A stretch of 64,000 nt of DNA from positions 1 to 64,000 of the forward strand of contig JADGNE010000050.1 in the NCBI GenBank assembly GCA_015234425.1, in the 5' to 3' direction. This DNA comes from Devosia sp. (GTDB lineage Bacteria > Pseudomonadota > Alphaproteobacteria > Rhizobiales > Devosiaceae). The notes below the pieces were generated by a model. It saw only the letters and a list, made by a program, of their open reading frames with translations. It had not been told where the DNA came from and made no database searches. Positions 1-64,000 of this stretch are shown here, piece after piece. The position numbers were made by a program, and so were the translations under genes. Numbering within the stretch: the stretch's first letter is position 1; every line of letters starts with the position of its first letter.

Positions 1-789
1 GCCTTTGTCGACGAGATCATCAGCCGGCGCAATGCGAACCGGGGTAAAGGCATAGGGGAGTTGACCGAGCAAGGGGCTCCCGCCTTTGATGCCGCCATCC
101 CTATCCTGTCGCAATTGCTCAAGGCGGAGACGGCAGAGCGTGAAGTTCGATCGACAGCCTACCAGCTCAAGACGGCCCGCTTCCCGGCCTATCGCGACCT
201 CAATGGCTTCGACTTCTCCAGCAGCGAGATCAACGAGGCGCTGGTGCGCCAGCTTCATCGCTGCGACTTCCTGGAGGAAGCCAACAATATCGTGCTGGTT
301 GGCGGTCCCGGCACCGGCAAGACCCACATTGCCACCGCCATTGGTGTGCAGGCCATCGAACACCATCAAAAGCGTGTCCGCTTCTTCTCAACCGTCGAGC
401 TGGTCAACGCGCTCGAGCAGGAGAAAATGCAGGGCCGAGCCGGTCAGATTGCCGGGCGCCTCGCTTATGCGGATCTCGTCATTCTCGATGAGCTGGGATA
501 CCTGCCGTTCAGCGCTTCGGGCGGCGCCTTGCTCTTCCACCTGCTCAGCAGGCTCTACGAGAACACCAGCGTCGTCATCACCACCAATCTCAGCTTCAGC
601 GAATGGGCCAGCGTCTTTGGCGATGCCAAAATGACCACAGCGCTGCTCGACCGGCTCACCCATCACTGCCACATCCTTGAAACTGGAAACGACAGCTTCC
701 GCTTCAAGAACAGCTCGGCACATCCGCCATCAAAACCAAAGGAGAAAACCAGACCCTTGACCACCACACCTGACCCGAAACATATCTAA
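1..789 (+). CDS. istB: IstB-like transposition helper ATPase, fused in frame to an IstA remnant
   Basis: IstB proteins are AAA+ ATPases that help the IstA transposase select and join target DNA. Visible here are Walker [10 protein letters not shown] (codons from about 304), Walker [10 protein letters not shown], the sensor stretch [13 protein letters not shown] and the family C-terminal signature [21 protein letters not shown]. The frame is open to the window edge: codons 1-60 read [19 protein letters not shown], which resembles the segment after the IstA catalytic domain. IstB homology then begins abruptly at [13 protein letters not shown], without the usual first 20 or so residues. A TTG at 61 could serve as a start. 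I infer an internal deletion that fused IstA to IstB. IstB identity is firm; functionality is doubtful. Confidence 0.8.
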
Positions 790-795
790 AAGGCG

Positions 796-838
796 GGTCA
801 CTTCTCAGTGGAAAGCCCAGGTCACTTCTCGGCGGAAA
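796..838 (+). repeat. Paired IS21 terminal repeats
   Basis: Two direct 19-bp copies (796-814, 820-838) differ at two positions and share GGTCACTTCTC followed by GGAAA. They lie just downstream of the IstB stop codon. Such repeated motifs at each end are IstA-binding sites in IS21-family elements. The element tip is six bases beyond the second copy. Confidence 0.75.
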
Positions 839-928
839 TCAACAGACAGACATCTGATCGTTCCCTGATCCCCGCTCACTGAGCCGGCCCACCCCAACCG
901 AAATGCATCAACCCCGGCGGGAGATACC

Positions 929-1940
929 ATGCGCATTCCACAGGCCATTCTGGCGCTAGCTCTCCTCATTCCGGGTGCCCGGCATTGGCAGTGCCGGTGG
1001 CTTCAAGGGTAGTTTCGACAGTGACGAAGCCTTCTTTATCTTCAGCAGCTTCCATACGCCCGTCACCGTCTATCGTTACGCGGTCACCGCCAACAGCTAT
1101 CAGGTCTGGGCAGAGCCAAGCCTGGATACAAACCTCGACGATGTCGTGGTCGAGCAGAGATTCTACGCGTCAAAAGACGGCACCTCCGTGCCGATGTTCG
1201 TGGTCAGCAGAAGCAGCATCACCGGGCCAGCGCCGACCATGCTTTATGGTTATGGCGGGTTCGGCATAGCCATCGTTCCCTTCTACAATGCCATGCAGAT
1301 GGCCTGGGTCGAGCAGGGCGGCGTGCTGGCCATCGCCAATATTCGGGGCGGTGGCGAATATGGTCGCGCCTGGCATCAGGCCGCACAGTTCGGAAAGCGG
1401 CAGAACGCCTATGACGACTTCATCGCCGCCGCCCAATTCCTTCTCGACGAGCGCATCAGCTCAGAGGACGGCCTCGTCATCCAGGGCGAGTCCAATGGCG
1501 GCTTGCTTGTCGGCGTCGTGACAAACCAGCGACCGGACCTGTTTGCCGCCGCTTTGCCAGGCGTCGGCGTCATGGACATGCTGCGCTTTCATCAGTTCAC
1601 CGGTGGTGCCTTATGGGTCGCCGATTTCGGCAGTCCCGATGTGGAAGAGCATTTCAACAGTCTGCTGGCCTATTCGCCTTACCACAATATCGGTGCCGGA
1701 ACGGACTATCCGGCTATCCTCGTGACCACGGCGGACACGGATGACCGTGTTGTGCCGGGCCACAGCTTCAAATATGTCGCAGCCCTCCAGGCCGCCAGTC
1801 TGGGCGACAAACCGCGTCTGATCCGGATCGAGACCAGGGCCGGCCACGGCGCCGACATACCGCTCGACAAGATCATCGCCTTGTACGCGGATCAACTCGC
1901 CTTCGCCGCGCATTGGGCCGGGCTGACGGTCCAGCCGTGA
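929..1940 (+). pseudogene. Prolyl oligopeptidase (peptidase S9A), internally deleted and frameshifted
   Basis: ATG at 929, with a GGGAGA ribosome site, starts a secretion signal (MRIPQAILALALLIPGA) whose frame stops at 1013-1015. In another frame, from a GTG at 975, the catalytic alpha/beta-hydrolase domain of an S9A prolyl oligopeptidase runs intact to 1940. It shows GIGSAGGF at its start, LYGYGGFG, ANIRGGGEYG, the nucleophile elbow GESNGGLLVG (usually GGSNGG), the acid region DTDDRVVPGHSF and the His region ETRAGHG. Full-length enzymes have about 700 residues; here about 320 remain and most of the beta-propeller is missing. The signal peptide is joined out of frame to the catalytic half near 971-982, so this is a deletion scar. 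The relic is next to the IS21 end, which may have caused the rearrangement. Confidence 0.8.
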
Positions 1941-2294
1941 CGGACATCATCAATGCGGCGCTATCGGCGATGTAGCGCCCTCCCCTCCTCCAGGCCTCCA
2001 AAGCGGAGCGGTTTCACAGCCGTCGTCTGGATGCGTTCTCTGGAAATCAAGCTTGAACTCGATGTCGCCAAGCATGGGCCTAAATGGAGGCCGTCACACG
2101 TCAATTGTTGGATCAACTCGACCATACTGGCCGAGGGGAAGACCAGTAAATTTGGAGACGGTCACGCTTAGCTCTTGCCATGCCAGTGAGCACCAAAGCT
2201 CTGCGTGAGACCTTTCTAGCGTCTTGTTAACCTATGTCGATGCCGCCGGGGCGAGGCCTTGTTATTCAGGTTGACCTGATAGCGAGGGTCGCAA
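1941..2294. other. Intergenic stretch with no recognised gene
   Basis: This 354-bp gap holds a 72-codon open frame (1953-2171) with no recognisable domain and no convincing ribosome site, so I do not call it. A CAGGT-TG-ACCTG inverted repeat at 2267-2278 lies about 17 bp upstream of the treZ start and could be an operator. I see nothing else. Confidence 0.4.
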
Positions 2295-4124
2295 ATGAAT
2301 GAAATGTCACGCCTGTCCACCGGCATCCAGCGCGAACAGGAATCCCAGTTCGGCACGCAAATTCTAGCCATCGGCGTGCGGTTCCGGCTCTGGGCTCCGT
2401 TGTCAAACGCTGTCTCTCTCAAGATATACGACCTCGAACGCGTCATCCCGATGACGGCGATAATGGGAGGTTGGTACGAGGTCGAAGTGGAGGATGCCCG
2501 CGCAGGGATGCGCTACCGCTTTGTGCTCGAGAACGGCGAGGAAGTCCCCGACCCTGCTTCGCGCTTCCAGCCCGAGGATGTCGAAGGACCCAGCGAGATC
2601 GTCGATCCCCGCAGCTATCTCTGGCGGGACGCAGGCTGGCGCGGTCGCCCCTGGGAGGAGATGATCATCTACGAGCTGCATATCGGCACGTTCACCCCGG
2701 AAGGAACGTTCATCGCGGCGATAGAAAAGCTGGATTTGCTGGCTGATCTGGGCGTTACCGCGATCGAGATCATGCCGATCGCCGATTTTCCAGGCCGTTG
2801 GAACTGGGGCTATGACGGCAGCCACCTGTTCTCGCCCGACAGCAGCTACGGGCAGCCCGAAGACCTCAAGGCCCTGATCGATGCCGCCCACGCCAAAGGC
2901 ATCAGCGTCTTGCTTGACGTGGTCTATAATCACTTCGGCCCGAAGGGAAATTATCTGCAGGTCTATGCTCCCCTCATGAACGCGGAGCACGAGACCCCTT
3001 GGGGGCCTGCGGTCAATTTCGACGCTGAAGGGTCGACAACTATCCGCGACTTCATCTGTGCCAATGCACGCTACTGGCTCAATGAATATCGGTTCGACGG
3101 GCTCCGGTTCGACGCTGTCCATGAAATCCGCGATTATGGGCCCCGCCATGTCCTGCAGGATCTCGCGGAACAGATCCGTGCCTCAACGGATGGCCGCTAT
3201 ATCCATCTCGTCGTCGAAAACAGTGACAACCATGCCGGCTGGCTCAAGCGGCGAGAGCACGGCAGGCCGTGGTTCTATAATGCCCAGTGGAGCGACGACA
3301 TCCATCATAGCCTGCATAACGCCGTCACGGGCGAGAGCTTCTGGTATTACGCCGACTTCGACAACCGGCTGGACCTGGTGGGCAGATCGCTCGCTGAAGG
3401 GTTGGCCTGGCAGGGTGAATATCTCGAATATGAGGAACGCCATAAGGGCGAACCGAGCGCCTTCCTCCCCGCAACCGCGTTTGTCTCCTATGCTCAAAAT
3501 CACGACCAGGCGGGCAACAGGCCGTTTGGAGAGCGCATCAACCAGCTGGTGCCGGTCGAACGGGTGCGCATGTGGGCGGCTATCTATCTCCTGTCGCCCC
3601 AGATTCCGATGATGTTCGCCGGCGAGGAATGGGCAACCAACCGGCCGTTCATGTTCTTCTCCGATGTCGGGGCGGATCTGGCTGACATCGTCCGCCAAGG
3701 CCGGGAGAAGGAAATGGAAACATTTCCGCGCAACACCGATCAGGGCAAAGTCCCCGACCCCATGGACGAAGAAACTTTCAATGCATGCAAGTTGGAATGG
3801 TCCGAGCGCGACGGCCCGGAGCACGCCAAGTGCCTGTCGCTTTATCGTCGGCTAATCGCCCTGCGCAAAAAGGAGATCATTCCCCGCCTCTATGGCATGG
3901 AAGGCAATAGTGGCCGGTTCGAACGGCTCGGTGAAAGAGTGATCAAAGTCGCCTGGATCCTTGGCGACAGATCCGAGCTCTCGCTCATCGCAAATCTCTC
4001 GTCCGAGCCCTTTAATGGGGTCAATGTCTGGAGAAGCGGTAATCTGTGGCTTGAAGGCTTTGCGACGGGCGAAACTCTGCATCCCTGGAGCGCGATCTTC
4101 TGCCTGCAGCCCCCTACCGACTGA
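2295..4124 (+). CDS. treZ: Malto-oligosyltrehalose trehalohydrolase (TreZ)
   Basis: TreZ (GH13) releases trehalose from the maltooligosyl trehalose made by TreY, in the cytoplasm. The 609-residue length is normal. An N-terminal early-set domain (about 20-95) is followed by the TIM barrel: YELHIGTF (127-134), IMPIADFPGRWNWGYDG, LLDVVYNHFGP, GLRFDAVHEI with nucleophile Asp273, HLVVENSDN with acid/base Glu309, and AQNHDQAGNR with the third acid Asp404. An MFAGEEW motif is also present. The start is the first ATG of the frame, with a modest GCGAGGG site. treY (6356-8653, opposite strand) makes its substrate; no glgX/treX is in the window. The gene converges on the DUF892 gene and shared its terminator before the IS1182-type insertion. 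Confidence 0.95.
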   Translation: MNEMSRLSTGIQREQESQFGTQILAIGVRFRLWAPLSNAVSLKIYDLERVIPMTAIMGGWYEVEVEDARAGMRYRFVLENGEEVPDPASRFQPEDVEGPSEIVDPRSYLWRDAGWRGRPWEEMIIYELHIGTFTPEGTFIAAIEKLDLLADLGVTAIEIMPIADFPGRWNWGYDGSHLFSPDSSYGQPEDLKALIDAAHAKGISVLLDVVYNHFGPKGNYLQVYAPLMNAEHETPWGPAVNFDAEGSTTIRDFICANARYWLNEYRFDGLRFDAVHEIRDYGPRHVLQDLAEQIRASTDGRYIHLVVENSDNHAGWLKRREHGRPWFYNAQWSDDIHHSLHNAVTGESFWYYADFDNRLDLVGRSLAEGLAWQGEYLEYEERHKGEPSAFLPATAFVSYAQNHDQAGNRPFGERINQLVPVERVRMWAAIYLLSPQIPMMFAGEEWATNRPFMFFSDVGADLADIVRQGREKEMETFPRNTDQGKVPDPMDEETFNACKLEWSERDGPEHAKCLSLYRRLIALRKKEIIPRLYGMEGNSGRFERLGERVIKVAWILGDRSELSLIANLSSEPFNGVNVWRSGNLWLEGFATGETLHPWSAIFCLQPPTD

Positions 4125-4175
4125 CGTCCGTCTGTTCATTCAGCACACCGGAGGTCACTTCCGATGAATAACAAA

Positions 4176-4194
4176 AGGGCGCCAAAGGCGCCCT
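4176..4194 (+). repeat. Left target-site duplication of the IS (terminator hairpin copy)
   Basis: AGGGCGCCAAAGGCGCCCT at 4176-4194 is repeated identically and in the same orientation at 5721-5739. Both copies read AAA in the hairpin loop on the plus strand, so they are direct repeats and not part of the IS inverted repeats. Joining the two outer flanks gives an A-tract, this hairpin and a T-tract: a bidirectional intrinsic terminator between convergent treZ and the DUF892 gene. Confidence 0.8.
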
Positions 4195-4206
4195 CAGACC
4201 ACTGAC

Positions 4207-4234
4207 AAACCCCGTCATTTTTGGGCGGGGTTTT
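4207..4234. terminator. Hairpin at the left IS end, inward-facing and 3' of the transposase
   Basis: An AAACCCC arm and a GGGGTTT arm, separated by a short loop, are followed by TTTTGTTTT on the plus strand. Read on the minus strand it lies downstream of the transposase stop. It can therefore end transposase transcription and also stop read-through from treZ into the element. Confidence 0.55.
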
Positions 4235-4296
4235 GTTTTGTGCTGGGTTTGCCGGCTTAAGCGCCTGGTAGATTTGGCGCGCACAAGGCTCCCGCC

Positions 4297-5682
4297 TCAT
4301 GCGAGGCTTGGTTTGGGGGCTTTGGTTAGCGCGAGGGCGATTTTCTTGATGTTTTGGGCGGCGGCGGCCAGGAGGCACTGGTAGGCGACGCGTGTCAGAC
4401 TTCGGAACCTTGCATAGCGGTGTCCGTGAAGCTGTTTGGCGTCGGCAAAGGAGCGCTCGACCGTCTCCTTGCGGCGCTTGTAGATCGCCTTGCCCCAAGG
4501 CGTCAGCCGATGCCGATCGGTGCGCTCGCGTGCGTCGGCCCAGACATGGCGGGTGATCGTACGGGTTGCGGCAGCGTTGGAGGTGCAGGAAGCAAGCAAT
4601 GGGCAATCGCAGCAGATCTTTGGATCCGAACGATAGTGGCGATAGCCGTTGCGATCTGTGGTGGCATAGGCAAGCAACTGGCCCTGCGGGCAGACATAGC
4701 CGTCTTGCGCGCTGTCATAGGCAAACTTTGATTTGCGCATCATGCCAGGGCGCGGCGGTGTGGGGTTGCGATAACCGGTGACACCCAGAATTCCGCGCGC
4801 CTCCAGCCCGTTGGCGATGCCCGACGTGGCATAGCCGGCATCAAGCCCGACGGCCTGAACGTCGAAGTCGAAACGCTGGCGCTGCCGATCCAGCCGGTCG
4901 AGATAGACGATCGAGTCATGCACATTGGCGGGCGTCACATGCGTGTCGGTGATGATCGCATGGCGACCATCGACGGTACGATGATCGAGATAGAAGAACC
5001 CCTTCGGCTTGCCCTCGCGCACCATGTAGCCGGCGTCCGGGTCGGTGCGCGAGACCTTGGTTTCCCTGACCTGCGGTTCACGCTCCTTGTCCTTCAAGGG
5101 CTTTTGGCCATGCAGCGCCCGCTCTGCCTCGATCGCCCGGTCGAGATCGGCCCAATAGTCCGAGCGCGACTTTTCGATCATCTGCAGATCATATTTGCCC
5201 TTGTTGGCATTGGCCTTCAGATGGGTCGAATCCGTATAAAGCACCGAACCATCCACCAGTCCGTGGCGGATCGCCTGCTCGACGATGTGATCAAAGATGT
5301 CCTGCGCCACATCCGTGTCGTTGAAGCGTCGGCGCCGGTTCTGCGACAGGGTCGAGGCGTCAAACACCCGATCCGTCAGCTTCATGCGCAAGAACCAGCG
5401 ATAGGCGACATTGACCTCGATCTCGCGCACCAGCTGGCGCTCGGAGCGCACGCCAAACAGGTAGCCGATGAAGAGCGCCTTGAACATCAAGGTCGGATCA
5501 AGCGCGGGCCGGCCATTGTCGGCGCAATAGAGCCCCGCGACGCGATCATGAATAAACGAAAAGTCGATCACCGCGTCGATCTTGCGCAGCAAATGATCCT
5601 TCGGCACCAGACCATCGAGCGTCACCATCTCGAGGGCAGTCTGTTCAGGGCTGGGTTTCTTCAACATGCCCCAGTGAATCAA
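4297..5682 (-). CDS. IS1182-family DDE transposase
   Basis: This DDE transposase cuts and pastes its own insertion sequence. The N-terminal part (about 1-130) has the DUF772-type region (PALDPTLMFKALFIGYLFGVRSERQLVREI). The catalytic core shows the first Asp in LYTDSTHLKANANK, the second in AVGLDAGYATSG and the Glu in KRRKETVERSFADAK. A Cys-rich insertion (ICCDCPLLASC) precedes the last motif, as in the IS1182/DDE_Tnp_1_6 group. The frame is complete at 461 residues with no frameshift. The GTG start at the 5682 end is about 20 bases inside the right inverted repeat; an internal ATG (MLKKPSPEQ) is a possible alternative. It reads against treZ, and its own terminator hairpins insulate it. Confidence 0.9.
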   Translation of the reverse strand: MIHWGMLKKPSPEQTALEMVTLDGLVPKDHLLRKIDAVIDFSFIHDRVAGLYCADNGRPALDPTLMFKALFIGYLFGVRSERQLVREIEVNVAYRWFLRMKLTDRVFDASTLSQNRRRRFNDTDVAQDIFDHIVEQAIRHGLVDGSVLYTDSTHLKANANKGKYDLQMIEKSRSDYWADLDRAIEAERALHGQKPLKDKEREPQVRETKVSRTDPDAGYMVREGKPKGFFYLDHRTVDGRHAIITDTHVTPANVHDSIVYLDRLDRQRQRFDFDVQAVGLDAGYATSGIANGLEARGILGVTGYRNPTPPRPGMMRKSKFAYDSAQDGYVCPQGQLLAYATTDRNGYRHYRSDPKICCDCPLLASCTSNAAATRTITRHVWADARERTDRHRLTPWGKAIYKRRKETVERSFADAKQLHGHRYARFRSLTRVAYQCLLAAAAQNIKKIALALTKAPKPSLA

Positions 5683-5708
5683 AAACCCCCGGCCAAAGCC
5701 AGGGGTTT
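5682..5708 (-). terminator. Hairpin at the right IS end, protecting the transposase from read-through
   Basis: Read on the minus strand, AAACCCCTGGC pairs with GCCGGGGGTTT, followed by TTGATTC, just upstream of the transposase start. In this orientation it would stop transcripts coming from the DUF892 and treY side before they enter the transposase gene. Such protection is common in insertion sequences. Confidence 0.5.
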
Positions 5709-5720
5709 GTCAGCAGTCTG

Positions 5721-5739
5721 AGGGCGCCAAAGGCGCCCT
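5721..5739 (+). repeat. Right target-site duplication of the IS (terminator hairpin copy)
   Basis: This is the identical direct copy of the 19-bp hairpin at 4176-4194, here followed by a T-tract (TTTCGC). Together with the A-tract left of the other copy, it reconstructs the undisturbed terminator that lay downstream of both treZ and the DUF892 gene. Confidence 0.8.
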
Positions 5740-5746
5740 TTTCGCT

Positions 5747-6256
5747 CTATTTCTTGGCTGTCTCGCCCGCCTCCTTGAGGGACGCAAACTTCAGGGTCAC
5801 CATTTCAATATTGTCGTAGAGCCATTCGGCCATGGCCATTTCTTCATGGAGAATGGCTTCCAATTCCGACATGGCGGCTCCGTTGCCGCTCGCTTCAGCC
5901 AGCGTGATCAATGATTTGTATGCGGCGATCTCGAAGTTCTCAAAGGCGAAATTGGCCATGGAATTCTTGAGGATTTCATCGGGTGCCACGGTGTGGCCGA
6001 CACTTGCCATCGTACCGGCCAGCGATAGAGCCAAATCCTTGAGGGTCGACTTGTCTTCGCCGAGCGTATCGAGCACCCGCTCAAGACGTCCGATCTGACC
6101 TTCTGTCTCGGCGATATGATCTCGGATCTTCGCCTCGATTTCGGGATAATTTTCTATCCGCTCCGCCTGCGGCTTGAGAATGGAAAGGGCCTGGTTCTCC
6201 ATCGCGTGAGCATTCTTGAGGCCGGTGATGAAGAGATCTTGGGCTGTTACGGTCAT
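5747..6256 (-). CDS. DUF892 (YciE/YciF-like) ferritin-like protein
   Basis: YciE-like proteins are four-helix ferritin-like proteins linked to general stress. Their biochemical role is not settled. The 169-residue product has the family pattern: DLFITGLKNAHAMENQAL at the start, LRDH-like HIAETEGQIGRLERVLDTLG, then FENFEIAAYKSLITLAE and LHEEMAMAEWL, which supply the Glu/His residues of a di-iron-type bundle. I chose ATG 6256 because AGGAG lies seven bases upstream; a longer frame to 6325 has no support. It sits 99 bp downstream of treY on the same strand and may be co-transcribed. Its terminator is now split from it by the IS insertion point. Confidence 0.88.
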   Translation of the reverse strand: MTVTAQDLFITGLKNAHAMENQALSILKPQAERIENYPEIEAKIRDHIAETEGQIGRLERVLDTLGEDKSTLKDLALSLAGTMASVGHTVAPDEILKNSMANFAFENFEIAAYKSLITLAEASGNGAAMSELEAILHEEMAMAEWLYDNIEMVTLKFASLKEAGETAKK

Positions 6257-6355
6257 GGGAGAACTCCTGTTGAGATGACCGCAACGACGTGACCCGCACT
6301 GGGTTGCCAGACTTGCCCCAAGCAAGGAAATACCCCGCCAAGCGTCCAGGGAGGG

Positions 6356-8653
6356 TCAAACCCAGGCAATGTTGAGGGCCAATTTCCCGGTTCCCCTCCA
6401 TATCGAAGCGCCGGTGGCAGCGCTGCCAATGGTCACCGTAAGGTTACGCTCACCCCAAACCCGGCGGAGGATTGTGCCGCTCTCCTGGTGAACTTCTGCA
6501 GTGGCATTTTGAAAGAACAATGCCTCCTCCTGGCGCAAGGCCAGCAGAACACGCGTGAGCCTCAGCTTCTCGGCCCCAAAGCCGTCAGCCTCTTCGATAG
6601 CTGCCAGCGCAGCCCGGTCAAAAGGCAGACGATTGTCCGGGTCCGTGAGCGCAAAAAAGGGGCCTTCAGCACCTCTATAGATGTCGGGAAACCCGGGCAT
6701 CAAACACTTGAGCGCAAGCTGGGCAAGGGAGAGTGCCTCTCCCGTTTCGACCAGTTGCTGTAGCGCTGCTGGCTCGGTCTCTTTCCACTGGTCGCATAGC
6801 CTGTCGGAAAAACCGTCGGCCGCAGCTTCGGCCTCTGGATCGGGCCTCGTCCAGAAGCTTTCGAGCTTTGCCTCACGCATTGCCTTCTGATTGTGCTGGC
6901 GAAGCCGCTGCTTGATTGTTTCCACCTCGGTTCCCCATAGGGCCAAGGCAGACTGGACGATATACCACCGCCACCGGTGGGACAGCATCTCGGGCGCCAG
7001 CGGATCTGCTGCCTCGACCAGCGACCAGAACGCCTCCGGAGCATGACTGATGGCGATAAGCCGCGCCCGACTGTCTTCGGATCGTTTCGTGTCGTGCGAC
7101 GACGTCAGGGACATCTCGCTCGCCCGACGGCTCGCCAGAAATGAACTGGCATCCTCATCGATTATGGTCGGGTTTTCGGGTTCCGCACCGACCTCGTTTT
7201 CGGCCAGATAGCGTGTCCATCGAAAGCCGGCCGTATCTTCCTGTGCCTTTGCCAATAGGGCTCCCGACACCTGCTGGAAGCGCCTCGCAAAGGTCCGGTC
7301 TGCCTCGCCGGCTGGCTCGATGAGATGCTGGACGAGGCGTTCAACTATACGGGTGGAGCGAATTCGGGCACTGGCGAGAGCGACGATCCGGTCCAGTATG
7401 TCGCGTGCATCAGCGGTGGCCGGCGAGCCATCGAGATATGTGCGGTAGCGCGGCATGCCCAACAGTAACTGGGTCACCGCCTCGCGCAGCCCCTCTGGGC
7501 CAGGCTCGACATTTGGATCATTCGTCAGACAAGCACGCGCCATCATCGACAGTTGGTGCAGTTCCGCCGCCAGTTCATTGGATAGGATATCGAGTTTGGC
7601 AGCTTCCAGCGACGCCGGAAAATCCGCGCTGATCCCTGTATAGCCGCGCCAATGCAAATCGATTGCCTCGAGGCCGGCCCCGTCTGTCAGCAGTTGCGTG
7701 ATCAAGCCTGCAGCTTCATATCCCGTAGTGCCAACGGTCTTCCACTGCGGGTCGAGCCTTTCGGCTCCCGTAAGGATTTTCTCCACCCAGACGGGTGTCC
7801 CGGGCAGGACGCTGGCCAATTGGTCGAGATAGGCTTTGGGGTCTGCCAGTCCGTCGACGTGATCGATACGCAGACCGTCCACGAGGCCGGCTTCGACCAG
7901 TTCCACCACCCCCTTATGGGTCGCCTCGAAAACCTCCGGAACTTCAATGCGCATCCCGATTAGGGAGGTGATATTGAAAAATCGCCGATGCGTAATCCCG
8001 TCTCGCTCAAGTTCCCAATGGCGGAGGCGCCAATGCTGCATCTCATGCAGAGCGGCAAGGCCGTTGACGTCTCCAGAATATTTCTCATGACCCGCAGCCA
8101 ATGGGATTTCAGTTGGTCCAAAACACCATTTGCCGTCCCGCACGCAAAAGTCGCCACGCGACAGCATGACCTCGAACGGCTCGGGAAGAAACGGCAGAAC
8201 AAGCGGGCCTGCGGTCCAGTCAATATCGAAATAGGCGGCAAACGGACTGTCTGGTCCACGCCGCAGGACATCCTGCAGCCAGGGATTTTCCGGGGTGAAT
8301 GCGGTGTGGTTGGGGACAATGTCGAGAATAACGCCCAGCCCCACTTCGTGCGCAGCGCGGGCCAGTTTCTCAAAACCCTCGCTTCCGCCGAGCGCGGGTT
8401 CAATCACAGTCGGGTCGATTATGTCGTAGCCGTGGGTAGAGCCTTCTGCCGCGGCGAAGATCGGGGACAGATAAAGGTGGGAGATGCCGAGGTCGACGAG
8501 ATAGCCAAGCTGCTGTTCGACACTGGAAAACGTAACACCCTCCCGCATCTGGATGCGGTAGGTGGCCGACGGAATATTCTGAACCAATTGAAAACCCGCA
8601 TATTGTGCCCGCCGGGATAGGCGGGAGCTTGGGAGCCCAATGGTTCCACGCAT
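6356..8653 (-). CDS. treY: Malto-oligosyltrehalose synthase (TreY)
   Basis: TreY (GH13) converts the reducing-end alpha-1,4 bond of a maltodextrin to a trehalose linkage; TreZ then releases trehalose. Motifs in order are IPSATYRIQMREGVTF, HLYLSPIFAAAEGSTHGYD, LDIVPNHTAFTPENPWL, the nucleophile region DGLRIDHVDGLADP, the acid/base VWVEKIL, SSHDTKRSEDSRAR and, near the end, CLMPGFPDIYRGAEG. At 765 residues it is slightly short for the family. About 26 residues precede the conserved IPSATYRIQ start, so the true start may be downstream of 8653 (for example a TTG before VQNIPSATYR); no site has a clear ribosome signal. It is convergent with treZ across the IS. Confidence 0.93.
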   Translation of the reverse strand: MRGTIGLPSSRLSRRAQYAGFQLVQNIPSATYRIQMREGVTFSSVEQQLGYLVDLGISHLYLSPIFAAAEGSTHGYDIIDPTVIEPALGGSEGFEKLARAAHEVGLGVILDIVPNHTAFTPENPWLQDVLRRGPDSPFAAYFDIDWTAGPLVLPFLPEPFEVMLSRGDFCVRDGKWCFGPTEIPLAAGHEKYSGDVNGLAALHEMQHWRLRHWELERDGITHRRFFNITSLIGMRIEVPEVFEATHKGVVELVEAGLVDGLRIDHVDGLADPKAYLDQLASVLPGTPVWVEKILTGAERLDPQWKTVGTTGYEAAGLITQLLTDGAGLEAIDLHWRGYTGISADFPASLEAAKLDILSNELAAELHQLSMMARACLTNDPNVEPGPEGLREAVTQLLLGMPRYRTYLDGSPATADARDILDRIVALASARIRSTRIVERLVQHLIEPAGEADRTFARRFQQVSGALLAKAQEDTAGFRWTRYLAENEVGAEPENPTIIDEDASSFLASRRASEMSLTSSHDTKRSEDSRARLIAISHAPEAFWSLVEAADPLAPEMLSHRWRWYIVQSALALWGTEVETIKQRLRQHNQKAMREAKLESFWTRPDPEAEAAADGFSDRLCDQWKETEPAALQQLVETGEALSLAQLALKCLMPGFPDIYRGAEGPFFALTDPDNRLPFDRAALAAIEEADGFGAEKLRLTRVLLALRQEEALFFQNATAEVHQESGTILRRVWGERNLTVTIGSAATGASIWRGTGKLALNIAWV

Positions 8654-8799
8654 GCCAGGTTCCGAATGCGCCCGTTCTCTTTACCGGCGATATGATCGAA
8701 GTGCCGGAATTGCAGCTCCTCACTGATTTGGAACGGTCGCCCGGCAAGAACCATTTCTCTGCCGAGACCCGGGCCGCACGGATCTATGGAGCAACCGCG

Positions 8800-8994
8800 A
8801 TGAGCACCCCCGAAAAGCCGAATGTGGAGTTTGATGCGCCGGAAGAACGAACGTCTGCGGAAGAGCTTTATAGCGACCCGGCGGAACGCGCCGTGTTTGG
8901 AAAATATGGTGGCATGGCCGGTTTCTGGCGTTTCATTATCCCCATAGTCCTCCTCCTCGCGGCAGCGGGCATGTTCTTTGCCACGATCAGCTAA
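8800..8994 (+). CDS. Small single-pass membrane protein, function unknown
   Basis: A 64-residue protein beginning MSTPEKPNVEFDAPEERTS. It has an acidic hydrophilic N-terminal half and a C-terminal membrane helix (FWRFIIPIVLLLAAAGMFF). ATG 8800 has GGAGC seven bases upstream. A perfect 10-bp terminator hairpin follows 50 bp after the stop, which argues that this is a real transcription unit. I recognise no family. It is flanked by stress genes (treY, HIRAN protein, Mn catalase) but not transcribed with them. Confidence 0.55.
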   Translation: MSTPEKPNVEFDAPEERTSAEELYSDPAERAVFGKYGGMAGFWRFIIPIVLLLAAAGMFFATIS

Positions 8995-9043
8995 CCCGGC
9001 CCTTGGTGAGGATTACGCATTCTGCGGCGAAGAAGACGCCCCT

Positions 9044-9067
9044 GGGCCGGCAGCGGACTGCCGGCCC
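9044..9067. terminator. Bidirectional-looking terminator hairpin between convergent genes
   Basis: GGGCCGGCAG, loop CGGA, CTGCCGGCCC: a perfect 10-bp stem followed by CTTT. It lies between the small membrane protein gene (plus) and the HIRAN-domain gene (minus) and can serve both. Confidence 0.65.
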
Positions 9068-9086
9068 CTTTGCATGTGATCGGGCT

Positions 9087-9473
9087 TTAGGCCCGCAGGA
9101 TATAGAGATCCAGCTCAACCGACGGCCGTGGCAGGCGCCCTACTCCGACGACGCTCGCCTCAAGCGCGAACCCAGCGTCAACCATGGGGGCAAGCAGCTT
9201 GGACTGGTTGCCGGGCAGATATCCAAGGTGCAAATCCCCGTGGAAGACAGCGATGGAGCTTGCGTCAAAACTGCGTTGCGGTTCGCGGGTGAGCGCAAGC
9301 GGCGCGCCAAGGGCGAGCGCGTCTGACACCAGAGCATCATCGGCCAGATTGACGATATAACTTTTCATCAGCCGGACACGCTCGAGAGGACTCGCAGCCG
9401 AGGCGGCAGTGGCCGTACCCGCGGCCAGTATTACCCCTCCCATCCCTTGCAAGAGAGGACGACGATTTGGCAT
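9087..9473 (-). CDS. Exported HIRAN-domain protein
   Basis: The 128-residue product starts with a signal peptide carrying a twin-arginine-like NRRPLLQGMGG followed by a hydrophobic, Ala-rich stretch ending near residue 27. The mature part matches the HIRAN fold: ALALTREPQRSFDASSIAVFHGDLHLGYLPGNQSK and a closing beta-strand. HIRAN domains are best known as DNA-end-binding modules fused to SNF2 helicases; stand-alone exported versions are of unknown function. It lies 15 bp upstream of the manganese catalase stop in the reverse direction, so it is read after the catalase on the same strand and is probably in the same operon. Tat export would suit a cofactor-bearing protein, but none is evident. 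Confidence 0.7.
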   Translation of the reverse strand: MPNRRPLLQGMGGVILAAGTATAASAASPLERVRLMKSYIVNLADDALVSDALALGAPLALTREPQRSFDASSIAVFHGDLHLGYLPGNQSKLLAPMVDAGFALEASVVGVGRLPRPSVELDLYILRA

Positions 9474-9488
9474 CGTTTTGTCTCCATC

Positions 9489-10313
9489 CTAAAGCTGCTC
9501 TGCCTGAGCACCGCTCTTCGGCTTCGCCCGACCGAGATTAGGCACCTCCCCCAGTGGCTCTATGGGGCGCGACGTAAAGGAACCATTGCCGTCAATCGAT
9601 TGTCCGCTTGACCAGCGGCCCTGGACAGGCTCGCTGCCATCGTGCTGGAAGCCAAGGAATACATAGCTGAAGTCCAGGTTCTCTTCTTCTTGCGGATGAC
9701 TGTTGGGAATTGGGAAGACGTTCTCGTTGCCACCGAGCTCCTCGATAGCGGCCAGCCACTGGTTCTGGTGCATCGTGTCGCGGGCGATCAGGAACTGCAG
9801 CATCTCCTTCATGCCAGGATCGTCGGTCATATTGTAAAGGCGCACGGCCAGCACCCGGCCAGTGGCTTCCGCAGTCACATTGGAATTCATGTCCGCAGCA
9901 ATATTTCCGCTGGCATAGATGTGGGACATGTTGAAAGGCACACCATCGGAATCGACAGGCATTGCCGAGAGACCGGCGGAGAGCAGGTTCTTAAGATTGA
10001 TGCCGCTCAACACTGATCCGGCGACAGGGTTGTCAGCGGCCTCCTCCTGCATCGATAGCGGCGCCCCCTCGAGGTTCAGCGCCACAGCGGTCGCCAGCAT
10101 CTCGATGTGGCCCAGTTCTTCTGCCGCAGTATTGAGCAGCAGATCCCTGAATTTGGGATTGCCCCGCGCGCCCATGGCCTGAAAGAAATACTGCATTGCC
10201 ACGCGGATCTCTCCCTCTACGCCCCCGATTGCCTGCTGCAAGGCACGCGCGAACAATGGGTTAGGCTTGTCGACCCGGACTGGAAACTGAAGTTTGCTGT
10301 CAGTGTAAAACAT
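9489..10313 (-). CDS. Manganese catalase
   Basis: This non-haem, dimanganese catalase disproportionates hydrogen peroxide. The di-Mn ligands are visible in order: Glu in GGVEGEIRVAMQYFFQ, Glu and His in EELGHIEM, Glu in VTAEATGRVLAVRLYN, and His in ARDTMHQNQWL. The 274-residue length from ATG 10313 is normal. That start has GAGGAG upstream, so a 32-residue extension of the frame is rejected. The C-terminal tail (after DFSYVFLGFQ) is the usual less conserved extension. The HIRAN-domain gene follows directly. With DUF892, exonuclease III and trehalose synthesis nearby, the neighbourhood points to oxidative and desiccation stress. Confidence 0.93.
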   Translation of the reverse strand: MFYTDSKLQFPVRVDKPNPLFARALQQAIGGVEGEIRVAMQYFFQAMGARGNPKFRDLLLNTAAEELGHIEMLATAVALNLEGAPLSMQEEAADNPVAGSVLSGINLKNLLSAGLSAMPVDSDGVPFNMSHIYASGNIAADMNSNVTAEATGRVLAVRLYNMTDDPGMKEMLQFLIARDTMHQNQWLAAIEELGGNENVFPIPNSHPQEEENLDFSYVFLGFQHDGSEPVQGRWSSGQSIDGNGSFTSRPIEPLGEVPNLGRAKPKSGAQAEQL

Positions 10314-10565
10314 GATCCACTCCTCTATGTTGGAGAGAACCAAGCGTCGGCAGCGGAGCATTGTTCCAATACTAACTTGCGATCTAATCAGCTGGCCGAT
10401 TGGGCCCAAATAGCCAAGTCGAGAGCTATACTTAGATCAAGTCTGGTCATGAGAGGCCGCTGGTTTGTCCCGATCGTCTTCGTCGCCTCGGAACGGGTCA
10501 GCAACGATATTGGTTGTGCTGGACGATGATCGTTCCTTCGAAGACTTTCCGCCGGGCCAGCTGAG

Positions 10566-11336
10566 ATGAAGATCGCCACCTACAACGTCAACGGCGTCAA
10601 TGGCCGTTTGCCAGTTCTGCTGCGTTGGCTTGAAGAGGCAACACCTGATGTTGTGTGCCTGCAGGAGCTGAAATCTCCAGACGAACGGTTTCCCACCGCA
10701 GCTATCGAGGCGGCTGGCTATGGCGCTGTCTGGCATGGCCAGAAGAGCTGGAATGGGGTCGCCATCCTGTCGCGCGGAAAAGTGCCGATCGAGACACGGC
10801 GAGGGCTCCCGGGCGATACCGACGACTACCATAGCCGGTACATTGAAGCCGCAGTGGAGGGCATAATTTTCGGCTGCCTCTACCTGCCGAACGGCAACCC
10901 GGCGCCAGGCCCCAAGTTCGACTACAAAATGAAATGGTTTCAGCGCTTTACCGATCACGCCAAGGAGCTGCTGGCGAGCAAACTTCCAGTGGTTCTGGCA
11001 GGCGACTACAATGTCATGCCCACTGAAATCGATGTGTACAAGCCGGAACGCTGGGTCAACGACGCCCTGTTCCGTCCTGAAGTGCGCGACGCCTATCACA
11101 AGATCATTGAACAGGGATGGACCGACGCGCTTCGCGAGCTTCATCCCGGCGAGCGGATTTACACCTTCTGGGACTATTTTCGGAATGCCTATGGCCGGGA
11201 CGCCGGCCTTCGCATCGACCATCTCCTGCTCGCGCCGCTAGTAGCCAAACGCCTCAAGGCTGCCGGTGTCGATCGCCATGTGCGCGGCTGGGAGAAATCA
11301 AGCGACCACGCACCGACCTGGATTGTTCTCAAATGA
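10566..11336 (+). CDS. xthA: Exodeoxyribonuclease III
   Basis: A Mg-dependent 3'-5' exonuclease and AP endonuclease that repairs abasic and oxidised DNA ends. All motifs are present in 256 residues: ATYNVNGVNGRLP, LQELKSPDERFP (metal-binding Glu), WNGVAILS, SRYIEA, the catalytic GDYNVMP, RIDHLL, and the terminal SSDHAPTWI Asp-His pair. The start ATG at 10566 gives the canonical MKIATYNVNG N-terminus. It is divergent from the Mn catalase gene with a 250-bp shared upstream region, which would allow coordinated peroxide-stress control, although I see no OxyR-type site by eye. Confidence 0.95.
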   Translation: MKIATYNVNGVNGRLPVLLRWLEEATPDVVCLQELKSPDERFPTAAIEAAGYGAVWHGQKSWNGVAILSRGKVPIETRRGLPGDTDDYHSRYIEAAVEGIIFGCLYLPNGNPAPGPKFDYKMKWFQRFTDHAKELLASKLPVVLAGDYNVMPTEIDVYKPERWVNDALFRPEVRDAYHKIIEQGWTDALRELHPGERIYTFWDYFRNAYGRDAGLRIDHLLLAPLVAKRLKAAGVDRHVRGWEKSSDHAPTWIVLK

Positions 11337-11716
11337 ACGGGCGAAGCGCTCTTCGCAGCGGAACACGCCATCCGGGCCCGCTCCAGACCAGAGCAATTTA
11401 GGACGTTTGCGACAAGAACGCCCACGGCCATACCTGACCGCGCCAAGCCCAGAAAATGCAGTATTTTTCCGTACAATTTCAACGCCCCCGGACACGCAAC
11501 CAATCCTTCCTGAGCACTCGCAATCCAGATTTTGTCATATTTGCGGTTGAAATGTCATTCTCACTGACATAACTTGTCACGAACCACACGATTGTCGCGC
11601 ATGATTGGGACGAATGACTCACATTCGGCCAAGTCACCCCGTTATATGTATACGATGAACATACAATATTGTGCGACTGAACTTCTTTATTCTTCTCAAT
11701 TTAACTTCGAGGTTTT
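11337..11716 (+). promoter_or_regulatory. AT-richer upstream region of proVWX with repeated TGTCA half-sites
   Basis: This 380-bp gap has no gene. Between 11533 and 11579 it contains TGTCA at 11533 and 11553, TGACA at 11565 and TGTCA at 11575; the last two form a TGACA-N5-TGTCA inverted repeat. A clearly AT-rich stretch (about 11640-11710), with TATATGTATAC and a GAGG ribosome site before ATG 11717, is the likely promoter region. An osmotic or ligand-responsive repressor would be a natural reader, but none is identified. Confidence 0.4.
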
Positions 11717-12979
11717 ATGACGGCCAAATTGAGGGTGAAGAAGGTCTACAAGATCTTCGGAGATCGACCCAAAGAGGCACTCGCACTCCTTGCCGAGGGT
11801 GAAAGCAAGGAATCCATATTCCAGACCACCAGCCAGACTGTCGGGGTTCAGAACGCCAGTTTTGAAGTCGATGAGGGGCAGATTTTCGTGATCATGGGAC
11901 TATCCGGGTCCGGAAAATCTACCATGGTGCGCATGCTCAACGGGCTGATCCGCCCGACCAGTGGTGAAATACTGATCGATGGCGATGATGTCGCCTCCTG
12001 CTCTGGCAGCAAATTGCGGGACATCCGGCGCAACAAGATCGCCATGGTGTTCCAGCACTTCGCGCTCTTCCCGCACCGAACCATTCTCGAAAACGCAGCC
12101 TATGGCCTCAAGGTAAAGGGCGTGCCGGCCGCAGAGCGCAATGCCAAGGCGCTGACAGCGCTCGAGCAGGTTGGCCTTTCCTCCTGGGCACATAGCAAAC
12201 CTGCCGATCTCTCGGGCGGGATGCAGCAGCGGGTGGGCCTTGCCCGCGGCCTCGCGACAGATCCCGAAGTGCTGTTGATGGATGAGCCTTTCGGCGCACT
12301 CGACCCACTGATCAGACGCGAAATGCAGGACGAGCTGCTCAGTCTCCAGGCCACGCTGAAGAAAACCATCATCTTCATTACCCACGATCTCAGCGAAGCG
12401 CTGCTCCTGGGAGACAAGATCGCCATCATGAAGGATGGGCGTATCGTTCAGATCGGTACGGCGCAGGAAATCGTCTCCAATCCCGCAGATGATTACGTCG
12501 CCGCCTTCGTCGCCGATATCGATCGGGGCCGCGTCTTCACGGCCGAGACGGTATCGAGCGAACCTTCGGTGATGCAGCTGAATACCGACACGGCGGGCGA
12601 CGCCGTCAGGACCATGGAAGACCAGAATTTGAATGCGGTCTATGTGATGGATGGCGAGGAAATCGCCGGCGTCGTTACCTATCAGCAGGCCGCGACAGCA
12701 GACCGCGACAGCGGCCCGTCGGATGTGCATCTCTCCGACGTGATGCAGACCGACTATCCGACCACCGACATGGATACGCAATTGGCCGATCTCTACGGCG
12801 CCGCCAGCGGCGGGCTGCCGATCGCCATTACGGATGCCGATAATCGCCTCGTTGGCGTCGTTGAGCCGGAGGCCGTTTTCGCCCAGCTCTCCGTGCCCTC
12901 CGAAACGGCTGAGAGCGACGAGGCCGACGCGTCCACCGCGCCGGAAAACACCGAGCTCAAGCTCGAAGACGCGCGCTAA
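11717..12979 (+). CDS. proV: Glycine betaine/proline ABC transporter ATP-binding protein (ProV type)
   Basis: Energises osmoprotectant (betaine, proline or choline) import. The ProV-specific N-terminus with KEALALLAEGESKESI is followed by Walker A GLSGSGKST, the signature LSGGMQQRV, Walker B LLMDEPFGALDPL and the switch His in FITHDLSEA. After about residue 270 come two CBS-like units (SVMQLNTDTAGDAVRTM; LSDVMQTDYPT...GLPIAITD), the ionic-strength or nucleotide sensing module of the OpuA/ProV group. The tail is acidic. It is first gene of proV-proW-proX, with 32 bp to proW and a GAGG site before ATG. Confidence 0.93.
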   Translation: MTAKLRVKKVYKIFGDRPKEALALLAEGESKESIFQTTSQTVGVQNASFEVDEGQIFVIMGLSGSGKSTMVRMLNGLIRPTSGEILIDGDDVASCSGSKLRDIRRNKIAMVFQHFALFPHRTILENAAYGLKVKGVPAAERNAKALTALEQVGLSSWAHSKPADLSGGMQQRVGLARGLATDPEVLLMDEPFGALDPLIRREMQDELLSLQATLKKTIIFITHDLSEALLLGDKIAIMKDGRIVQIGTAQEIVSNPADDYVAAFVADIDRGRVFTAETVSSEPSVMQLNTDTAGDAVRTMEDQNLNAVYVMDGEEIAGVVTYQQAATADRDSGPSDVHLSDVMQTDYPTTDMDTQLADLYGAASGGLPIAITDADNRLVGVVEPEAVFAQLSVPSETAESDEADASTAPENTELKLEDAR

Positions 12980-13011
12980 GAGCCGCGCCAAAAACAACAA
13001 GGAGACGTGCG

Positions 13012-13938
13012 ATGAGCCCGTCCGATTTTCTCGTCATCCCCTTTGACGACTGGGTCACCGCTTTTGTCCGTGGCTGGCTGGTACCCAACTTTCGCCCCTT
13101 CTTCAGGGCTGTTCAGGTCCCCATCACGCAGGTGCTGAATGGGCTCGATGCGTTCTTTGCCTTCGTGCCGATGCTGGCGATGACTGCTGCCTTCGCGCTT
13201 CTCGCACTGAAGTTCGCGGGCCGGGGCATGGCCATTTTCACGGTCGTCGGATTTGTCTTCATCGACATGATCGGCCTCTGGTCCCAGACCATGACGACAC
13301 TGGCGATGATCGTGACTTCGGTGCTGTTCTGCGCGGTGATCGGTATTCCGCTTGGCATTCTTGCTGCCCGCAACGACGTGACGTGGAAGGTGCTGCGCCC
13401 AACGCTCGACGTGATGCAGACCATTCCGAGCTTCGTCTATCTGGTGCCAATCGTGATGCTCTTTGGCGTCGGCATGGCGCCCGGCATCATTGCCACGGTC
13501 ATCTTCGCCCTGCCCCCGATCGTGCGCCTCACCAATCTTGGTATCCGCAATGTTCGGGGCGACCTGGTCGAAGCTGCCGAAGCCTTCGGCTCGACGCCCC
13601 TGCAGATGCTGTTCGAGGTGCAGCTGCCGCTTGCCATGCGCACAATTATGGCCGGCCTCAACCAGACACTCATGCTGGCCCTGTCCATGGTCGTCATCGC
13701 CGCCCTGATCGGCGCGGGTGGGCTTGGGCTTGTGGTCAATACCGGACTGGGACGCCTGGACGTTGGCCAGGCCACCGCGGGCGGTGTCGGCATTGTCATT
13801 CTGGCGATCGTACTCGATCGCATCACGCAGGGTTTTGGGGCGCAGAACAAGGTGCCCTCCGTCTCCCTGCGCCAAACACTTGTTTCCATGTTCCGGCCGA
13901 ACGCTTCGGCGCAGACGCTGAACGGAAAGGCGGCCTGA
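13012..13938 (+). CDS. proW: Glycine betaine/proline ABC transporter permease (ProW type)
   Basis: The inner-membrane channel subunit, 308 residues, with a hydrophilic N-terminus and about six hydrophobic segments. The ProW hallmarks are present: LDVMQTIPSFVYLVPIVMLFG, PPIVRLTNLGIRNV and the ATPase-coupling loop EAAEAFGSTPLQMLFEVQLP, then ALIGAGGLG. AAGGAG precedes ATG 13012. It pairs with the upstream ProV and the downstream binding protein 87 bp away. Substrate range cannot be read from the permease. Confidence 0.92.
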   Translation: MSPSDFLVIPFDDWVTAFVRGWLVPNFRPFFRAVQVPITQVLNGLDAFFAFVPMLAMTAAFALLALKFAGRGMAIFTVVGFVFIDMIGLWSQTMTTLAMIVTSVLFCAVIGIPLGILAARNDVTWKVLRPTLDVMQTIPSFVYLVPIVMLFGVGMAPGIIATVIFALPPIVRLTNLGIRNVRGDLVEAAEAFGSTPLQMLFEVQLPLAMRTIMAGLNQTLMLALSMVVIAALIGAGGLGLVVNTGLGRLDVGQATAGGVGIVILAIVLDRITQGFGAQNKVPSVSLRQTLVSMFRPNASAQTLNGKAA

Positions 13939-14025
13939 TCCGAGGTCGCATGCTGGGGTCCATCCCCGTCGCCATCCGCGCCAATGCGGATCCACGAAAA
14001 GCAAAATAAAGGAGACAAAAACATT

Positions 14026-15048
14026 ATGTTCCGTCTCAAAACAACATCCGCCGTCGCCGCCCTCATGCTCGCCACCACCGGTCTGAGCGCCCCGGCCTTT
14101 GCCCAGGCGCAGCCCGGCGAAGGCAAAGAGATCATCATGGCGCAGCCAACCTGGGACACCGGTTGGTTCTATACCGAGATCTACAAGCAGCTTCTGGGCG
14201 AACTTGGCTATTCGGTCGGCACCGTGCTGACGCTGGATAATCCAGCCTTCTACCAATCCGTGGGCTTTGGCGATGTGACCATGTGGGTCGATGGCTGGTT
14301 CCCCATTCACAACCCCTACAAGACCGCCATTGAAGGCACGGCCGAGATCATCCCCTCCGTCGTCAGCGGCGGCGCGATCGAAGGTTACCTCGTCGACAAG
14401 AAGTCAGCTGAGGAACTTGGCATCACCTCGCTCGAGGATTTCAAGCGGGATGACGTCAAAGCCGCCTTCGACCGCGACGGTGATGGCAAGGCCGATATGG
14501 TCGCCTGTCCGCCCGGCTGGGGCTGCGAGCTGACCATTGAGCACCACATCGGCGCCTATGATCTCAATGACCACGTCAATCTGATCAAGGCCGGCTATCC
14601 TGCTGCCATGGCGGATGCCGTAGCCGCTCACGACACCGGCAGCCCGATCCTCTTCTACACCTGGACACCGAACTGGACTGTCAACGAGCTGGTGCCGGGC
14701 GAGGATGTCGTCTGGATCGAGGTGCCCGAGGTGAGCCTGCCCGAAGACATGGCCGATCTCGCCGATGCAGCAGTTCGCGAAGGCGTTGAAGGCTGCGTCA
14801 GCGATCCGTGCATGCTCGGCTTCCCGGCCAATACGATCGACGCGGTGGTCAACACGGCCTTCCTCGAAGAAAACCCGGCCGTCCGTGCCCTGCTTGAAAA
14901 TGGCGAGATCCCGATCGCGGATGTCTATGCGCAGAACGCCGCCATGAACGCAGGCGACAACGATATCGAGGGCCAGGCAACGGCCTGGATCGCCGACAAC
15001 CGTGCTCTGGTCGACGGCTGGCTCGAGGCCGCCCGCGCTGCGCAGTAA
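14026..15048 (+). CDS. proX: Glycine betaine/proline ABC transporter substrate-binding protein (ProX type)
   Basis: Periplasmic ligand-binding protein, 340 residues, with a clear Sec signal (MFRLKTTSAVAALMLATTGLSAPAFAQ). The OpuAC-type domain shows TWDTGWFYTEIYKQLLGELGY, WVDGWFP and ILFYTWTPNWTVNEL, whose tryptophans are typical of the quaternary-amine cage. Two cysteine pairs (CPPGWGC and CVSDPC) could form disulfides, as in E. coli ProX. ATG 14026 is chosen because AAAGGAG lies upstream; the frame extends 14 residues further without support. A GC hairpin ends the operon. Confidence 0.92.
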   Translation: MFRLKTTSAVAALMLATTGLSAPAFAQAQPGEGKEIIMAQPTWDTGWFYTEIYKQLLGELGYSVGTVLTLDNPAFYQSVGFGDVTMWVDGWFPIHNPYKTAIEGTAEIIPSVVSGGAIEGYLVDKKSAEELGITSLEDFKRDDVKAAFDRDGDGKADMVACPPGWGCELTIEHHIGAYDLNDHVNLIKAGYPAAMADAVAAHDTGSPILFYTWTPNWTVNELVPGEDVVWIEVPEVSLPEDMADLADAAVREGVEGCVSDPCMLGFPANTIDAVVNTAFLEENPAVRALLENGEIPIADVYAQNAAMNAGDNDIEGQATAWIADNRALVDGWLEAARAAQ

Positions 15049-15059
15049 GCACCGATAAA

Positions 15060-15092
15060 AATGCCGGCCGGAGCACAGCTTCGGCCGGCATT
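15060..15092 (+). terminator. Terminator hairpin after proX
   Basis: AATGCCGGCCG and CGGCCGGCATT form a perfect 11-bp stem with an 11-nt loop, starting 12 bases after the proX stop codon. The downstream T-run is weak (CTATTG), so it may also act as an mRNA-stabilising 3' hairpin. Confidence 0.65.
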
Positions 15093-15219
15093 CTATTGCC
15101 TGCTGAAGGTAAAGCGCCGCGTGTTGGATTACGCGGGTCCGCTTGCATTTTTCTGATGCCGCTCTCTTAATGACGCTGACGCCGCTCAATCGGGGCGTTC
15201 AACGCAGTGGAGGAGCACG

Positions 15220-17025
15220 CTGGAGCACAATTCAACACAGCGGCGCTATGCCATCTGGGTGCTATTTGGCATCCTTGTCGCCGTTGTGGCGAGCGCGAGC
15301 TGGGGCGTCGCGCATAAGCAAGGCGTCGAGCGCCTCCGCAGTCTTGTGCACGACCGGTTGACGGTCAATCTCCATGCGGTCGAGAGCGAAATCGAGCGTT
15401 TCAGATATCTGCCCGATGTCATCAGCAAAGACCCGCGGATCATCGAACTGCTGGTCGCAACGGACGGCGCTGGGATCGGGATTGCCAATGGCTATCTTCA
15501 AAGCGTCCGATCCATGTCCGGAGCGGACGAACTCTATGTGATCGACCTGTCGGGTGAAACCCTGGCCGCGAGCAACTGGAATGAAGAAGGCAGTTTTGTC
15601 GGCCACAATTATGGCTTTCGTCCCTATTTCACCGACGCCATCTCGACTGGGTCAGGGCGGTTTTATGCGGTCGGTGTGACCACGGGGCGGCCAGGATATT
15701 TTCTGTCCAGCCGCGTCGTCTACGAGGATCGCACGATCGGCGTCGTGGTTGCTAAGGTGGACATCGGACCACTGGCGCGGACCTGGGCCGAGGCCGGCGA
15801 GGTCACCGCCATTGCCGACAGGGAGGGGATCATCTTCCTCTCCGGCGAGCCACGCTGGACCTACCGTCCACTCCACAAACTATCTGCCGAAACACTCAAT
15901 CTTCTGGACGCCGAACGTCGATATGACGGGATCGACCTCGCGCGGGCCGAACCGCTGGCGCCAAGCCCAGGCGATGGATCGGCCGACCGGACGATCGGAC
16001 TTGGCAATGAGCGTTATCTGATGGGTGTCAGAGGCCTCGAACCGGACGGCTGGCTTTTGCTATCCGCCCTGCCCCTTGGCCCGGTTGAGACCGAGGCCCG
16101 TCTTGTTGGTGCATCGAGTGCACTCCTAGCCCTGCTAACGCTTGCCGTAGGCCTGTTCCTGAGACAACGCCAGCAATTGACGCGGATGAAGCTTGAACAG
16201 AACGCCGTGCTTGAAGGGCGCGTGGCCGAGCGCACAGCAGCGCTGGCCCATGAGGTCGAGGAGCGCAAACGAGCCGAGCAGGACCTGCGGACAATGCAGG
16301 ATAGCCTTATCCACGCGGCAAAACTGGCGGCGCTGGGGCGGATGTCGGCAGCCATCGTGCATGAAGTGAGCCAGCCACTGTCGGCGCTCGATAATACGCT
16401 GGCGGCAGCAGGGCTTCATGCAGAGCGCGACGCGAAGGCTGAAGTACAACGCAATCTGACATCGGCTCGATCGCTGCTCGAACGCATGCAACGAACGGTA
16501 AAACACCTCAGGACCTTCTCCTCGCGCCGGGATGCAACCCCACCGGAGCCCATTGATGCCAACCAGGCGATCGAGGCTGCCATGGACATAGTTGAGCCGC
16601 GTGCCCGGGAAAACGGGGTTGCCATTGCCTATGAGCGCCGCGCTGGCCTGCCGCCGGTCACAGGAAATTCCATTCGCCTTGAGCAGGTGCTGATCAACCT
16701 GTTGCTCAATGCCGTCGACGCCAGCGTCGCGGCCGGTCAGAACCGGATCGTTGTTGTGGCGGAGGTGCTGGACGCTGCCCTGCGGATTACCGTTTCAGAC
16801 ATGGGACAAGGCATTACCCCCGAGGTGCAGCAGAGGCTATTTGAACCGTTTTTTACCACCAAGACGACGGGGGAAGGTCTTGGGCTCGGCCTGTCGATCA
16901 GCAAGACCATCATCGAAGAATTTGGCGGCAAGCTGAACCTCGTGCCGTTGGACGCGGGCGGCACCCAGGCCTGGGTCGAGCTTCCCCTTCACGTTGAAAA
17001 GCAAAGGCAGCTGGTATCGGCATGA
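15220..17025 (+). CDS. dctB: C4-dicarboxylate-type sensor histidine kinase (DctB)
   Basis: Membrane histidine kinase of the DctB group. One N-terminal helix (YAIWVLFGILVAVVASASWG) is followed by a periplasmic double-PDC sensor (about 45-290), a second helix, then cytoplasmic HisKA and HATPase domains. The phosphoacceptor lies in AAIVHEVSQPLSALDNTL; the ATPase boxes are NLLLNAVDAS, DMGQGI and GLGLGLSISKTI. There is no ATG: GGAGG at 15210-15214 lies ahead of CTG 15220 (EHNSTQRRYAIW), giving a complete first membrane segment. A GTG at 15259 would cut into that helix. The stop overlaps dctD by 4 bp. The tandem TAXI-TRAP genes downstream are the presumed target. Confidence 0.9.
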   Translation: MEHNSTQRRYAIWVLFGILVAVVASASWGVAHKQGVERLRSLVHDRLTVNLHAVESEIERFRYLPDVISKDPRIIELLVATDGAGIGIANGYLQSVRSMSGADELYVIDLSGETLAASNWNEEGSFVGHNYGFRPYFTDAISTGSGRFYAVGVTTGRPGYFLSSRVVYEDRTIGVVVAKVDIGPLARTWAEAGEVTAIADREGIIFLSGEPRWTYRPLHKLSAETLNLLDAERRYDGIDLARAEPLAPSPGDGSADRTIGLGNERYLMGVRGLEPDGWLLLSALPLGPVETEARLVGASSALLALLTLAVGLFLRQRQQLTRMKLEQNAVLEGRVAERTAALAHEVEERKRAEQDLRTMQDSLIHAAKLAALGRMSAAIVHEVSQPLSALDNTLAAAGLHAERDAKAEVQRNLTSARSLLERMQRTVKHLRTFSSRRDATPPEPIDANQAIEAAMDIVEPRARENGVAIAYERRAGLPPVTGNSIRLEQVLINLLLNAVDASVAAGQNRIVVVAEVLDAALRITVSDMGQGITPEVQQRLFEPFFTTKTTGEGLGLGLSISKTIIEEFGGKLNLVPLDAGGTQAWVELPLHVEKQRQLVSA

Positions 17026-18362
17026 CGAGGGGGCGCATCGCATTCATCGACGACGAAGCGCAGCTTTGCGAGGCTGCGGCAGAGTGGCTAGGTGTCTCCG
17101 GTTTTGACGTCAAAACCTTCACCGATCCGGTCAAGGCTATGCAGGCGATCAATGGGAACGCCTTCGATTGCGTCGTCACCGACATGCGCATGCCGGGGGC
17201 AAGCGGGCAGGATGTACTCCGCCATTTCTCCGGTACGGATAGTGATATGCCCGTTGTGCTGCTGACGGGGCATGGCGATGTGGGCATGGCGGTGGACGCC
17301 ATGCGTGGGGGCGCCCATGACTTCATCGAAAAGCCCTACGACGCAGACCATTTGATCGCCGTATTGGACCGGGCCGTCGAACGTCGACGGATGGGTGAAG
17401 AGCTGCGCAAGTTGCGCGAGGCAACGGGCGCTGAACTCGACACGCGGCTGGTGGGGATATCCGCTCCCATGGTGCAGTTACGCCGCTCCATTGCGCAGCT
17501 GGCCGATATCGATGTCGACATTCTGCTCAACGGCGAAACGGGTGTCGGCAAGGAGGTGGTTGCCCGGGCGCTCCACGATTTTGGCCACCGCAGCAAAGGG
17601 CCGTTCATCGCCATAAATTGTGCCGCTGTTCCGGAATCCGTCTTCGAGAGTGAACTCTTCGGGCACGAAAAGGGAGCCTTTACCGGCGCTGCAGGCAATC
17701 GTATCGGCAAGCTCGAATTTGCCAGGGGCGGTACGGTTTTTCTCGACGAAATTGAATCCATGCCTCTGGCGCTTCAGGCAAAGGTGCTGCGCGCGATCCA
17801 GGAGCGGAGTGTCGAACCGCTGGGCTCCAACATCCCTCGCGATCTCGATGTTCGGTTCATTGCGGCGACCAAGGTCGATCTCAAGGCCGAGATCGATGCC
17901 GGCCGGTTCAGGGCCGACCTTTATTTCCGCCTGGCAACGGTTGAACTGGCGATACCGCCACTCCGAGATCGGCGCGAGGATATCCCACTCCTCCATGCGC
18001 TCTTTGCAGGCTCGGCGGCGCAGCGTTTCAACATGTCACTTCCTATTATGCCCCAAAGCCTGTTGCAGTCGCTACTGGCCGGGAGTTGGCCGGGCAACGT
18101 CCGCGAGTTGAAGGCCGTGGCGGAGCGGTTTGTGTTGGGACTTGGGAACACGAAGATCGCCACAGAGAAACAAGGGTCCCTGACCGAGCGCGTGGCGCAG
18201 TTTGAAGCCGAGACGATTGCCGAAGCTTTGCGGGAATGCGGAGGGTCGAGCGCAGAAGCTGCAGTGCGGCTTGCTGTGCCGCGGCGGACGCTCAATGAGA
18301 AGATCGCCAAATATGGTCTGCGGGCGGAAACGAGCGGAAATCCGCCAGAGGTACTCGGCTGA
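17022..18362 (+). CDS. dctD: C4-dicarboxylate-type sigma-54 response regulator (DctD)
   Basis: NtrC-family activator, 446 residues. The receiver domain (5-115) has Asp10/Asp11, phospho-acceptor Asp54 in VVTDMRMPG and Lys104. The AAA+ domain (about 145-370) has Walker A GETGVGKE (171-178), the sigma-54 contact loop GAFTGA (218-223), LDEIE and the R-finger region LRDRREDIPLL. The C-terminal Fis-type HTH (about 400-440) has SSAEAAVRLAVPRRTLNEKI. ATGA overlap with dctB indicates translational coupling. Its last codons carry the first of two candidate binding palindromes, so the gene contains part of the enhancer for the transporter downstream. Confidence 0.94.
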   Translation: MTRGRIAFIDDEAQLCEAAAEWLGVSGFDVKTFTDPVKAMQAINGNAFDCVVTDMRMPGASGQDVLRHFSGTDSDMPVVLLTGHGDVGMAVDAMRGGAHDFIEKPYDADHLIAVLDRAVERRRMGEELRKLREATGAELDTRLVGISAPMVQLRRSIAQLADIDVDILLNGETGVGKEVVARALHDFGHRSKGPFIAINCAAVPESVFESELFGHEKGAFTGAAGNRIGKLEFARGGTVFLDEIESMPLALQAKVLRAIQERSVEPLGSNIPRDLDVRFIAATKVDLKAEIDAGRFRADLYFRLATVELAIPPLRDRREDIPLLHALFAGSAAQRFNMSLPIMPQSLLQSLLAGSWPGNVRELKAVAERFVLGLGNTKIATEKQGSLTERVAQFEAETIAEALRECGGSSAEAAVRLAVPRRTLNEKIAKYGLRAETSGNPPEVLG

Positions 18363-18379
18363 TTGGCGGAAATTCGCCA
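18334..18379 (+). promoter_or_regulatory. Two tandem DctD-like upstream activating sites
   Basis: GCGGAAATCCGC (18334-18345, inside the end of dctD) and TGGCGGAAATTCGCCA (18364-18379) share a GCGGAAAT core and dyad symmetry. Their centres are about 32 bp apart, three helical turns. They lie roughly 65-100 bp upstream of the -24/-12 promoter, the normal distance for an enhancer read by an NtrC-class activator. The core resembles the DctD sites described upstream of rhizobial dctA. Confidence 0.7.
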
Positions 18380-18431
18380 TCAATCTCCGCTATCAGAGCG
18401 AAAACCTTAGCATATTCAATGCGGCATCGAC

Positions 18432-18447
18432 TGGCATGTAGCTTGCA
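18432..18447 (+). promoter_or_regulatory. Sigma-54 (-24/-12) promoter for the TRAP operon
   Basis: TGGCATGTAGCTTGCA at 18432-18447 matches the sigma-54 consensus TGGCAYRNNNNTTGCW, with GG and GC elements separated by exactly ten bases. Predicted transcription start is near 18458, leaving a 56-base leader to the binding-protein ATG. Together with the upstream palindromes this forms a complete DctD-type control region. Confidence 0.82.
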
Positions 18448-18513
18448 ATGTGGAAGGAACCAGCTGGTTGAGGAGCCGGCTGCAAAAATGAGCATGCTAC
18501 AGGAGGATAAAGC

Positions 18514-19473
18514 ATGACCGTTCTTTCCCCGCGTCTTCTGTCGGGCGTTCTGGCCACCACCCTTGTGTTCAGTGCTGGCGCTGTGCCGGCACAGTCCCAG
18601 GAATTCATCAATGTACTGACCGGCGGCACTTCGGGCGTTTACTACCCGCTCGGCGTGGCGCTCTCCGAACTTTACGCGGAAAATATCGAGGGTGCCCGCA
18701 CTCAGGTGCAGGCGACCAAAGCCTCGGTCGAGAACCTCAACCTGCTGCAGCAGGGCAAGGGCGAACTCGCCTTCGCGCTGGGCGACTCCGTCAAAGCCGG
18801 TTGGGATGGCGTCGAGGAGGCAGGCTTTCCGCAGCCTCTGACCGAAATCCGTGCCATCGCCGCGATCTATTCCAACTACGTCCAGATCGTTGCCAATGCC
18901 GAGTCCGGCATCAAGTCCCTGGAAGATCTGAGGGGCAAATCCATCTCTGTCGGCGCGCCGGCATCCGGGACGGAACTCAACGCCCGCGCCATCTTTGCAG
19001 CCGCCGGCATGAGCTATGACGACATGGGCAAGGTCGAATACCTGCCCTACGCGGAATCCGCCGAACTCATCAAGAACCGGCAGCTCGACGCGACCCTCCA
19101 GTCCTCAGGGCTCGGCGTCGCCTTCATCCAGGATTTGGCGGCGACCATGCCGATCAACATCGTGGCCATTCCGGCCGAGGTCGTCGACACCATAGGCGCG
19201 CCCTATATCGCTTCGGTTATTCCGGCTGGCACCTATGACGGGCAAACCGAAGACGTCTCCACGGCGGCGATTGGCAACATCCTCGTTACCCATGCAGGGG
19301 TGAGCGACGAGACGGCCTACCAGATGACCAAGCTGATGTTTGAAAATCTCGACCGGATGGTCGCCTCCCACTCCGCGGCCGCAGACATCGACCCGGCCAA
19401 TGCGTTGACGGGCCTTTCGATCCCGCTGCACCCAGGCGCCGAACGCTATTATCGCGAAGCTGGCCTGCTGTAA
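18514..19473 (+). CDS. TAXI-family TRAP transporter solute-binding protein
   Basis: Periplasmic receptor of the TAXI subgroup of TRAP transporters (319 residues). A Sec signal ends near AGAVPAQSQ. The family marks LTGGTSGVYYPLG near the mature N-terminus, ATKASVENLNLLQQGKGELAFALGD, RGKSISVGAPASGTE and ATLQSSGLGV are clear. TAXI receptors bind anionic or amino-acid-like substrates; the DctBD control suggests a C4-dicarboxylate or related acid, but that is inference. AGGAGG lies upstream of ATG 18514. Hairpins separate it from the permease gene. Confidence 0.93.
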   Translation: MTVLSPRLLSGVLATTLVFSAGAVPAQSQEFINVLTGGTSGVYYPLGVALSELYAENIEGARTQVQATKASVENLNLLQQGKGELAFALGDSVKAGWDGVEEAGFPQPLTEIRAIAAIYSNYVQIVANAESGIKSLEDLRGKSISVGAPASGTELNARAIFAAAGMSYDDMGKVEYLPYAESAELIKNRQLDATLQSSGLGVAFIQDLAATMPINIVAIPAEVVDTIGAPYIASVIPAGTYDGQTEDVSTAAIGNILVTHAGVSDETAYQMTKLMFENLDRMVASHSAAADIDPANALTGLSIPLHPGAERYYREAGLL

Positions 19474-19480
19474 TCGCTCC

Positions 19481-19560
19481 GGCCTGCCGGTCTCTCCGGC
19501 AGGCCCACCTGCGCATCTTCGATTTTGATCACCAGGCCCCATGCTCACCTTTTTTGAGCA
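19481..19560 (+). terminator. Two intercistronic hairpins between TRAP receptor and permease genes
   Basis: GGCCTGCCGG/CCGGCAGGCC (19481-19505) is a perfect 10-bp stem with a 5-nt loop, eight bases after the receptor stop. TGCTCA/TGAGCA (19542-19560) is a smaller hairpin with a T-rich loop. They probably protect or partly terminate the receptor transcript so that receptor exceeds permease; the permease has no promoter of its own that I can see. Confidence 0.55.
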
Positions 19561-19593
19561 CGAGCCTGCACGAGTTGTCTGGGAGGAGACTCG

Positions 19594-21705
19594 ATGTCGA
19601 ACGCAACCACTGACGCCTTTCCCAATTCTCCGCCTGACAGCGTTGAAGAAGCCGTTGAAGGCCTTCCGCCAGGCTTCGGCGTGGGAATGATGGGCAAGAT
19701 TGCCTTTGGCATCGCCATCGCCTTCTCGCTCTTCCAGATATGGACCGCGGCCTATGGCACCCTGCCCAGCCAAGTCGTGCGCGCCATGCATGTCGGGTTC
19801 CTGCTGCTGCTCGGCTTTGCGCTTTTGGGCAATCTCGTCGCCAAGACGGTATGGGGACGCGTCTGGTTTTGGACGCTCGGCATCGCGGGCTTTTTGACCG
19901 GCATCTATAATTGGGTCTTTTACACCGACCTCATCAAGCGCAGCAGCTTTATGACCACGCTCGATATCGTGGTCGGAACGACAGCGATCGTACTGGTTTT
20001 CGAAGGCGCCCGACGGCTGATGGGTTGGCCGCTGGCCATCATCTCCGCCATCTTCCTTGCCTATTGCTTCTTCGGCCAATACGCGCCCGGCCCGCTAGTG
20101 CACCGCGGCTATGACTTTCCCCAGATCATCGAGCATTTTGGGTTTGGCACCGAAGGAATTTACGGCACGCCGATCTATGTCTCGGCGGCCTATATCTTCA
20201 TCTTCGTAGTCTTTGCCGCTTTTCTCGAGAAGGCGGGAATGATCGCACTTTTCAACGACTTCGCCCTCGGCCTCGTCGGAGGTTGGCGCGGCGGACCCGC
20301 ACAGGTCTGTACCCTGTCCTCAGCTCTTATGGGCACAATTTCTGGTTCGGGCGTTGCCAATGTGGTGGCGAGCGGCCAGTTCACCATTCCGCTGATGAAG
20401 AAATTCGGCTTCCGCTCCGCCTTCGCAGGTGGCGTCGAGGCGACATCATCCATGGGCGGACAGATCATGCCGCCGATCATGGGCGCTGTGGCCTTCATCA
20501 TGGCCGAGACCCTGAAAGTGCCCTACAGCAGCATCGTTCTCGCCGCCATCGTGCCGGCCGCGCTCTACTTCGCCAATTGCTTCTGGATGGTCCATCTCGA
20601 AGCTGGAAAGGCGAAACTGCGGGGCCTGAGCAAGGCGGAACTGCCCAATCCCTGGCACGCTGTTCGTGACCACTGGCCACTGATCCTGCCGCTGGCCGCC
20701 CTCGTTTACCTGCTCTTTGCCGGCTATACGCCGATCTTTGCCGGTACCATGGGCCTGGCGCTGGTGATCGTCCTCATCCTCGGCACACCACTTGCCGCCA
20801 TGATCGGGCCCCGCGCCTTCCGCTATGCCTTCTGGATCGCCCTAGGCCTGGCATCGGCCGCTTTCCTGCGCTTCGGTGTCAATTTCCTGATGATTGTCAT
20901 CGCGACCCTTGTGCTGGCCTGTGCCATCACGCGCGGTGGTCGTCAGACCTTGCTGATCGTGCGAGACTCGTTGGCGGAGGGCGCGCGGAACGCCCTGCCC
21001 GTCGGCATTGCCTGCGCTGTCGTCGGCATTGTCATCGGCACGCTGACGCTCACCGGTATCGCATCGACCTTTATCGGCGCCATCATCAGCGTCGGCGAGA
21101 ACAATCTCTTCCTCTCGCTCGTTCTGACCATGCTGACCTGCCTCGTGCTGGGCATGGGAATTCCGACAATTCCCAATTACATCATCACCTCCTCGCTCGC
21201 GGGCCCCGCGTTGCTGGAACTGGGCGTGCCGCTGCTCGTCAGCCACATGTTCGTCTTCTATTTTGGCATCATGGCCGATCTGACGCCGCCCGTTGCCCTC
21301 GCCTGCTTTGCGGCGGCTCCAATGGCCAAAACATCGGGGCTGAAAATTTCCCTGCAGGCCACCAAGCTGGCAGCCGCCGGGTTCATCGTGCCGTTCATGG
21401 CCGTCTATACGCCATCTCTGATGCTGCAGGATGGCGGGGCCATTGCTGAGACCTTCGGCTATCCGGTGGAGGTGATCTACATCATCATCAAGGCCTGCTT
21501 CGGCATCGCGCTCTGGGGCGTCGCCATCGTCGGCTTCCTCTTCGCCCCGCTCAATGTCATCGAAAGGCTCCTTGCTTTCGCCGCAGGCCTTTTGCTCATC
21601 CTCGCCCTGCCGATGACCGACGAATTGGGCTTCGCGCTGGGCGTACTGCTGGTCGGCTGGCTCTGGTGGCGCCGGGGCGCCGCCGCTCCGCAGGCTATGG
21701 CATGA
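19594..21705 (+). CDS. TRAP transporter fused permease (4TM/12TM fusion, DctQM type)
   Basis: A 703-residue polytopic membrane protein that fuses the small (DctQ) and large (DctM) TRAP permease subunits, as is usual for TAXI systems. After a soluble N-terminus of about 30 residues come four helices (to about 190), then the DctM part with GSGVANVVASGQFTIPLMKKFGFR, GGVEATSSMGGQIMPPIMGAVAFIMAE, ITLVLGMG-like LVLGMGIPTIPNYIITSSLAGPAL and DLTPPVALACFAAAPMA. ATG 19594 has GGGAGGAG upstream. Its stop overlaps the DUF1850 gene (ATGA). Confidence 0.94.
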   Translation: MSNATTDAFPNSPPDSVEEAVEGLPPGFGVGMMGKIAFGIAIAFSLFQIWTAAYGTLPSQVVRAMHVGFLLLLGFALLGNLVAKTVWGRVWFWTLGIAGFLTGIYNWVFYTDLIKRSSFMTTLDIVVGTTAIVLVFEGARRLMGWPLAIISAIFLAYCFFGQYAPGPLVHRGYDFPQIIEHFGFGTEGIYGTPIYVSAAYIFIFVVFAAFLEKAGMIALFNDFALGLVGGWRGGPAQVCTLSSALMGTISGSGVANVVASGQFTIPLMKKFGFRSAFAGGVEATSSMGGQIMPPIMGAVAFIMAETLKVPYSSIVLAAIVPAALYFANCFWMVHLEAGKAKLRGLSKAELPNPWHAVRDHWPLILPLAALVYLLFAGYTPIFAGTMGLALVIVLILGTPLAAMIGPRAFRYAFWIALGLASAAFLRFGVNFLMIVIATLVLACAITRGGRQTLLIVRDSLAEGARNALPVGIACAVVGIVIGTLTLTGIASTFIGAIISVGENNLFLSLVLTMLTCLVLGMGIPTIPNYIITSSLAGPALLELGVPLLVSHMFVFYFGIMADLTPPVALACFAAAPMAKTSGLKISLQATKLAAAGFIVPFMAVYTPSLMLQDGGAIAETFGYPVEVIYIIIKACFGIALWGVAIVGFLFAPLNVIERLLAFAAGLLLILALPMTDELGFALGVLLVGWLWWRRGAAAPQAMA

Positions 21706-22070
21706 GTATCTGCATCGCTTCAGCCGGAAGCTTCCTGACTTTGCTCGCCAGCAGCTTTTCGCTCACCTGGATCCACTCTGTCGAAAAGACAGAGTGGATC
21801 GAGCACTGGCAGGTCGAGGGGGATAAGCTTGCCTTGGTGTCAGCGCGCGTAACAGGCTCCGGAGCAGGAATAGACCTGCCACCCGATGCGGTCTGGCAGG
21901 ACGGCGGATGGACCTACCGCCCCACCCTGCCCCCGCTGTCGCAGGTCACCCTTGCGGCGTCCGGCGCTACGCCCGGGGGCTGGAACCTCTGCACCGAAGA
22001 CAAATGTCTAGAGCTTGGCGCAACGGCCGGCGCCACGACAACAATCTGGACAGCCGACGTCTGCAGATAG
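21702..22070 (+). CDS. DUF1850 domain protein associated with TAXI-TRAP transporters
   Basis: A 122-residue protein with an N-terminal signal or membrane segment (MSICIASAGSFLTLLASSFSLTW). The body follows the DUF1850 pattern: WIHSVEKTEWIEHWQVEGDKL, GSGAGIDLPPDAVWQDGGWTY and a C-terminal WNLCTEDKCLEL. DUF1850 genes commonly accompany TAXI-TRAP permeases; an accessory role at the periplasmic face is likely, but no activity is known. Four-base overlap with the permease stop fixes the start at 21702. It closes the operon. Confidence 0.85.
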   Translation: MSICIASAGSFLTLLASSFSLTWIHSVEKTEWIEHWQVEGDKLALVSARVTGSGAGIDLPPDAVWQDGGWTYRPTLPPLSQVTLAASGATPGGWNLCTEDKCLELGATAGATTTIWTADVCR

Positions 22071-22432
22071 CCATCACCAGAACATCGGTGACCGCGCAGT
22101 ACCAACATGCCGCCGCCCCCTCGCGTCTTGAGCAACACTAATGGCACGGCCCTATGGCACTCCGAAAACAGCCTTTGACGCTGGCGCGCGGACCGATCGC
22201 GCGACCACTGCACTGACCAATTTGCTCAGCGCCCTACCCCGCCAACGCAGTCGGAAAGGCGCCGTCATGCAGTGGTCCAGACCTGCCACAGACCCGCGCG
22301 GAAACGTTCGCAATTAAGGGCACTCGGGAGCAGTAAGCGCCCACACATCGACAAGTACATCCAATCGTGACTTAATATATAATTCTGAAGCCTGCCAAGT
22401 TCTGGGAACCATCCAATCGCGAGGGTGTGCTG
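22071..22432 (+). promoter_or_regulatory. Upstream region of the AraC-family gene with a spaced direct repeat
   Basis: This 362-bp gap has no credible gene. CATCCAATCGTGA (22358-22370) recurs as CATCCAATCGCGA (22410-22422), 52 bp apart, five helical turns, flanking an AT-rich stretch TTAATATATAAT. Direct repeats on one face of the helix are typical AraC-family sites, so autoregulation of the gene that starts at 22433 is plausible. No terminator hairpin for the preceding operon is obvious. Confidence 0.4.
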
Positions 22433-23389
22433 ATGCTTCTCTCCATTCGATCGCAAGATTACGATGCGTCTCGACGCGTGGAAGAATTTCAAAGCGTCAT
22501 TGCGGCGATCACCAAGGTCGACTTTGTTCCTGAGGACGAGAATTCTTTCATATCGGAAACGTCAATCGGCGTGTTGCCCAATCTGATCCTTGGTCATGGC
22601 CGTCATTCGGCCTCGACTGCGATCCGCACGACAGCCCACGCCGCTGACACAGACGACAATGTCATGTTCCACATTCCCCTGTCAGGCAGCTGCTCCATCG
22701 AGCAGCGCGGCGGCGCGCGGAGCGAGCTGCGCTCCGGGCTGGTCTATGCAGACCCAGGCGACGTTCCCGGTATTATCCAGTTTCATGGTCAGCCGTCGGA
22801 GGGGTTCTATGTCTCCCTCCCGCGGGCACAGCTGACATCGGCAACATCCGGGCTCAATGCCATGCTGCGCGGGACGGCTCCTCTGACGCCGCAATGGCGC
22901 CTGTTTTTCAATTATGCCCGAAGCCTTCATGTGGAGCTCTCCGAACTCGGGCCAGACGAGGCGGCGCAATGTGCCAACCATGTGCAGGACCTTGCCCTGA
23001 TGGCGCTGGGCGCCACCCGGGAGGCGGCCGAGATTGCAGCCGGCCGCGGCGTCCGGGCGGCTCGGCTCAAAGCCATCAAGGCCGACATTGAAAACCATCT
23101 GACCGCGCCCGACCTGTCGCCGGAACGGATCGCCACGCGTCACAAGATCAGCTTGCGCTATCTGCGGGCCCTCTTTGCCGGAGAAGGCACAACGTTTGGT
23201 GACTTCGTCGCTCACCGGCGGCTGGCGCTGGCTTATCGATTGCTCAGTGATCCGCGCAATGGCGGAAGCAGTATTTCCGGCATCGCCATGCGTGTCGGGT
23301 TTGGCGACCTCTCCTGGTTCAACATCCGGTTCCGCCGTGTCTACGGCATGACACCCAAAGACGTTCGCGCCCTTTCCCGCCTGCGCTGA
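22433..23389 (+). CDS. AraC-family transcriptional regulator
   Basis: 318 residues. The N-terminal part (about 40-190) has the AraC-binding-like domain pattern with HIPLSGSCSIEQRGG and YADPGDVPGIIQFHG. The C-terminal double HTH begins at about 225: LSPERIATRHKISLRYLRALFAGEGTTFGDFV and SISGIAMRVGFGDLSWFNIRFRRVYGMTPKDVR. ATG 22433 has GAGGG seven bases upstream; a GTG six bases earlier is the only alternative. It could control the preceding TRAP operon, the following VWA gene or itself; the spacing repeats upstream favour at least self-control. Confidence 0.88.
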   Translation: MLLSIRSQDYDASRRVEEFQSVIAAITKVDFVPEDENSFISETSIGVLPNLILGHGRHSASTAIRTTAHAADTDDNVMFHIPLSGSCSIEQRGGARSELRSGLVYADPGDVPGIIQFHGQPSEGFYVSLPRAQLTSATSGLNAMLRGTAPLTPQWRLFFNYARSLHVELSELGPDEAAQCANHVQDLALMALGATREAAEIAAGRGVRAARLKAIKADIENHLTAPDLSPERIATRHKISLRYLRALFAGEGTTFGDFVAHRRLALAYRLLSDPRNGGSSISGIAMRVGFGDLSWFNIRFRRVYGMTPKDVRALSRLR

Positions 23390-23532
23390 AGTCTTTCGAC
23401 GCCAGATTGTGCCGCCCTCCCCGGATTTGGTGCCGCTCTCCCCAAGACGCACCAGATCGCCCCGCCTAGATTTTCGCCTGGGGCAGTTTTTGACGAGCCG
23501 GATGTTTGGTTCGCCAATGGGAGGTGGGACGC

Positions 23533-26475
23533 GTGACTGTACAGAACCCGAGGCGTTTTGATCGAAGCGGAACAATAGCCTGCTTTGCATTCATAGGCGC
23601 GTTCAGCGCATTGACCGGCTGGACACCAGCTGTGGCGCAACAGGACAACAGCGCCTCCATCCTGATCTATGACGCTTCGGGCTCCATGTGGGGCCAACTC
23701 GATGGTGGCATCAGCAAGGTGGAAATTGCCCGCGAAGTCATCGGCGATTTCTTCGTCAGCCGCGACAACACCATCCCTCTTGGCGTCATCGCCTATGGCC
23801 ATAACAGGCGCGGCGATTGCAGCGATATCGAAGTCGTGGCGGACGTCGGGATCAGTGATCCGCGCGCGCTCTCTACCCGCCTCAACCGGCTCAACCCGCG
23901 TGGTATGACGCCCATCACGGACTCGCTGGCGCTCGCTGCGTCCATGATCCCGCCGACAGCAGAATCCGCCGACATCATCCTCGTCACCGATGGCCTTGAA
24001 ACCTGCGAGGCCGATCCCTGCGCGCTGGCCGCACAATTGGCCAATGAAGGCATCGCCATTCGGGCTCATGTAGTGGGCTTTGGCCTGACCCGAGAGGAAG
24101 GTGAAGTCATGGCCTGCGTGACGGACGCCACCGGTGGGTTGCTGCTCACGCCCCAGACGGGTCAGGAACTGGCCGATGCGTTGCGGCAGGTGGCACAGGT
24201 TGAGCCGGCCCCTGCCGTTGAGCCTGCACCAGAGCCGGTGGTTGAAGCCTTCTTCGATATCGGGCCCAAGGCCGAGGCCGGGTACACCTACCGTATCGGC
24301 TATCAGGGCAGTGCCCGCAATGTTGATTATGCGGGCTTTACGCGGCGCGGTGAGAACCAGCCTGATGTCAGTCAGTCCTACGGTGTTATCGGGGGCGGCG
24401 ATGTCGGCAACAATCCCTTCACCAAACGCGCGCCGCTGGAGCCCGGCGAGTATGACCTCATCCTCTCTGTCGCCGGGCAAGGCATCATCGCCCGTCAGCC
24501 CATCGAGGTGGTCCCGCCTTCCGGTGGCTTTGATGTCATTGGCTCGGTCGAACCGGGAAGCCGGTTTGCGTTCACCTGGCGTGGCCCCAACCAGATCAGC
24601 GAGAGGATTGTCATAGCCCAGCCGGGGGCTTCGCCGGAACAGTATGACGGCGATTGGGGCTACCCCATGAGCAATGCCGCAACGCAAACCATGCGCCTGA
24701 CAGCCCCCACCAATCCCGGCATTTACGAGCTTCGCTATCTGTCCGCGAATGGCAAGGAGATCCTGTTCTCCCGCACGTTCGGCGTCGGTGTTCCCTACGA
24801 GGACGCAGACCAGACCAGTTCTTCCCAGCTGGCCGCACAGGCCGCTGCGGCGACGCAGGCCGCGCCCGGACAGGACGCCATGCCAATGGTCCGGGCAACC
24901 TTCCGCATACCAGACAATTACCCGCAAATCCCGCTTTGGTGGGACGCAATCCCGCTCGATCCGGACATGATGCAGGAGGCCTACGCGCCAATCTCCGATC
25001 TCGCCGTCTGGGACAATGAGTTTGAACCGGGTCGATATCGCGTCTCCGCCACGGGGCCGGGCGAAACCGAGTTCAGTGCAATTGTCGAAATCTACCCGGG
25101 CCAGGACAACAATTTCATCATTCCCGTTGTCGGCGGCGGCGATGAAGAAGCAGCTGCGACGAGCTTATCGGGACCCTGGCAGGTCATCGGCGTGCCGCCT
25201 TATCAGGTGCAGGCGGGCGCTGATCAATTGCTGGTCCTGACCCTCGACCAGTCCGGACCGGGGGCGCCGGTCAGCGGGGGGTGGGTCGCCGGAGAAATGC
25301 TGGCTGGCCCGCAGGTCGCAGGCCGGAAAGGGCACTTTACCGAGAGCCGGATCGAGGACGATGCACTCCGCCTTACTTTTGACGTTGGCGCGCCGATCCC
25401 CGAGCCGATGACGCTCTTCTTGCGACCCTATGGCATTGGCTATGCCGGTTCACTCTCCTCCGGCGCCCTGGGCATGAGCGTGCTCATGTGGCCCGATGGG
25501 TACGAGCCGCCATCCCTCGCTGAAATGCGGGAGGCCGTGCATGGCCCCGCGCCATCCGACTTTGTCGATCTGTCGGCCGCCGCAAACACCGGCGGGGATC
25601 TCGCCGCCGTTGACGCCGACCCGGCAGCCTTTAAATGCACGCAAAGCCAGGGTTGCGCCTTCAGCCATCAAGCCAGCGGCATATCCGTCGTGCTCCCCAA
25701 CGCCTGGGCCCTGAGCGAGCCCTTCTTTTACGAGACCGCTGGCGGTGCACGCAGCGATCTTCCCAGCGCCAGTTTTTTCTCTGATGAAGCCGGACAGCGG
25801 CAGACCATTGAGCTCAATCCGCGGCAGTGGCTGGCATCGAACGGACCGTGCCGGATAATCGGCGCAAACGCGCTCTGCATGATGCGTGATCAGGGGCCGC
25901 TGTCCGAAGCGGCCTTTGCTGTTCTCGGAGACAGCCTGACCATCGGCGGCACAGGGGCTCTGGCCGCAGCCAGCCCGGACAGCGTCGGCGATGCGATCCA
26001 CATCAGGACCACCTCGACCAGCCAGTTCGGCAGCGCCTGCTTCGTCAAGTTTGAACTGGACAACCCGTCGGGCGAAACATTTACCGCCTATGCGCCACTA
26101 TCCGCGACCAGCAATGGGCAACCGGTCTCGCAGGTCATCAGCAATGAGCCCTTGGTGATGGAAATTATCACGACAGGAAATTATGGGGCGGGGATCGTCA
26201 GCGCCATGCTTGGCGCGGCATGCGAGCAGCTCTCGCTCGACATCGGGCCGGTGCAATGCCGCATGGGGGCCCCACCTTCCGGTGCCATGGTGGATTGCCC
26301 CAGCCCCATAGAGATCGCAGCCGACCCGCTGCTCGCCCGCATTCGTCTCGTCTCAGAGGCGCAGACCGCATCCGTCTCTGCCCCGGCCAGCAGCACGTTC
26401 GATGAGGATATCCCCATCGATCTCGGCGACCGCTCCCCGGAGGACGTGATGCAGTGGCTCTTCAGTAAGCCGTGA
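23533..26475 (+). CDS. Large exported von Willebrand factor A domain protein
   Basis: A 980-residue protein with an N-terminal signal (TIACFAFIGAFSALTGWTPAVAQQ). The VWA domain (about 40-220) keeps the metal-ion adhesion site: DASGS at 47-51, the Thr in RGMTPITDSL and the Asp in VTDGLETC. After a Pro/Glu/Val linker (about 220-240) come repeated beta-rich segments with no family I recognise. GTG 23533 is chosen because GGAGG is eight bases upstream; a TTG 27 bases earlier has none. It precedes a small secreted protein gene with an 11-bp gap. A surface or periplasmic binding role is inferred only. Confidence 0.8.
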   Translation: MTVQNPRRFDRSGTIACFAFIGAFSALTGWTPAVAQQDNSASILIYDASGSMWGQLDGGISKVEIAREVIGDFFVSRDNTIPLGVIAYGHNRRGDCSDIEVVADVGISDPRALSTRLNRLNPRGMTPITDSLALAASMIPPTAESADIILVTDGLETCEADPCALAAQLANEGIAIRAHVVGFGLTREEGEVMACVTDATGGLLLTPQTGQELADALRQVAQVEPAPAVEPAPEPVVEAFFDIGPKAEAGYTYRIGYQGSARNVDYAGFTRRGENQPDVSQSYGVIGGGDVGNNPFTKRAPLEPGEYDLILSVAGQGIIARQPIEVVPPSGGFDVIGSVEPGSRFAFTWRGPNQISERIVIAQPGASPEQYDGDWGYPMSNAATQTMRLTAPTNPGIYELRYLSANGKEILFSRTFGVGVPYEDADQTSSSQLAAQAAAATQAAPGQDAMPMVRATFRIPDNYPQIPLWWDAIPLDPDMMQEAYAPISDLAVWDNEFEPGRYRVSATGPGETEFSAIVEIYPGQDNNFIIPVVGGGDEEAAATSLSGPWQVIGVPPYQVQAGADQLLVLTLDQSGPGAPVSGGWVAGEMLAGPQVAGRKGHFTESRIEDDALRLTFDVGAPIPEPMTLFLRPYGIGYAGSLSSGALGMSVLMWPDGYEPPSLAEMREAVHGPAPSDFVDLSAAANTGGDLAAVDADPAAFKCTQSQGCAFSHQASGISVVLPNAWALSEPFFYETAGGARSDLPSASFFSDEAGQRQTIELNPRQWLASNGPCRIIGANALCMMRDQGPLSEAAFAVLGDSLTIGGTGALAAASPDSVGDAIHIRTTSTSQFGSACFVKFELDNPSGETFTAYAPLSATSNGQPVSQVISNEPLVMEIITTGNYGAGIVSAMLGAACEQLSLDIGPVQCRMGAPPSGAMVDCPSPIEIAADPLLARIRLVSEAQTASVSAPASSTFDEDIPIDLGDRSPEDVMQWLFSKP

Positions 26476-26486
26476 AAGGATCGGTC

Positions 26487-27215
26487 ATGCGCAACTTTCT
26501 CACGTCGGCCCTCTTCGCTTTCGCTCTGGCCTTCGGCTTCGCCCAACCGGCCCAGGCCCAGCACCTGCAAATCGCCATGTGTGGCGAAGGCGGGTGTCTC
26601 TGCCACATGACCGGCAAAACCATCGCCGATTTTGAGATGACCATGGGGGTCAAGGCGCCCAGGGATGCGGCGAGCCTGACATTGGTAACACGTGCCGGCG
26701 AGTACTTCTGGAGCAACAAAACACCTGCGCAGATCGACGCTGCGCATGGCGGGCCTGGTCATTGCCCGGTGCATCTTGAGATGCCGCTCATACCTCAGGA
26801 TGGGCAATGGCGCATCACGGTGGGCACCACCGACACGACCGCCTGCCCCCTCTTTGCCATGATGGGCCAGTCCGTGCCCGGCCAGATCAGCGGCGAAACC
26901 CGTGAGATCAAATGGGGCGGTTCGTTCAGCCCCGACAAACTGATGGCAGAAGCGCGGGGAATGGTGACCTGGAGCCATTCAGGCAATCACAACTGGCGCG
27001 GCGTCGTGGTCGATAAGAGCCTCTCCGGTCAATCCGGCGCGTCAGGCGCCAGTGTCATCTGGACCCTGCAGCTGATCAGCCCGACCGAAATCAAAGGCTC
27101 AAGCACCTACGACTTCGATATCTCCGCCACCAATGCCGACGCCGCAGCCCTCGCCATTCTCAACCAGATGCAGTGCCGAACGGTAACCCCGTTCACCGCA
27201 AGAAAGGTGGGTTGA
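26487..27215 (+). CDS. Secreted protein of unknown function
   Basis: A 242-residue product with a Sec signal (MRNFLTSALFAFALAFGFAQPAQAQ). The mature N-terminus is Cys-rich (CGEGGCLCHMTGK). A long middle part carries WSNKTPAQID, GTTDTTACPLFAMMGQ and GMVTWSHSGNHNWRGVV. I recognise no family. ATG 26487 has AGGA upstream and is preferred to a GTG 15 bases earlier that overlaps the VWA stop. Immediate linkage to the VWA gene suggests the two products act together outside the cytoplasm. Confidence 0.65.
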   Translation: MRNFLTSALFAFALAFGFAQPAQAQHLQIAMCGEGGCLCHMTGKTIADFEMTMGVKAPRDAASLTLVTRAGEYFWSNKTPAQIDAAHGGPGHCPVHLEMPLIPQDGQWRITVGTTDTTACPLFAMMGQSVPGQISGETREIKWGGSFSPDKLMAEARGMVTWSHSGNHNWRGVVVDKSLSGQSGASGASVIWTLQLISPTEIKGSSTYDFDISATNADAAALAILNQMQCRTVTPFTARKVG

Positions 27216-27454
27216 TGCTATGGTGCCGGGAAGAGTACTCGCAGCATCACGTCTTCCCAATCGGCCACGACAGTCCGGATATTTTGGAGCCTCGCCAATC
27301 CATCGCCGAGGCTGCAAAAATTCTCAAACGCGCTCGCGAAGAGCTGGTCTTCGCCGGCGTGCATCCTCTGACGGTCTCCCCTGGCGCCTGCCTCACCATG
27401 ACAAAACTGCAGACAAATCGACCGAACCTATTCAGCGTGCGTTCGGAAATTTGA
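27215..27454 (+). CDS. Small hypothetical protein
   Basis: A 79-residue frame whose ATG overlaps the previous stop by one base (TGATG) after an AAAGGTGGG ribosome site, and whose stop lies just before the PilZ gene. The product starts MLWCREEYSQHHVFPIG and contains a helical stretch (IAEAAKILKRAREELVFAG). No family is recognised. The neat fit in the operon is the main support; it could still be spurious. Confidence 0.4.
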   Translation: MLWCREEYSQHHVFPIGHDSPDILEPRQSIAEAAKILKRAREELVFAGVHPLTVSPGACLTMTKLQTNRPNLFSVRSEI

Positions 27455-27468
27455 GGCACAGCATAGTC

Positions 27469-27720
27469 ATGGACACCCACCCCGACCGACGCAATGAACC
27501 GCGCACGCCCCCTGCCTTGCGGGGGCCGGGCACGATTATTGCTGCGGGCTCACGCATTCCCGCCACCATCGTCAATGTCTCGCTCTCGGGCATCATGCTC
27601 AGCGTGCCAAAAAAAACCACGCTGTCCGGCCCCGTCGCGCTCGAGATCGGCACGGTCACCCGGCCCTGCGATCTGGTCTGGCAACGCGGCACCCGCATCG
27701 GCCTGCGCTTCTCTGCCTGA
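27469..27720 (+). CDS. PilZ-domain protein
   Basis: An 83-residue single-domain protein. It has the PilZ c-di-GMP-binding signature: an N-terminal RRNEPR (RxxxR type) and NVSLSGIMLSVP (N/DxSxxG), then the closing beta-barrel strands PCDLVWQRGTRIGLRF. Such short proteins act as c-di-GMP effectors. The start ATG 27469 has GAGGC about a dozen bases upstream; a longer in-frame ATG at 27220 would add a basic, low-complexity leader and overlap the small hypothetical gene. The link to the adhesion-like VWA operon is suggestive of surface behaviour. Confidence 0.75.
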   Translation: MDTHPDRRNEPRTPPALRGPGTIIAAGSRIPATIVNVSLSGIMLSVPKKTTLSGPVALEIGTVTRPCDLVWQRGTRIGLRFSA

Positions 27721-27813
27721 GCCGCTGCCCAGGCGACCGTTTCCCCCTCTTCCAAGCGCGCCGCTTTAGCGCCACTATGGAGAAGTCCTGGGCATCGCAG
27801 AGGGAGCGTTACC

Positions 27814-28362
27814 ATGAAGACCGAACAGCACTGGTCAAAGCCCGTCGGCCTGTTGCCGAACAGCCGCTTTCCCCTTCTGGTCCATCGCGGGGCCCTGCCC
27901 GGCGGCGGCGAGGACGCCATGACGGCCCTCTTCCGCTCCAATGGCTGGCTCAACAACTGGCGCTATCCCGGCGTCTATACCTACCCGCACTTCCACTCGA
28001 CCACCCATGAATGCCTCGGCTGCGCCGCCGGCTGGATGGAGGTCGACCTCTTCGGCATCGGCGGGATCAGGGTGCGCATCGAGGCTGGTGATGTCATCGT
28101 GCTCCCGGCCGGCGTCTCCCATGCCATGGTCGGCCAGTCCGACGACATCAAAATGGTCGGCGGCTACCCTGACGGCCGGGACTGGGACAATGTCCAGGAG
28201 GCCCATCTCGATAAGGCGGGCCATCGCGAAGCAGTGAAGCGCATCATGATGCTCCCCATACCCTCCCGCGACCCGGCCACCGGTGAACCGATGAAAGAGT
28301 GGATCGACGCACCCTCGTCCGTTGATGCGGGCCTCGACGATTTTCGCGATAGTCTGGGTTAG
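27814..28362 (+). CDS. Cupin-domain protein
   Basis: A 182-residue single cupin resembling the YjlB-like group. The metal-binding first motif is in YTYPHFHSTTHECLG and the second in GDVIVLPAGVSHAMVG. AGAGGGAG precedes ATG 27814. The product is soluble with no signal. Cupins of this size range from isomerases to dioxygenases, so activity is not assigned. It is 195 bp upstream of the monooxygenase-like operon on the same strand, possibly a separate unit. Confidence 0.75.
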   Translation: MKTEQHWSKPVGLLPNSRFPLLVHRGALPGGGEDAMTALFRSNGWLNNWRYPGVYTYPHFHSTTHECLGCAAGWMEVDLFGIGGIRVRIEAGDVIVLPAGVSHAMVGQSDDIKMVGGYPDGRDWDNVQEAHLDKAGHREAVKRIMMLPIPSRDPATGEPMKEWIDAPSSVDAGLDDFRDSLG

Positions 28363-28557
28363 CGCACCCGCCTAACACCTTATAACCTAATCGCTTTTAC
28401 CGGTGCCCCACGGGCGCCGGCTACGTCCGCACATGCCATGAAGCTCGTCCCAGCCGCCGCATCGCCAGCGGCGGAACGAATTTGCGTGCGCGGTCGAAGA
28501 GTCAGAAAATTCGTTTCTTGCATAATATCGCCTTGAGAATGTGCATATTGCAGCGCA

Positions 28558-30009
28558 ATGCATCACCTTCCTGACTCCCAGCACCGCCTGCACCAGCTCG
28601 AATTCCGCCTGCGCCAGGAGCTGAAATGGCTCGCCCTGCCGGCGAAGGAGTGGATTCCCGCGCGTGCGCATCAGGATCAGGCCGTTCTCGACGTCGCCAT
28701 TGTCGGCGCCGGCATGCTCGGCCTCGTGGCGGCAGCGGCGCTACGCAACATCGGCGTCTCCAATATCCGCATCTTCGACAAGGCCCCTGAAAACCGCGAA
28801 GGTCCATGGGTCACATCAGCGCGCATGGAAACGCTGCGCACCCGCAAGGAGGCCGCCGGCACGGCCCTTGGCATTCCTGCGCTGACCTTCCGCGCGTGGT
28901 TTGAGGCCCAGTTCGGCGAGACTGCTTTCGACGCCATGCATCTCGTGCCGCGCCCCATGTGGATGGACTATCTCATCTGGTATCGCCGCGTGCTCGGCCT
29001 GCCCGTCGACAACGACACCGAGATCACTGCGCTAAGTCTCCTCGACAACGGCCTCACCGAACTCACACGCCTGCGCAACGGCCAGACCGAAACGTTTTTC
29101 GCGCGCCGCGTCATCCTCGCCACGGGTATCGATGGCCTGGGCCAGCCGGCCCTCCCGGCCATCGCCAAAACCATCTCGCCCGCCCGCGTCGCCCACAGCT
29201 CGGACGAATTTGACGTCGCCAGCCTCGCGGGAAAACGCATCGCTATTGTCGGCGCAGCCGCTTCCGCCATGGACAATGCTGCTGCCGCTCTCGAGGCAGG
29301 CGCCGCCCGAGTGGATATTTTCATCCGCCGCCCCACCATGCCGCGCGTCGACAAGTTCACCGGCATCGGCAGCCGCGGCATGACCTATGGCTTCCTCGGC
29401 CTGCCCGACGCGACTAAGTGGCGCTACATGGCCGAAGGTGAGCGTTTCCAGCTGCCCGCCCCGCGCCACAGCGTGCTGCGCGTCTCGCGCCACGCCAACG
29501 CCCACTTCCATTTCGCGAGCCCTGTCTCGGCCCTCGCAGAGCACGGCGACCATATCGAGATCACCACGCCCAAGGGCAATTACGAAGCCGATTTCATCAT
29601 CTTCGCGACCGGCTTTTCCATCGATTTCTCAGTTCGCCCGGAGCTCCGCGCGCTCGACCCTTACGTCAAACGCTGGGCCGACGCCTACACCCCGCCCGCA
29701 GACCTGCAGAATGAAGGCCTCGCCGCCATGCCCTATCTCGGCCCGGGCTTCCAATTCCTGCCGCGCGACGGTGCCCCCGCCGCCATCTCGAACATTTATT
29801 GCTTCGCCTTTCCGGCGGTGATGACCCACGGAAAGATCACCAGCGGCATCCCCTCGATCGGCGAGGGCGCGACCCGGCTAGCCCAGTCCCTTGCCCGCTC
29901 CATTTTCGTGGAGGACCGGGACATCCACCTTCAGAATTTCCTCGACTACGACGTGCCCGAACTCCTCGGCGACGAGTGGACCGAGGCCGACGAGGACTTT
30001 TCAGCATGA
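28558..30009 (+). CDS. FAD/NAD(P)-binding monooxygenase-like oxidoreductase
   Basis: A 483-residue flavoprotein. The FAD-binding GAGMLG (50-55) is followed by a dimer and substrate region with a conserved RMETLRTRKE stretch and the second nucleotide site VGAAASAMDNAA (about 231-242), where the middle Gly of GxGxSA is Ala. FATGFSIDF near 370 is the ATG motif of this superfamily. It is distantly like flavin-containing monooxygenases and the CzcO group. ATG 28558 lacks a ribosome site, so a short-leader or leaderless message is possible. It is first gene of a tight operon, overlapping the next gene by ATGA. Confidence 0.8.
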   Translation: MHHLPDSQHRLHQLEFRLRQELKWLALPAKEWIPARAHQDQAVLDVAIVGAGMLGLVAAAALRNIGVSNIRIFDKAPENREGPWVTSARMETLRTRKEAAGTALGIPALTFRAWFEAQFGETAFDAMHLVPRPMWMDYLIWYRRVLGLPVDNDTEITALSLLDNGLTELTRLRNGQTETFFARRVILATGIDGLGQPALPAIAKTISPARVAHSSDEFDVASLAGKRIAIVGAAASAMDNAAAALEAGAARVDIFIRRPTMPRVDKFTGIGSRGMTYGFLGLPDATKWRYMAEGERFQLPAPRHSVLRVSRHANAHFHFASPVSALAEHGDHIEITTPKGNYEADFIIFATGFSIDFSVRPELRALDPYVKRWADAYTPPADLQNEGLAAMPYLGPGFQFLPRDGAPAAISNIYCFAFPAVMTHGKITSGIPSIGEGATRLAQSLARSIFVEDRDIHLQNFLDYDVPELLGDEWTEADEDFSA

Positions 30010-30620
30010 GCATTCCCGACCTTCAGGTGTTTTACGGGATATCCTCCCCTTGGGCCTATTTCGGCGCCCAGCGCGTCAAGGCCATTGCGGACGAAACCGG
30101 CGCTCGGCTGGTCCTGCGTCCCATTCGCATCATTGAAGCCAATGGCGGCATCCCGCTGCGCACCCGCCCTGAGGGCCGCCAGGCCTATCACGCCGTCGAG
30201 CTGACCCGCTGGCGCGAACACCTCGGCATTCCGCTCAACCTGACGCCAAAATTCTATCCCTGCCGCACCATCGAGATCGCCGCCCAAGCCGTCATCGCCA
30301 TGCAGAACGCGGGCCTTGATGCTTTCGCCTTCTCCTTTGCCGTCCAGCGCGGCCTCTGGGCCGAGGATCGCGACATCGCCGATCTCGACACTTTGCGCGA
30401 ATTTGCCCGAGCCACGGTGGGCACGGAAGGCGAGCAGTTTATCCGCGACCCGCAGGACGCCGACATCATCGCCCAGTGGCACGCCAATCTCGCCGAGGCC
30501 GAGCAGCGCGGCATCTTCGGCACCCCGACCTATGTGGTCAATGACGAGCTCTTCTGGGGCCAGGATCGTCTCGACTTTGTCGAACGCGCCCTCGCTGCCG
30601 CACGCAAGGAAACAGTCTGA
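30006..30620 (+). CDS. DsbA-family oxidoreductase / 2-hydroxychromene-2-carboxylate isomerase-like
   Basis: A 204-residue thioredoxin-fold protein of the DsbA/kappa-GST group. It starts LQVFYGISSPWAYFGAQRVK (SPWAYFG is the HCCA-isomerase active-site loop, Ser replacing the Cys pair) and ends GIFGTPTYVVNDELFWGQDRLDFVERAL with the cis-Pro TPT. The helical insertion lies between. HCCA isomerases use glutathione to isomerise aromatic breakdown products. Overlaps of 4 bp upstream and 1 bp downstream show it is an integral part of the operon, so a glutathione-dependent step in the pathway is likely. Confidence 0.85.
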   Translation: MSIPDLQVFYGISSPWAYFGAQRVKAIADETGARLVLRPIRIIEANGGIPLRTRPEGRQAYHAVELTRWREHLGIPLNLTPKFYPCRTIEIAAQAVIAMQNAGLDAFAFSFAVQRGLWAEDRDIADLDTLREFARATVGTEGEQFIRDPQDADIIAQWHANLAEAEQRGIFGTPTYVVNDELFWGQDRLDFVERALAAARKETV

Positions 30621-31645
30621 TGAGCACCCAAACCCCTGTCGTTCCGCCAGAAGCACAGGCCCTGCACGATCGCGCCATCGTCGTCGATGGTCTGCAGACC
30701 TCGCTCTGGGGCCGCCCGATCTTTGAAGAGATGCGCGCCGGTGGGATCACCGCCGTCAACGTCTCCACCGTGCTCTGGGAAAATTTCCGCGAAGGCATCG
30801 ACTATGTCTCGCAGTGGAAGCATTTCCTGCGCGAAAACAGCGACATCCTGCGCCCGGTGCGGCAGGTCTCGGACATCCAGGCCGCCAAGGCCGAGAACAA
30901 GACCGGGATCATCATCGGCTGGCAGAACACCTCCCCGCTCGAGGACAAGCTGGACTATGTCGAGATTTTCAAGGACCTCGGCGTGGGCATCATGCAGCTC
31001 ACCTACAATACCCAGAACTATTCCGGCTCCGGCTACCTCGAGGAGAACGACAGTGGCCTGAGTGGTTTCGGCCGCGAAGTGCTCGATGAGATGGCCCGCG
31101 TCGGCGTGCTCTGCGATCTCAGCCATGTCGGCGACAAGACCAGCGCCGACGTCATCGAATATGCCAAGGGCCCGGTCTGCATCTCGCACATCCTGCCGCG
31201 CGCCCTGCACGATGTTAAGCGGAACAAGCCCGACCACCTTTTCACCGCCTGCGCGGAAAAGGGCGGCCTCATCGGCATCAGCCTCTTCGCCCCCGGCCTC
31301 GCCGCTGGCAATGACGCCACCGTCGAAGACGTCCTCGACGCCATGGAATACGTCATCAATCTCGTCGGCGAAGACCATGTCGGGATCGGCACTGATTTCT
31401 CGCTCGATCGCCCGCGCCCCAGCGACTGGCTGCTCTGGGCCAATCGCGACAAGGGCACCGCGCGAAAGCTCACCGAATTCGGCTCGGTCAAGATCAACAA
31501 GCCGGCTGGCATCAGCCGCATGACCGACATGCCAAACTTCACCGCCCGCATGCTTGCCCGCGGCTGGAGCGAAGAGACAATCACCAAAATTCTTGGCGGC
31601 AACTGGCTTCGTGTTCTCGACGCCGCCTGGACCCCGCGCCCTTGA
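30620..31645 (+). CDS. M19 (membrane dipeptidase-like) metallohydrolase with atypical metal site
   Basis: A 341-residue TIM-barrel protein of the renal dipeptidase family, without a signal peptide. His169 (DLSHVG), His190 (ISHIL) and Asp259 (GIGTDF) align with conserved M19 residues. The N-terminal HxD pair is replaced (DGLQT, with Leu25 and Thr27), the bridging Glu is Gln102 (GWQNTSPLED), and the LTHN His is Tyr129 (LTYN). The bimetal centre must therefore differ, and dipeptide hydrolysis should not be assumed. Comparable proteins with GxQNTSP exist in other bacteria as far as I recall. It starts on a TGATG overlap. Confidence 0.82.
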   Translation: MSTQTPVVPPEAQALHDRAIVVDGLQTSLWGRPIFEEMRAGGITAVNVSTVLWENFREGIDYVSQWKHFLRENSDILRPVRQVSDIQAAKAENKTGIIIGWQNTSPLEDKLDYVEIFKDLGVGIMQLTYNTQNYSGSGYLEENDSGLSGFGREVLDEMARVGVLCDLSHVGDKTSADVIEYAKGPVCISHILPRALHDVKRNKPDHLFTACAEKGGLIGISLFAPGLAAGNDATVEDVLDAMEYVINLVGEDHVGIGTDFSLDRPRPSDWLLWANRDKGTARKLTEFGSVKINKPAGISRMTDMPNFTARMLARGWSEETITKILGGNWLRVLDAAWTPRP

Positions 31646-31668
31646 TTTCAACCTTCGGAAACATCACC

Positions 31669-32715
31669 ATGATCCGTCTTCTTGCCACTGGCCTTCTGGC
31701 CGCCACTGCCTTCGGTGCCGTCACCGCCGCCCAGGCCCAGGACGTCACCACCGTGAACGTCGTTGGCTTCTCCGGCGTTTTTGCCGAGAACTACGAAAAG
31801 TTCGTCATCTCGGCCTTTGAGGAAAAGCACCCCGAGATCGACATCGTCTACCAGCCGTCCAAGAACTCGGCTGAGACGCTGGCGCTGCTGACCCTGCAGA
31901 AGGACGACCCGACCGTCGACATCGCCCTGATCGACGTGGCCGTGGCCATCACCGCAGCCAAGGAAGGCCTCACCGCCCAGCTCGATCCGGCCGCCGTGCC
32001 GAACCTCGCTCAGCAGCCCGATTGGGCCCGCATCGAGGGTGATCGCGCCATTGCCTTCTCGCAGGACAATCTGGCGATCCTCTACAACACCAAGACCGTC
32101 ACCGAGCCGCCGACCAGCTGGAACGACCTCAGGGACGAAAAGTACAAGGGCCGCATCGCTGCCCGTCTTGGCGACACCCGCGGCGTGATCCTGCTGCCGA
32201 TCCTCAACTCCATGGCCGGCGCCGACTACAAGGAAACCATTGATCCGGCGATCGCCGCGATGAATGAATTCGCCCCCAACGTCCTGACCTGGGACCCGGC
32301 TCCGGATTGCTACGCTGTCGTCCAGAACGGCGAAGTCGACCTCTCGATCTGTTGGAACGGCCGTGCCCAGTACCTTCACGACACTCAGGACGGCGTCATC
32401 GGCATTGCCGCTCCGCTCGAAGGCAGCATCGGCCAGACCAACACCATCAATCTGGTGGAGGGCTCCAAGGTCGCTGACGCAGCCCAGCTCTTCATCGACT
32501 ACGCCCTCAGCGCCGAAGCCCAGGCAACCTTCGCGGAAAAAAGCTTCTACGGCCCGGTCAACACCACCGTCGCGCTCTCGGACGATGTCGCCGCCCGTAT
32601 CTATGGCTCCAAGGAAGCGCAGGCCGCGCAGATGACCCTCGACTGGTCGTTCATTGCCACGGTCTATTCCGACTGGATCCAGCGCATCAACCGCGAAGTC
32701 ATCGCCTTCAATTAA
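31669..32715 (+). CDS. ABC transporter substrate-binding protein (spermidine/putrescine-iron type)
   Basis: A 348-residue periplasmic protein with a Sec signal (MIRLLATGLLAATAFGAVTAAQAQ). The mature part is of the PotD/AfuA class 2 fold: FSGVFAENYEKFVISAFEEKHP, PTVDIALIDVAVAI, SQDNLAILYNTKTV, PTSWNDLRDEKYKGRIA and DLSICWNGRAQYL. Its ligand is probably the substrate of the enzymes upstream. The 23-bp gap from the M19 gene has only a weak ribosome site. It is followed by ATPase and two permeases, giving a full SBP-ATPase-TM-TM importer. Confidence 0.88.
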   Translation: MIRLLATGLLAATAFGAVTAAQAQDVTTVNVVGFSGVFAENYEKFVISAFEEKHPEIDIVYQPSKNSAETLALLTLQKDDPTVDIALIDVAVAITAAKEGLTAQLDPAAVPNLAQQPDWARIEGDRAIAFSQDNLAILYNTKTVTEPPTSWNDLRDEKYKGRIAARLGDTRGVILLPILNSMAGADYKETIDPAIAAMNEFAPNVLTWDPAPDCYAVVQNGEVDLSICWNGRAQYLHDTQDGVIGIAAPLEGSIGQTNTINLVEGSKVADAAQLFIDYALSAEAQATFAEKSFYGPVNTTVALSDDVAARIYGSKEAQAAQMTLDWSFIATVYSDWIQRINREVIAFN

Positions 32716-32740
32716 TCCAGACGAACCGGACAGCACGCCC

Positions 32741-33799
32741 ATGTCGAACAAGCACGTCACCGTCGAACAACTGGTGAAGACCTACCCCGGCAGCAGCGCG
32801 CCGTCCGTTGATCACGTCGATTTCGATCTCGAGAAGGGCGAAATGCTCGCCCTTCTCGGCCCCTCCGGCTGCGGCAAGACCACCATCCTGCGCATGGTTG
32901 CCGGCCTCATTACGCCGACCTCCGGCCACATCTGGCTCAATGGCCAGGACATGGCCCGGATCCCCGTGCACAAGCGCAATATGGGCATGGTGTTCCAGTC
33001 CTACGCCCTGTTCCCCCATATGAGCGTGGCTGAAAACGTCGCCTTTGGCCTCGAGATGCGCGGCGTTCCGCGCGCCGATCGTGCCGAGCGCGTCGAACGC
33101 GCCCTCGATCTAGTGAAACTTGCCGGTTACGGCTCGCGTCGCATCACCCAGCTGTCCGGCGGCCAGCAGCAGCGCTGCGCCATCGCCCGCTCGCTGGTCA
33201 TCGAACCCAATCTCCTGCTGCTCGACGAACCGCTCTCCAACCTCGACGCCAAGCTGCGCGATGAGATGCGCGACGAAATCCGCTCGATCCAGAACCGCAC
33301 CGGCGTCACCGCCATCTTCGTCACTCATGATCAGGACGAAGCCCTCTCCATGGCCGATCGCCTCGCCGTCATGTCGGCCGGCAAGATCGAGCAGATCGGC
33401 ACGCCCCGCCAAATCTTCGACTATCCGGCCACCGAATTCGTCGCCAACTTCATCGGCGCCGGCAATTTCTTCACGGGCCGTCCCACCGGGGCGCGCACCG
33501 CCGAGGTCGAAGGTCTCGGCACCATCACGGTCGGCCAGGATATTCCGGCAGGCCAGGATGCCCGCCTCCTCGTCCGCCCCCACCGGTTCACCCTCGACGC
33601 CCAGGGCCCAAACAGCTTCTCGGGCACCGTCACCCACCTCGTCTATCGCGGCGAAACCCTGACGCTGGACGTTGAAGTCGGCCCCCGCACCCTCAAGGTC
33701 GATCTGCCCACCCATGCCGGCGCCCTGCCAGAGCGTGGCCAGACCGTCACCCTCAGCGTCTCGCCCGCAGACATCACCCTCATCGGAGCGCAGCAGTGA
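32741..33799 (+). CDS. ABC transporter ATP-binding protein (PotA type)
   Basis: A 352-residue importer ATPase. Walker A GPSGCGKTT, signature LSGGQQQR, Walker [12 protein letters not shown] and the switch His in FVTHDQDEAL are intact. The C-terminal TOBE domain (about 275-350) includes LLVRPHRFTLD. ATG 32741 gives the natural MSNKHVTVEQL start 25 bp after the binding-protein stop. The stop overlaps the first permease (GTGA). Confidence 0.92.
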   Translation: MSNKHVTVEQLVKTYPGSSAPSVDHVDFDLEKGEMLALLGPSGCGKTTILRMVAGLITPTSGHIWLNGQDMARIPVHKRNMGMVFQSYALFPHMSVAENVAFGLEMRGVPRADRAERVERALDLVKLAGYGSRRITQLSGGQQQRCAIARSLVIEPNLLLLDEPLSNLDAKLRDEMRDEIRSIQNRTGVTAIFVTHDQDEALSMADRLAVMSAGKIEQIGTPRQIFDYPATEFVANFIGAGNFFTGRPTGARTAEVEGLGTITVGQDIPAGQDARLLVRPHRFTLDAQGPNSFSGTVTHLVYRGETLTLDVEVGPRTLKVDLPTHAGALPERGQTVTLSVSPADITLIGAQQ

Positions 33800-34650
33800 C
33801 GGCAGTCGAGAAAAAGACCAGTCGCACCCTGCTGCTGGTGCTGTTGGTGCCGGGCCTCCTGGCCCTCGGCATCAGCTTTGTCGCGCCCATGCTCTGGCTC
33901 CTGCGCGCCTCCTTCTCCACCTCCGCGCTGGGCGGCGGAGACGATTGGACGCCGGATAAATATTCGGAAATCCTCACCGACCCCTTCTATTGGCGCGTCG
34001 CCGGAAACACCCTCAACTACGGCCTGACAGTCGCGGTTTTCGCGGTCATCCTCTCCTATCCGATCGCCCTGTTCCTCGCGCGTTCGACCAGCAAATATCG
34101 CGGCATCCTCACCGCCCTCGCCATCGCCCCGCTCCTCACCTCGAGCGTTGTGCGTACCTATGGCTGGATGGTGATCCTCGGCGATCGCGGCGTCATCAAT
34201 TCGACCCTTCAGTGGCTGACCCTCACCGACGCGCCGATCCGGCTGAGCAACAACCAGCTCGGCGCCACCATCGCGATGATCGAAATTCTCATGCCCTATG
34301 CGATCCTCGCCATGCTCTCGGGTTTCGGTCGGCTCAATTCCCAGCTTGAAGAGGCTGCCACCATGCTCGGGGCCAATCGCTTCAAGGTGTTCACCCGCAT
34401 CATCCTGCCGCTGAGCCTTCCCGGCGTCATCACGGCGGCGCTGCTGGTCTTCGTGCTCGCCATTTCCGGCTTCATCACTCCGCGCCTCATGGGCGGTGGC
34501 CGCGTCTTCGTGTTCGGCACCGAAGTCTTCCAGGAAGCCACAGTGACCCTCAACTGGCCGCTCGCCGCCGCGCTCGCCGTCATGCTGCTCGTGCTCTTCA
34601 GCTCGGTGATCGTCGTCTATCGCCGCGCCCTGCGTGCCCTGGAGGCCTGA
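33796..34650 (+). CDS. ABC transporter permease (PotB type)
   Basis: A 284-residue polytopic membrane protein with six predicted hydrophobic segments. The cytoplasmic coupling loop EEAATMLGANRFKVFTRIILPLSLPG identifies the PotB/CysT-like binding-protein-dependent permease family. It starts at GTG 33796 overlapping the ATPase stop by four bases, and is followed after one base by the partner permease. It forms a heterodimeric channel with that partner. Confidence 0.91.
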   Translation: MTAVEKKTSRTLLLVLLVPGLLALGISFVAPMLWLLRASFSTSALGGGDDWTPDKYSEILTDPFYWRVAGNTLNYGLTVAVFAVILSYPIALFLARSTSKYRGILTALAIAPLLTSSVVRTYGWMVILGDRGVINSTLQWLTLTDAPIRLSNNQLGATIAMIEILMPYAILAMLSGFGRLNSQLEEAATMLGANRFKVFTRIILPLSLPGVITAALLVFVLAISGFITPRLMGGGRVFVFGTEVFQEATVTLNWPLAAALAVMLLVLFSSVIVVYRRALRALEA

Positions 34651-34651
34651 T

Positions 34652-35446
34652 ATGGACAAGACCTCACCACTGGCCGCATTCGCCTGGCGCGGCCTCATCA
34701 CCCTCCTCTATATTTTCCTTCTGGCGCCGATCATCATCGTGTTCGTGGTGTCCTTCGACACCCGCAAATATCTGGCCTTCCCGCCGGAAAGCTGGTCCTT
34801 CGGCTCCTATATTGCGGTGTTGCAGAACGAGGCCTTCATCTCCGCCTTCTGGCGCAGCCTCGGGCTCGGCGCCATCGTCGGCATCGGCGCTGTCGCCATC
34901 GGCACGCTTTTGTCCATGGCCCTCACCCGCCACAAGTTCCGGGGTGAAGGCGCGGTGAACTTCCTCGTCATCGCGCCCTTCATCGTGCCCAACATCGTGC
35001 TGGCGGTCGGTTTGGTTCTGGTGCTCGCCGCCTTCAAGCTGCTCGACAGCTATATCGGCATCTTCATCGCCCATCTTGGCGTCACCATCCCCTACACGGT
35101 CCGGACAGTGACGATGAGCCTGATGGCGGTAGACCGCCGCGTCGAGGAAGCAGCCCTCGTGCATGGTGCCTCCCCGCTCCAGGTCTTCTGGCGCGTGACC
35201 CTGCCATTGATCCGTCCGGGCATCATTGCCGGCGGCGTCATCGCCTTTCTTATCTCTTTTGATGAGACGACGATCTCGCTCTTCATCGTCTCGGTCAAAA
35301 CCTCGACCCTGCCGACCGAAATCTACCGCTACCTCGAATACTCCACCGATCCGCAGATCGCGGCCCTCTCGGTGGTGCTCATTCTCATTTCCGTGGCCGT
35401 GGTGGTCCTAGTCGAAAAGCTGATCGGCCTGCGCAAGGCCGTGTGA
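34652..35446 (+). CDS. ABC transporter permease (PotC type)
   Basis: A 264-residue polytopic membrane protein. The coupling loop VEEAALVHGASPLQVFWRVTLPLIRPG and the PotC-like FLISFDETTISLFI are clear. The ATG lies one base after the preceding stop (TGATATG). Its stop overlaps the frame of the following esterase, consistent with one transcript. Confidence 0.91.
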   Translation: MDKTSPLAAFAWRGLITLLYIFLLAPIIIVFVVSFDTRKYLAFPPESWSFGSYIAVLQNEAFISAFWRSLGLGAIVGIGAVAIGTLLSMALTRHKFRGEGAVNFLVIAPFIVPNIVLAVGLVLVLAAFKLLDSYIGIFIAHLGVTIPYTVRTVTMSLMAVDRRVEEAALVHGASPLQVFWRVTLPLIRPGIIAGGVIAFLISFDETTISLFIVSVKTSTLPTEIYRYLEYSTDPQIAALSVVLILISVAVVVLVEKLIGLRKAV

Positions 35447-35457
35447 GGACAGAAATC

Positions 35458-36948
35458 ATGACGCGCATTCACGTCCCTGGCGGCGAAATCGAAGGCTTTG
35501 TCGAACACGGCAATTACTGTTTTCTCGGCGTTCCGTATGCGGCCCCGTGCACGCCCGAACGCCGCTTTGAAGCTCCACAAGCTGTCGAACCGTGGGATGG
35601 CGTCCGAGACGCCACCCGCCACGGCAGCGTCTGCCCACAGACCCCCACCTATGGCCCCGTAGGCAAGGGGGCGACTTCCAACCTGACCCAGGGCGAGGAT
35701 TTCCTCACCCTGAACGTGCGCACGCCCGACCTCACTGGCAAAGCGCCCGTTCTGGTCTGGGTGCACGGCGGCGGCTATGCCGTCGGTTCGGCCAATGAGC
35801 CGAATGTCCAGTCCGGTGCCTTTGCCTCAAGCGGCATTGTGGAAGTCACAATCAACTACCGCCTCGGCGCGCTCGGCTTCCTCCATCTCGAAGGCAAGCC
35901 CGACAATCGCGGCTTGCTCGATCTGCTGGCCGGGCTCAAATGGGTGCAGGCGAACATCGCCCGTTTCGGCGGCGATCCCGCCCGCGTCAGCTTCGGTGGC
36001 CGCTCGGCCGGTGGCTTTGCCATCGCCGCCGTCATGGCGATGCCCGAGGCCAAGGACCTCTTTGCCCGCGCCATTCCCCAGAGCGGCGCCAGCACTGCCA
36101 TCGCCTCGATGGAGGACGCGCAAAAGCTCACCAACCGGATGTGCGCCGCCCTCGGCACCGATGAAGCCGGTATTCTCACCGCGCCAATCGACGCCCTGCT
36201 CATCGCCCAGCGCGATCTCTGCAACGAAAGCTACGAGCACCACGATTTCGACCGCGACGGCTCCGCCGCCATGCTCGGCGTGCCCTTCGTCCCGGTGATC
36301 GACGGCGCCTCTCTCCTCGAACATCCTGACACCGCTGCCGCCGCCGGTCGCACCACCCAGGTGCCCATGATGATCGGCACCACCACCTCCGAATATCTCA
36401 CCCACGCGACCATCCTGCCCGCCGACCTCACCTTCGAGGCCGTCGCGGCCCTGATGCATGAGCGTGTTCGTCACCTCGGCAAGACCGGCGCTGACATGGT
36501 CGCGACCTATCGCGCCGCCCTGCCCGATCATTCCCCCTACGGCATCTGGCGCGCCATCGGTGGCGACCTCGTCTTCCACAATCCGACGACGCAGTTCGCC
36601 CGTCTCCATTCCCGTCACCAGCCGGTCTACAAATATCTCTTCGGCCGCATCGAAGCCGACGAGCTCGGCGCCGCCCACGGCGGCGAAGTTGGCCACGTCT
36701 GGTACCGCGACGGCATGGACATCACGGGCCTCCGCGATTTCCAGGCCATCGACAGCCTCGAAGCGGCACGCGAGGTCCACGCCGTCTGGCGCGATTTCAT
36801 CGCCGGAGTGGACGACAAATCAGCCTGGCCAGAATATTCTGAACAAAACCCGGTCGTGCTGCGCCTCGGCGATGGCCCGGCTCGGGTGGAGGGGGACCTG
36901 TTCGGACAACGCCTTGATCTGTGGGGTCCGGACCAATTCGCAGGGTAA
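35458..36948 (+). CDS. Type B carboxylesterase
   Basis: A 496-residue alpha/beta-hydrolase of the carboxylesterase/cholinesterase family. It shows the N-terminal FLGVPYAAPCTPERRF, the EDFLTLNVRTPD signature, the oxyanion hole VWVHGGGYAVGS and the nucleophile elbow FGGRSAGGFA, in which the usual Glu of GESAG is Arg. The catalytic His is probably in AAHGGEVGHVW. No signal peptide is present. ATG 35458 follows GAGGAC; a GTG 15 bases earlier overlaps the permease stop. Its place after the importer suggests ester cleavage of the imported compound in the cytoplasm. Confidence 0.88.
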   Translation: MTRIHVPGGEIEGFVEHGNYCFLGVPYAAPCTPERRFEAPQAVEPWDGVRDATRHGSVCPQTPTYGPVGKGATSNLTQGEDFLTLNVRTPDLTGKAPVLVWVHGGGYAVGSANEPNVQSGAFASSGIVEVTINYRLGALGFLHLEGKPDNRGLLDLLAGLKWVQANIARFGGDPARVSFGGRSAGGFAIAAVMAMPEAKDLFARAIPQSGASTAIASMEDAQKLTNRMCAALGTDEAGILTAPIDALLIAQRDLCNESYEHHDFDRDGSAAMLGVPFVPVIDGASLLEHPDTAAAAGRTTQVPMMIGTTTSEYLTHATILPADLTFEAVAALMHERVRHLGKTGADMVATYRAALPDHSPYGIWRAIGGDLVFHNPTTQFARLHSRHQPVYKYLFGRIEADELGAAHGGEVGHVWYRDGMDITGLRDFQAIDSLEAAREVHAVWRDFIAGVDDKSAWPEYSEQNPVVLRLGDGPARVEGDLFGQRLDLWGPDQFAG

Positions 36949-36950
36949 AC

Positions 36951-37880
36951 ATGCGATCCAATTATCTGGACACGCGCCAGCTCGAAGCCTTTGCTGCCGT
37001 CGTTTCGGTCGGCAGCATCACCGGCGCGGCCAAGGCCATCGGCCTGTCGCAACCGGTTATCACCCGCCAGATCCAGGATCTGGAGGCGCAGATTGGCTTT
37101 GCCCTGCTCCATCGCAGCGGCCCGCGCGTCACCCCCACGCGCCAGGGTCTCGCCTTTTACGAAGACGTCGAAATGTTCCTCACCGGGCTGCGGACGATTT
37201 CGGAAAAGGCTCAGGCCATAAACACCGCTGAAGCCCTGCCCCTGACGGTCGCGTCCATTCCATCCCTCGCCACAGGCATTCTCCCCGCAGCCATCGCTGC
37301 CATAGACGAACGCCTCCGCTCGCGCCAATTGCAGATCCAGGCTATTTCCGCCGAAAAGGTGGTCCAGGCCGTCATCTCGGGCACGTCCGATCTCGGCCTC
37401 GCCAGCTGGCCGGTCGACAATGCCGGGCTCGATGTCCACTGGCAGGCCGAAGTGCCCTGCCACGCGGTCGTCTCCCGCACCCATCGCCTCGCCAGCGCCG
37501 CAGTTCTCACCCCCAATGATCTCCGCGACGAACCGCTGATCATGGCTGCCAATCCCTACCGCCTGCGCATGCTCATCGACAGCGCGCTGGCCGAACAGGG
37601 CGTCACCGCGGGCTCGGTCACCTCCTGCAACGCCACCTATGTTTCTCTGTCCATGGCCAGCCAGGGTCTCGGTATCGCCATCGTCGAGCCGCTGACCGGC
37701 GCCGGCCTCCCCTCGCCCGATCTCGTCGCCGTGCCGCTCTCCTTCCACGTCCCCTTCCGCTGGAGCGTCATCACCGCCATCGGCCGGCCGCTGACGCCTT
37801 CGGTTGCCGCCCTGATCGATGCGATCCGCACCACCGCGTCCGCGAACATCGCCTCCCTCCGCGACACAACTGCGCGCTAG
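36951..37880 (+). CDS. LysR-family transcriptional regulator
   Basis: A 309-residue LTTR with an N-terminal winged HTH (LDTRQLEAFAAVVSVGSITGAAKAIGLSQPVITRQIQDLEAQIGF, read as usual in two parts) and a C-terminal periplasmic-binding-like effector domain from about residue 95. ATG 36951 follows CAGGGTAA, two bases after the esterase stop, so the regulator is the last gene of the operon instead of divergent from it. It presumably responds to the operon's substrate. No T-N11-A site could be assigned with confidence. Confidence 0.9.
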   Translation: MRSNYLDTRQLEAFAAVVSVGSITGAAKAIGLSQPVITRQIQDLEAQIGFALLHRSGPRVTPTRQGLAFYEDVEMFLTGLRTISEKAQAINTAEALPLTVASIPSLATGILPAAIAAIDERLRSRQLQIQAISAEKVVQAVISGTSDLGLASWPVDNAGLDVHWQAEVPCHAVVSRTHRLASAAVLTPNDLRDEPLIMAANPYRLRMLIDSALAEQGVTAGSVTSCNATYVSLSMASQGLGIAIVEPLTGAGLPSPDLVAVPLSFHVPFRWSVITAIGRPLTPSVAALIDAIRTTASANIASLRDTTAR

Positions 37881-37881
37881 A

Positions 37882-38034
37882 TCACGACCGGCTCTGCTGC
37901 GGCGAAAAGCCAAATCGGCGCTTGTAACAGGTCGCGAAATACTGGCTCGACGAGAACCCGCATTCGAACGCGATCTCGATGACGGTGGCGCTGGCCCGTT
38001 CCGTCAGCCAGCGCTTGGCCGCCTCCAGCTTCGG
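37882..38034 (-). pseudogene. C-terminal fragment of an AraC-family regulator
   Basis: Read on the minus strand from 38034 to a TGA at 37882-37884, the frame gives about 50 residues beginning PKLEAAKRWLTERASA, then VIEIAFECGFSSSQYFATCY and a closing KRRFGFSPQQSR. This is the second helix-turn-helix and recognition helix of an AraC/GlxA-type protein. No start, no first HTH and no effector domain are present. The homology stops exactly where SMP-30 homology begins on the other strand, so this is a deletion or rearrangement junction. Confidence 0.75.
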
Positions 38035-38715
38035 CCTCGCTCAAAACGGCCGCTGGCTCGTGGCGCTCGCCAATGATGTTATCCTCTTTTACCGGAAACC
38101 GGCGCGCGCGAGATCATCGCCACCATCGACCACGCCAAGCCCGACATGCGCCTCAACGACGGCAAGTTCGGTCCCGATGGCGCCTTCTGGGTCGGCAGCA
38201 TGGACGGCACACAGAAAGCCCCGCTCGGCGGAAAACTCTATCGCGTCGCCCCGGACGGCGCCGTCACCACCATCGCAACCGACATCGCCATTTCAAACGG
38301 CCTCGCCTGGAACGCCGACGCGACCCGCCTCTACCACTCGGACTCCCGTGGCAGTATGTGGATCGACTGTTGGGATTTCGACGCCGCAACCGGCGCCGCC
38401 AGCAATCGCCGCCGCCTCCGCGACAATGACCTTGCCGCCGGCCGCCCCGATGGCGGCGCCTGCGACTTGGCTGGCCATTATTGGTCCGCCGGCCCCAGCG
38501 AAAGCCGCATCAATTGCTTTGCGCCGGATGGCACGCTCATCGGCACCATTCCCGTGCCGCTCAAAAATCCGACCATGCCCTGTTTCGGCGGGCCGGAGAT
38601 GAAGACCCTTTTCGTCACCAGCCTCGACTCCAAAATCGACGGTTCGGGTCACGATGGCATCCTCGCCATCGACATGGAAATTGCCGGCGTGCCGGTCCAC
38701 ATTTTCGCACGATAA
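38035..38715 (+). pseudogene. SMP-30/gluconolactonase family protein, 5'-truncated and frameshifted
   Basis: Homology begins without a start as LAQNGRWLVALANDVILFY. At about 38092 the frame breaks: TACCGGAAACC would, with one more C, continue as YPETGAREIIATIDH into the intact rest. From 38146 the frame has NDGKFGPDGAFWVGSMDG, ISNGLAWNADATRLYHSDS, GGACDLAGHYW and the family C-terminus CFGGPEMKTLFVTSL. Thus roughly the first fifth is missing and a single-base deletion interrupts the remainder. SMP-30 proteins are sugar lactonases. A terminator-like hairpin follows the stop. Confidence 0.8.
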
Positions 38716-38716
38716 A

Positions 38717-38744
38717 GGCCGGGACCTTTTCACAGGTCCCGGCC
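38717..38744. terminator. Terminator-like hairpin between convergent units
   Basis: GGCCGGGACCT and AGGTCCCGGCC form a perfect 11-bp stem with a 6-nt loop (TTTCAC-type), two bases after the SMP-30 stop. No T-run follows on the plus strand. It lies 46 bp from the end of the HAD phosphatase gene on the other strand and may serve both units. Confidence 0.6.
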
Positions 38745-38790
38745 GTCAATGCTAGCAGTCTGCTAACCAACTCCCCACTTTGCTAACGCG

Positions 38791-39582
38791 TCAGAGATGC
38801 GCCAGCACATAGTCCGGCATGGTCGACGGCGTGCCCTTCACCGGCACCCCCGTCTCCAGCAACACACTGCGCACCCCGGCATTCCGCGCCGCCTTGATGT
38901 CCGTATCTATCTGATCGCCCAGCATAATCGCGTCCCTGGCCTCGGCCCCGACCACCTCCAGCGCCATCCTGATGATCTCTGGTGCCGGCTTCCCAAGGAT
39001 CGTCGGCGTCACCCGGGCCGATGTCGCAATCGAAGCAATAATCGCCCCCGTCCCCGGCTCATAAGACCCGCCCGCAATCGGCCGGATCACATCCGGGTTG
39101 GTGCCGATAAGTTCCGCTCCTGCAAGGATATTTCGCACCGCAGTGGTCATCATCGTATAGTCGAACTTCCGGTCCAGCGCCACGATCACAACCCGCGCCC
39201 CGCTCTCCACCAGCTCAAAGCCAGCAGCCTCGACCCGGGCTTTTAGCGAAGCAGAACCAATGACATAGGCCCCACTGCCCACGGGGTATTTTTTCGTGGC
39301 ATAATCCAGTGCAACTTCGGCAGATGTCAGCACCTGGTCCGGCGCGCAGTCGATCCCCAGCCGCCGGATCTTCTCGGCAAACTCCGCCGGGGACTTTTCG
39401 GCATTATTCGTTATAAAACAATATCTTAGACCCTGTTTCTGCCACAGATTGAAGCGTTCAACCGCCCCCGGAATGGCATCCTCGCCGCGATAAACCACCC
39501 CATCGAGATCGGACAGCACGGCCTTGAACTGGATCTCTTCAACCGAGGCAAGGCGTTGAGAAGTAAGCATAATATTCATCAC
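38791..39582 (-). CDS. HAD-superfamily phosphatase (NagD / p-nitrophenyl phosphatase type)
   Basis: A 263-residue HAD type IIA phosphatase. Motif I is LSDLDGVVYRG, motif II FITNNAEKS, the Lys of motif III in ILGKPAPEII and motif IV MLGDQIDTDIKAA. The C2a cap lies between. Substrates of this group are small phosphomonoesters such as glycerol phosphate, sugar phosphates or nucleotides. It is the last gene of the phosphodiester operon and overlaps the upstream permease gene by four bases, so it would free phosphate from the monoesters made by the two phosphodiesterases. Confidence 0.9.
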   Translation of the reverse strand: MMNIMLTSQRLASVEEIQFKAVLSDLDGVVYRGEDAIPGAVERFNLWQKQGLRYCFITNNAEKSPAEFAEKIRRLGIDCAPDQVLTSAEVALDYATKKYPVGSGAYVIGSASLKARVEAAGFELVESGARVVIVALDRKFDYTMMTTAVRNILAGAELIGTNPDVIRPIAGGSYEPGTGAIIASIATSARVTPTILGKPAPEIIRMALEVVGAEARDAIMLGDQIDTDIKAARNAGVRSVLLETGVPVKGTPSTMPDYVLAHL

Positions 39583-40478
39583 ACCTTGCCCTGAAGATTG
39601 GGATCAAGCTTATCCCGCAGCCAGTCGCCCAGGAGCGAAATGGCCAGAGTTGTAAGGAAGATAACGACCCCGGCCGGAATGCCAATCCACCACGCTGTCG
39701 CCAGATAGTTCCGCCCCTCGCCGAGCAGCAGACCCAGACTCGTTCCCGGAGGTTGCACGCCTAAGCCGAGGAAAGATAACGATGTTTCCAGAAGAATGAT
39801 CTCCGGGAAATTGAGCGTCACCTGCACCATGATGATGCCCATCATGTTCGGCAGCACATGCCGCCAATAGACCTTGGCCGGATGCACTCCCAACGTCCGG
39901 ATGGCGAAGGCATAACCCTGACCATTGGTCGACAGCACCAGCCCGCGAGCAATGCGCGCATAGCCATCCCAGCCAAAAAGCCCAATCAAAACAACGAGCA
40001 GGACAAAATTATTGCCGAAGAAGGCCAGCACCGCCAGCGCCACGATCAGGAACGGGATCGAAGCCTGAAAGTCCACCAGCATCATGATGAAATCATCGAC
40101 CCAGCCCCGGAAATGGGCGGCAACGATCCCCAGCAGCGTCCCGACCGTCGCCCCGATCACCGTCCCCATCAGCGCAATGAGAATGCTGGTCCGCATGGCA
40201 TAGATCACCCGGCTCAGCACATCGCGACCGAGATTGTCGGTGCCTAGGAAATACTCCGGCAGCCCATCCAGGAAGCTCGGCGGCTTCAGCCGCTTGAGCA
40301 GGCTCTGTTCGGCATAGCCGTAAGGCGCGATAAACTCAGCGAAAATCGCCGCGAGTACAATCAGCACCAGCCAGCTGATACAAAGACCGATCACCAGCGG
40401 CGGCCGGGTCTTCCAGATCCGGGTCAACCAGTTTGGACGGCGGCGCAGCTCCGCCGATGCAATATCCATCGTGCTCAT
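39579..40478 (-). CDS. Peptide-type ABC transporter permease (DppC type)
   Basis: A 299-residue inner-membrane permease of the oligopeptide/nickel/opine family. It has the N-terminal OppC domain, LGTDNLGRDVLSRVIYAMRTS and the coupling region GLVLSTNGQGYAFAIRTLGVHPAKVYWRHVLPN, then ETSLSFLGLGVQPPGTSLG. Four-base overlaps on both sides (DppB-type gene before, HAD gene after) show tight translational coupling. Confidence 0.92.
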   Translation of the reverse strand: MSTMDIASAELRRRPNWLTRIWKTRPPLVIGLCISWLVLIVLAAIFAEFIAPYGYAEQSLLKRLKPPSFLDGLPEYFLGTDNLGRDVLSRVIYAMRTSILIALMGTVIGATVGTLLGIVAAHFRGWVDDFIMMLVDFQASIPFLIVALAVLAFFGNNFVLLVVLIGLFGWDGYARIARGLVLSTNGQGYAFAIRTLGVHPAKVYWRHVLPNMMGIIMVQVTLNFPEIILLETSLSFLGLGVQPPGTSLGLLLGEGRNYLATAWWIGIPAGVVIFLTTLAISLLGDWLRDKLDPNLQGKV

Positions 40479-41416
40479 GCGGTCGCCGCCTTCTTGTTCT
40501 GCAGTTCAATTCGCGGGTCGAGCCAGCCATAGGCGAGGTCGACGATCAGATTGATCGCAACCATAGTGAAGGCGATCAGCAGCACCACGCCCTGCACCAC
40601 CGCCAGATCGCGCTGGTTGACGGCATTGACCAGCAACATGCCCACGCCCGGCCAGGCGAAAACCGTCTCGATGGTCACTGCGCCCCCGATCAGCCCACCA
40701 ATGCGCATGCCGACCACGGTCACGACCGGGATCGCCGCGTTGGGAATGGCATGGCGCAGAACACGCCGCTCATGGGGAATGCCCTTGGCCTTGGCCGTCC
40801 GCATGAAGGGCTGATGCAAAACGTCGAGCATGGACGAGCGGGTAAAGCGCGCCACCGTCGCTGCCGCAGCAGTTCCCAGCGTAATCGCCGGCATGAGCAG
40901 GTGCCAGATGCTGCCCGTACCCGAGCTCGGCAGCCACCGAAGCGTCATGGAAAACAGGAGGATGAGCAGGATGCCGAGAAAGAAGTTCGGGATCGAATGA
41001 CCGAGAATGGTGAAGCTCATGGTCGCCTGATCGACCCAGGTGCCGCGCTTGAGCGCAGCGATCACCCCGGCCGGAATGCCAATGAGCAGCGTCAGCAGCA
41101 GCGCGGTGATGCCAAGCTGCAGCGTCACCGGAATACGCTCTGCGATAACTTCCAGCGCCGGTCGACCATCGCGGAAAGAATTGCCGAAATCGCCCTGCAA
41201 CATCGCCCCGATATAGGTGATGTACTGCTCGAACATCGACTTATCGAGGCCCCAGCGCTCCCGGAACGCCGCAATGGCGTCCGGCGAGGCTTCGTCCGAC
41301 ATCATGATCTGCGCCGGATCACCCGACGCGCGCAGTACGACGAACACAAATGTCACCGCCAGCAGCAGCGTCAGCGCCCCGCGAAACAGCTTGGTGACGA
41401 GGAATTGCAAATTCAT
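40475..41416 (-). CDS. Peptide-type ABC transporter permease (DppB type)
   Basis: A 313-residue permease. It opens MNLQFLVTKLFRGALTLLLAVTF and contains DFGNSFRDGRPALEVI, FTRSSMLDVLHQPFMRTAKAKGIPHERRVLRHA and ETVFAWPGVGMLLVNAVNQRD, all typical DppB/OppB marks. ATG 41416 overlaps the phosphodiesterase stop by four bases; a 22-residue extension upstream lies within that gene and is rejected. Confidence 0.92.
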   Translation of the reverse strand: MNLQFLVTKLFRGALTLLLAVTFVFVVLRASGDPAQIMMSDEASPDAIAAFRERWGLDKSMFEQYITYIGAMLQGDFGNSFRDGRPALEVIAERIPVTLQLGITALLLTLLIGIPAGVIAALKRGTWVDQATMSFTILGHSIPNFFLGILLILLFSMTLRWLPSSGTGSIWHLLMPAITLGTAAAATVARFTRSSMLDVLHQPFMRTAKAKGIPHERRVLRHAIPNAAIPVVTVVGMRIGGLIGGAVTIETVFAWPGVGMLLVNAVNQRDLAVVQGVVLLIAFTMVAINLIVDLAYGWLDPRIELQNKKAATA

Positions 41417-42849
41417 GCGCTCCAGGCCCCCGTCCCTGCCGTCCAGCCGCAATCGACGATGGTCTTGCCCTCGATCACCCACTGACGGAGATATTGCTCA
41501 TGCCCCCTATGGGTGGCGCTGAGCACGCGGGTCTCGACATCAGGCGCCGTGCCAAAACCCGGGGTATCCCCGACAAGCGCCTCAACCAGCGGACGACCAG
41601 AGGTGCCGTCGAGCGGCAGGCCCATGGTGGTGAGGATGGTCGGCGCAATGTCAGGCAGCCAGCACGGCGTGTCCGAGGCAAAATTCTGGCGATAGGCCGG
41701 GCCCTGCGCGGCCAGAACCGTCGAAAGTTCGCCGCGATTGAGCCCGCCATGCATGCCACCACCCGGTTTAATCCAGGCCGCAAAGATGCAGGCATCCTCA
41801 TGCGGCCCATAGCTCTCGGACGAATTGGTGCCCCGCAGCGTAAAGCCGACATCAGCACTGCGCGAATGGCCGTTACGAACCGCTGACCACGGCAACGCGC
41901 CTTCGATGGCTGTGCCATCTTCCGCCGTCGCAAAAACCAGCCCGCAGAAGTCCTGCTCGACCAGCCAGGCCACCACGCGGGCCTTTTCGGCATCGGATTT
42001 ATCGTTGAGATAGATGCCGCTGAAGGAGCCGATCGACGCCTCGCCAAACTCGGCGGGGATGATGTCTGTCGTCTCGAGCTGGCGCTGGCCGGTGATCTGC
42101 CCGTGATCGGACATCACGATGATGTTTTCCGGCCCGTTCCCTGCGCGCCACCAGGCCAGAAACCGCCCGAAATTGTCGTCGCAATTCTTCTGCGCCGCCT
42201 CGGTTTCCGCCGCAGTGACGCCGAAGAGGTGCGAGCTCATATCCGGATCATTCATCCAGAACACGCAGAGATCCGGATTGTAGTCGGGATAGATGACCTC
42301 GATCAGCACATTGGTGGAGTAAGTCATGCGGTTGGAGTTGGGTGCAGTGGCCTCGGGAATATCGCCGAGACACGCGATCACCTTGTCATGCAGCTCGGCA
42401 CTCGACACCGGCAGGCCGTGCATCGAAAACACCGGCTGGCCGAGGTCATGCGCACTCGAATTCATCATGCGCGATGCGCCCTTGGTGGCGGTGCTGAGCA
42501 CAGCCATGGTGCGTCCGGCCTCCGCCATGCGCTGGCCGAGCGTCTTGGAATCGAGCAGCTGGCCGGCCTCAGCCGCCGCTTCGAGATGCTCCCACTCGGC
42601 TGTCTTGAACAGCTCGCCTGGGCGCACCGGATGGATGAACTGATTGGCCACGACCCCGTGGTCAGCCGGCGGACAGCCGGTCATTGTGGAGGTCACGGCA
42701 ACGCGCGTTTCGCTCGGGAAGATCGAGCGAGAATTGAGGAAATTGCTGCCCTCGGCCATGAAGGCGGCGAGGTTGGGCATCAGGTCAGGCGTGGCGCGAT
42801 CGCGGCGCAGGCCGTCAAATGTAATGATGAGCGTGGAACCGCGGCTCAT
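41413..42849 (-). CDS. Alkaline-phosphatase-fold phosphodiesterase (type I phosphodiesterase/nucleotide pyrophosphatase)
   Basis: A 478-residue hydrolase of the AP superfamily. The first metal Asp is in LIITFDGLRRD, the nucleophile region is IFPSETRVAVTSTMTGCPPADHG, the second set of ligands is FWMNDPDMSSHLFG and the third VMSDHGQITG. No signal peptide is present, so it acts on imported substrate in the cytoplasm. GGAGG precedes ATG 42849, which overlaps the GDPD gene end by four bases. Within the operon it offers a second phosphodiester-cleaving specificity beside the GDPD enzyme. Confidence 0.87.
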   Translation of the reverse strand: MSRGSTLIITFDGLRRDRATPDLMPNLAAFMAEGSNFLNSRSIFPSETRVAVTSTMTGCPPADHGVVANQFIHPVRPGELFKTAEWEHLEAAAEAGQLLDSKTLGQRMAEAGRTMAVLSTATKGASRMMNSSAHDLGQPVFSMHGLPVSSAELHDKVIACLGDIPEATAPNSNRMTYSTNVLIEVIYPDYNPDLCVFWMNDPDMSSHLFGVTAAETEAAQKNCDDNFGRFLAWWRAGNGPENIIVMSDHGQITGQRQLETTDIIPAEFGEASIGSFSGIYLNDKSDAEKARVVAWLVEQDFCGLVFATAEDGTAIEGALPWSAVRNGHSRSADVGFTLRGTNSSESYGPHEDACIFAAWIKPGGGMHGGLNRGELSTVLAAQGPAYRQNFASDTPCWLPDIAPTILTTMGLPLDGTSGRPLVEALVGDTPGFGTAPDVETRVLSATHRGHEQYLRQWVIEGKTIVDCGWTAGTGAWSA

Positions 42850-43568
42850 TGGAGCGCCTCCAGAATAGATTTGGTCAGGGAAACATCGTTGATCAGAACG
42901 CCGTCGATGCCAGCGCCGGCGAGCGCCGTGAGGCTCGCGGCATCGGTGTCGCCGACCGTGCGGCCGGTGGTGCCGTGGCCGGTGGTCACCCACACTTCGG
43001 CGCCCGCAGCCTTCAGCGCAGCGACCCGCTCGTGGGTCACATCGCTCTCCCAAAGGCGGATAAGGCTGGCACCACCGCGGTGAAATTCCAGAGCGACATC
43101 AGGGCTCGGAATAAAGCCGAGGACCGTAACGTCGCCCTTGGCGGCGAAGAACTCCGTCGCTTCCATCGTGTGGCAGCCCGCAATCACGAGGTGCCGCAAA
43201 GCCTCTGGCACAGCGCGCTCGATATCAGCCCAGAGACGCTTAAGGCCTTCGGGGCTCTCATCCTTGAGATCAAGCAGCACAGGCTTGCCTGCGGCGGCAT
43301 AGGCCAGCACATCGGCAAAGGTGCTGACGCGGTCACTGTTATCGGTGCTGAGGCTGGAGAGTTCCTTAAAACTCAGCGCATCGGCGCGATCCGTCCGGCC
43401 GAACAGGCGCTGCAGCGTCGGATCGTGGGAGCAGATGCCCACGCCGTCGACTGAATAGCGAATATCCGCTTCGATCGCGAAGGCGCCCTTTTCGAAAGCG
43501 GCAGTCCAGGCGGCCGGCGTATTTTCTGCATGTGCGGCGCTGTCGCCGCGATGCGCGATGATCTTCAT
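42846..43568 (-). CDS. Glycerophosphodiester phosphodiesterase (GDPD, UgpQ-like)
   Basis: A 240-residue cytoplasmic GDPD. Catalytic and metal residues are visible: IAHRGDSAAHAENTPAA (His-Arg-Gly and Glu), IEADIRYSVDG (Glu-x-Asp) and CSHDPTLQR (catalytic His), then LLDLKDES and the late VLINDVS. It hydrolyses glycerophosphodiesters to glycerol 3-phosphate (or a related monoester) and an alcohol. It is encoded in the middle of a peptide-type importer operon, 33 bp after the DppF-type ATPase gene. Confidence 0.92.
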   Translation of the reverse strand: MKIIAHRGDSAAHAENTPAAWTAAFEKGAFAIEADIRYSVDGVGICSHDPTLQRLFGRTDRADALSFKELSSLSTDNSDRVSTFADVLAYAAAGKPVLLDLKDESPEGLKRLWADIERAVPEALRHLVIAGCHTMEATEFFAAKGDVTVLGFIPSPDVALEFHRGGASLIRLWESDVTHERVAALKAAGAEVWVTTGHGTTGRTVGDTDAASLTALAGAGIDGVLINDVSLTKSILEALQ

Positions 43569-43601
43569 TTTCGGTCCGATCCGTTCGGAAACTGATGGTG
43601 C

Positions 43602-44426
43602 TCAGAGCGCCGCAAAATTCTGCAAGTCACGTTGCCGGCGCTGGCGCGGCGTATCGGCCGGGATAGCTGCCAGCAGACGGAGGGAATAGTCATGCTTGGG
43701 GGCTTCAAAAAGCGCGGTGGACTCCCCGATTTCCAGCAATTGCCCCCGATGCATCACCCCAACCCGGTGGCTGATATGGCGCACCACCGACAGGTCGTGA
43801 GAGATGAACATCATCGAGAGGTTGAGCCGTTCGCGCAGCTCGAGCAAGAGATTGATGATCTGAGCCTGCACCGACACGTCGAGCGCACTCACCGCCTCAT
43901 CGCACACCACCAGCCGCGGCTTGAGCACGAGCGCCCGGGCGATCACAGCACGCTGCAATTGCCCGCCAGACAATTGATGCGGCAGACGATGGCTCATCGG
44001 CCCCAGGCCAACCATGTCGAGCATGTCCTGCGCCCGATCATCGGCCTCGGACGGCGCGAGTTTCTCATGCGCCGTCAGCGCCTCGCGCACTTGCGCATGA
44101 ACACTCCAGCGCGGGTCAACCACCGAAGCTGGGCTCTGGAACACCACCTGAACCCAGCGCCGCTGCGCCCGCCATTCCTTGGTGCCCACCGGCGCGTAGT
44201 TCTGCCCCCAGAACGACACCTGCCCGCTCGTCGGGCTTTCGATGCCGGCGATCATCCGCCCGAGGGTGGATTTACCGCTGCCGCTCTCGCCGACAATGCC
44301 CAGGGTCTCCCCCTCGGCGATATCGAGCGTCACCGTATCGACCGCCCGGAACACTTCCGGCTTGCTGAAGAGTTTTCGGCCAACCGGATAGCTCTGGACG
44401 AGGTTGAGCGCCTTGACGCCGCTCAT
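43602..44426 (-). CDS. Peptide-type ABC transporter ATP-binding protein (DppF type)
   Basis: A 274-residue ATPase. Walker A is GESGSGKST, the signature LSGGQLQR, Walker B LVVCDEAVSALD (DEA where DEP is usual) and the switch His FISHDLSV. The C-terminal oligopeptide-type extension is short. ATG 44426 overlaps the DppD-type stop by four bases. Confidence 0.91.
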   Translation of the reverse strand: MSGVKALNLVQSYPVGRKLFSKPEVFRAVDTVTLDIAEGETLGIVGESGSGKSTLGRMIAGIESPTSGQVSFWGQNYAPVGTKEWRAQRRWVQVVFQSPASVVDPRWSVHAQVREALTAHEKLAPSEADDRAQDMLDMVGLGPMSHRLPHQLSGGQLQRAVIARALVLKPRLVVCDEAVSALDVSVQAQIINLLLELRERLNLSMMFISHDLSVVRHISHRVGVMHRGQLLEIGESTALFEAPKHDYSLRLLAAIPADTPRQRRQRDLQNFAAL

Positions 44427-45460
44427 TGGGAGACCCCCGCGCCGATGTGGTGGCAGGCCACCATCGTGCCCCGCCCTGCAACCATTCCTGGTGTGCTCGT
44501 GCAGCTTGCACTCGCCAGCGCACAGCGCGGCGAGAAGGCGCAACCCTGCGGACGCGCCGATGGCGACGGCACGGTTCCTGCGATCGCCTGCAGCGGCGTC
44601 CCCGGCACCCGGCCGAAGCCGATCCGGCTGTTCATCAGCGCGCGCGTATAGGGATGGGACGGATGGTCAAACAGCGCATCGACGCTGCCTGTTTCGACCA
44701 CCTTGCCCGAATACATTACCGCCACATGGTCGGCGATTTCGGCCACGACACCGAGGTCATGCGTCACAAACACCACCGCCAGGTCGAGCTCGGTCTGGAG
44801 ATCGCGGATCAGCCGCAGGATCTGCGCCTGGATGGTCACATCCAGCGCCGTGGTCGGCTCGTCGGCAATGAGCAGTTTGGGCTTGCAGGCCAGCGCCATG
44901 GCGATCATCACGCGCTGGCACATGCCGCCCGACAACTGGTGCGGATAGTAGGTCTTGTGGCGCGGTACATTGGGAATGCCGACCTGGTCGAGCAGTTCCT
45001 CCATCCGCGCCTCGGCCTTACGGCCGCGCAGATCGGTATGCTGCAGGATCGCTTCGACAATCTGCTGCCCAACCCGACGGATCGGGTTGAGCGCCGTCAT
45101 CGGGTTCTGGAAGATCATCGTCACGTCGCGACCGCGCAGGCGGTTCAGCGCTCGTTCCGGCGCGCCGATGGTCTCTTCACCGAAGAGACGGACCGAGCCG
45201 CTGGAGACGAGGCCGTCATCGAGAAGCCCGAGGGCCGACATACAGGTAAGGCTCTTGCCGCACCCGCTTTCGCCCACGAGGCAAAGCGTCTCGCCGGGGC
45301 GAACTGCGAGGCTGACACCATCCACCAGATTGGCCGAGCCGGCGCGCACCACGAGATTGCGGATATCGAGAACCGGTTCAGCCAGCTTGCGCCCAGCCTC
45401 GGCGAGGGAAAGAGCAGGCGCTTTGGCCCCCACTCCTCCAAGATGTGCCAGCCCCATCAT
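44423..45460 (-). CDS. Peptide-type ABC transporter ATP-binding protein (DppD type)
   Basis: A 345-residue ATPase. Walker A is GESGCGKS, the signature LSGGMCQR, Walker [13 protein letters not shown], and the switch His FVTHDLGV. The C-terminal OppD-type extension has the Cys cluster ([16 protein letters not shown]) that often ligates a [4Fe-4S] cluster or zinc. The start is one of GTG 45463, ATG 45460 or ATG 45457, all overlapping the binding-protein stop; I give ATG 45460. Confidence 0.91.
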
Positions 45461-47043
45461 CACTTGGCTTCGAAGCTGAGGTTATAGGGACGCAGGTCCA
45501 TGTAGTAGAACGTGTAGGGGTTCCACTGCACGTCCTTGGCCACGCCATAGGTCTCGAGCGGCTGGTAGAGCACGGTGCCGGGGGCATCGGTTTTCCAGAT
45601 ATCGATCATTTCCCAGACCGCTTCCTGGCGCGTTGCTAGGTCAACCGTGCTTTCCAGCACTGCGCCGAGCTCATTGAAGCGGGCGACACCCTCAGTGCCG
45701 ATCCAGGTCTTGTTGGTCTTCTGCGGACCGGAATGCGGGCCCCAGGTGTTCCAGACACCACCGACCGGGTCGGGGTAGCGGGTGGAATTCGACCAGGTGC
45801 GAACCTGAAGCGCACCGACATCAAGACCCGTCAGGCTTTCAACAACGTTGAGCTCGACATTGATGCCCACTTCCTTCCACATCTCGACGATCACCTGCGC
45901 GGCCGGCAGGGCGTTGAGATAATAGTTCGGCTGGGTCGTATATTTGATCAGCTCGCCATTATAACCGGCTTCGTTGAGCAGCTCGCGAGCGCGCTCCGGA
46001 TTGTACTCCAGACCGACGAAGTCCGGGTTATACATGTCGCCATATTCGGGATACTGGTGGCCGTTCGGCACCACGGCCTGGCCGCCCCAGAGCGCTTCGT
46101 TCAGCAGGTCGCGATCAATCGCCAGGTTCAGCGCCTGACGAATGCGCGCATCATCCATCACCGGATCGGTGACGCCATAGACCAGCACATGGGAGTTCGC
46201 CAGAACCACCGAGCGGGTTTCGATATCGTCGTAGGAATTGATCTGGTCGATCTGATCCGGAGACACATTGGTGATGATGTCGAACTCGCCCGAAACCAGG
46301 CCCGCAACGCGGGTGGACGGCTCCGGCACTTCGCGGAAGGTCACGGTTTCAGCGGTCGGCAGGCCACCGAAATAGGCATCATTGGCCTTGAGGACGATCT
46401 TCTCGTCGGCGCGATATTCTTCAAGCATGTAGGGGCCGGTGCCGACCGGGAACATCGGCAGGCCGCCATCCTGCTCGGCCTTGGCCAGCCAGTCTTCCTT
46501 GTTCACCACCCACGATGCCCAGGACGCGAGGCGCTGCTCAAGCAGTGGATCGGGCGCCTTGGTGATGAAGTGGATGGTCGTCGGATCGACGATCTTCACG
46601 TCCTTGAGCACGGAGAAAAACGCCGGGCCTTCGGACAGAAGCGCATTCTCGCCGCTCAGGCGCTCAGGCGAGAAAGTGAACGCAATGTCTTCAGCGGTCA
46701 GCGGCGCGCCATTGTGGAAGGTGACGCCCTCGCGCAGCTTGATCTCAAGCGTGAGGTCATCAATGCGCGTCCACGAGGTCGCAAGGCCGGGCACCAGCTC
46801 GGAGCCGCCACCACCTTCTGCCGACAGGAAATCACGACGGATCAGCGTGTCGAAGATCGAGTAATTGACGCGCGTGCCGACATTGGACAGCTCCTTGCCC
46901 GGCTCCAGCGTCGGCGGCAGGTCCGCAACGCCGACGACGAGGTCCGGCCGCTCCTGGGCGAGCACGGGAAGCGACACCGAGCTCAGCGCGGCGGCGCTGA
47001 CAAGGCCCAGAACGAGGCGGCGGGAGAGATTGATTGCAGGCAT
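45460..47043 (-). CDS. Family 5 ABC transporter substrate-binding protein (DppA/OppA fold)
   Basis: A 527-residue periplasmic receptor, first gene of the eight-gene operon. The leader has a twin-arginine-like NLSRRLVLGLVSAAALSS and ends near PVLAQE. The SBP_bac_5 signature is present: TLEPGKELSNVGTRVNYSIFDTLIRRD, LATSWTRIDDLTLEIKLREGVTFHNG and LTAEDIAFTF. The phosphodiester hydrolases in the operon, together with no peptidase, suggest a non-peptide ligand such as a glycerophosphodiester. It is divergent from the LacI-family gene across a 224-bp gap. Confidence 0.9.
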   Translation of the reverse strand: MPAINLSRRLVLGLVSAAALSSVSLPVLAQERPDLVVGVADLPPTLEPGKELSNVGTRVNYSIFDTLIRRDFLSAEGGGGSELVPGLATSWTRIDDLTLEIKLREGVTFHNGAPLTAEDIAFTFSPERLSGENALLSEGPAFFSVLKDVKIVDPTTIHFITKAPDPLLEQRLASWASWVVNKEDWLAKAEQDGGLPMFPVGTGPYMLEEYRADEKIVLKANDAYFGGLPTAETVTFREVPEPSTRVAGLVSGEFDIITNVSPDQIDQINSYDDIETRSVVLANSHVLVYGVTDPVMDDARIRQALNLAIDRDLLNEALWGGQAVVPNGHQYPEYGDMYNPDFVGLEYNPERARELLNEAGYNGELIKYTTQPNYYLNALPAAQVIVEMWKEVGINVELNVVESLTGLDVGALQVRTWSNSTRYPDPVGGVWNTWGPHSGPQKTNKTWIGTEGVARFNELGAVLESTVDLATRQEAVWEMIDIWKTDAPGTVLYQPLETYGVAKDVQWNPYTFYYMDLRPYNLSFEAK

Positions 47044-47219
47044 TGAAAAGGCCCCAGTTGGTTAGCTGGGAGCGACCTACAAACCGTCAATGACGGTGCG
47101 GTGACACCGACATGACAATTCCATGAACTTGGTTTCGACCCGTCCCCTCTCTGCTGCGACGAGTTGTCCCCGCCCCGATTTCTCAGCCTCTCGTCTGCTT
47201 GATTCATTTTAGGACGCCT

Positions 47220-47251
47220 GCTAATACGTATCAACGCTAATACGCATTAGC
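47220..47251 (+). promoter_or_regulatory. Two overlapping palindromic operators upstream of the LacI-family gene
   Basis: GCTAATACGCATTAGC (47236-47251) has 6-bp perfect arms around ACGC. GCTAATACGTATCAAC (47220-47235) is a second, less perfect copy directly before it, with centres 16 bp apart. Both have the size and central CG of LacI/GalR operators and end 17 bp before the regulator's start codon, so autoregulation is likely. The divergent family-5 transporter operon starts 177 bp away and might share control. Confidence 0.7.
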
Positions 47252-47267
47252 AGATTGGAAAACGCCT

Positions 47268-48338
47268 TTGCCGCCACGCAAGCGACTGACACAGAAGGAC
47301 ATTGCCCGTTTGGCTGGTGTGAGCCAGGCGACCGTCTCCCTCGTGCTCAATGGCTCGCCTGAGAATGCAAACCGCATTCCGGACGACACGCGTGAACGCG
47401 TCATGAAGGTCATTCGCGACACCGGCTATGTCGCCGACCCCATTGCCCGGCGCATGGTCAATGGCCAGAACCGGATCCTCGGCGTCTTCACCTATGAGCC
47501 CGCCTTCCCGTCCGATCAGGCCGACTTTTTCCTGCCCTTCCTGCTCGGTATCGAAGAGGCCGCTCAGAAGCTCGGCTACGATTTGCTGCTGCTCACCGGC
47601 GCGGGAGCCGGCGGGAAGCGCAAGATTTTCGGCAATGATGTGCGCCTGCGCCTCGCCGACGGCTGCATTATCCTCGGCCGCCAATTCGACCCCAAGGAAC
47701 TCGCCCGCCTCGTCGCCGGCGATTTCCCCTTTGTCGCCGTTGGTCGCCGCGACGATGCCGGCGGCCCTGTCCCCTATGTCGGCGGCGACTACGCCACGGC
47801 CACCGCTGCCCTCGTCAGCCGCTCCCGCGATCTCGGCCACACGCGACTTGGCTTTGTCGGCTTCAAGGACGGCGCGGAATCCTCGTCCGACCGCTGGACT
47901 GGTTTTGAAGCCAGCCTCGAGGGCGTCGGTCTCGCTTATACCCACCACGCCGTCGGTGCTGATCCCGATATGCTCCTTGATGGCCTCCTCGCTGAAAACG
48001 TGACCTGCGTCTTCTGCACCGAACTCGTCGACGCCAACGGCGTCGAGGCCGCCGCCACCGCCCGCGGCCTCGCAGTGCCGGCCGATCTCTCCATCGTCGT
48101 CCTCGGCAATCACATCCGCGCCGAAGAGCCGGGCCGCAAATTCACCTCCTTTGCCATCCCCCGCGAAGCCATGGGCTATGGCGCCACCGAAATGCTGGTG
48201 CGGCGCGTCGAACAGGCCGCCCCCCTCGAGCAGATCCTGCTCACCTGTGACCTTCGTGAAGGCGACACACTGGGCCCCTGCCCGGACACTCTGTCTTCGC
48301 GCTCCTCTCAAGCAAAACCGAACGGAACAAATGACTAA
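47268..48338 (+). CDS. LacI-family transcriptional regulator
   Basis: A 356-residue repressor. The HTH (LTQKDIARLAGVSQATVSLVLNG) and hinge region open the protein and a sugar-binding-like effector domain follows (ILGVFTYEPAF onward; DGCIILGR; CVFCTELVDANGVEAA). The start is TTG 47268; no ATG lies near the HTH. It is first in a plus-strand unit with the FAD oxidoreductase and sugar importer, overlapping the oxidoreductase start by eight bases. The paired operators upstream are its likely targets. Confidence 0.91.
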   Translation: MPPRKRLTQKDIARLAGVSQATVSLVLNGSPENANRIPDDTRERVMKVIRDTGYVADPIARRMVNGQNRILGVFTYEPAFPSDQADFFLPFLLGIEEAAQKLGYDLLLLTGAGAGGKRKIFGNDVRLRLADGCIILGRQFDPKELARLVAGDFPFVAVGRRDDAGGPVPYVGGDYATATAALVSRSRDLGHTRLGFVGFKDGAESSSDRWTGFEASLEGVGLAYTHHAVGADPDMLLDGLLAENVTCVFCTELVDANGVEAAATARGLAVPADLSIVVLGNHIRAEEPGRKFTSFAIPREAMGYGATEMLVRRVEQAAPLEQILLTCDLREGDTLGPCPDTLSSRSSQAKPNGTND

Positions 48339-49944
48339 AGAGCTTCACGCAGATATTCTCATTGTCGGTGGCGGACTTGGCGGTGTTGCCGCAGCGCTGG
48401 GCGCCCTGCGCGCCGGCCGTTCCGTGATCATGACCGAGGAATTCGACTGGATCGGCGGCCAGCTGACCAGCCAGGCCGTGCCACCCGATGAGCACTCCTG
48501 GGTCGAGCAGTTCGGCATCACCCGCTCTTATCGCCAGCTGCGCACCGGTATCCGCCAGTATTATCGCGATCACTACCCGCTGACCGAAGCAAGCCGCGCC
48601 TGGGGCGATCTCAATCCCGGCGCCGGCTTCGTCAGCCGCCTCTGCGCCGAGCCGCGCGTCGGCCTCGCCGTTCTGGAATCCATGCTCGCCCCCTATATCG
48701 GCGGCGGCAAGCTCACCATCCTCAAGCCTTATCTGCCGATCTCGGCGGATGTCGTTGGCGATGAAGTGAAATCCGTCACCCTGCGCCATCGCGACAGCGG
48801 CCGCACGATCACCTGCTCGGCCCCATATTTCGTCGACGCCACCGAGCTGGGCGACCTGCTGCCGATGACCGGCACCGAATATGCCACCGGTTTTGAGTCC
48901 CAGTCCGACACCGGCGAGCCCAGCGCCCCTGCCGAAGCCCAGCCCGACAACGTCCAGGCGATTTCGGTCTGCTTTGCCATGGATCATGTCGACGGCAACC
49001 ATGTCATCGACAAGCCGGACAATTATGACTACTGGCGCAGCTACGAACCCCATTTCTGGGGCGGCCCGCTGCTCGGCTTCACCGCGCCCCATCCGCGCAC
49101 GCTCGAAAGCACCACCCGCACCTTTACGCCCAATCCGGATGACAATCCGCTCTTGGTCGATGCCGATCAGCGCCGCAATCCGGGCGATGGCAATCTCTGG
49201 ACCTTCCGCCGTATCGCAGCACGTCGCAACTTCGTGCCCGGCGCCTACAATTCCGACATCTGCCTCGTGAACTGGCCGATGATCGACTATCTCGATGGCA
49301 ACATCATCGATGCTTCCGAAGAGGACAAGGCCAAGCACCTCAAGGCTGCTGCCGATCTCTCCTACTCGGTCTTCTACTGGCTGCAGACCGAAGCGCCCCG
49401 CACCGATGGCGGCCAGGGCTTCCCCGGCCTGCGCCTGCGTGGCGATGTCACCGGCACCGAGCATGGCCTCGCCATGGCGCCCTATATCCGCGAAAGCCGC
49501 CGCATCCTGCCGGTCACCCGCATTCTCGAGCAGGATGTTTCCATGCTCGTGCACGGCAACAACCTGTCCAAATCCTACCGCGACAGCGTTGGCATCGGCA
49601 TGTACCGCATCGACCTGCATCCTTCGACCGGCGGCGACAATTATGTCGACGTGGAATCCGCGCCCTTCGAAATCCCGCTGGGCTCGCTCCTGCCGCGCCG
49701 CGTCAAGAACCTGCTTGCCGGCGGCAAGAACATGGGCACCACCCACATCACCAATGGCTGCTACCGCCTGCACCCCGTCGAATGGAACGTGGGTGAAGTT
49801 GCCGGCATGCTGGCCGCACACTGCCTCAACAATGGCCTGACCCCGCACCAGGTCCAGGCCGACGACGCCAAACTCCAGGACTTCCAGGCACAGCTCTACA
49901 ACGCGGGTATCGAGATCCGCTGGCCGGACGTCCGGGGCTACTGA
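48331..49944 (+). CDS. FAD-dependent oxidoreductase (FAD_oxidored family)
   Basis: A 537-residue flavoprotein. The N-terminal Rossmann motif ILIVGGGLGGVAAALGA is followed by FDWIGGQLTSQ and, near the middle, the FVDATELGDLLP motif of the PF12831 family. The C-terminal part has NLLAGGKNMGTTHITNGCYRLHP (in pieces of the same region), closing the FAD site. No signal is present. Members in sugar-uptake operons are thought to oxidise sugars or polyols, but the substrate here is unknown. It overlaps the LacI gene end and precedes the binding-protein gene by 26 bp. Confidence 0.87.
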   Translation: MTKELHADILIVGGGLGGVAAALGALRAGRSVIMTEEFDWIGGQLTSQAVPPDEHSWVEQFGITRSYRQLRTGIRQYYRDHYPLTEASRAWGDLNPGAGFVSRLCAEPRVGLAVLESMLAPYIGGGKLTILKPYLPISADVVGDEVKSVTLRHRDSGRTITCSAPYFVDATELGDLLPMTGTEYATGFESQSDTGEPSAPAEAQPDNVQAISVCFAMDHVDGNHVIDKPDNYDYWRSYEPHFWGGPLLGFTAPHPRTLESTTRTFTPNPDDNPLLVDADQRRNPGDGNLWTFRRIAARRNFVPGAYNSDICLVNWPMIDYLDGNIIDASEEDKAKHLKAAADLSYSVFYWLQTEAPRTDGGQGFPGLRLRGDVTGTEHGLAMAPYIRESRRILPVTRILEQDVSMLVHGNNLSKSYRDSVGIGMYRIDLHPSTGGDNYVDVESAPFEIPLGSLLPRRVKNLLAGGKNMGTTHITNGCYRLHPVEWNVGEVAGMLAAHCLNNGLTPHQVQADDAKLQDFQAQLYNAGIEIRWPDVRGY

Positions 49945-49970
49945 TTACGCTTAACCACAGGGAGAGAAAA

Positions 49971-51242
49971 ATGACCAATATGTCCAACCTCAAGGCCAGC
50001 GCTGCGCTGGCCGGCATCCTGCTTCCGCTGGCCTTCGGCGGCGTCGCCTGGGCCCAGGACGCAGTCAACCTGCGTATGACCACCTGGAGCGCCAACGAAG
50101 CGCACATGGCGGTGTTCAACGGCATTGCCGAGGAATTCAAGAAGACCCACCCGAACGTGACGGTGACTTTCGAACCCCTGCCGTTCGATAACTACACCAC
50201 CACGCTCACCACCCAGATCGCCGGCGGCAACGCTCCGGACCTGGCCTGGATCTTCGAAACCAGCGCCCTCGACTTCGTCTCCTCCGGCGCCCTCGTGCCG
50301 CTGACCGAGCGTTTCAACGCCGTCGAAGGCTACAACCTCGCCGACGTCACCGAGAGCGCAACCGCCCTCTGGCGCCGCGATGGCGAGCTCTTCGCCTATC
50401 CGTTCTCGACCTCGCCCTTCGCGATGTTCGCCAACACCGATCTGATCACCGCGGCCGGCGCAAAAACCCCGTCCGAGCTGATCGCCGCTGGCGAATGGAC
50501 TTGGGACAACGCCCTGGCCTCGGCCAAGGCCGTTGCTGACGCCGGCAAGGACGGCATCATCATCCGCGACTTCAACTACCAGAACTGGCAGAACCTGACC
50601 GCCTTCTTCCGCGGCTGGGGTGCCGATTCCTGGAGTACCGACGGCAAGGCCTGCGGCTTCAACACGCCGGAAATGGTCGAAGCCATGACCGTCTTCCACA
50701 ATGCTGTCTTCAAGGACGGTTCGCTCCCCGGCCCGGGCGAGAACGTGGACTTCTTCACTGGCGACGCCGCCATGACCGTCACCCAGATCTCGCGCGCTTC
50801 GCTCCTGCCCAAGGAAGACCCGTTCAACTGGGAACTCGTTCCGCTTCCGGCTGGTCCTGTCGGCACCTATTCGGTCGTCGGTCAGGCTGGTGTTGGCGCC
50901 CTCGCCAGCGGCAAGAATGTCGACACCGCCGTCGAATTCCTCGCCTTCTTCACCAATGCCGAAAACAGCGCCAAGCTGGCCAGCTTCTTCCCGCCGGCCC
51001 GCGCTTCGCTCCTCAACACCGACACGCTCGCAGCAACCAATCCGCTGCTGTCGGCTGAGCAGATCGAAAATGTCGTCATCAACGGCATCTCGACCGGCCA
51101 TGTTGTCGCCGGCCACACCAACTACGCCCAGATCCAGCAGACGGTCCGCGCTGGCCTCGACGCCCTCTGGGTTGCCGATGCCGACGTCGCTGCCGTGCTG
51201 GACAATGTCTGCACCAGCGTCAGCCCGCTGCTGATGCGCTAA
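49971..51242 (+). CDS. Family 1 ABC transporter substrate-binding protein (sugar type)
   Basis: A 423-residue periplasmic receptor with a Sec signal (leader ending LAFGGVAWAQ). The SBP_bac_1 pattern is present: LRMTTWSANEAHMAVFNGIAEEF, ITTQIAGGNAPDLAWIF-like LTTQIAGGNAPDL, FAYPFSTSPFAMFANTDLI and the late FFTGDAAMT. CAGGGAGAG precedes ATG 49971. A palindromic intergenic repeat follows, which may stabilise this part of the mRNA. Ligand probably a carbohydrate or polyol; identity not readable. Confidence 0.91.
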   Translation: MTNMSNLKASAALAGILLPLAFGGVAWAQDAVNLRMTTWSANEAHMAVFNGIAEEFKKTHPNVTVTFEPLPFDNYTTTLTTQIAGGNAPDLAWIFETSALDFVSSGALVPLTERFNAVEGYNLADVTESATALWRRDGELFAYPFSTSPFAMFANTDLITAAGAKTPSELIAAGEWTWDNALASAKAVADAGKDGIIIRDFNYQNWQNLTAFFRGWGADSWSTDGKACGFNTPEMVEAMTVFHNAVFKDGSLPGPGENVDFFTGDAAMTVTQISRASLLPKEDPFNWELVPLPAGPVGTYSVVGQAGVGALASGKNVDTAVEFLAFFTNAENSAKLASFFPPARASLLNTDTLAATNPLLSAEQIENVVINGISTGHVVAGHTNYAQIQQTVRAGLDALWVADADVAAVLDNVCTSVSPLLMR

Positions 51243-51266
51243 GCCAACCGGAGCTTCGGCTCTCTC

Positions 51267-51411
51267 TTCCCTCCCCCTCGTGGGGAGGGAAGCTGAACAG
51301 GGCCCGGCGCGCCAGGTCCGTCGTGAAGCAGGGTGGGGGTAATGCCCCCGCAAACTCGGTGAGCGTGGCTCGCCCCCACCCTAGATCCCTCCCCACAGGG
51401 CGGAGGGAGAC
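51267..51411. repeat. G/C-rich palindromic intergenic repeat, copy 1
   Basis: The copy opens with a hairpin TTCCCTCCCC/GGGGAGGGAA (51267-51291), continues through a long inverted pair AGGGTGGGGG...CCCCCACCCT (about 51329-51384) and ends CCTCCCCACAGGGCGGAGGG. It fills the gap between the binding-protein and first permease genes. Similar blocks occur at 56966, 58249, 61723 and 63371. Confidence 0.7.
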
Positions 51412-51423
51412 GCAGGAACCCCA

Positions 51424-52341
51424 ATGTCTCAGCCCCTACAAGAGCCGCATAAGCCGCCATTCTGGACCATCGCGCGCCGCGATGCGGCAGCCGGTTACCT
51501 TTTCATCGCCCCGCAGCTGATCGGTACCATCCTGTTTGTGCTGATCCCGCTCGGCCTGGTGTTTTACTACTCGCTGCACGAGTGGAATGTGCTGGCCAAT
51601 ACTTTCACCTTTGTCGGTGATGCCAATTACCAGCTGCTGCTGCGCGACCCGAACCTGCCGCAGGTGCTCTGGGCCTCGGCCGTCTTCTCGGCCGGCCTTG
51701 TCGTGCTCAACATGAGCCTCGCGCTGCTGCTGGCCGTGCTGTTGGATCAGAAGCTCAAGGGCATCGTGGTCTTCCGCACCCTCTTCTTTTCGCCGGTTGT
51801 CGTCTCGCTTGTCGCCTGGACCATCGTCTGGAGCTTCCTCCTGCAGGTCAACGGCGGCATCAACGGCCTTCTGTCGATGATCGGCATCGAGGGCCCGAAC
51901 TGGCTTCGCCATCCCAGCACCGCCATGATCTCCGTGGTCGTCGTGCAGGTCTTCAAGAATGTCGGGCTGAACATGATCTTGTTCCTCGCCGCCCTTCAGG
52001 GCGTGCCAAAGGAGCTTTATGAAGCCGCCCGCGTCGACGGCGCCCCCGCCTTCAAGCAGTTCCGCCGCATCACCTTGCCGATGATCTCGCCGACGATCCT
52101 GCTCACATCGATCATCACCATCGTCGGCTCGCTCCAGGTCTTCGCGCAGATCGCCATCCTCACCAAGGGCGGCCCGGGCGTCTCGACCACGGTTCTGGTC
52201 TATTACCTCTACCAGCAGGCGTTCCAGTTCAATTTCTTCGGCTACGGATCGACCCTCTCGATCCTGCTCTTCCTCATCGTCGCGGTGCTGACTTTCATCC
52301 AGTGGCAGATGCGCAAGCGGATCGTCTTCTATGAAAACTGA
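51424..52341 (+). CDS. Sugar ABC transporter permease (MalF/UgpA type)
   Basis: A 305-residue membrane protein with about six helices. It has the coupling loop KELYEAARVDGAPAFKQFRRITLPMISPT (shown in part as EAARVDGAPAF) and the family ending typical of carbohydrate permease 1. It starts directly after the palindromic repeat at ATG 51424 and overlaps the partner permease by 11 bp. Confidence 0.91.
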   Translation: MSQPLQEPHKPPFWTIARRDAAAGYLFIAPQLIGTILFVLIPLGLVFYYSLHEWNVLANTFTFVGDANYQLLLRDPNLPQVLWASAVFSAGLVVLNMSLALLLAVLLDQKLKGIVVFRTLFFSPVVVSLVAWTIVWSFLLQVNGGINGLLSMIGIEGPNWLRHPSTAMISVVVVQVFKNVGLNMILFLAALQGVPKELYEAARVDGAPAFKQFRRITLPMISPTILLTSIITIVGSLQVFAQIAILTKGGPGVSTTVLVYYLYQQAFQFNFFGYGSTLSILLFLIVAVLTFIQWQMRKRIVFYEN

Positions 52342-53173
52342 TCTCTCCCCCCGCATGAAGGTCGCGCTTTACGGGCTGCTCTGCGTGCTGCTCGTGCCCT
52401 TCGTCTTCCCCACCTGGTGGATGATCACCTCATCGGTGAAGCCGATCAGCGACATCTTCGCCTTCCCCCCCGACATCTGGCCGCGCCGGTTTGACTGGAC
52501 CACCTATCAGAAGGTGTTCGAGCTCCAGCCCTTCGCCCGCCAATATTGGAACTCGGCCTATATCGCCGCCATCGTCACCGTGGGCACGATGATCATCTCG
52601 TCAATGGCCGGTTACGCTTTCGCCCGGATCAAATTCCCCTTCTCCAACGCGATCTTCATGATCGTGCTGCTGGGCCTGCTTATTCCGTCCGAAGTCACCA
52701 TCGTGCCGCTGTTCCAGATGTTTTTGAGCTGGGGCATGATCAACACCCATTGGCCGCTGATCCTCGTGCCGATCTTCGGCGCGCCCTCGGTGTTCGCCAC
52801 CTTCGTCATGCGCCAGTTCTTCATCTCGCTTCCTGGCGAATTGGAAGAAGCGGCCCGCGTCGATGGCCTGGGCCGGTTCAAGATATTCTGGACCATCGCC
52901 CTGCCGCTGGCCAAGCCCGCGCTCGGCGCCGTCGCGATCTTCACCTTCCTCCACTCCTGGAACCTCTATCTCGAGCCCATCGTCTTCATCTCCTCTACCA
53001 ACATGTTCACCCTGCCCCAGGCGCTGACCCAGTTCACTGACGCCTATGGTGGCGCCATGTGGAACATCCAGCTCGCCGCTGCGACCATGACCGCCATTCC
53101 GGTGCTCATCGTCTTCATCGTGGCACAGAAGCAGTTCGTCGAAGGGCTCGCCCATACCGGTCTGAAAGGCTGA
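52331..53173 (+). CDS. Sugar ABC transporter permease (MalG/UgpE type)
   Basis: A 280-residue membrane protein. LVPFVFPTWWMITSSVKP, the coupling loop EEAARVDGLGRFKIFWTIALPLAKPA and the C-terminal KQFVEGLAHTGLKG are standard MalG-type features. The start codon lies inside the end of the MalF-type gene. It is followed after three bases by the ATPase gene. Confidence 0.92.
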   Translation: MKTDLSPRMKVALYGLLCVLLVPFVFPTWWMITSSVKPISDIFAFPPDIWPRRFDWTTYQKVFELQPFARQYWNSAYIAAIVTVGTMIISSMAGYAFARIKFPFSNAIFMIVLLGLLIPSEVTIVPLFQMFLSWGMINTHWPLILVPIFGAPSVFATFVMRQFFISLPGELEEAARVDGLGRFKIFWTIALPLAKPALGAVAIFTFLHSWNLYLEPIVFISSTNMFTLPQALTQFTDAYGGAMWNIQLAAATMTAIPVLIVFIVAQKQFVEGLAHTGLKG

Positions 53174-53176
53174 CCC

Positions 53177-54222
<1,046 letters not shown>

Positions 54223-54223
<1 letters not shown>

Positions 54224-54906
54224 TGTACGCGACGACCCCGTTCTACACTTCCCTCACCGACGGCAGCTTCCCGGTCATCGTCTCGCTGGCGCGGCACGAC
54301 ATCGACCTCGCCAAAGCCGCACTCGATGCCGGCGCCACCGCCATCAAGACCCACCTCAACGCCTATCACCGCGCCACCGACCGCACCTTCGGCACCTTCA
54401 CCGAAGAACGTCCGTTCTTTGAGGAACTGGCCAAGCTGGGCTGCCCTCTGCTGGTTATGGCTGGTCAGGAAACCGTCCCCACCGCCGAGGAAATGGACGC
54501 CCTCCACGATCTCGGCTTCCAGGGTTTTAACGTCTACATCGACCATCTGCAGCCGCATCTGCTGCAGTCAAAACTCCGCCCCATGCCGGCGCTGTCCTCG
54601 ACCAGCACCCCGGACGATGTAAAATCCATCGCCGCCACCCCCGGCTGCATCGTCGAAGCCTCGATCATGACATTCGACCGCTACCGCACCGCCATGACCG
54701 CCGACGACCTCGCCCGCTACAAGGCCATCGTCGACGCCGTCGACGTCCCGGTGATCGTGCCGAGCCAGCTCGCGCTCACCCCCGACGACGCCCGCGCCCT
54801 CAAGGACATCGGCATCGCCGCCCCCCTCCTCGGCGCCATCGTCACCGGTGACACTGTTGAGAGCATGTCGAAATCCGTCGCGGCCATCGCCGCAATCAAC
54901 GCCTGA
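54223..54906 (+). CDS. Probable TIM-barrel protein of unknown function
   Basis: A 227-residue soluble protein. The alternation of strands and helices (FPVIVSLARHDIDLAKAALDAGATAIKTHL, CPLLVMAGQE, GFNVYIDHLQPHLL, VPVIVPSQLALTPDDARALKDIGI, APLLGAIV) looks like a half-conserved TIM barrel of the type seen in hexose-phosphate epimerases and PcrB-like enzymes. Strand-end residues such as KTHLNAYHR could form a phosphate or metal site. I do not recognise the family. The TGATG overlap with the ATPase gene makes it part of the sugar operon, so a role in the imported compound's metabolism is likely. Confidence 0.7.
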
Positions 54907-54914
54907 CCTAAACT

Positions 54915-55736
54915 TTACCGCCGGGCCAGGATCTTCCTGGCCCGCGCAATTACCGGCGCATCGACCATCCTGCCGTCGAGCTCAAACGCGCCCTCGCCCC
55001 CGGCCGCCCGAGCCACCACCCGCTCCGCCCAATCCACTTCTTCCGCACTCGGCGAAAACCCGGCATTGAGCAGCGGCACCACCGCCGGATGCACGCAGCT
55101 CGCGCCATCAAACCCATGCGCCCTGGCCTCCGCCACCGCTGCTTTGATCCCCTCGAGATCGCTATAATCCGCCACGCTGCGCAACAGCCCCAGCGATAGC
55201 AAGCCCGCCGCCTTGGCCGCATAATGCACCATCAGCTTTGGCACCCGCAGCACCTCGGGCGTCGGCTCGCCCCCGATCGCCAGCGCAAAATCCTCGCCGC
55301 CGAGCGACAGCGCTATCAGCCGCGGCCCCCGAGCAATTTTGGCAGCATCGAGCAGCGCCCCCGGATCCTCCAGCACCGCGACAAACTCCATCGGCGCCCG
55401 CCCAGCCTTCGCCTCCTCCGGCGCTAACACATCCGCCAGCGCCGCAAATTCTTCCGCACTCCGCGCCTTCGGCACCGAAAGCCCATCCGCCCCCGCCCGG
55501 CACGCCGCCAGCGCATCCTCGCGCTGCCGCTCTCCGGCATTGACCCGCACCAGCACCCGCGCCCCATTCCGACGCACCGCAGCCACCGCGTCAGCCAGCC
55601 CCTCCCGCGCCGCATCCTTGCTCGCTTCGGGCACCGCATCCTCAAGATCGAGGATGATCGCATCGGCCCTCCGCTCATGCGCCTTGGCGATAAACCGCTC
55701 GGATTGAGCCGGCACATAGAGCAGCGACCGCATCAT
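54915..55736 (-). CDS. CitE-like HpcH/HpaI aldolase/lyase family protein
   Basis: A 273-residue TIM-barrel protein. RSLLYVPAQSERFIAKAHERRADAIILDLEDAVPEASK is the CitE N-terminal pattern (given here as family mark LLYVPAQSERF and the Glu-Asp pair LDLEDAV). It continues RVNAGERQREDALAA and a VEDPGAL-like EDPGALLDAA, with GGEDFALAIGG near 155. CitE-like proteins cleave or make acyl-CoA C-C bonds, often malyl- or citramalyl-CoA. The ATGA overlap with the upstream CoA-transferase gene supports action on a CoA ester. Confidence 0.88.
   Translation of the reverse strand: MMRSLLYVPAQSERFIAKAHERRADAIILDLEDAVPEASKDAAREGLADAVAAVRRNGARVLVRVNAGERQREDALAACRAGADGLSVPKARSAEEFAALADVLAPEEAKAGRAPMEFVAVLEDPGALLDAAKIARGPRLIALSLGGEDFALAIGGEPTPEVLRVPKLMVHYAAKAAGLLSLGLLRSVADYSDLEGIKAAVAEARAHGFDGASCVHPAVVPLLNAGFSPSAEEVDWAERVVARAAGGEGAFELDGRMVDAPVIARARKILARR
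54922..54944. terminator. Hairpin between convergent operons, inside the CitE-like gene end
   Basis: CGGGCCAGG, loop ATCTT, CCTGGCCCG: a perfect 9-bp stem 15 bp past the plus-strand operon's last stop. It lies within the last codons of the convergent CitE-like gene and likely terminates the sugar importer operon. Confidence 0.55.
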
Positions 55737-56935
55737 TTCTGCTCCCCCTCCATCGCGCGCGGATCAACGCCAATCTCGCGAAAAATCTCGTCATTGTGCT
55801 GGCCAAGTTCAGGCGCCGGCAGCCGCCACACCCCCGGCGTGCCGGACATGCGCGGGACGATATTGTGCATCGGCAGCGTCCCGAACTCCTCATCCTCCGC
55901 CGCCACGATAATCTCGCGCTCGGCGAAATGGCTGTCCGCCATCGCGTCGGCAATATTGTAGACCGGCCCCACTGTTGCCCCGGCCGCACGCATGGTCTCC
56001 AGCGCCTCAGCACTCTCACGCGTTGCAAACCAGTTACCGATCGTCTCATCCACCAGCATCCGGTTTTTCACCCGATCCGAATTCGTGGCAAAGCGCGGAT
56101 CCCCGATCATCTCCGGCCTGCCGATGATCTCGAAAATCCGCTTGGCCACCGCCGGCGTCGACCCCGACAGCGCCAGATATTTCCCGTCGGCACAGAGATA
56201 GACATTTCGTGGCGAGGCCGTGTTGGACGCACTGCCGGAACGCTGCTTGATCTTGCCCGTCACCGCATGGATCGCCGCCTCCGGCCCCAGCACCGAAAAC
56301 ATCGGCTCGAGGAGGCTGAGATCAATCACCTGCCCCCGCGCCGTCCCGCCCTGTCGCGCATAAAGCGCCATCATCGTCGCAGAGGCCCCGTAGATCCCGG
56401 CGATCATATCCGCCAGCGCCAGCGGCGGCAGCACCGGCTCGCGATCCGGAAAGCCGGTCCGATCGGCGAACCCGCTCATCGCCTCGACAATGGTCCCAAA
56501 CCCCGGCAGATGGGCATAGGGCCCCGTCTGCCCAAACCCCGAAATCCGCACCACGATCAGATCCGGATTGCGCGCCAGCAGCTTTTCCGGCGCCAGCCCC
56601 ATTTTTTCCAGCGTCCCCGGCCGAAAATTCTCGATGAACACATCTGCTGTCTCAACCAGCCGCCACAGCGCGTCCATCGCCTGGGGCTCGCGCAGATTGA
56701 GCATCACCGACCGCTTATTGCGCCCATAGGCCTTCCAGAACAGCGAATGCCCGTCATCCTTCCATGCCCGCAGCGGATCCCCCTCCGGCGGCTCGATCTT
56801 GATCACATCCGCCCCAAAATCGGCCAGCTGCAGGCTCAGCATATTCCCCGCCATCAACCGGCTGAGATCGAGCACCCGAATATTGTCCAGCGGCCCCCGC
56901 GCAGAGGGATCAAACTTTTTCGTCTCAAAATCCAT
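55733..56935 (-). CDS. Class III CoA-transferase (CaiB/BaiF family)
   Basis: A 400-residue CoA-transferase. LDNIRVLDLSRLMAGNMLSLQLADFGADVIKIE (seen as RVLDLSRLMAGN and GADVIKIEPPEGDPLR) is the family opening, followed by KRSVMLNLREP, FIENFRPGTLEKMGL, SGFGQTGPYAHLPGF and PLALADMIAGIYGA, whose Asp is the catalytic carboxylate. It transfers CoA between carboxylic acids. It is 222 bp downstream of the ATPase gene across a palindromic repeat and overlaps the CitE-like gene by four bases. Confidence 0.92.
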   Translation of the reverse strand: MDFETKKFDPSARGPLDNIRVLDLSRLMAGNMLSLQLADFGADVIKIEPPEGDPLRAWKDDGHSLFWKAYGRNKRSVMLNLREPQAMDALWRLVETADVFIENFRPGTLEKMGLAPEKLLARNPDLIVVRISGFGQTGPYAHLPGFGTIVEAMSGFADRTGFPDREPVLPPLALADMIAGIYGASATMMALYARQGGTARGQVIDLSLLEPMFSVLGPEAAIHAVTGKIKQRSGSASNTASPRNVYLCADGKYLALSGSTPAVAKRIFEIIGRPEMIGDPRFATNSDRVKNRMLVDETIGNWFATRESAEALETMRAAGATVGPVYNIADAMADSHFAEREIIVAAEDEEFGTLPMHNIVPRMSGTPGVWRLPAPELGQHNDEIFREIGVDPRAMEGEQK

Positions 56936-56965
56936 ATCTGATCCCTAAACAACGAGAGCCCCGAT

Positions 56966-57142
56966 CGCCCCCCTCCCCCTTTTCAGGGGGAGGCCGGATG
57001 GGGGTAACGAGAGTTCCAGTCGCCCCAGCCTCTCAGTCTGCGCCTCTTCCCCCTTGTGGGGAGGGAACGAGGGTGGGGGTATGTCTAAGCACTGTGCCAG
57101 TAGCCCCCCACCCCAACCCTCCCCACGAGGGGGAGGGAGCCA
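56966..57142. repeat. G/C-rich palindromic intergenic repeat, copy 2
   Basis: A block with CCCCCCTCCCCC...GGGGGAGG, then CCTCTTCCCCCTTGTGGGGAGG, GAGGGTGGGGGTA and the reverse-oriented CCCCCCACCCCAACCCTCC and CCCCACGAGGGGGAGGGAG. It lies between the ATPase gene and the CoA-transferase gene and shares its words with copies 1 and 5. Confidence 0.7.
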
Positions 57143-57157
57143 GAACGGCTAAGAAAC

Positions 57158-58213
<1,056 letters not shown>

Positions 58214-58248
58214 ATTCGTCTCCTCTGTCACCGCCATATGGCGGCCTC

Positions 58249-58307
58249 CCCTTCACCTCTCCCTTGGGGGAGAGGTCGACGCGAAGCGTCGGATGAGGGG
58301 GCCTTCC
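58249..58307. repeat. G/C-rich palindromic intergenic repeat, copy 3
   Basis: CACCTCTCCCTTGGGGGAGAGGT hairpin (in two arms ACCTCTCCC and GGGAGAGGT) followed by CGACGCGAAGCGTCG, a second palindrome, and GATGAGGGGG. The same order recurs at 63523-63577 and inverted at 63595-63647. It lies between the ATPase gene and the first ADP-ribosylglycohydrolase gene. Confidence 0.75.
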
Positions 58308-58329
58308 CTCTTCACTGAGCTGACTTCAC

Positions 58330-60426
58330 TCAGCTCTCGACGATCTCGATCCGCCCAACACTCATCCGCCCAGCCGAGGCCAGCCGAACGCCCGCCATGC
58401 CGTGGGTGTAGTCGCTATCTCTCGCCGAGATCAGCTCCGTCCCATCCACCGCAAAAGTCAGCTGATCTCCCTTCACGCTGAAGGCAAACTGATAGCTCTT
58501 CCCGGTCTCCGGCTTGAACGATGCCCTTGCGAGAACGGTGGACCCAAAATTCTCCTTGAGGATGACCACCTCATCCCCCTCAAACCCGGCCGCATAAAAC
58601 CGCCCCGTCCCTAGCACCCGCGCCGTCACCAGCTGCGAGGCGCCCGAGAGCCGCTGGATATCGGCCGAGACCGTGACATCCTTGGCGTAATAATGCCCGG
58701 TCCACATATCGGCATCGCCCGCCGTATGCCCCTGAATGCGCCCAAAACTCTTGGTCCAGTGCCCGCGATTATAGGTAAACCGCGTGATCGCGCCCCATTC
58801 CTGTGCCTCGGTCTCCGGCTCGATGACGATCCGCCCCGGCCCTTCCACCCTGAAATCGGCCAGGAACAGCCGCCCTAAAAACTTCAGCCGCCCAAAATAC
58901 TCGATGGAGATGCCGATCTCGTCGATCGCTTCCACCCCATCCGGCACCGCAAAGGAATAGTCCTGCCAACCCTCTGCTGACGGCACATCCCAGGCCCCGA
59001 CTTCCTCAATCGCGCCACTCATCGTCCGGCGCACATAGGGCGCTACGCGCAGATTGCCGTCGCCATTCCACGGATCGAGCCAGAGCTTGAACGAGACGAT
59101 CTGCCCCGCATCGACCACCGGGCTGAACATTGGCCGATAACGCTCGTCGTCAAAATCCGTGCGCCGATAGAACGGCTTCCAGAACACCCGGCCGCCCTGC
59201 CCGCGCTCCAGCCGATCGAGCTGGATTTCCAGCGATCCGCGCGAGCCCTCGACATGCCGTTCATCGGAATGCTTCAGCGTGATTTGATTAAAGCCCTCGG
59301 TCCGGAAACCATGGGTCGAGCCCGGCAGGTCAAAATCAAACCGCAGCCCGCGCCGGGAGAAATCTTCCTGCCACAGCGCCGGTACGTCCCGGCCCGCCAG
59401 TTGCAGCGCCAACACCGTCAGCTCGCGCGCAAAGCTCGGAATATCGACGATATTGATGCTGCCGACGATCCCGGAGGCAATCAGGAAATCATTGATGGGC
59501 TTGCGATATTTGCCCCAGCCTTCGTGCAGCCCCTGAAACGTCGCGACAATCGCCGCCGCATTGCCGGCGTTACAATCGGTGTCCCAGCCAGCCATGGTTG
59601 CGATCTCTGCCGTGCGCGGCAAATCGCCTGCGCCATAAAGGATCGACATGATGGTCACGCCCGCATTGGGAATGATGTGGCAGACGCCGGGATAGCGGTC
59701 ATAGCCCCATTCGGCCTCCAGCATCTCCCGGCAGGCCCGCCAATCTTTCGGGTTCGCCTTATGGAAGTCGATCACCGCCTGACACACACGGGCATAGGTC
59801 GAACCGGCATCAATGGTAGACATGGCCGTCGCGATGATCTCGTCAATGCTTCCGGCCTCAAACGCCGCTGCAATCGCCGCCGCGCAGAAGCGCGCGCCAT
59901 TGAGCCCGTCGCCATCATGGGCAACGCTTGCGGCCATCGCCGACATGTCCGCCGCCCGCTGCGGATTGCCCGGGTTCACCCAGCCCCAGCTGTCGATGAA
60001 AATCTGCCCGCCAATCTGCTCGGCCACCGTCGTGCCGTTCTGCGCGATGGAGCCCGATTGCGGCGCAGGGATACCGGCCCGCAGATTGCGATAGGCGGTG
60101 TGCTCGGTCGACACACCAAACCCGCCCCACCAATACATGCCGTGCTCCTCGGCCGCATAGTTCAGCCAGGTCTTGCCCACATCCTCGGCGGTGCAATCGA
60201 GCCCGTAATCGCGCAGCGCCCGGATGAAATAGACCGGGCCATTGGTGTCATCATCGGCCGCGAAGTTCTTGAAATCGCGGAGATATTGCGTCACCTCGCC
60301 ATAGGTCTTGTGGATGCGCTCATAGCTCCAGATGGTCGGCTCGACCGGGGCGCCGAGGCGCACGCCAATGGCCTTGCCGATAAAGCCGGCATAGATCTTT
60401 TCGAGGATTTGGGTTTCGGACAGCAT
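58330..60426 (-). CDS. ADP-ribosylglycohydrolase-family protein with a large beta-rich C-terminal extension
   Basis: A 698-residue protein. Residues about 1-330 are the all-helical ADP-ribosylglycohydrolase fold: Asp59-Asp60-Thr61 (ADDDTNG) and Asp282/Asp284 (GWDTDCNAG) supply the dinuclear Mg site. The remaining half is beta-rich, with two jelly-roll-like units (about 390-530 and 540-698; KGDQLTFAVDGTEL near the end) like those that bind carbohydrate. No signal peptide is visible. The family splits ADP-ribose or related N-/O-ribosides; in a sugar importer operon a nucleoside-like or riboside substrate is plausible. The second homologue lies 75 bp upstream. Confidence 0.83.
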   Translation of the reverse strand: MLSETQILEKIYAGFIGKAIGVRLGAPVEPTIWSYERIHKTYGEVTQYLRDFKNFAADDDTNGPVYFIRALRDYGLDCTAEDVGKTWLNYAAEEHGMYWWGGFGVSTEHTAYRNLRAGIPAPQSGSIAQNGTTVAEQIGGQIFIDSWGWVNPGNPQRAADMSAMAASVAHDGDGLNGARFCAAAIAAAFEAGSIDEIIATAMSTIDAGSTYARVCQAVIDFHKANPKDWRACREMLEAEWGYDRYPGVCHIIPNAGVTIMSILYGAGDLPRTAEIATMAGWDTDCNAGNAAAIVATFQGLHEGWGKYRKPINDFLIASGIVGSINIVDIPSFARELTVLALQLAGRDVPALWQEDFSRRGLRFDFDLPGSTHGFRTEGFNQITLKHSDERHVEGSRGSLEIQLDRLERGQGGRVFWKPFYRRTDFDDERYRPMFSPVVDAGQIVSFKLWLDPWNGDGNLRVAPYVRRTMSGAIEEVGAWDVPSAEGWQDYSFAVPDGVEAIDEIGISIEYFGRLKFLGRLFLADFRVEGPGRIVIEPETEAQEWGAITRFTYNRGHWTKSFGRIQGHTAGDADMWTGHYYAKDVTVSADIQRLSGASQLVTARVLGTGRFYAAGFEGDEVVILKENFGSTVLARASFKPETGKSYQFAFSVKGDQLTFAVDGTELISARDSDYTHGMAGVRLASAGRMSVGRIEIVES

Positions 60427-60501
60427 TCGCTTCTGACTTTCAAAATTCTTGGTGCATTCGTCTCGCCGTCACAGGCGGGAGCCGGAAAACTCAGGAGAAA
60501 A

Positions 60502-61671
60502 TCACGCCAAACCCAGTTCTGTCCTGGCCACCCAGCGCGCCTCCGCAGCCGCGCGATCCGCAGCGAGAATTTCCGTCACCACCCCGGCAAACGCATCCGC
60601 CGACGCCGTCAGATCGAGCCTGTTCGCCCTGTTGATCTGCGCATGATCCTCAGCGTCGATCACAGCTTCACCGTGCATCGCTCCCAGGATCGCCCCGGCC
60701 ATCACGCCGATGGAATCCGTATCGCGTCCCGAATTGATCCCGTCCTCGATCGAGCGCCGGAAGTCGCCGCCATTGAAAAGGCAAAAACCAAGCGCCAGCG
60801 GCAATTCCTCAATGGAGAGCAACCGGCTCGGCCGGTAGGCATCTGTCCGCCGCCCCACCTTTTCTTCCATGTGATTGAGGTCATCGCCCATCACCGAAAA
60901 CCGCCCGATGATCTCGTGGAAAATCGCAGAGACCTCTTCATGCTCAGCGCCCGTCTTCCGCAGCCGCAGCGCCGCCTCGGCGATGGCCTCAATCGCCTCC
61001 CGCGTGCCATCCTTGGCCAGCCCGGTCACCGTCTCGACAATTTTTTCGATGCTCGTCCCCGGCAAAAAGGCCGCCGCCACCGCCGCCGCCATCACTCCGG
61101 CGGCCTCAAGCCCATAGCTCTCCTGATGGCCCGAAGCGAAGGCGATCGCCTCGTCATAGGCTGCCTTTGGATCCGCCGCATTCGCCACCCCGATCGGCGC
61201 GATGTACATCGCCGCCCCACAGTTCACCATGTTGCCGATCCCACCCTGCCGCGGATCGCAATTGGCCAGCTGGTGGCGCTGAAAGATCCATTTCTCCGGA
61301 TAAAACAGCCGGTCGATCAACATCGCCTCGCGCTGCAACTCCGGCACCCAGCGCTTGATCCAGGCGATCTGGCGCACCATCCCGTCGGCCATATCCCAGG
61401 CGTCGAGATGCCGCTTCACCTCGGCATAGATATCCATCATCGCCAGCGTCATGAGCGTGTCGTCGGTAACGATCCCGTCGCCGCGCACCCTGTGGTTCCG
61501 CTGCTCGGGCGGCAGATCCATCTTGTGCCACCGCGTCATCACCGACCGCACCCGCCCATAGCGCTCGCGGATCTGGGCTGCCGACAGCTTTTCCACCGGC
61601 GCACCCAGCGCATCGCCCAGCGCAACGCCATGCAGCATGCCGCGAATGCGGGAGTTCAGGGATGGGGTCAT
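60502..61671 (-). CDS. ADP-ribosylglycohydrolase-family protein, compact form
   Basis: A 389-residue single-domain protein. RIRGMLHGVALGDALGAPVEK opens the fold; Asp70-Asp71-Thr72 (VTDDTLMT) and Asp317/Asp319 (GRDTDSIGVMAG) are the metal ligands. Small-residue helices fill the space between. ATG 61671 is preferred to a GTG nine bases upstream. It differs clearly from its neighbour in sequence and lacks the beta-rich tail, so the pair is not a recent duplication. A division of labour on two related glycosidic bonds is my inference. Confidence 0.85.
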   Translation of the reverse strand: MTPSLNSRIRGMLHGVALGDALGAPVEKLSAAQIRERYGRVRSVMTRWHKMDLPPEQRNHRVRGDGIVTDDTLMTLAMMDIYAEVKRHLDAWDMADGMVRQIAWIKRWVPELQREAMLIDRLFYPEKWIFQRHQLANCDPRQGGIGNMVNCGAAMYIAPIGVANAADPKAAYDEAIAFASGHQESYGLEAAGVMAAAVAAAFLPGTSIEKIVETVTGLAKDGTREAIEAIAEAALRLRKTGAEHEEVSAIFHEIIGRFSVMGDDLNHMEEKVGRRTDAYRPSRLLSIEELPLALGFCLFNGGDFRRSIEDGINSGRDTDSIGVMAGAILGAMHGEAVIDAEDHAQINRANRLDLTASADAFAGVVTEILAADRAAAEARWVARTELGLA

Positions 61672-61722
61672 CGTGTGCACACAACTTTCAGTTCAGGCGT
61701 CAATCACTGCGTTCTCAGTCGA

Positions 61723-61827
61723 CACCTCCCCCTCCTGAAGGGGGCGGGTCAGGGTGGGAGTGGGGCCAAGAGCTCGGCCATCCGGGCTCTTGCACCCCTC
61801 CCAACCTCCCCCTTCAAGGGGGAGGTG
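61723..61827. repeat. G/C-rich palindromic intergenic repeat, copy 4
   Basis: CACCTCCCCCTCCTGAAGGGGG-type arm, GGGTGGGAGTGGGG, then a perfect ACCTCCCCC/GGGGGAGGT hairpin at 61804-61826. It fills the gap between the binding-protein and compact glycohydrolase genes. Confidence 0.7.
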
Positions 61828-61871
61828 CCGTTCCGTGGATGCGGAGAGACAGCGCCCTCCGCGCCCTGCCC

Positions 61872-63305
61872 TTACTCGCCCAACACGCTCGCAGCGTATT
61901 CAGCCATGCGGGCACCGCCGGCAGCGTTGTATTCGCTGACGAAATCGCCCCACTGGTCGAGCGAGGCTTCACCGGTGATGAAGCGGGCCACCCAGGCGCG
62001 ATAGATCTGCTCGGTGGCGTCGACCTCAGCGGCGTATTCGGCCGGCCAGACAAAGGCATTGTCGGCCACGAAGTCCGCCTTGATGTTGTCGAGCGCGGCC
62101 TGTGCGGTGTCGCCAAGCAGCGGGGTCGGCGGCGTCCAGTTGGACGCGTTAAAGAAGCGCGCATACCAGGTCGAGATCGCGTCGGTGAAGGTCACGCTGC
62201 CATCGGCGGCGGTATTGTGGTGCACGCCCTCAAAGCCCAGGCGGTCGATATCCTGACCTTCCTTGGAGGCCATGAATTCGAGCACTTTGAAGGCTTCTTC
62301 CTTGTGCTCGGAGAGCGAGGAGATCGCCCAGCCGCGCGCTTCCTTGGCCACATCGACCGCAGCCAGGCCCTTGCCGCCCGGGCCCGACGGCACTGGCAGC
62401 AGCACGAGGCTCACGTCAGCGTCCGGATAGGTCTGGCGCATCTTGCCCGAATAGATGTCGATCACTTCCGGCGACGAGCCGAAGATCACGCCGGCCTTGC
62501 CGGTGTAGAACTTGTCTTCCTTCACGTCATAGGTGTTGGTGACATATTCCTTGTCGAAGAGGCCCTTGTCCGCCAGCCGCGCGTAGAACTCGATCTTGGC
62601 CTTTTCCGCGTCGGTCACGCGGGCATTCACCCACTTGCCCTCGGCGTTCTTCATCCAGGTGCCGGTCACGCCAAACGCCTGATTGAAGATGGAGTCGAGT
62701 TCACCCGTATTGCCAAAACCGGTCAGGCCCAGCGTATTGCCCGGCGTGCCGTCACCATCGAGATCGGCGTCGTGAATGGCCTGGAACAGCGCTTCATATT
62801 CTTCCACCGTGGTCGGTGGCTGAAGGCCCAGCTCATCCAGCCAGTCCTTGCGCATCACCGGCTGCGGAGCGCGCGCGGGATAGAGATAGATGAGATAAGG
62901 ATAGTTCTCGAGACGGTCTAAATTGTGCGGCCACATGCCGGCCTTCACAGTTTCCGAGCCTTCCACCCAGGGGCGCAGATCCTCGAGAATCCCCTGCTCG
63001 GCCATCTTCTGGTCGCCGCCTTGGAAATACATGATGTCCGGGATATCGCCCGACAGCAGCATCACGCCCAGCGCCTCGCCATAGGCAGCGGTGCCGCCCG
63101 GCAAATCGATGGTCTGGATATCGACATCGGTTCCCTGCGCCTTGAGCGCAGCTTCGATAGCCTCGATTTCCTTCATGTCATCGGGGTTGGTGGTCAGCAG
63201 ATCCTTGCTCACCAGCCGCAGCGTTGTCTGGGCCATAGCCGGCGCCACAGCAGCACCCAGCATGGCCATGGCCGTCGTCGCCAAAAGCAGCGTCTTGAAC
63301 TTCAT
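61872..63305 (-). CDS. Family 1 ABC transporter substrate-binding protein (LplA-like)
   Basis: A 477-residue periplasmic receptor. A Sec signal (MKFKTLLLATTAMAMLGAAVAPAMAQ) precedes an SBP_bac_1 domain with DIPDIMYFQGGDQKMAEQGILEDL, the EF-hand-like DADLDGDGTPGNT that often binds calcium in this group, TGKAGVIFGSSPEV and SEHKEEAFKVLEFM. ATG 63305 has GGAGAC upstream. It belongs with the permease at the window edge and with the ATPase at 57158. Confidence 0.9.
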   Translation of the reverse strand: MKFKTLLLATTAMAMLGAAVAPAMAQTTLRLVSKDLLTTNPDDMKEIEAIEAALKAQGTDVDIQTIDLPGGTAAYGEALGVMLLSGDIPDIMYFQGGDQKMAEQGILEDLRPWVEGSETVKAGMWPHNLDRLENYPYLIYLYPARAPQPVMRKDWLDELGLQPPTTVEEYEALFQAIHDADLDGDGTPGNTLGLTGFGNTGELDSIFNQAFGVTGTWMKNAEGKWVNARVTDAEKAKIEFYARLADKGLFDKEYVTNTYDVKEDKFYTGKAGVIFGSSPEVIDIYSGKMRQTYPDADVSLVLLPVPSGPGGKGLAAVDVAKEARGWAISSLSEHKEEAFKVLEFMASKEGQDIDRLGFEGVHHNTAADGSVTFTDAISTWYARFFNASNWTPPTPLLGDTAQAALDNIKADFVADNAFVWPAEYAAEVDATEQIYRAWVARFITGEASLDQWGDFVSEYNAAGGARMAEYAASVLGE

Positions 63306-63370
63306 TTCCAGTCTCCTCCGTTTATTCCGCCACACCGCTTTCGCGGAATTTTTTGTAACTCACCGGCCCG

Positions 63371-63647
63371 CCTCCCTCCCCCTCGTGGGAGAGATTGAGG
63401 GTGGGGGGCGAGAGCCCCGATCCATCGTCAAAGGCCTGCAGGCCCCATTCTCTCCCACCCACCGGCTCCACCTCCCCCTCGAAGGGGGAGGATAGGAGGG
63501 GGTGGAGTCCCACACACCGGCCCCCACCTCTCCCTCCGGGGGAGAGGTCGACGCCCTTGCGTCGGGTGAGGGGACCTTCCCAAAATCCTAGCAAGGCCCC
63601 CTCACCCGGCTTGCTCCGCAATCCGACCTCTCCCCAAGGGAGAGGTG
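63371..63647. repeat. G/C-rich palindromic repeat cluster, copy 5 (several units)
   Basis: This gap of about 360 bp between the binding-protein and permease genes holds no gene. It contains at least four units: CCCTCCCCCTCGTGGGAGAG with GAGGGTGGGG (from 63371); ACCTCCCCCTCGAAGGGGGAGG (about 63470-63490); ACCTCTCCCTCCGGGGGAGAGGT followed by CGACGC...GCGTCGGGTGAGGGG (63523-63577); and the inverted CCCCCTCACCCGGC...ACCTCTCCCC-AAGG-GAGAGGT (63595-63647). Confidence 0.75.
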
Positions 63648-63664
63648 AGCCCCCCCAAAAATCC

Positions 63665-64000
63665 TCATCCCTTCAGCGCCCCCGACATCGTGCCCTTGGT
63701 GAAGAACTTCAAAATCAGCGGGTAGATTGCCAGGATCGGCAGGATGGTGATGAAGATCATCCCCGCCTTCAGCGCCCGGATATTGATCTGCGCAATGGCC
63801 GTGTTGTTAGCGAGATTATTAGCGCCGACGATGGCCACCTTGTCCCCCTCGATCACGAACTGGCGCAGCACCACCTGCAGCGGCCACTTCGTCTGGTCGT
63901 TGAGGTAGATCATAGAGCGGAAGAACTCGTTCCAGTGCAGCACGAGGTAGAACAGCGCGATGGTGGCGAGCGCGGGCTTGGCCAGCGGCAGCACGACCAG
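63665..64000 (-). CDS. Sugar ABC transporter permease (LplC/MalG type), C-terminal part
   Basis: About 110 residues, running off the right window edge; the 5' part is missing. VLPLAKPALATIALFYLVLHWNEFF includes the post-coupling-loop helix (LPLAKPALAT) of carbohydrate permease 2, and the C-terminus FFTKGTMSGALKG is the LplC/YtcP type ending. It is read before the binding-protein gene on the same strand and is the channel subunit of that importer. Confidence 0.88.
   Translation of the reverse strand: MVVLPLAKPALATIALFYLVLHWNEFFRSMIYLNDQTKWPLQVVLRQFVIEGDKVAIVGANNLANNTAIAQINIRALKAGMIFITILPILAIYPLILKFFTKGTMSGALKG

What the first reader, a model, noticed from the sequence alone, without database searches (positions are those of the whole stretch)
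38791..47043. Eight-gene operon coupling a peptide-type ABC importer to three phosphoesterases
The order is binding protein, DppD, DppF, GDPD, alkaline-phosphatase-fold phosphodiesterase, DppB, DppC, HAD phosphatase, with nearly all junctions overlapping by 4 bp. The enzymes are cytoplasmic and form a logical route from imported phosphodiester to monoester to free phosphate. Peptide-family importers dedicated to organophosphodiesters are, as far as I know, poorly described. The two hydrolases placed between the transporter halves argue that cargo and enzymes evolved together.
Basis: partly seen in the sequence, partly recalled or inferred. Interest (0 to 1): 0.7.

Follow-up and report, generated by a model that had tools for sequence, protein, structure and literature searches.

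The report
Phosphate-starvation importer for organic phosphodiesters
A soil bacterium carries a self-contained gene set, probably switched on when phosphate runs short, that appears to import organic phosphate diesters and break them down inside the cell; it is a new variant of the importer that crown-gall bacteria use for the tumour compound agrocinopine.

Summary
The eight-gene operon is real, at the stated coordinates. Its binding protein is not a peptide binder: its closest solved relatives by sequence are AccA, the agrocinopine (sugar phosphodiester) binding proteins of Agrobacterium (402 bits; best dipeptide binder 129). So peptide-family importers for phosphodiesters are known (the acc operon), and a review states that acc responds to phosphate limitation. 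An opine-catabolic plasmid already has a GDPD gene between the transporter halves.

What is new here: (1) the order binding protein–DppD–DppF–GDPD–NPP-fold phosphodiesterase–DppB–DppC is kept in Devosia, Aurantimonadaceae and other Alphaproteobacteria. (2) The residues that hold the phosphate in AccA are kept, but several around the pyranose are replaced (W423R, E510Y), so the ligand is probably not an agrocinopine. (3) A PHO-box-like site lies 61–90 bp upstream of the binding-protein gene in the window and in 17 of 18 other loci; similar sites precede this genome's pstS and ugpB, and accR in Ti/OC plasmids.

Best reading: a PhoB-controlled phosphorus-scavenging importer with its own cytoplasmic phosphoesterases, working like Ugp–UgpQ on the AccA scaffold. 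Ligand unknown. New variant of a known kind.

The parts
47101..47118 (-). PHO-box-like site TTGTCAT-GTCG-GTGTCAC, starting 75 bp upstream of the binding-protein start
   Evidence: empirical p 0.0006 for the window itself, where it was discovered; a site in the same stretch and strand at p<0.05 in 17 of 18 other loci
47090..47107 (-). overlapping third 11-bp half-site (CCGTCAT) in register with the PHO-box-like site
   Evidence: 2 mismatches to the pattern
45460..47043 (-). AccA-type substrate-binding protein (SBP_bac_5), with signal peptide by inspection
44423..45463 (-). ABC ATPase, DppD type, with oligo_HPY
43602..44426 (-). ABC ATPase, DppF type, short C-terminus without oligo_HPY match
42846..43568 (-). 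GDPD-family phosphodiesterase, no signal peptide seen
   Evidence: PF03009 65.5 bits, cut-off 23.6; H6, R7, E33, D35, H48, K102 invariant in the 14 rows of A6
41413..42849 (-). NPP/alkaline-phosphatase-superfamily phosphodiesterase (Phosphodiest), no signal peptide seen
   Evidence: D12, T48, D203, H207, D248, H249, H367 invariant in the 36 rows of A5
40475..41416 (-). permease, DppB type
39579..40478 (-). permease, DppC type
38791..39582 (-). HAD-IIA phosphatase; last gene, not found after DppC in 10 of 17 complete loci
38717..38744 (-). terminator-like inverted repeat (10-bp stem, 8-base loop, then TTTA) after the HAD gene
   Evidence: read from the sequence; not scored by a tool

Best explanation
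The operon is a phosphorus-scavenging unit. When phosphate is short, phosphorylated PhoB binds the PHO-box-like repeats upstream of the binding-protein gene (inferred). The AccA-type binding protein holds a phosphodiester, using residues that in AccA contact the phosphate (N54, Y375, Y376, S419) or anchor the sugar (N284) (residues shown, binding inferred). The DppBCDF-type ABC transporter brings the intact diester into the cytoplasm (inferred). There the GDPD and the NPP-type phosphodiesterase, two unrelated diesterases whose active-site residues are conserved, open different diester bonds or different ligands (inferred). The HAD-IIA phosphatase removes the phosphate from the monoester (inferred). 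The ligand is probably not an agrocinopine, because several residues around the pyranose differ. It is probably not only glycerophosphocholine or -ethanolamine either, because the genome has a separate UgpB with a GDPD gene 3 kb away. It works like Ugp-UgpQ but is built on the AccA scaffold.
For: Binding protein: AccA is the best PDB match, 402.1 bits, E 3.6e-119; the best dipeptide-binding protein scores 129.2. The five residues N54, N284, Y375, Y376, S419 are kept 5 of 5 in 58 and 4 of 5 in 5 of 63 distinct AccA-like proteins. The 29 other SBP_bac_5 paralogues of this genome examined (of 38 matches, the window's included) have at most 2. Gene set: of 80 named-genome loci encoding the phosphodiesterase (80 kept of 93), 17 have the full seven-gene order and 26 more have an AccA-type binding protein in the stretch held, while 13 of 385 sampled genomes of the class, the own one included, have such a protein at E<=1e-100. 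Regulation: PHO-box-like site in 17 of 18 other type-I loci against 1 of 13 type-II DppD starts. Similar sites precede this genome's pstS and ugpB, and accR in 5 of 5 Ti/OC-plasmid copies tested, an operon that a review calls activated by phosphate limitation (PMC4086400). PhoB is present above its cut-off.
Against: No ligand, expression or growth data. The PHO box is a consensus match; the loci share ancestry, so combined p-values overstate independence; the score was chosen after seeing the window's site (the window is not counted). One of 18 loci (L061) fails, and 3 of 11 type-II and 3 of 3 type-III binding-protein starts fail (longest-ORF starts). The sister operon of pAtK84b (two near-identical copies) and the D. 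neptuniae plasmid operon show no such site within 300 bp. A LacI gene faces the operon across 224 bp with operator-like repeats, so sugar control in this strain is possible. Why two diesterases are needed is unexplained, and HAD was not found after DppC in 10 of 17 complete loci. 37 of 80 phosphodiesterase loci have no AccA-type protein in the stretch held.
Confidence: 0.72

Rival explanations
1. It is an agrocinopine (acc) catabolism operon: it imports opine-like pyranose-2-phosphate diesters as a carbon and phosphorus source or signal.
For: AccA is the closest solved protein. Same ABC type and a GDPD-family enzyme in the pTiC58 acc operon. The nearest operon type lies on an opine-catabolic plasmid next to accR/accA genes. 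PHO-box-like control is shared with acc: sites before accR in 5 of 5 copies, phosphate control of acc in print.
Against: M372, W423, T430, E434 and E510 of AccA are Q, R, G, T and Y here. No DeoR-type accR and no IMPase-type accG among the eight genes or as the divergent neighbour. The window GDPD aligns with the C58 AccF frame over only 62 aa (that frame may be incomplete).
Confidence: 0.12
2. It is an ordinary peptide or nickel-chelate importer whose operon happens to contain phosphoesterases.
For: SBP_bac_5 and DppB/C/D/F family membership.
Against: The binding protein reaches no peptide or nickel equivalog cut-off in NCBIfam. AccA scores three times the best dipeptide binder. The enzyme genes stay between the transporter genes across several families.
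Confidence: 0.06
3. The cargo is a phosphonate or phosphonate monoester, the NPP-type enzyme acting like phosphonoacetate hydrolase or a phosphonate monoester hydrolase.
For: Weak matches to phosphonoacetate hydrolase (TIGR02335, 26 bits against a cut-off of 407.55; 1ei6, E 0.00036). Pho control would also fit.
Against: No C-P lyase gene among the eight; the HAD's match to phosphonatase is 19.7 bits against a cut-off of 220. GDPD and HAD point to esters.
Confidence: 0.07
4. A LacI-controlled sugar-diester catabolic operon serving carbon rather than phosphorus nutrition.
For: LacI gene at 47268-48338, divergent, with a FAD oxidoreductase and a sugar-type ABC importer behind it; operator-like repeats near the LacI start (by inspection).
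Against: No LacI next to the same operon in the closest other species, G069. There only the promoter-proximal part, PHO-box-like site included, is conserved. No outside gene but general ABC ATPases recurs in three or more of 19 loci.
Confidence: 0.05

Closest known systems
acc operon of pTiC58 (AccR, AccA, AccBCDE, AccF, AccG), agrocinopine import and catabolism
   Same: Binding protein of the same family (41% identity), DppDFBC-type transporter, GDPD-family diesterase and a phosphomonoesterase in one operon; a PHO-box-like site at the head of the operon, before accR; activation by phosphate limitation stated in PMC4086400 (passage)
   Different: Here the diesterases sit between the transporter halves, an NPP-type diesterase is added, HAD replaces IMPase, residues around the pyranose differ, there is no DeoR repressor in the unit, and in a genome of the same species the operon is on a 4.2-Mb contig, presumably the chromosome
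Operon Arad_14142-14137 of the opine-catabolic plasmid pAtK84b, and the copy on pAtCFBP7129c
   Same: Order binding protein, ATPase, ATPase, GDPD, permease, permease; about 62% identical binding protein with the same R423/Y510; sister group in the tree
   Different: No NPP-type diesterase; a histidine phosphatase gene stands beside it on the other strand instead of a HAD gene; no PHO-box-like site within 300 bp; traR and an annotated sugar-type regulator nearby
Ugp-UgpQ (glycerol-3-phosphate / glycerophosphodiester importer with cytoplasmic GDPD, Pho regulon)
   Same: Probable function: Pho-controlled import of diesters and cytoplasmic hydrolysis (function recalled; the PHO boxes of the E. coli ugp operon are stated in PMC4415409, passage)
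   Different: UgpB is another binding-protein family; this genome has UgpB elsewhere (535 bits) with a GDPD 3 kb away
XanT-XanP xanthosan utilisation (PMC12807533, passages seen)
   Same: Import of a sugar phosphodiester and hydrolysis in the cell
   Different: Putative TonB-dependent transporter and a 2H phosphoesterase; other families

Membership tests
acc (agrocinopine catabolism) operon | AccA-type binding protein | tested here: met
acc (agrocinopine catabolism) operon | Residues around the pyranose-2-phosphate (M372, W423, T430, E434, E510) | tested here: not met
   Q, R, G, T, Y in the window; W178 and N284 kept, Y145 is F
acc (agrocinopine catabolism) operon | AccG of the IMPase family and AccR of the DeoR family in the unit | tested here: not met
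   HAD instead, the divergent regulator is LacI; the rest of the genome was not searched for them
acc (agrocinopine catabolism) operon | PHO-box-like site at the head of the operon | tested here: met
   window; accR of pTiC58, pAtK84b (two) and pAtCFBP7129c (two)
acc (agrocinopine catabolism) operon | Import and use of agrocinopine | not testable with these tools
   needs binding and growth assays
Pho regulon member | PHO box upstream (11-bp direct repeats) and a PhoB in the genome | tested here: met
   positive controls pstS, ugpB, accR
Pho regulon member | PhoB-dependent induction at low phosphate | not testable with these tools
   needs expression data
Ugp importer | UgpB-type (PRK10974) binding protein | tested here: not met
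   the window protein is SBP_bac_5 and not among the UgpB matches; UgpB lies at G000:C23
GDPD | PF03009 above cut-off, conserved HRG, E-x-D and HD residues (motif recalled) | tested here: met
   the Pfam match covers only profile positions 1-114 of 244, and D100 stands where E is usual (recalled)
NPP / type I phosphodiesterase | PF01663 above cut-off and seven metal/nucleophile residues (motif recalled) | tested here: met
   D12, T48, D203, H207, D248, H249, H367 invariant in 36 of 36 rows
HAD-IIA phosphatase | TIGR01460 above cut-off | tested here: met
   144.5 bits, cut-off 100.15
Dipeptide/nickel importer | Binding protein reaching a DppA, OppA or NikA equivalog cut-off | tested here: not met
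   best 141.4 bits against a cut-off of 600

The most novel reading that the evidence does not exclude
The window operon belongs to a widespread Pho-controlled family of AccA-type importers that take up large or doubly charged phosphodiesters, such as teichoic-acid or phosphoglycan fragments, with Arg423 reading a second anionic group and the two diesterases working in turn. The Ti-plasmid agrocinopine importer, which agrocin 84 hijacks and which shares the PHO-box-like control, would then be a plasmid-borne offshoot of this older phosphorus-scavenging family.
Probability: 0.2. Interest if true: 0.65.

Novelty: new variant of a known kind. Interest (0 to 1): 0.42.

Why it matters
If right, soil and marine Alphaproteobacteria have, besides Ugp, another Pho-regulon route for organic phosphodiesters that looks like dipeptide transport by family. 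It would place the agrocinopine/agrocin 84 importer among relatives that serve phosphorus nutrition outside crown gall, and it gives a concrete set of residues (R423, Y510) and enzymes with which to look for the ligand.

Tried and rejected
A plain peptide importer was rejected because AccA outscores the peptide- and nickel-binding proteins listed. Control by the neighbouring LacI was rejected as the general rule because LacI does not travel with the operon. A literal agrocinopine operon was judged unlikely on the residues around the pyranose.

Corrected on checking: I had taken the starts of accA (C58 and two in pAtK84b) as controls without a PHO box. They are internal starts; the operon head is accR, and all five accR starts tested have a PHO-box-like site 82-83 bp upstream. 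The Fisher test (17/18 against 1/19) included those three internal starts and should not be quoted as a clean contrast. I also found only then that the paper reports phosphate control of acc, citing Kim et al. 2008, which is not held. Because of this I lowered interest from 0.47 to 0.42 and the interest of the novel case from 0.68 to 0.65, and raised the agrocinopine rival from 0.10 to 0.12.

The exact PHO-box pattern occurs once in the own genome; a naive estimate of mine expects about one, so this alone means nothing. In the window scan loose matches are no more than chance (2 found, 2.77 expected). Only position and conservation carry weight. TIGR00975 found no PstS in the own genome; pstS was recognised by reading the pst-phoU-phoB region, not by a family search. 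For ugpB the farthest upstream ATG was taken as start. A first control alignment of paralogues used wrong frames for some rows and was redone with an HMM, in which distant paralogues have gaps at some sites. The ORF-based order table lost genes under shadow ORFs and was replaced by tblastn.

Literature: among the rows listed by searches (several capped at 8 to 20 of many papers) no title or abstract start describes this seven-gene unit or an NPP-type diesterase with an AccA-type importer; the library lacks most subscription papers. Kim and Farrand 1997, Oger and Farrand, and Kim et al. 2008 are known to me only through reference lists and recall.
Full report
The observation. The eight genes are present on the minus strand from 47043 to 38791 in the stated order, with no stops inside. 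Pfam confirms the families; in NCBIfam only HAD-IIA reaches its cut-off among the rows listed. Six of seven junctions overlap by 4 bp if the longest starts are used. Two of these six could be 1-bp overlaps with the next ATG, and DppF/GDPD is a 33-bp gap. A terminator-like hairpin follows the HAD gene at 38744-38717 (read). The operon is also in a second genome of the species, on a 4.2-Mb contig (G054).

What the binding protein is. Among solved structures the best matches are AccA proteins, the agrocinopine-binding proteins of Agrobacterium: 402.1 bits, E 3.6e-119. The best dipeptide-binding protein has 129.2 bits. PMC4526662 (abstract, introduction and two of three parts of the results seen) describes import of agrocinopine A and agrocin 84 through AccA and AccBCDE, cleavage by AccF, and recognition of a pyranose-2-phosphate. 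A peptide-family importer for phosphodiesters, with its own diesterase and phosphatase, is therefore a known kind. In plasmid records 258 hold a relative at E<=1e-60, 11 of them at 60-80% identity; those eleven are Agrobacterium and Rhizobium rhizogenes records. In pAtK84b the order is binding protein, ATPase, ATPase, GDPD, permease, permease, so a diesterase between the transporter halves has a precedent. PMC6546132 (passages and section 22 seen) describes the ACC/ARC regions of such plasmids; that this operon belongs to them is my inference from its place beside accR and accA genes.

Ligand-site residues. Positions were numbered so that the residues of C58 AccA agree with those named in the paper. 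All tested agree except 504, printed Glu in the paper's text but Trp in the sequence. N54, Y375, Y376 and S419, which contact the phosphate in AccA, and N284, which with N54, S419 and E510 anchors the sugar, are kept in the window. They are 5 of 5 in 62 and 4 of 5 in 5 of 67 AccA-like rows, or 58 and 5 of 63 distinct sequences. As a control, 29 other SBP_bac_5 proteins of the same genome (30 loci held out of 38 matches, one being the window's) have 0 to 2 of the five. Other positions around the ligand differ: M372 to Q, W423 to R, T430 to G, E434 to T, E510 to Y, Y145 to F (Tyr in the other type-I rows); W178 is kept. R423 occurs in 34 distinct sequences, 33 with Y510 and one with F510, and Y510 never without R423; they include the type-I rows, the pAtK84b operon protein and the Bosea/Chelatococcus group. 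In a 64-row tree the 17 type-I proteins form one group (99/94), with the pAtK84b type as sister (99/99); the place of the Ti AccA is weakly supported (91/52).

The gene set elsewhere. In the family, 17 of 136 genomes have the phosphodiesterase at E<=1e-30. Of these 17, the own genome and six more show all eight genes in order. One more has all eight with the binding protein cut by a contig end, three are incomplete at contig ends or split over two contigs, one has its genes broken into pieces, and five have another arrangement beside an AccA-like binding protein. A scan of named genomes kept 80 loci of 93 relatives. Of these 80, 17 have the full seven-gene order, 7 of them with HAD after DppC (the frame-broken L066 among them). 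Another 26 have an AccA-type binding protein (over 300 bits, at least 4 of 5 residues) in the stretch held. The remaining 37 have none, one of these being a contig-end copy with the rest of the order. The 17 include Devosia, Aurantimonas, Aureimonas, Jiella, Mangrovicella, Acuticoccus, Oceaniovalibus, a Rhizobium MAG, a Rhodobacteraceae and a Rhodospirillaceae bacterium. Several Devosia loci are the same contigs. By comparison, 13 of 385 sampled genomes of the class, the own one included, have an AccA-type protein at E<=1e-100 (at most three candidates scored per genome). Within 7 kb, no outside gene but general ABC ATPases recurs in three or more of 19 loci. A Halomonas plasmid carries a copy with a broken binding-protein gene. 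The monoesterase is exchangeable: IMPase in pTiC58, a histidine phosphatase beside the pAtK84b operon, HAD here; Pseudoroseomonas has a metallophosphoesterase after its binding-protein gene.

The enzymes. In the NPP-type enzyme D12, T48, D203, H207, D248, H249 and H367 are invariant in 36 rows; they match the metal and nucleophile positions of nucleotide pyrophosphatases (recalled; the alignment covers part). In the GDPD the residues H6, R7, E33, D35, H48 and K102 are invariant in 14 rows, but the Pfam match covers only the first half of the profile. It resembles the pAtK84b GDPD (36% over 227 aa) more than the C58 AccF frame (34% over 62 aa, where that frame may be incomplete). The HAD reaches the HAD-IIA cut-off.

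Regulation. Upstream of the binding-protein start lies TTGTCAT-GTCG-GTGTCAC with a third half-site CCGTCAT in register. A PHO box is two 11-nt direct repeats with CTGTCAT as the most conserved E. coli motif (PMC4415409, passages seen). With a score on that consensus, set after the window's site was seen, 17 of 18 other type-I loci have a site at p<0.05 in the stretch -115 to -45, starting 61 to 90 bp upstream. The miss is L061; duplicates L035 and L040, the contig-end copy L052 and the differently arranged L063 were left out. Controls: 1 of 13 type-II DppD starts; 0 of 6 AccA-type starts on Ti/OC plasmids and the D. neptuniae plasmid, but three of those six are internal to operons headed by accR. 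Binding-protein starts of other arrangements: 8 of 11 in the Bosea/Chelatococcus group, 0 of 3 in Ensifer, Mesorhizobium and Phyllobacterium. Tested afterwards, all 5 accR starts (pTiC58, two in pAtK84b, two in pAtCFBP7129c) have a site at -82 or -83 (p 0.0015 to 0.0030; two pairs are near-copies), while the D. neptuniae operon and the pAtK84b-type operon have none within 300 bp. PMC4086400 (passage seen) states that acc is activated by phosphate limitation, citing Kim et al. 2008, which is not held. In the own genome similar sites precede pstS (p 0.006 over 240 positions) and ugpB (p 0.011 over 200), and PhoB is present above its cut-off. The loci are related, so p-values overstate independence. 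The divergent LacI does not accompany the operon in G069, where only the promoter-proximal part with the PHO-box-like site is conserved.

Interpretation. The best-supported reading is Pho-controlled import of a phosphodiester and its stepwise hydrolysis in the cytoplasm. Pho control is shared with acc and so is a family trait rather than a novelty. The genome has UgpB and a GDPD 3 kb from it, so the operon probably serves other diesters. The ligand is unknown and two diesterases remain unexplained. The finding is a new variant of the acc kind with a likely Ugp-like role. The most novel reading, a family for large or doubly charged diesters from which the Ti-plasmid importer branched, is not excluded but has no direct support.

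Noticed in passing
window 47268-54906: Divergent LacI gene followed by a FAD-dependent oxidoreductase (PF12831), a sugar-type ABC importer and a 227-aa protein without Pfam match; operator-like repeats GCTAATGCGTATTAGC / GATACGTATTAGC lie near the LacI start.
   Followed up: partly
window 58330-61680: Two different ADP-ribosylglycohydrolase-family genes (698 and 392 aa) lie side by side next to ABC transporter genes.
   Followed up: no
window 37880-38715: The SMP-30/gluconolactonase gene downstream of the operon matches only profile positions 86-245 of 246 in its frame; it looks truncated or broken.
   Followed up: no
L025 ~7997-8014, L026 and L031 upstream of accR: PHO-box-like sites 82-83 bp before accR in 5 of 5 Ti/OC-plasmid copies, CTGTCAT-ATAG-CTGTCAT in two of them, in line with reported phosphate control of acc.
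   Followed up: yes
L027 (Halomonas sp. PA16-9 plasmid) 11885-19357: A gammaproteobacterial plasmid carries the same operon at up to 87% identity with a binding-protein gene broken into pieces, which suggests transfer and decay.
   Followed up: partly
L051 (Rhodobacteraceae bacterium Alg231_30): Its binding protein branches inside the Devosia group in the tree, which suggests horizontal transfer of the operon.
   Followed up: partly
L032, L087, L093 (Phyllobacterium, Mesorhizobium, Ensifer): Distant phosphodiesterase relatives follow an AccA-like importer with, in L032, a DAO-type oxidoreductase and a creatinase/M24-family protein; relatives of one or both stand in L087 and L093.
   Followed up: partly
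L082, L086, L113 (Elioraea, Acetobacteraceae): Three AccA-type binding-protein genes in a row before one DppDFBC set and a phosphodiesterase.
   Followed up: no
L025 14261-15069 (pTiC58 record NZ_AF010180): The accF gene is not in the gene table given for this record, and its longest open frame does not start with the usual GDPD N-terminus.
   Followed up: no
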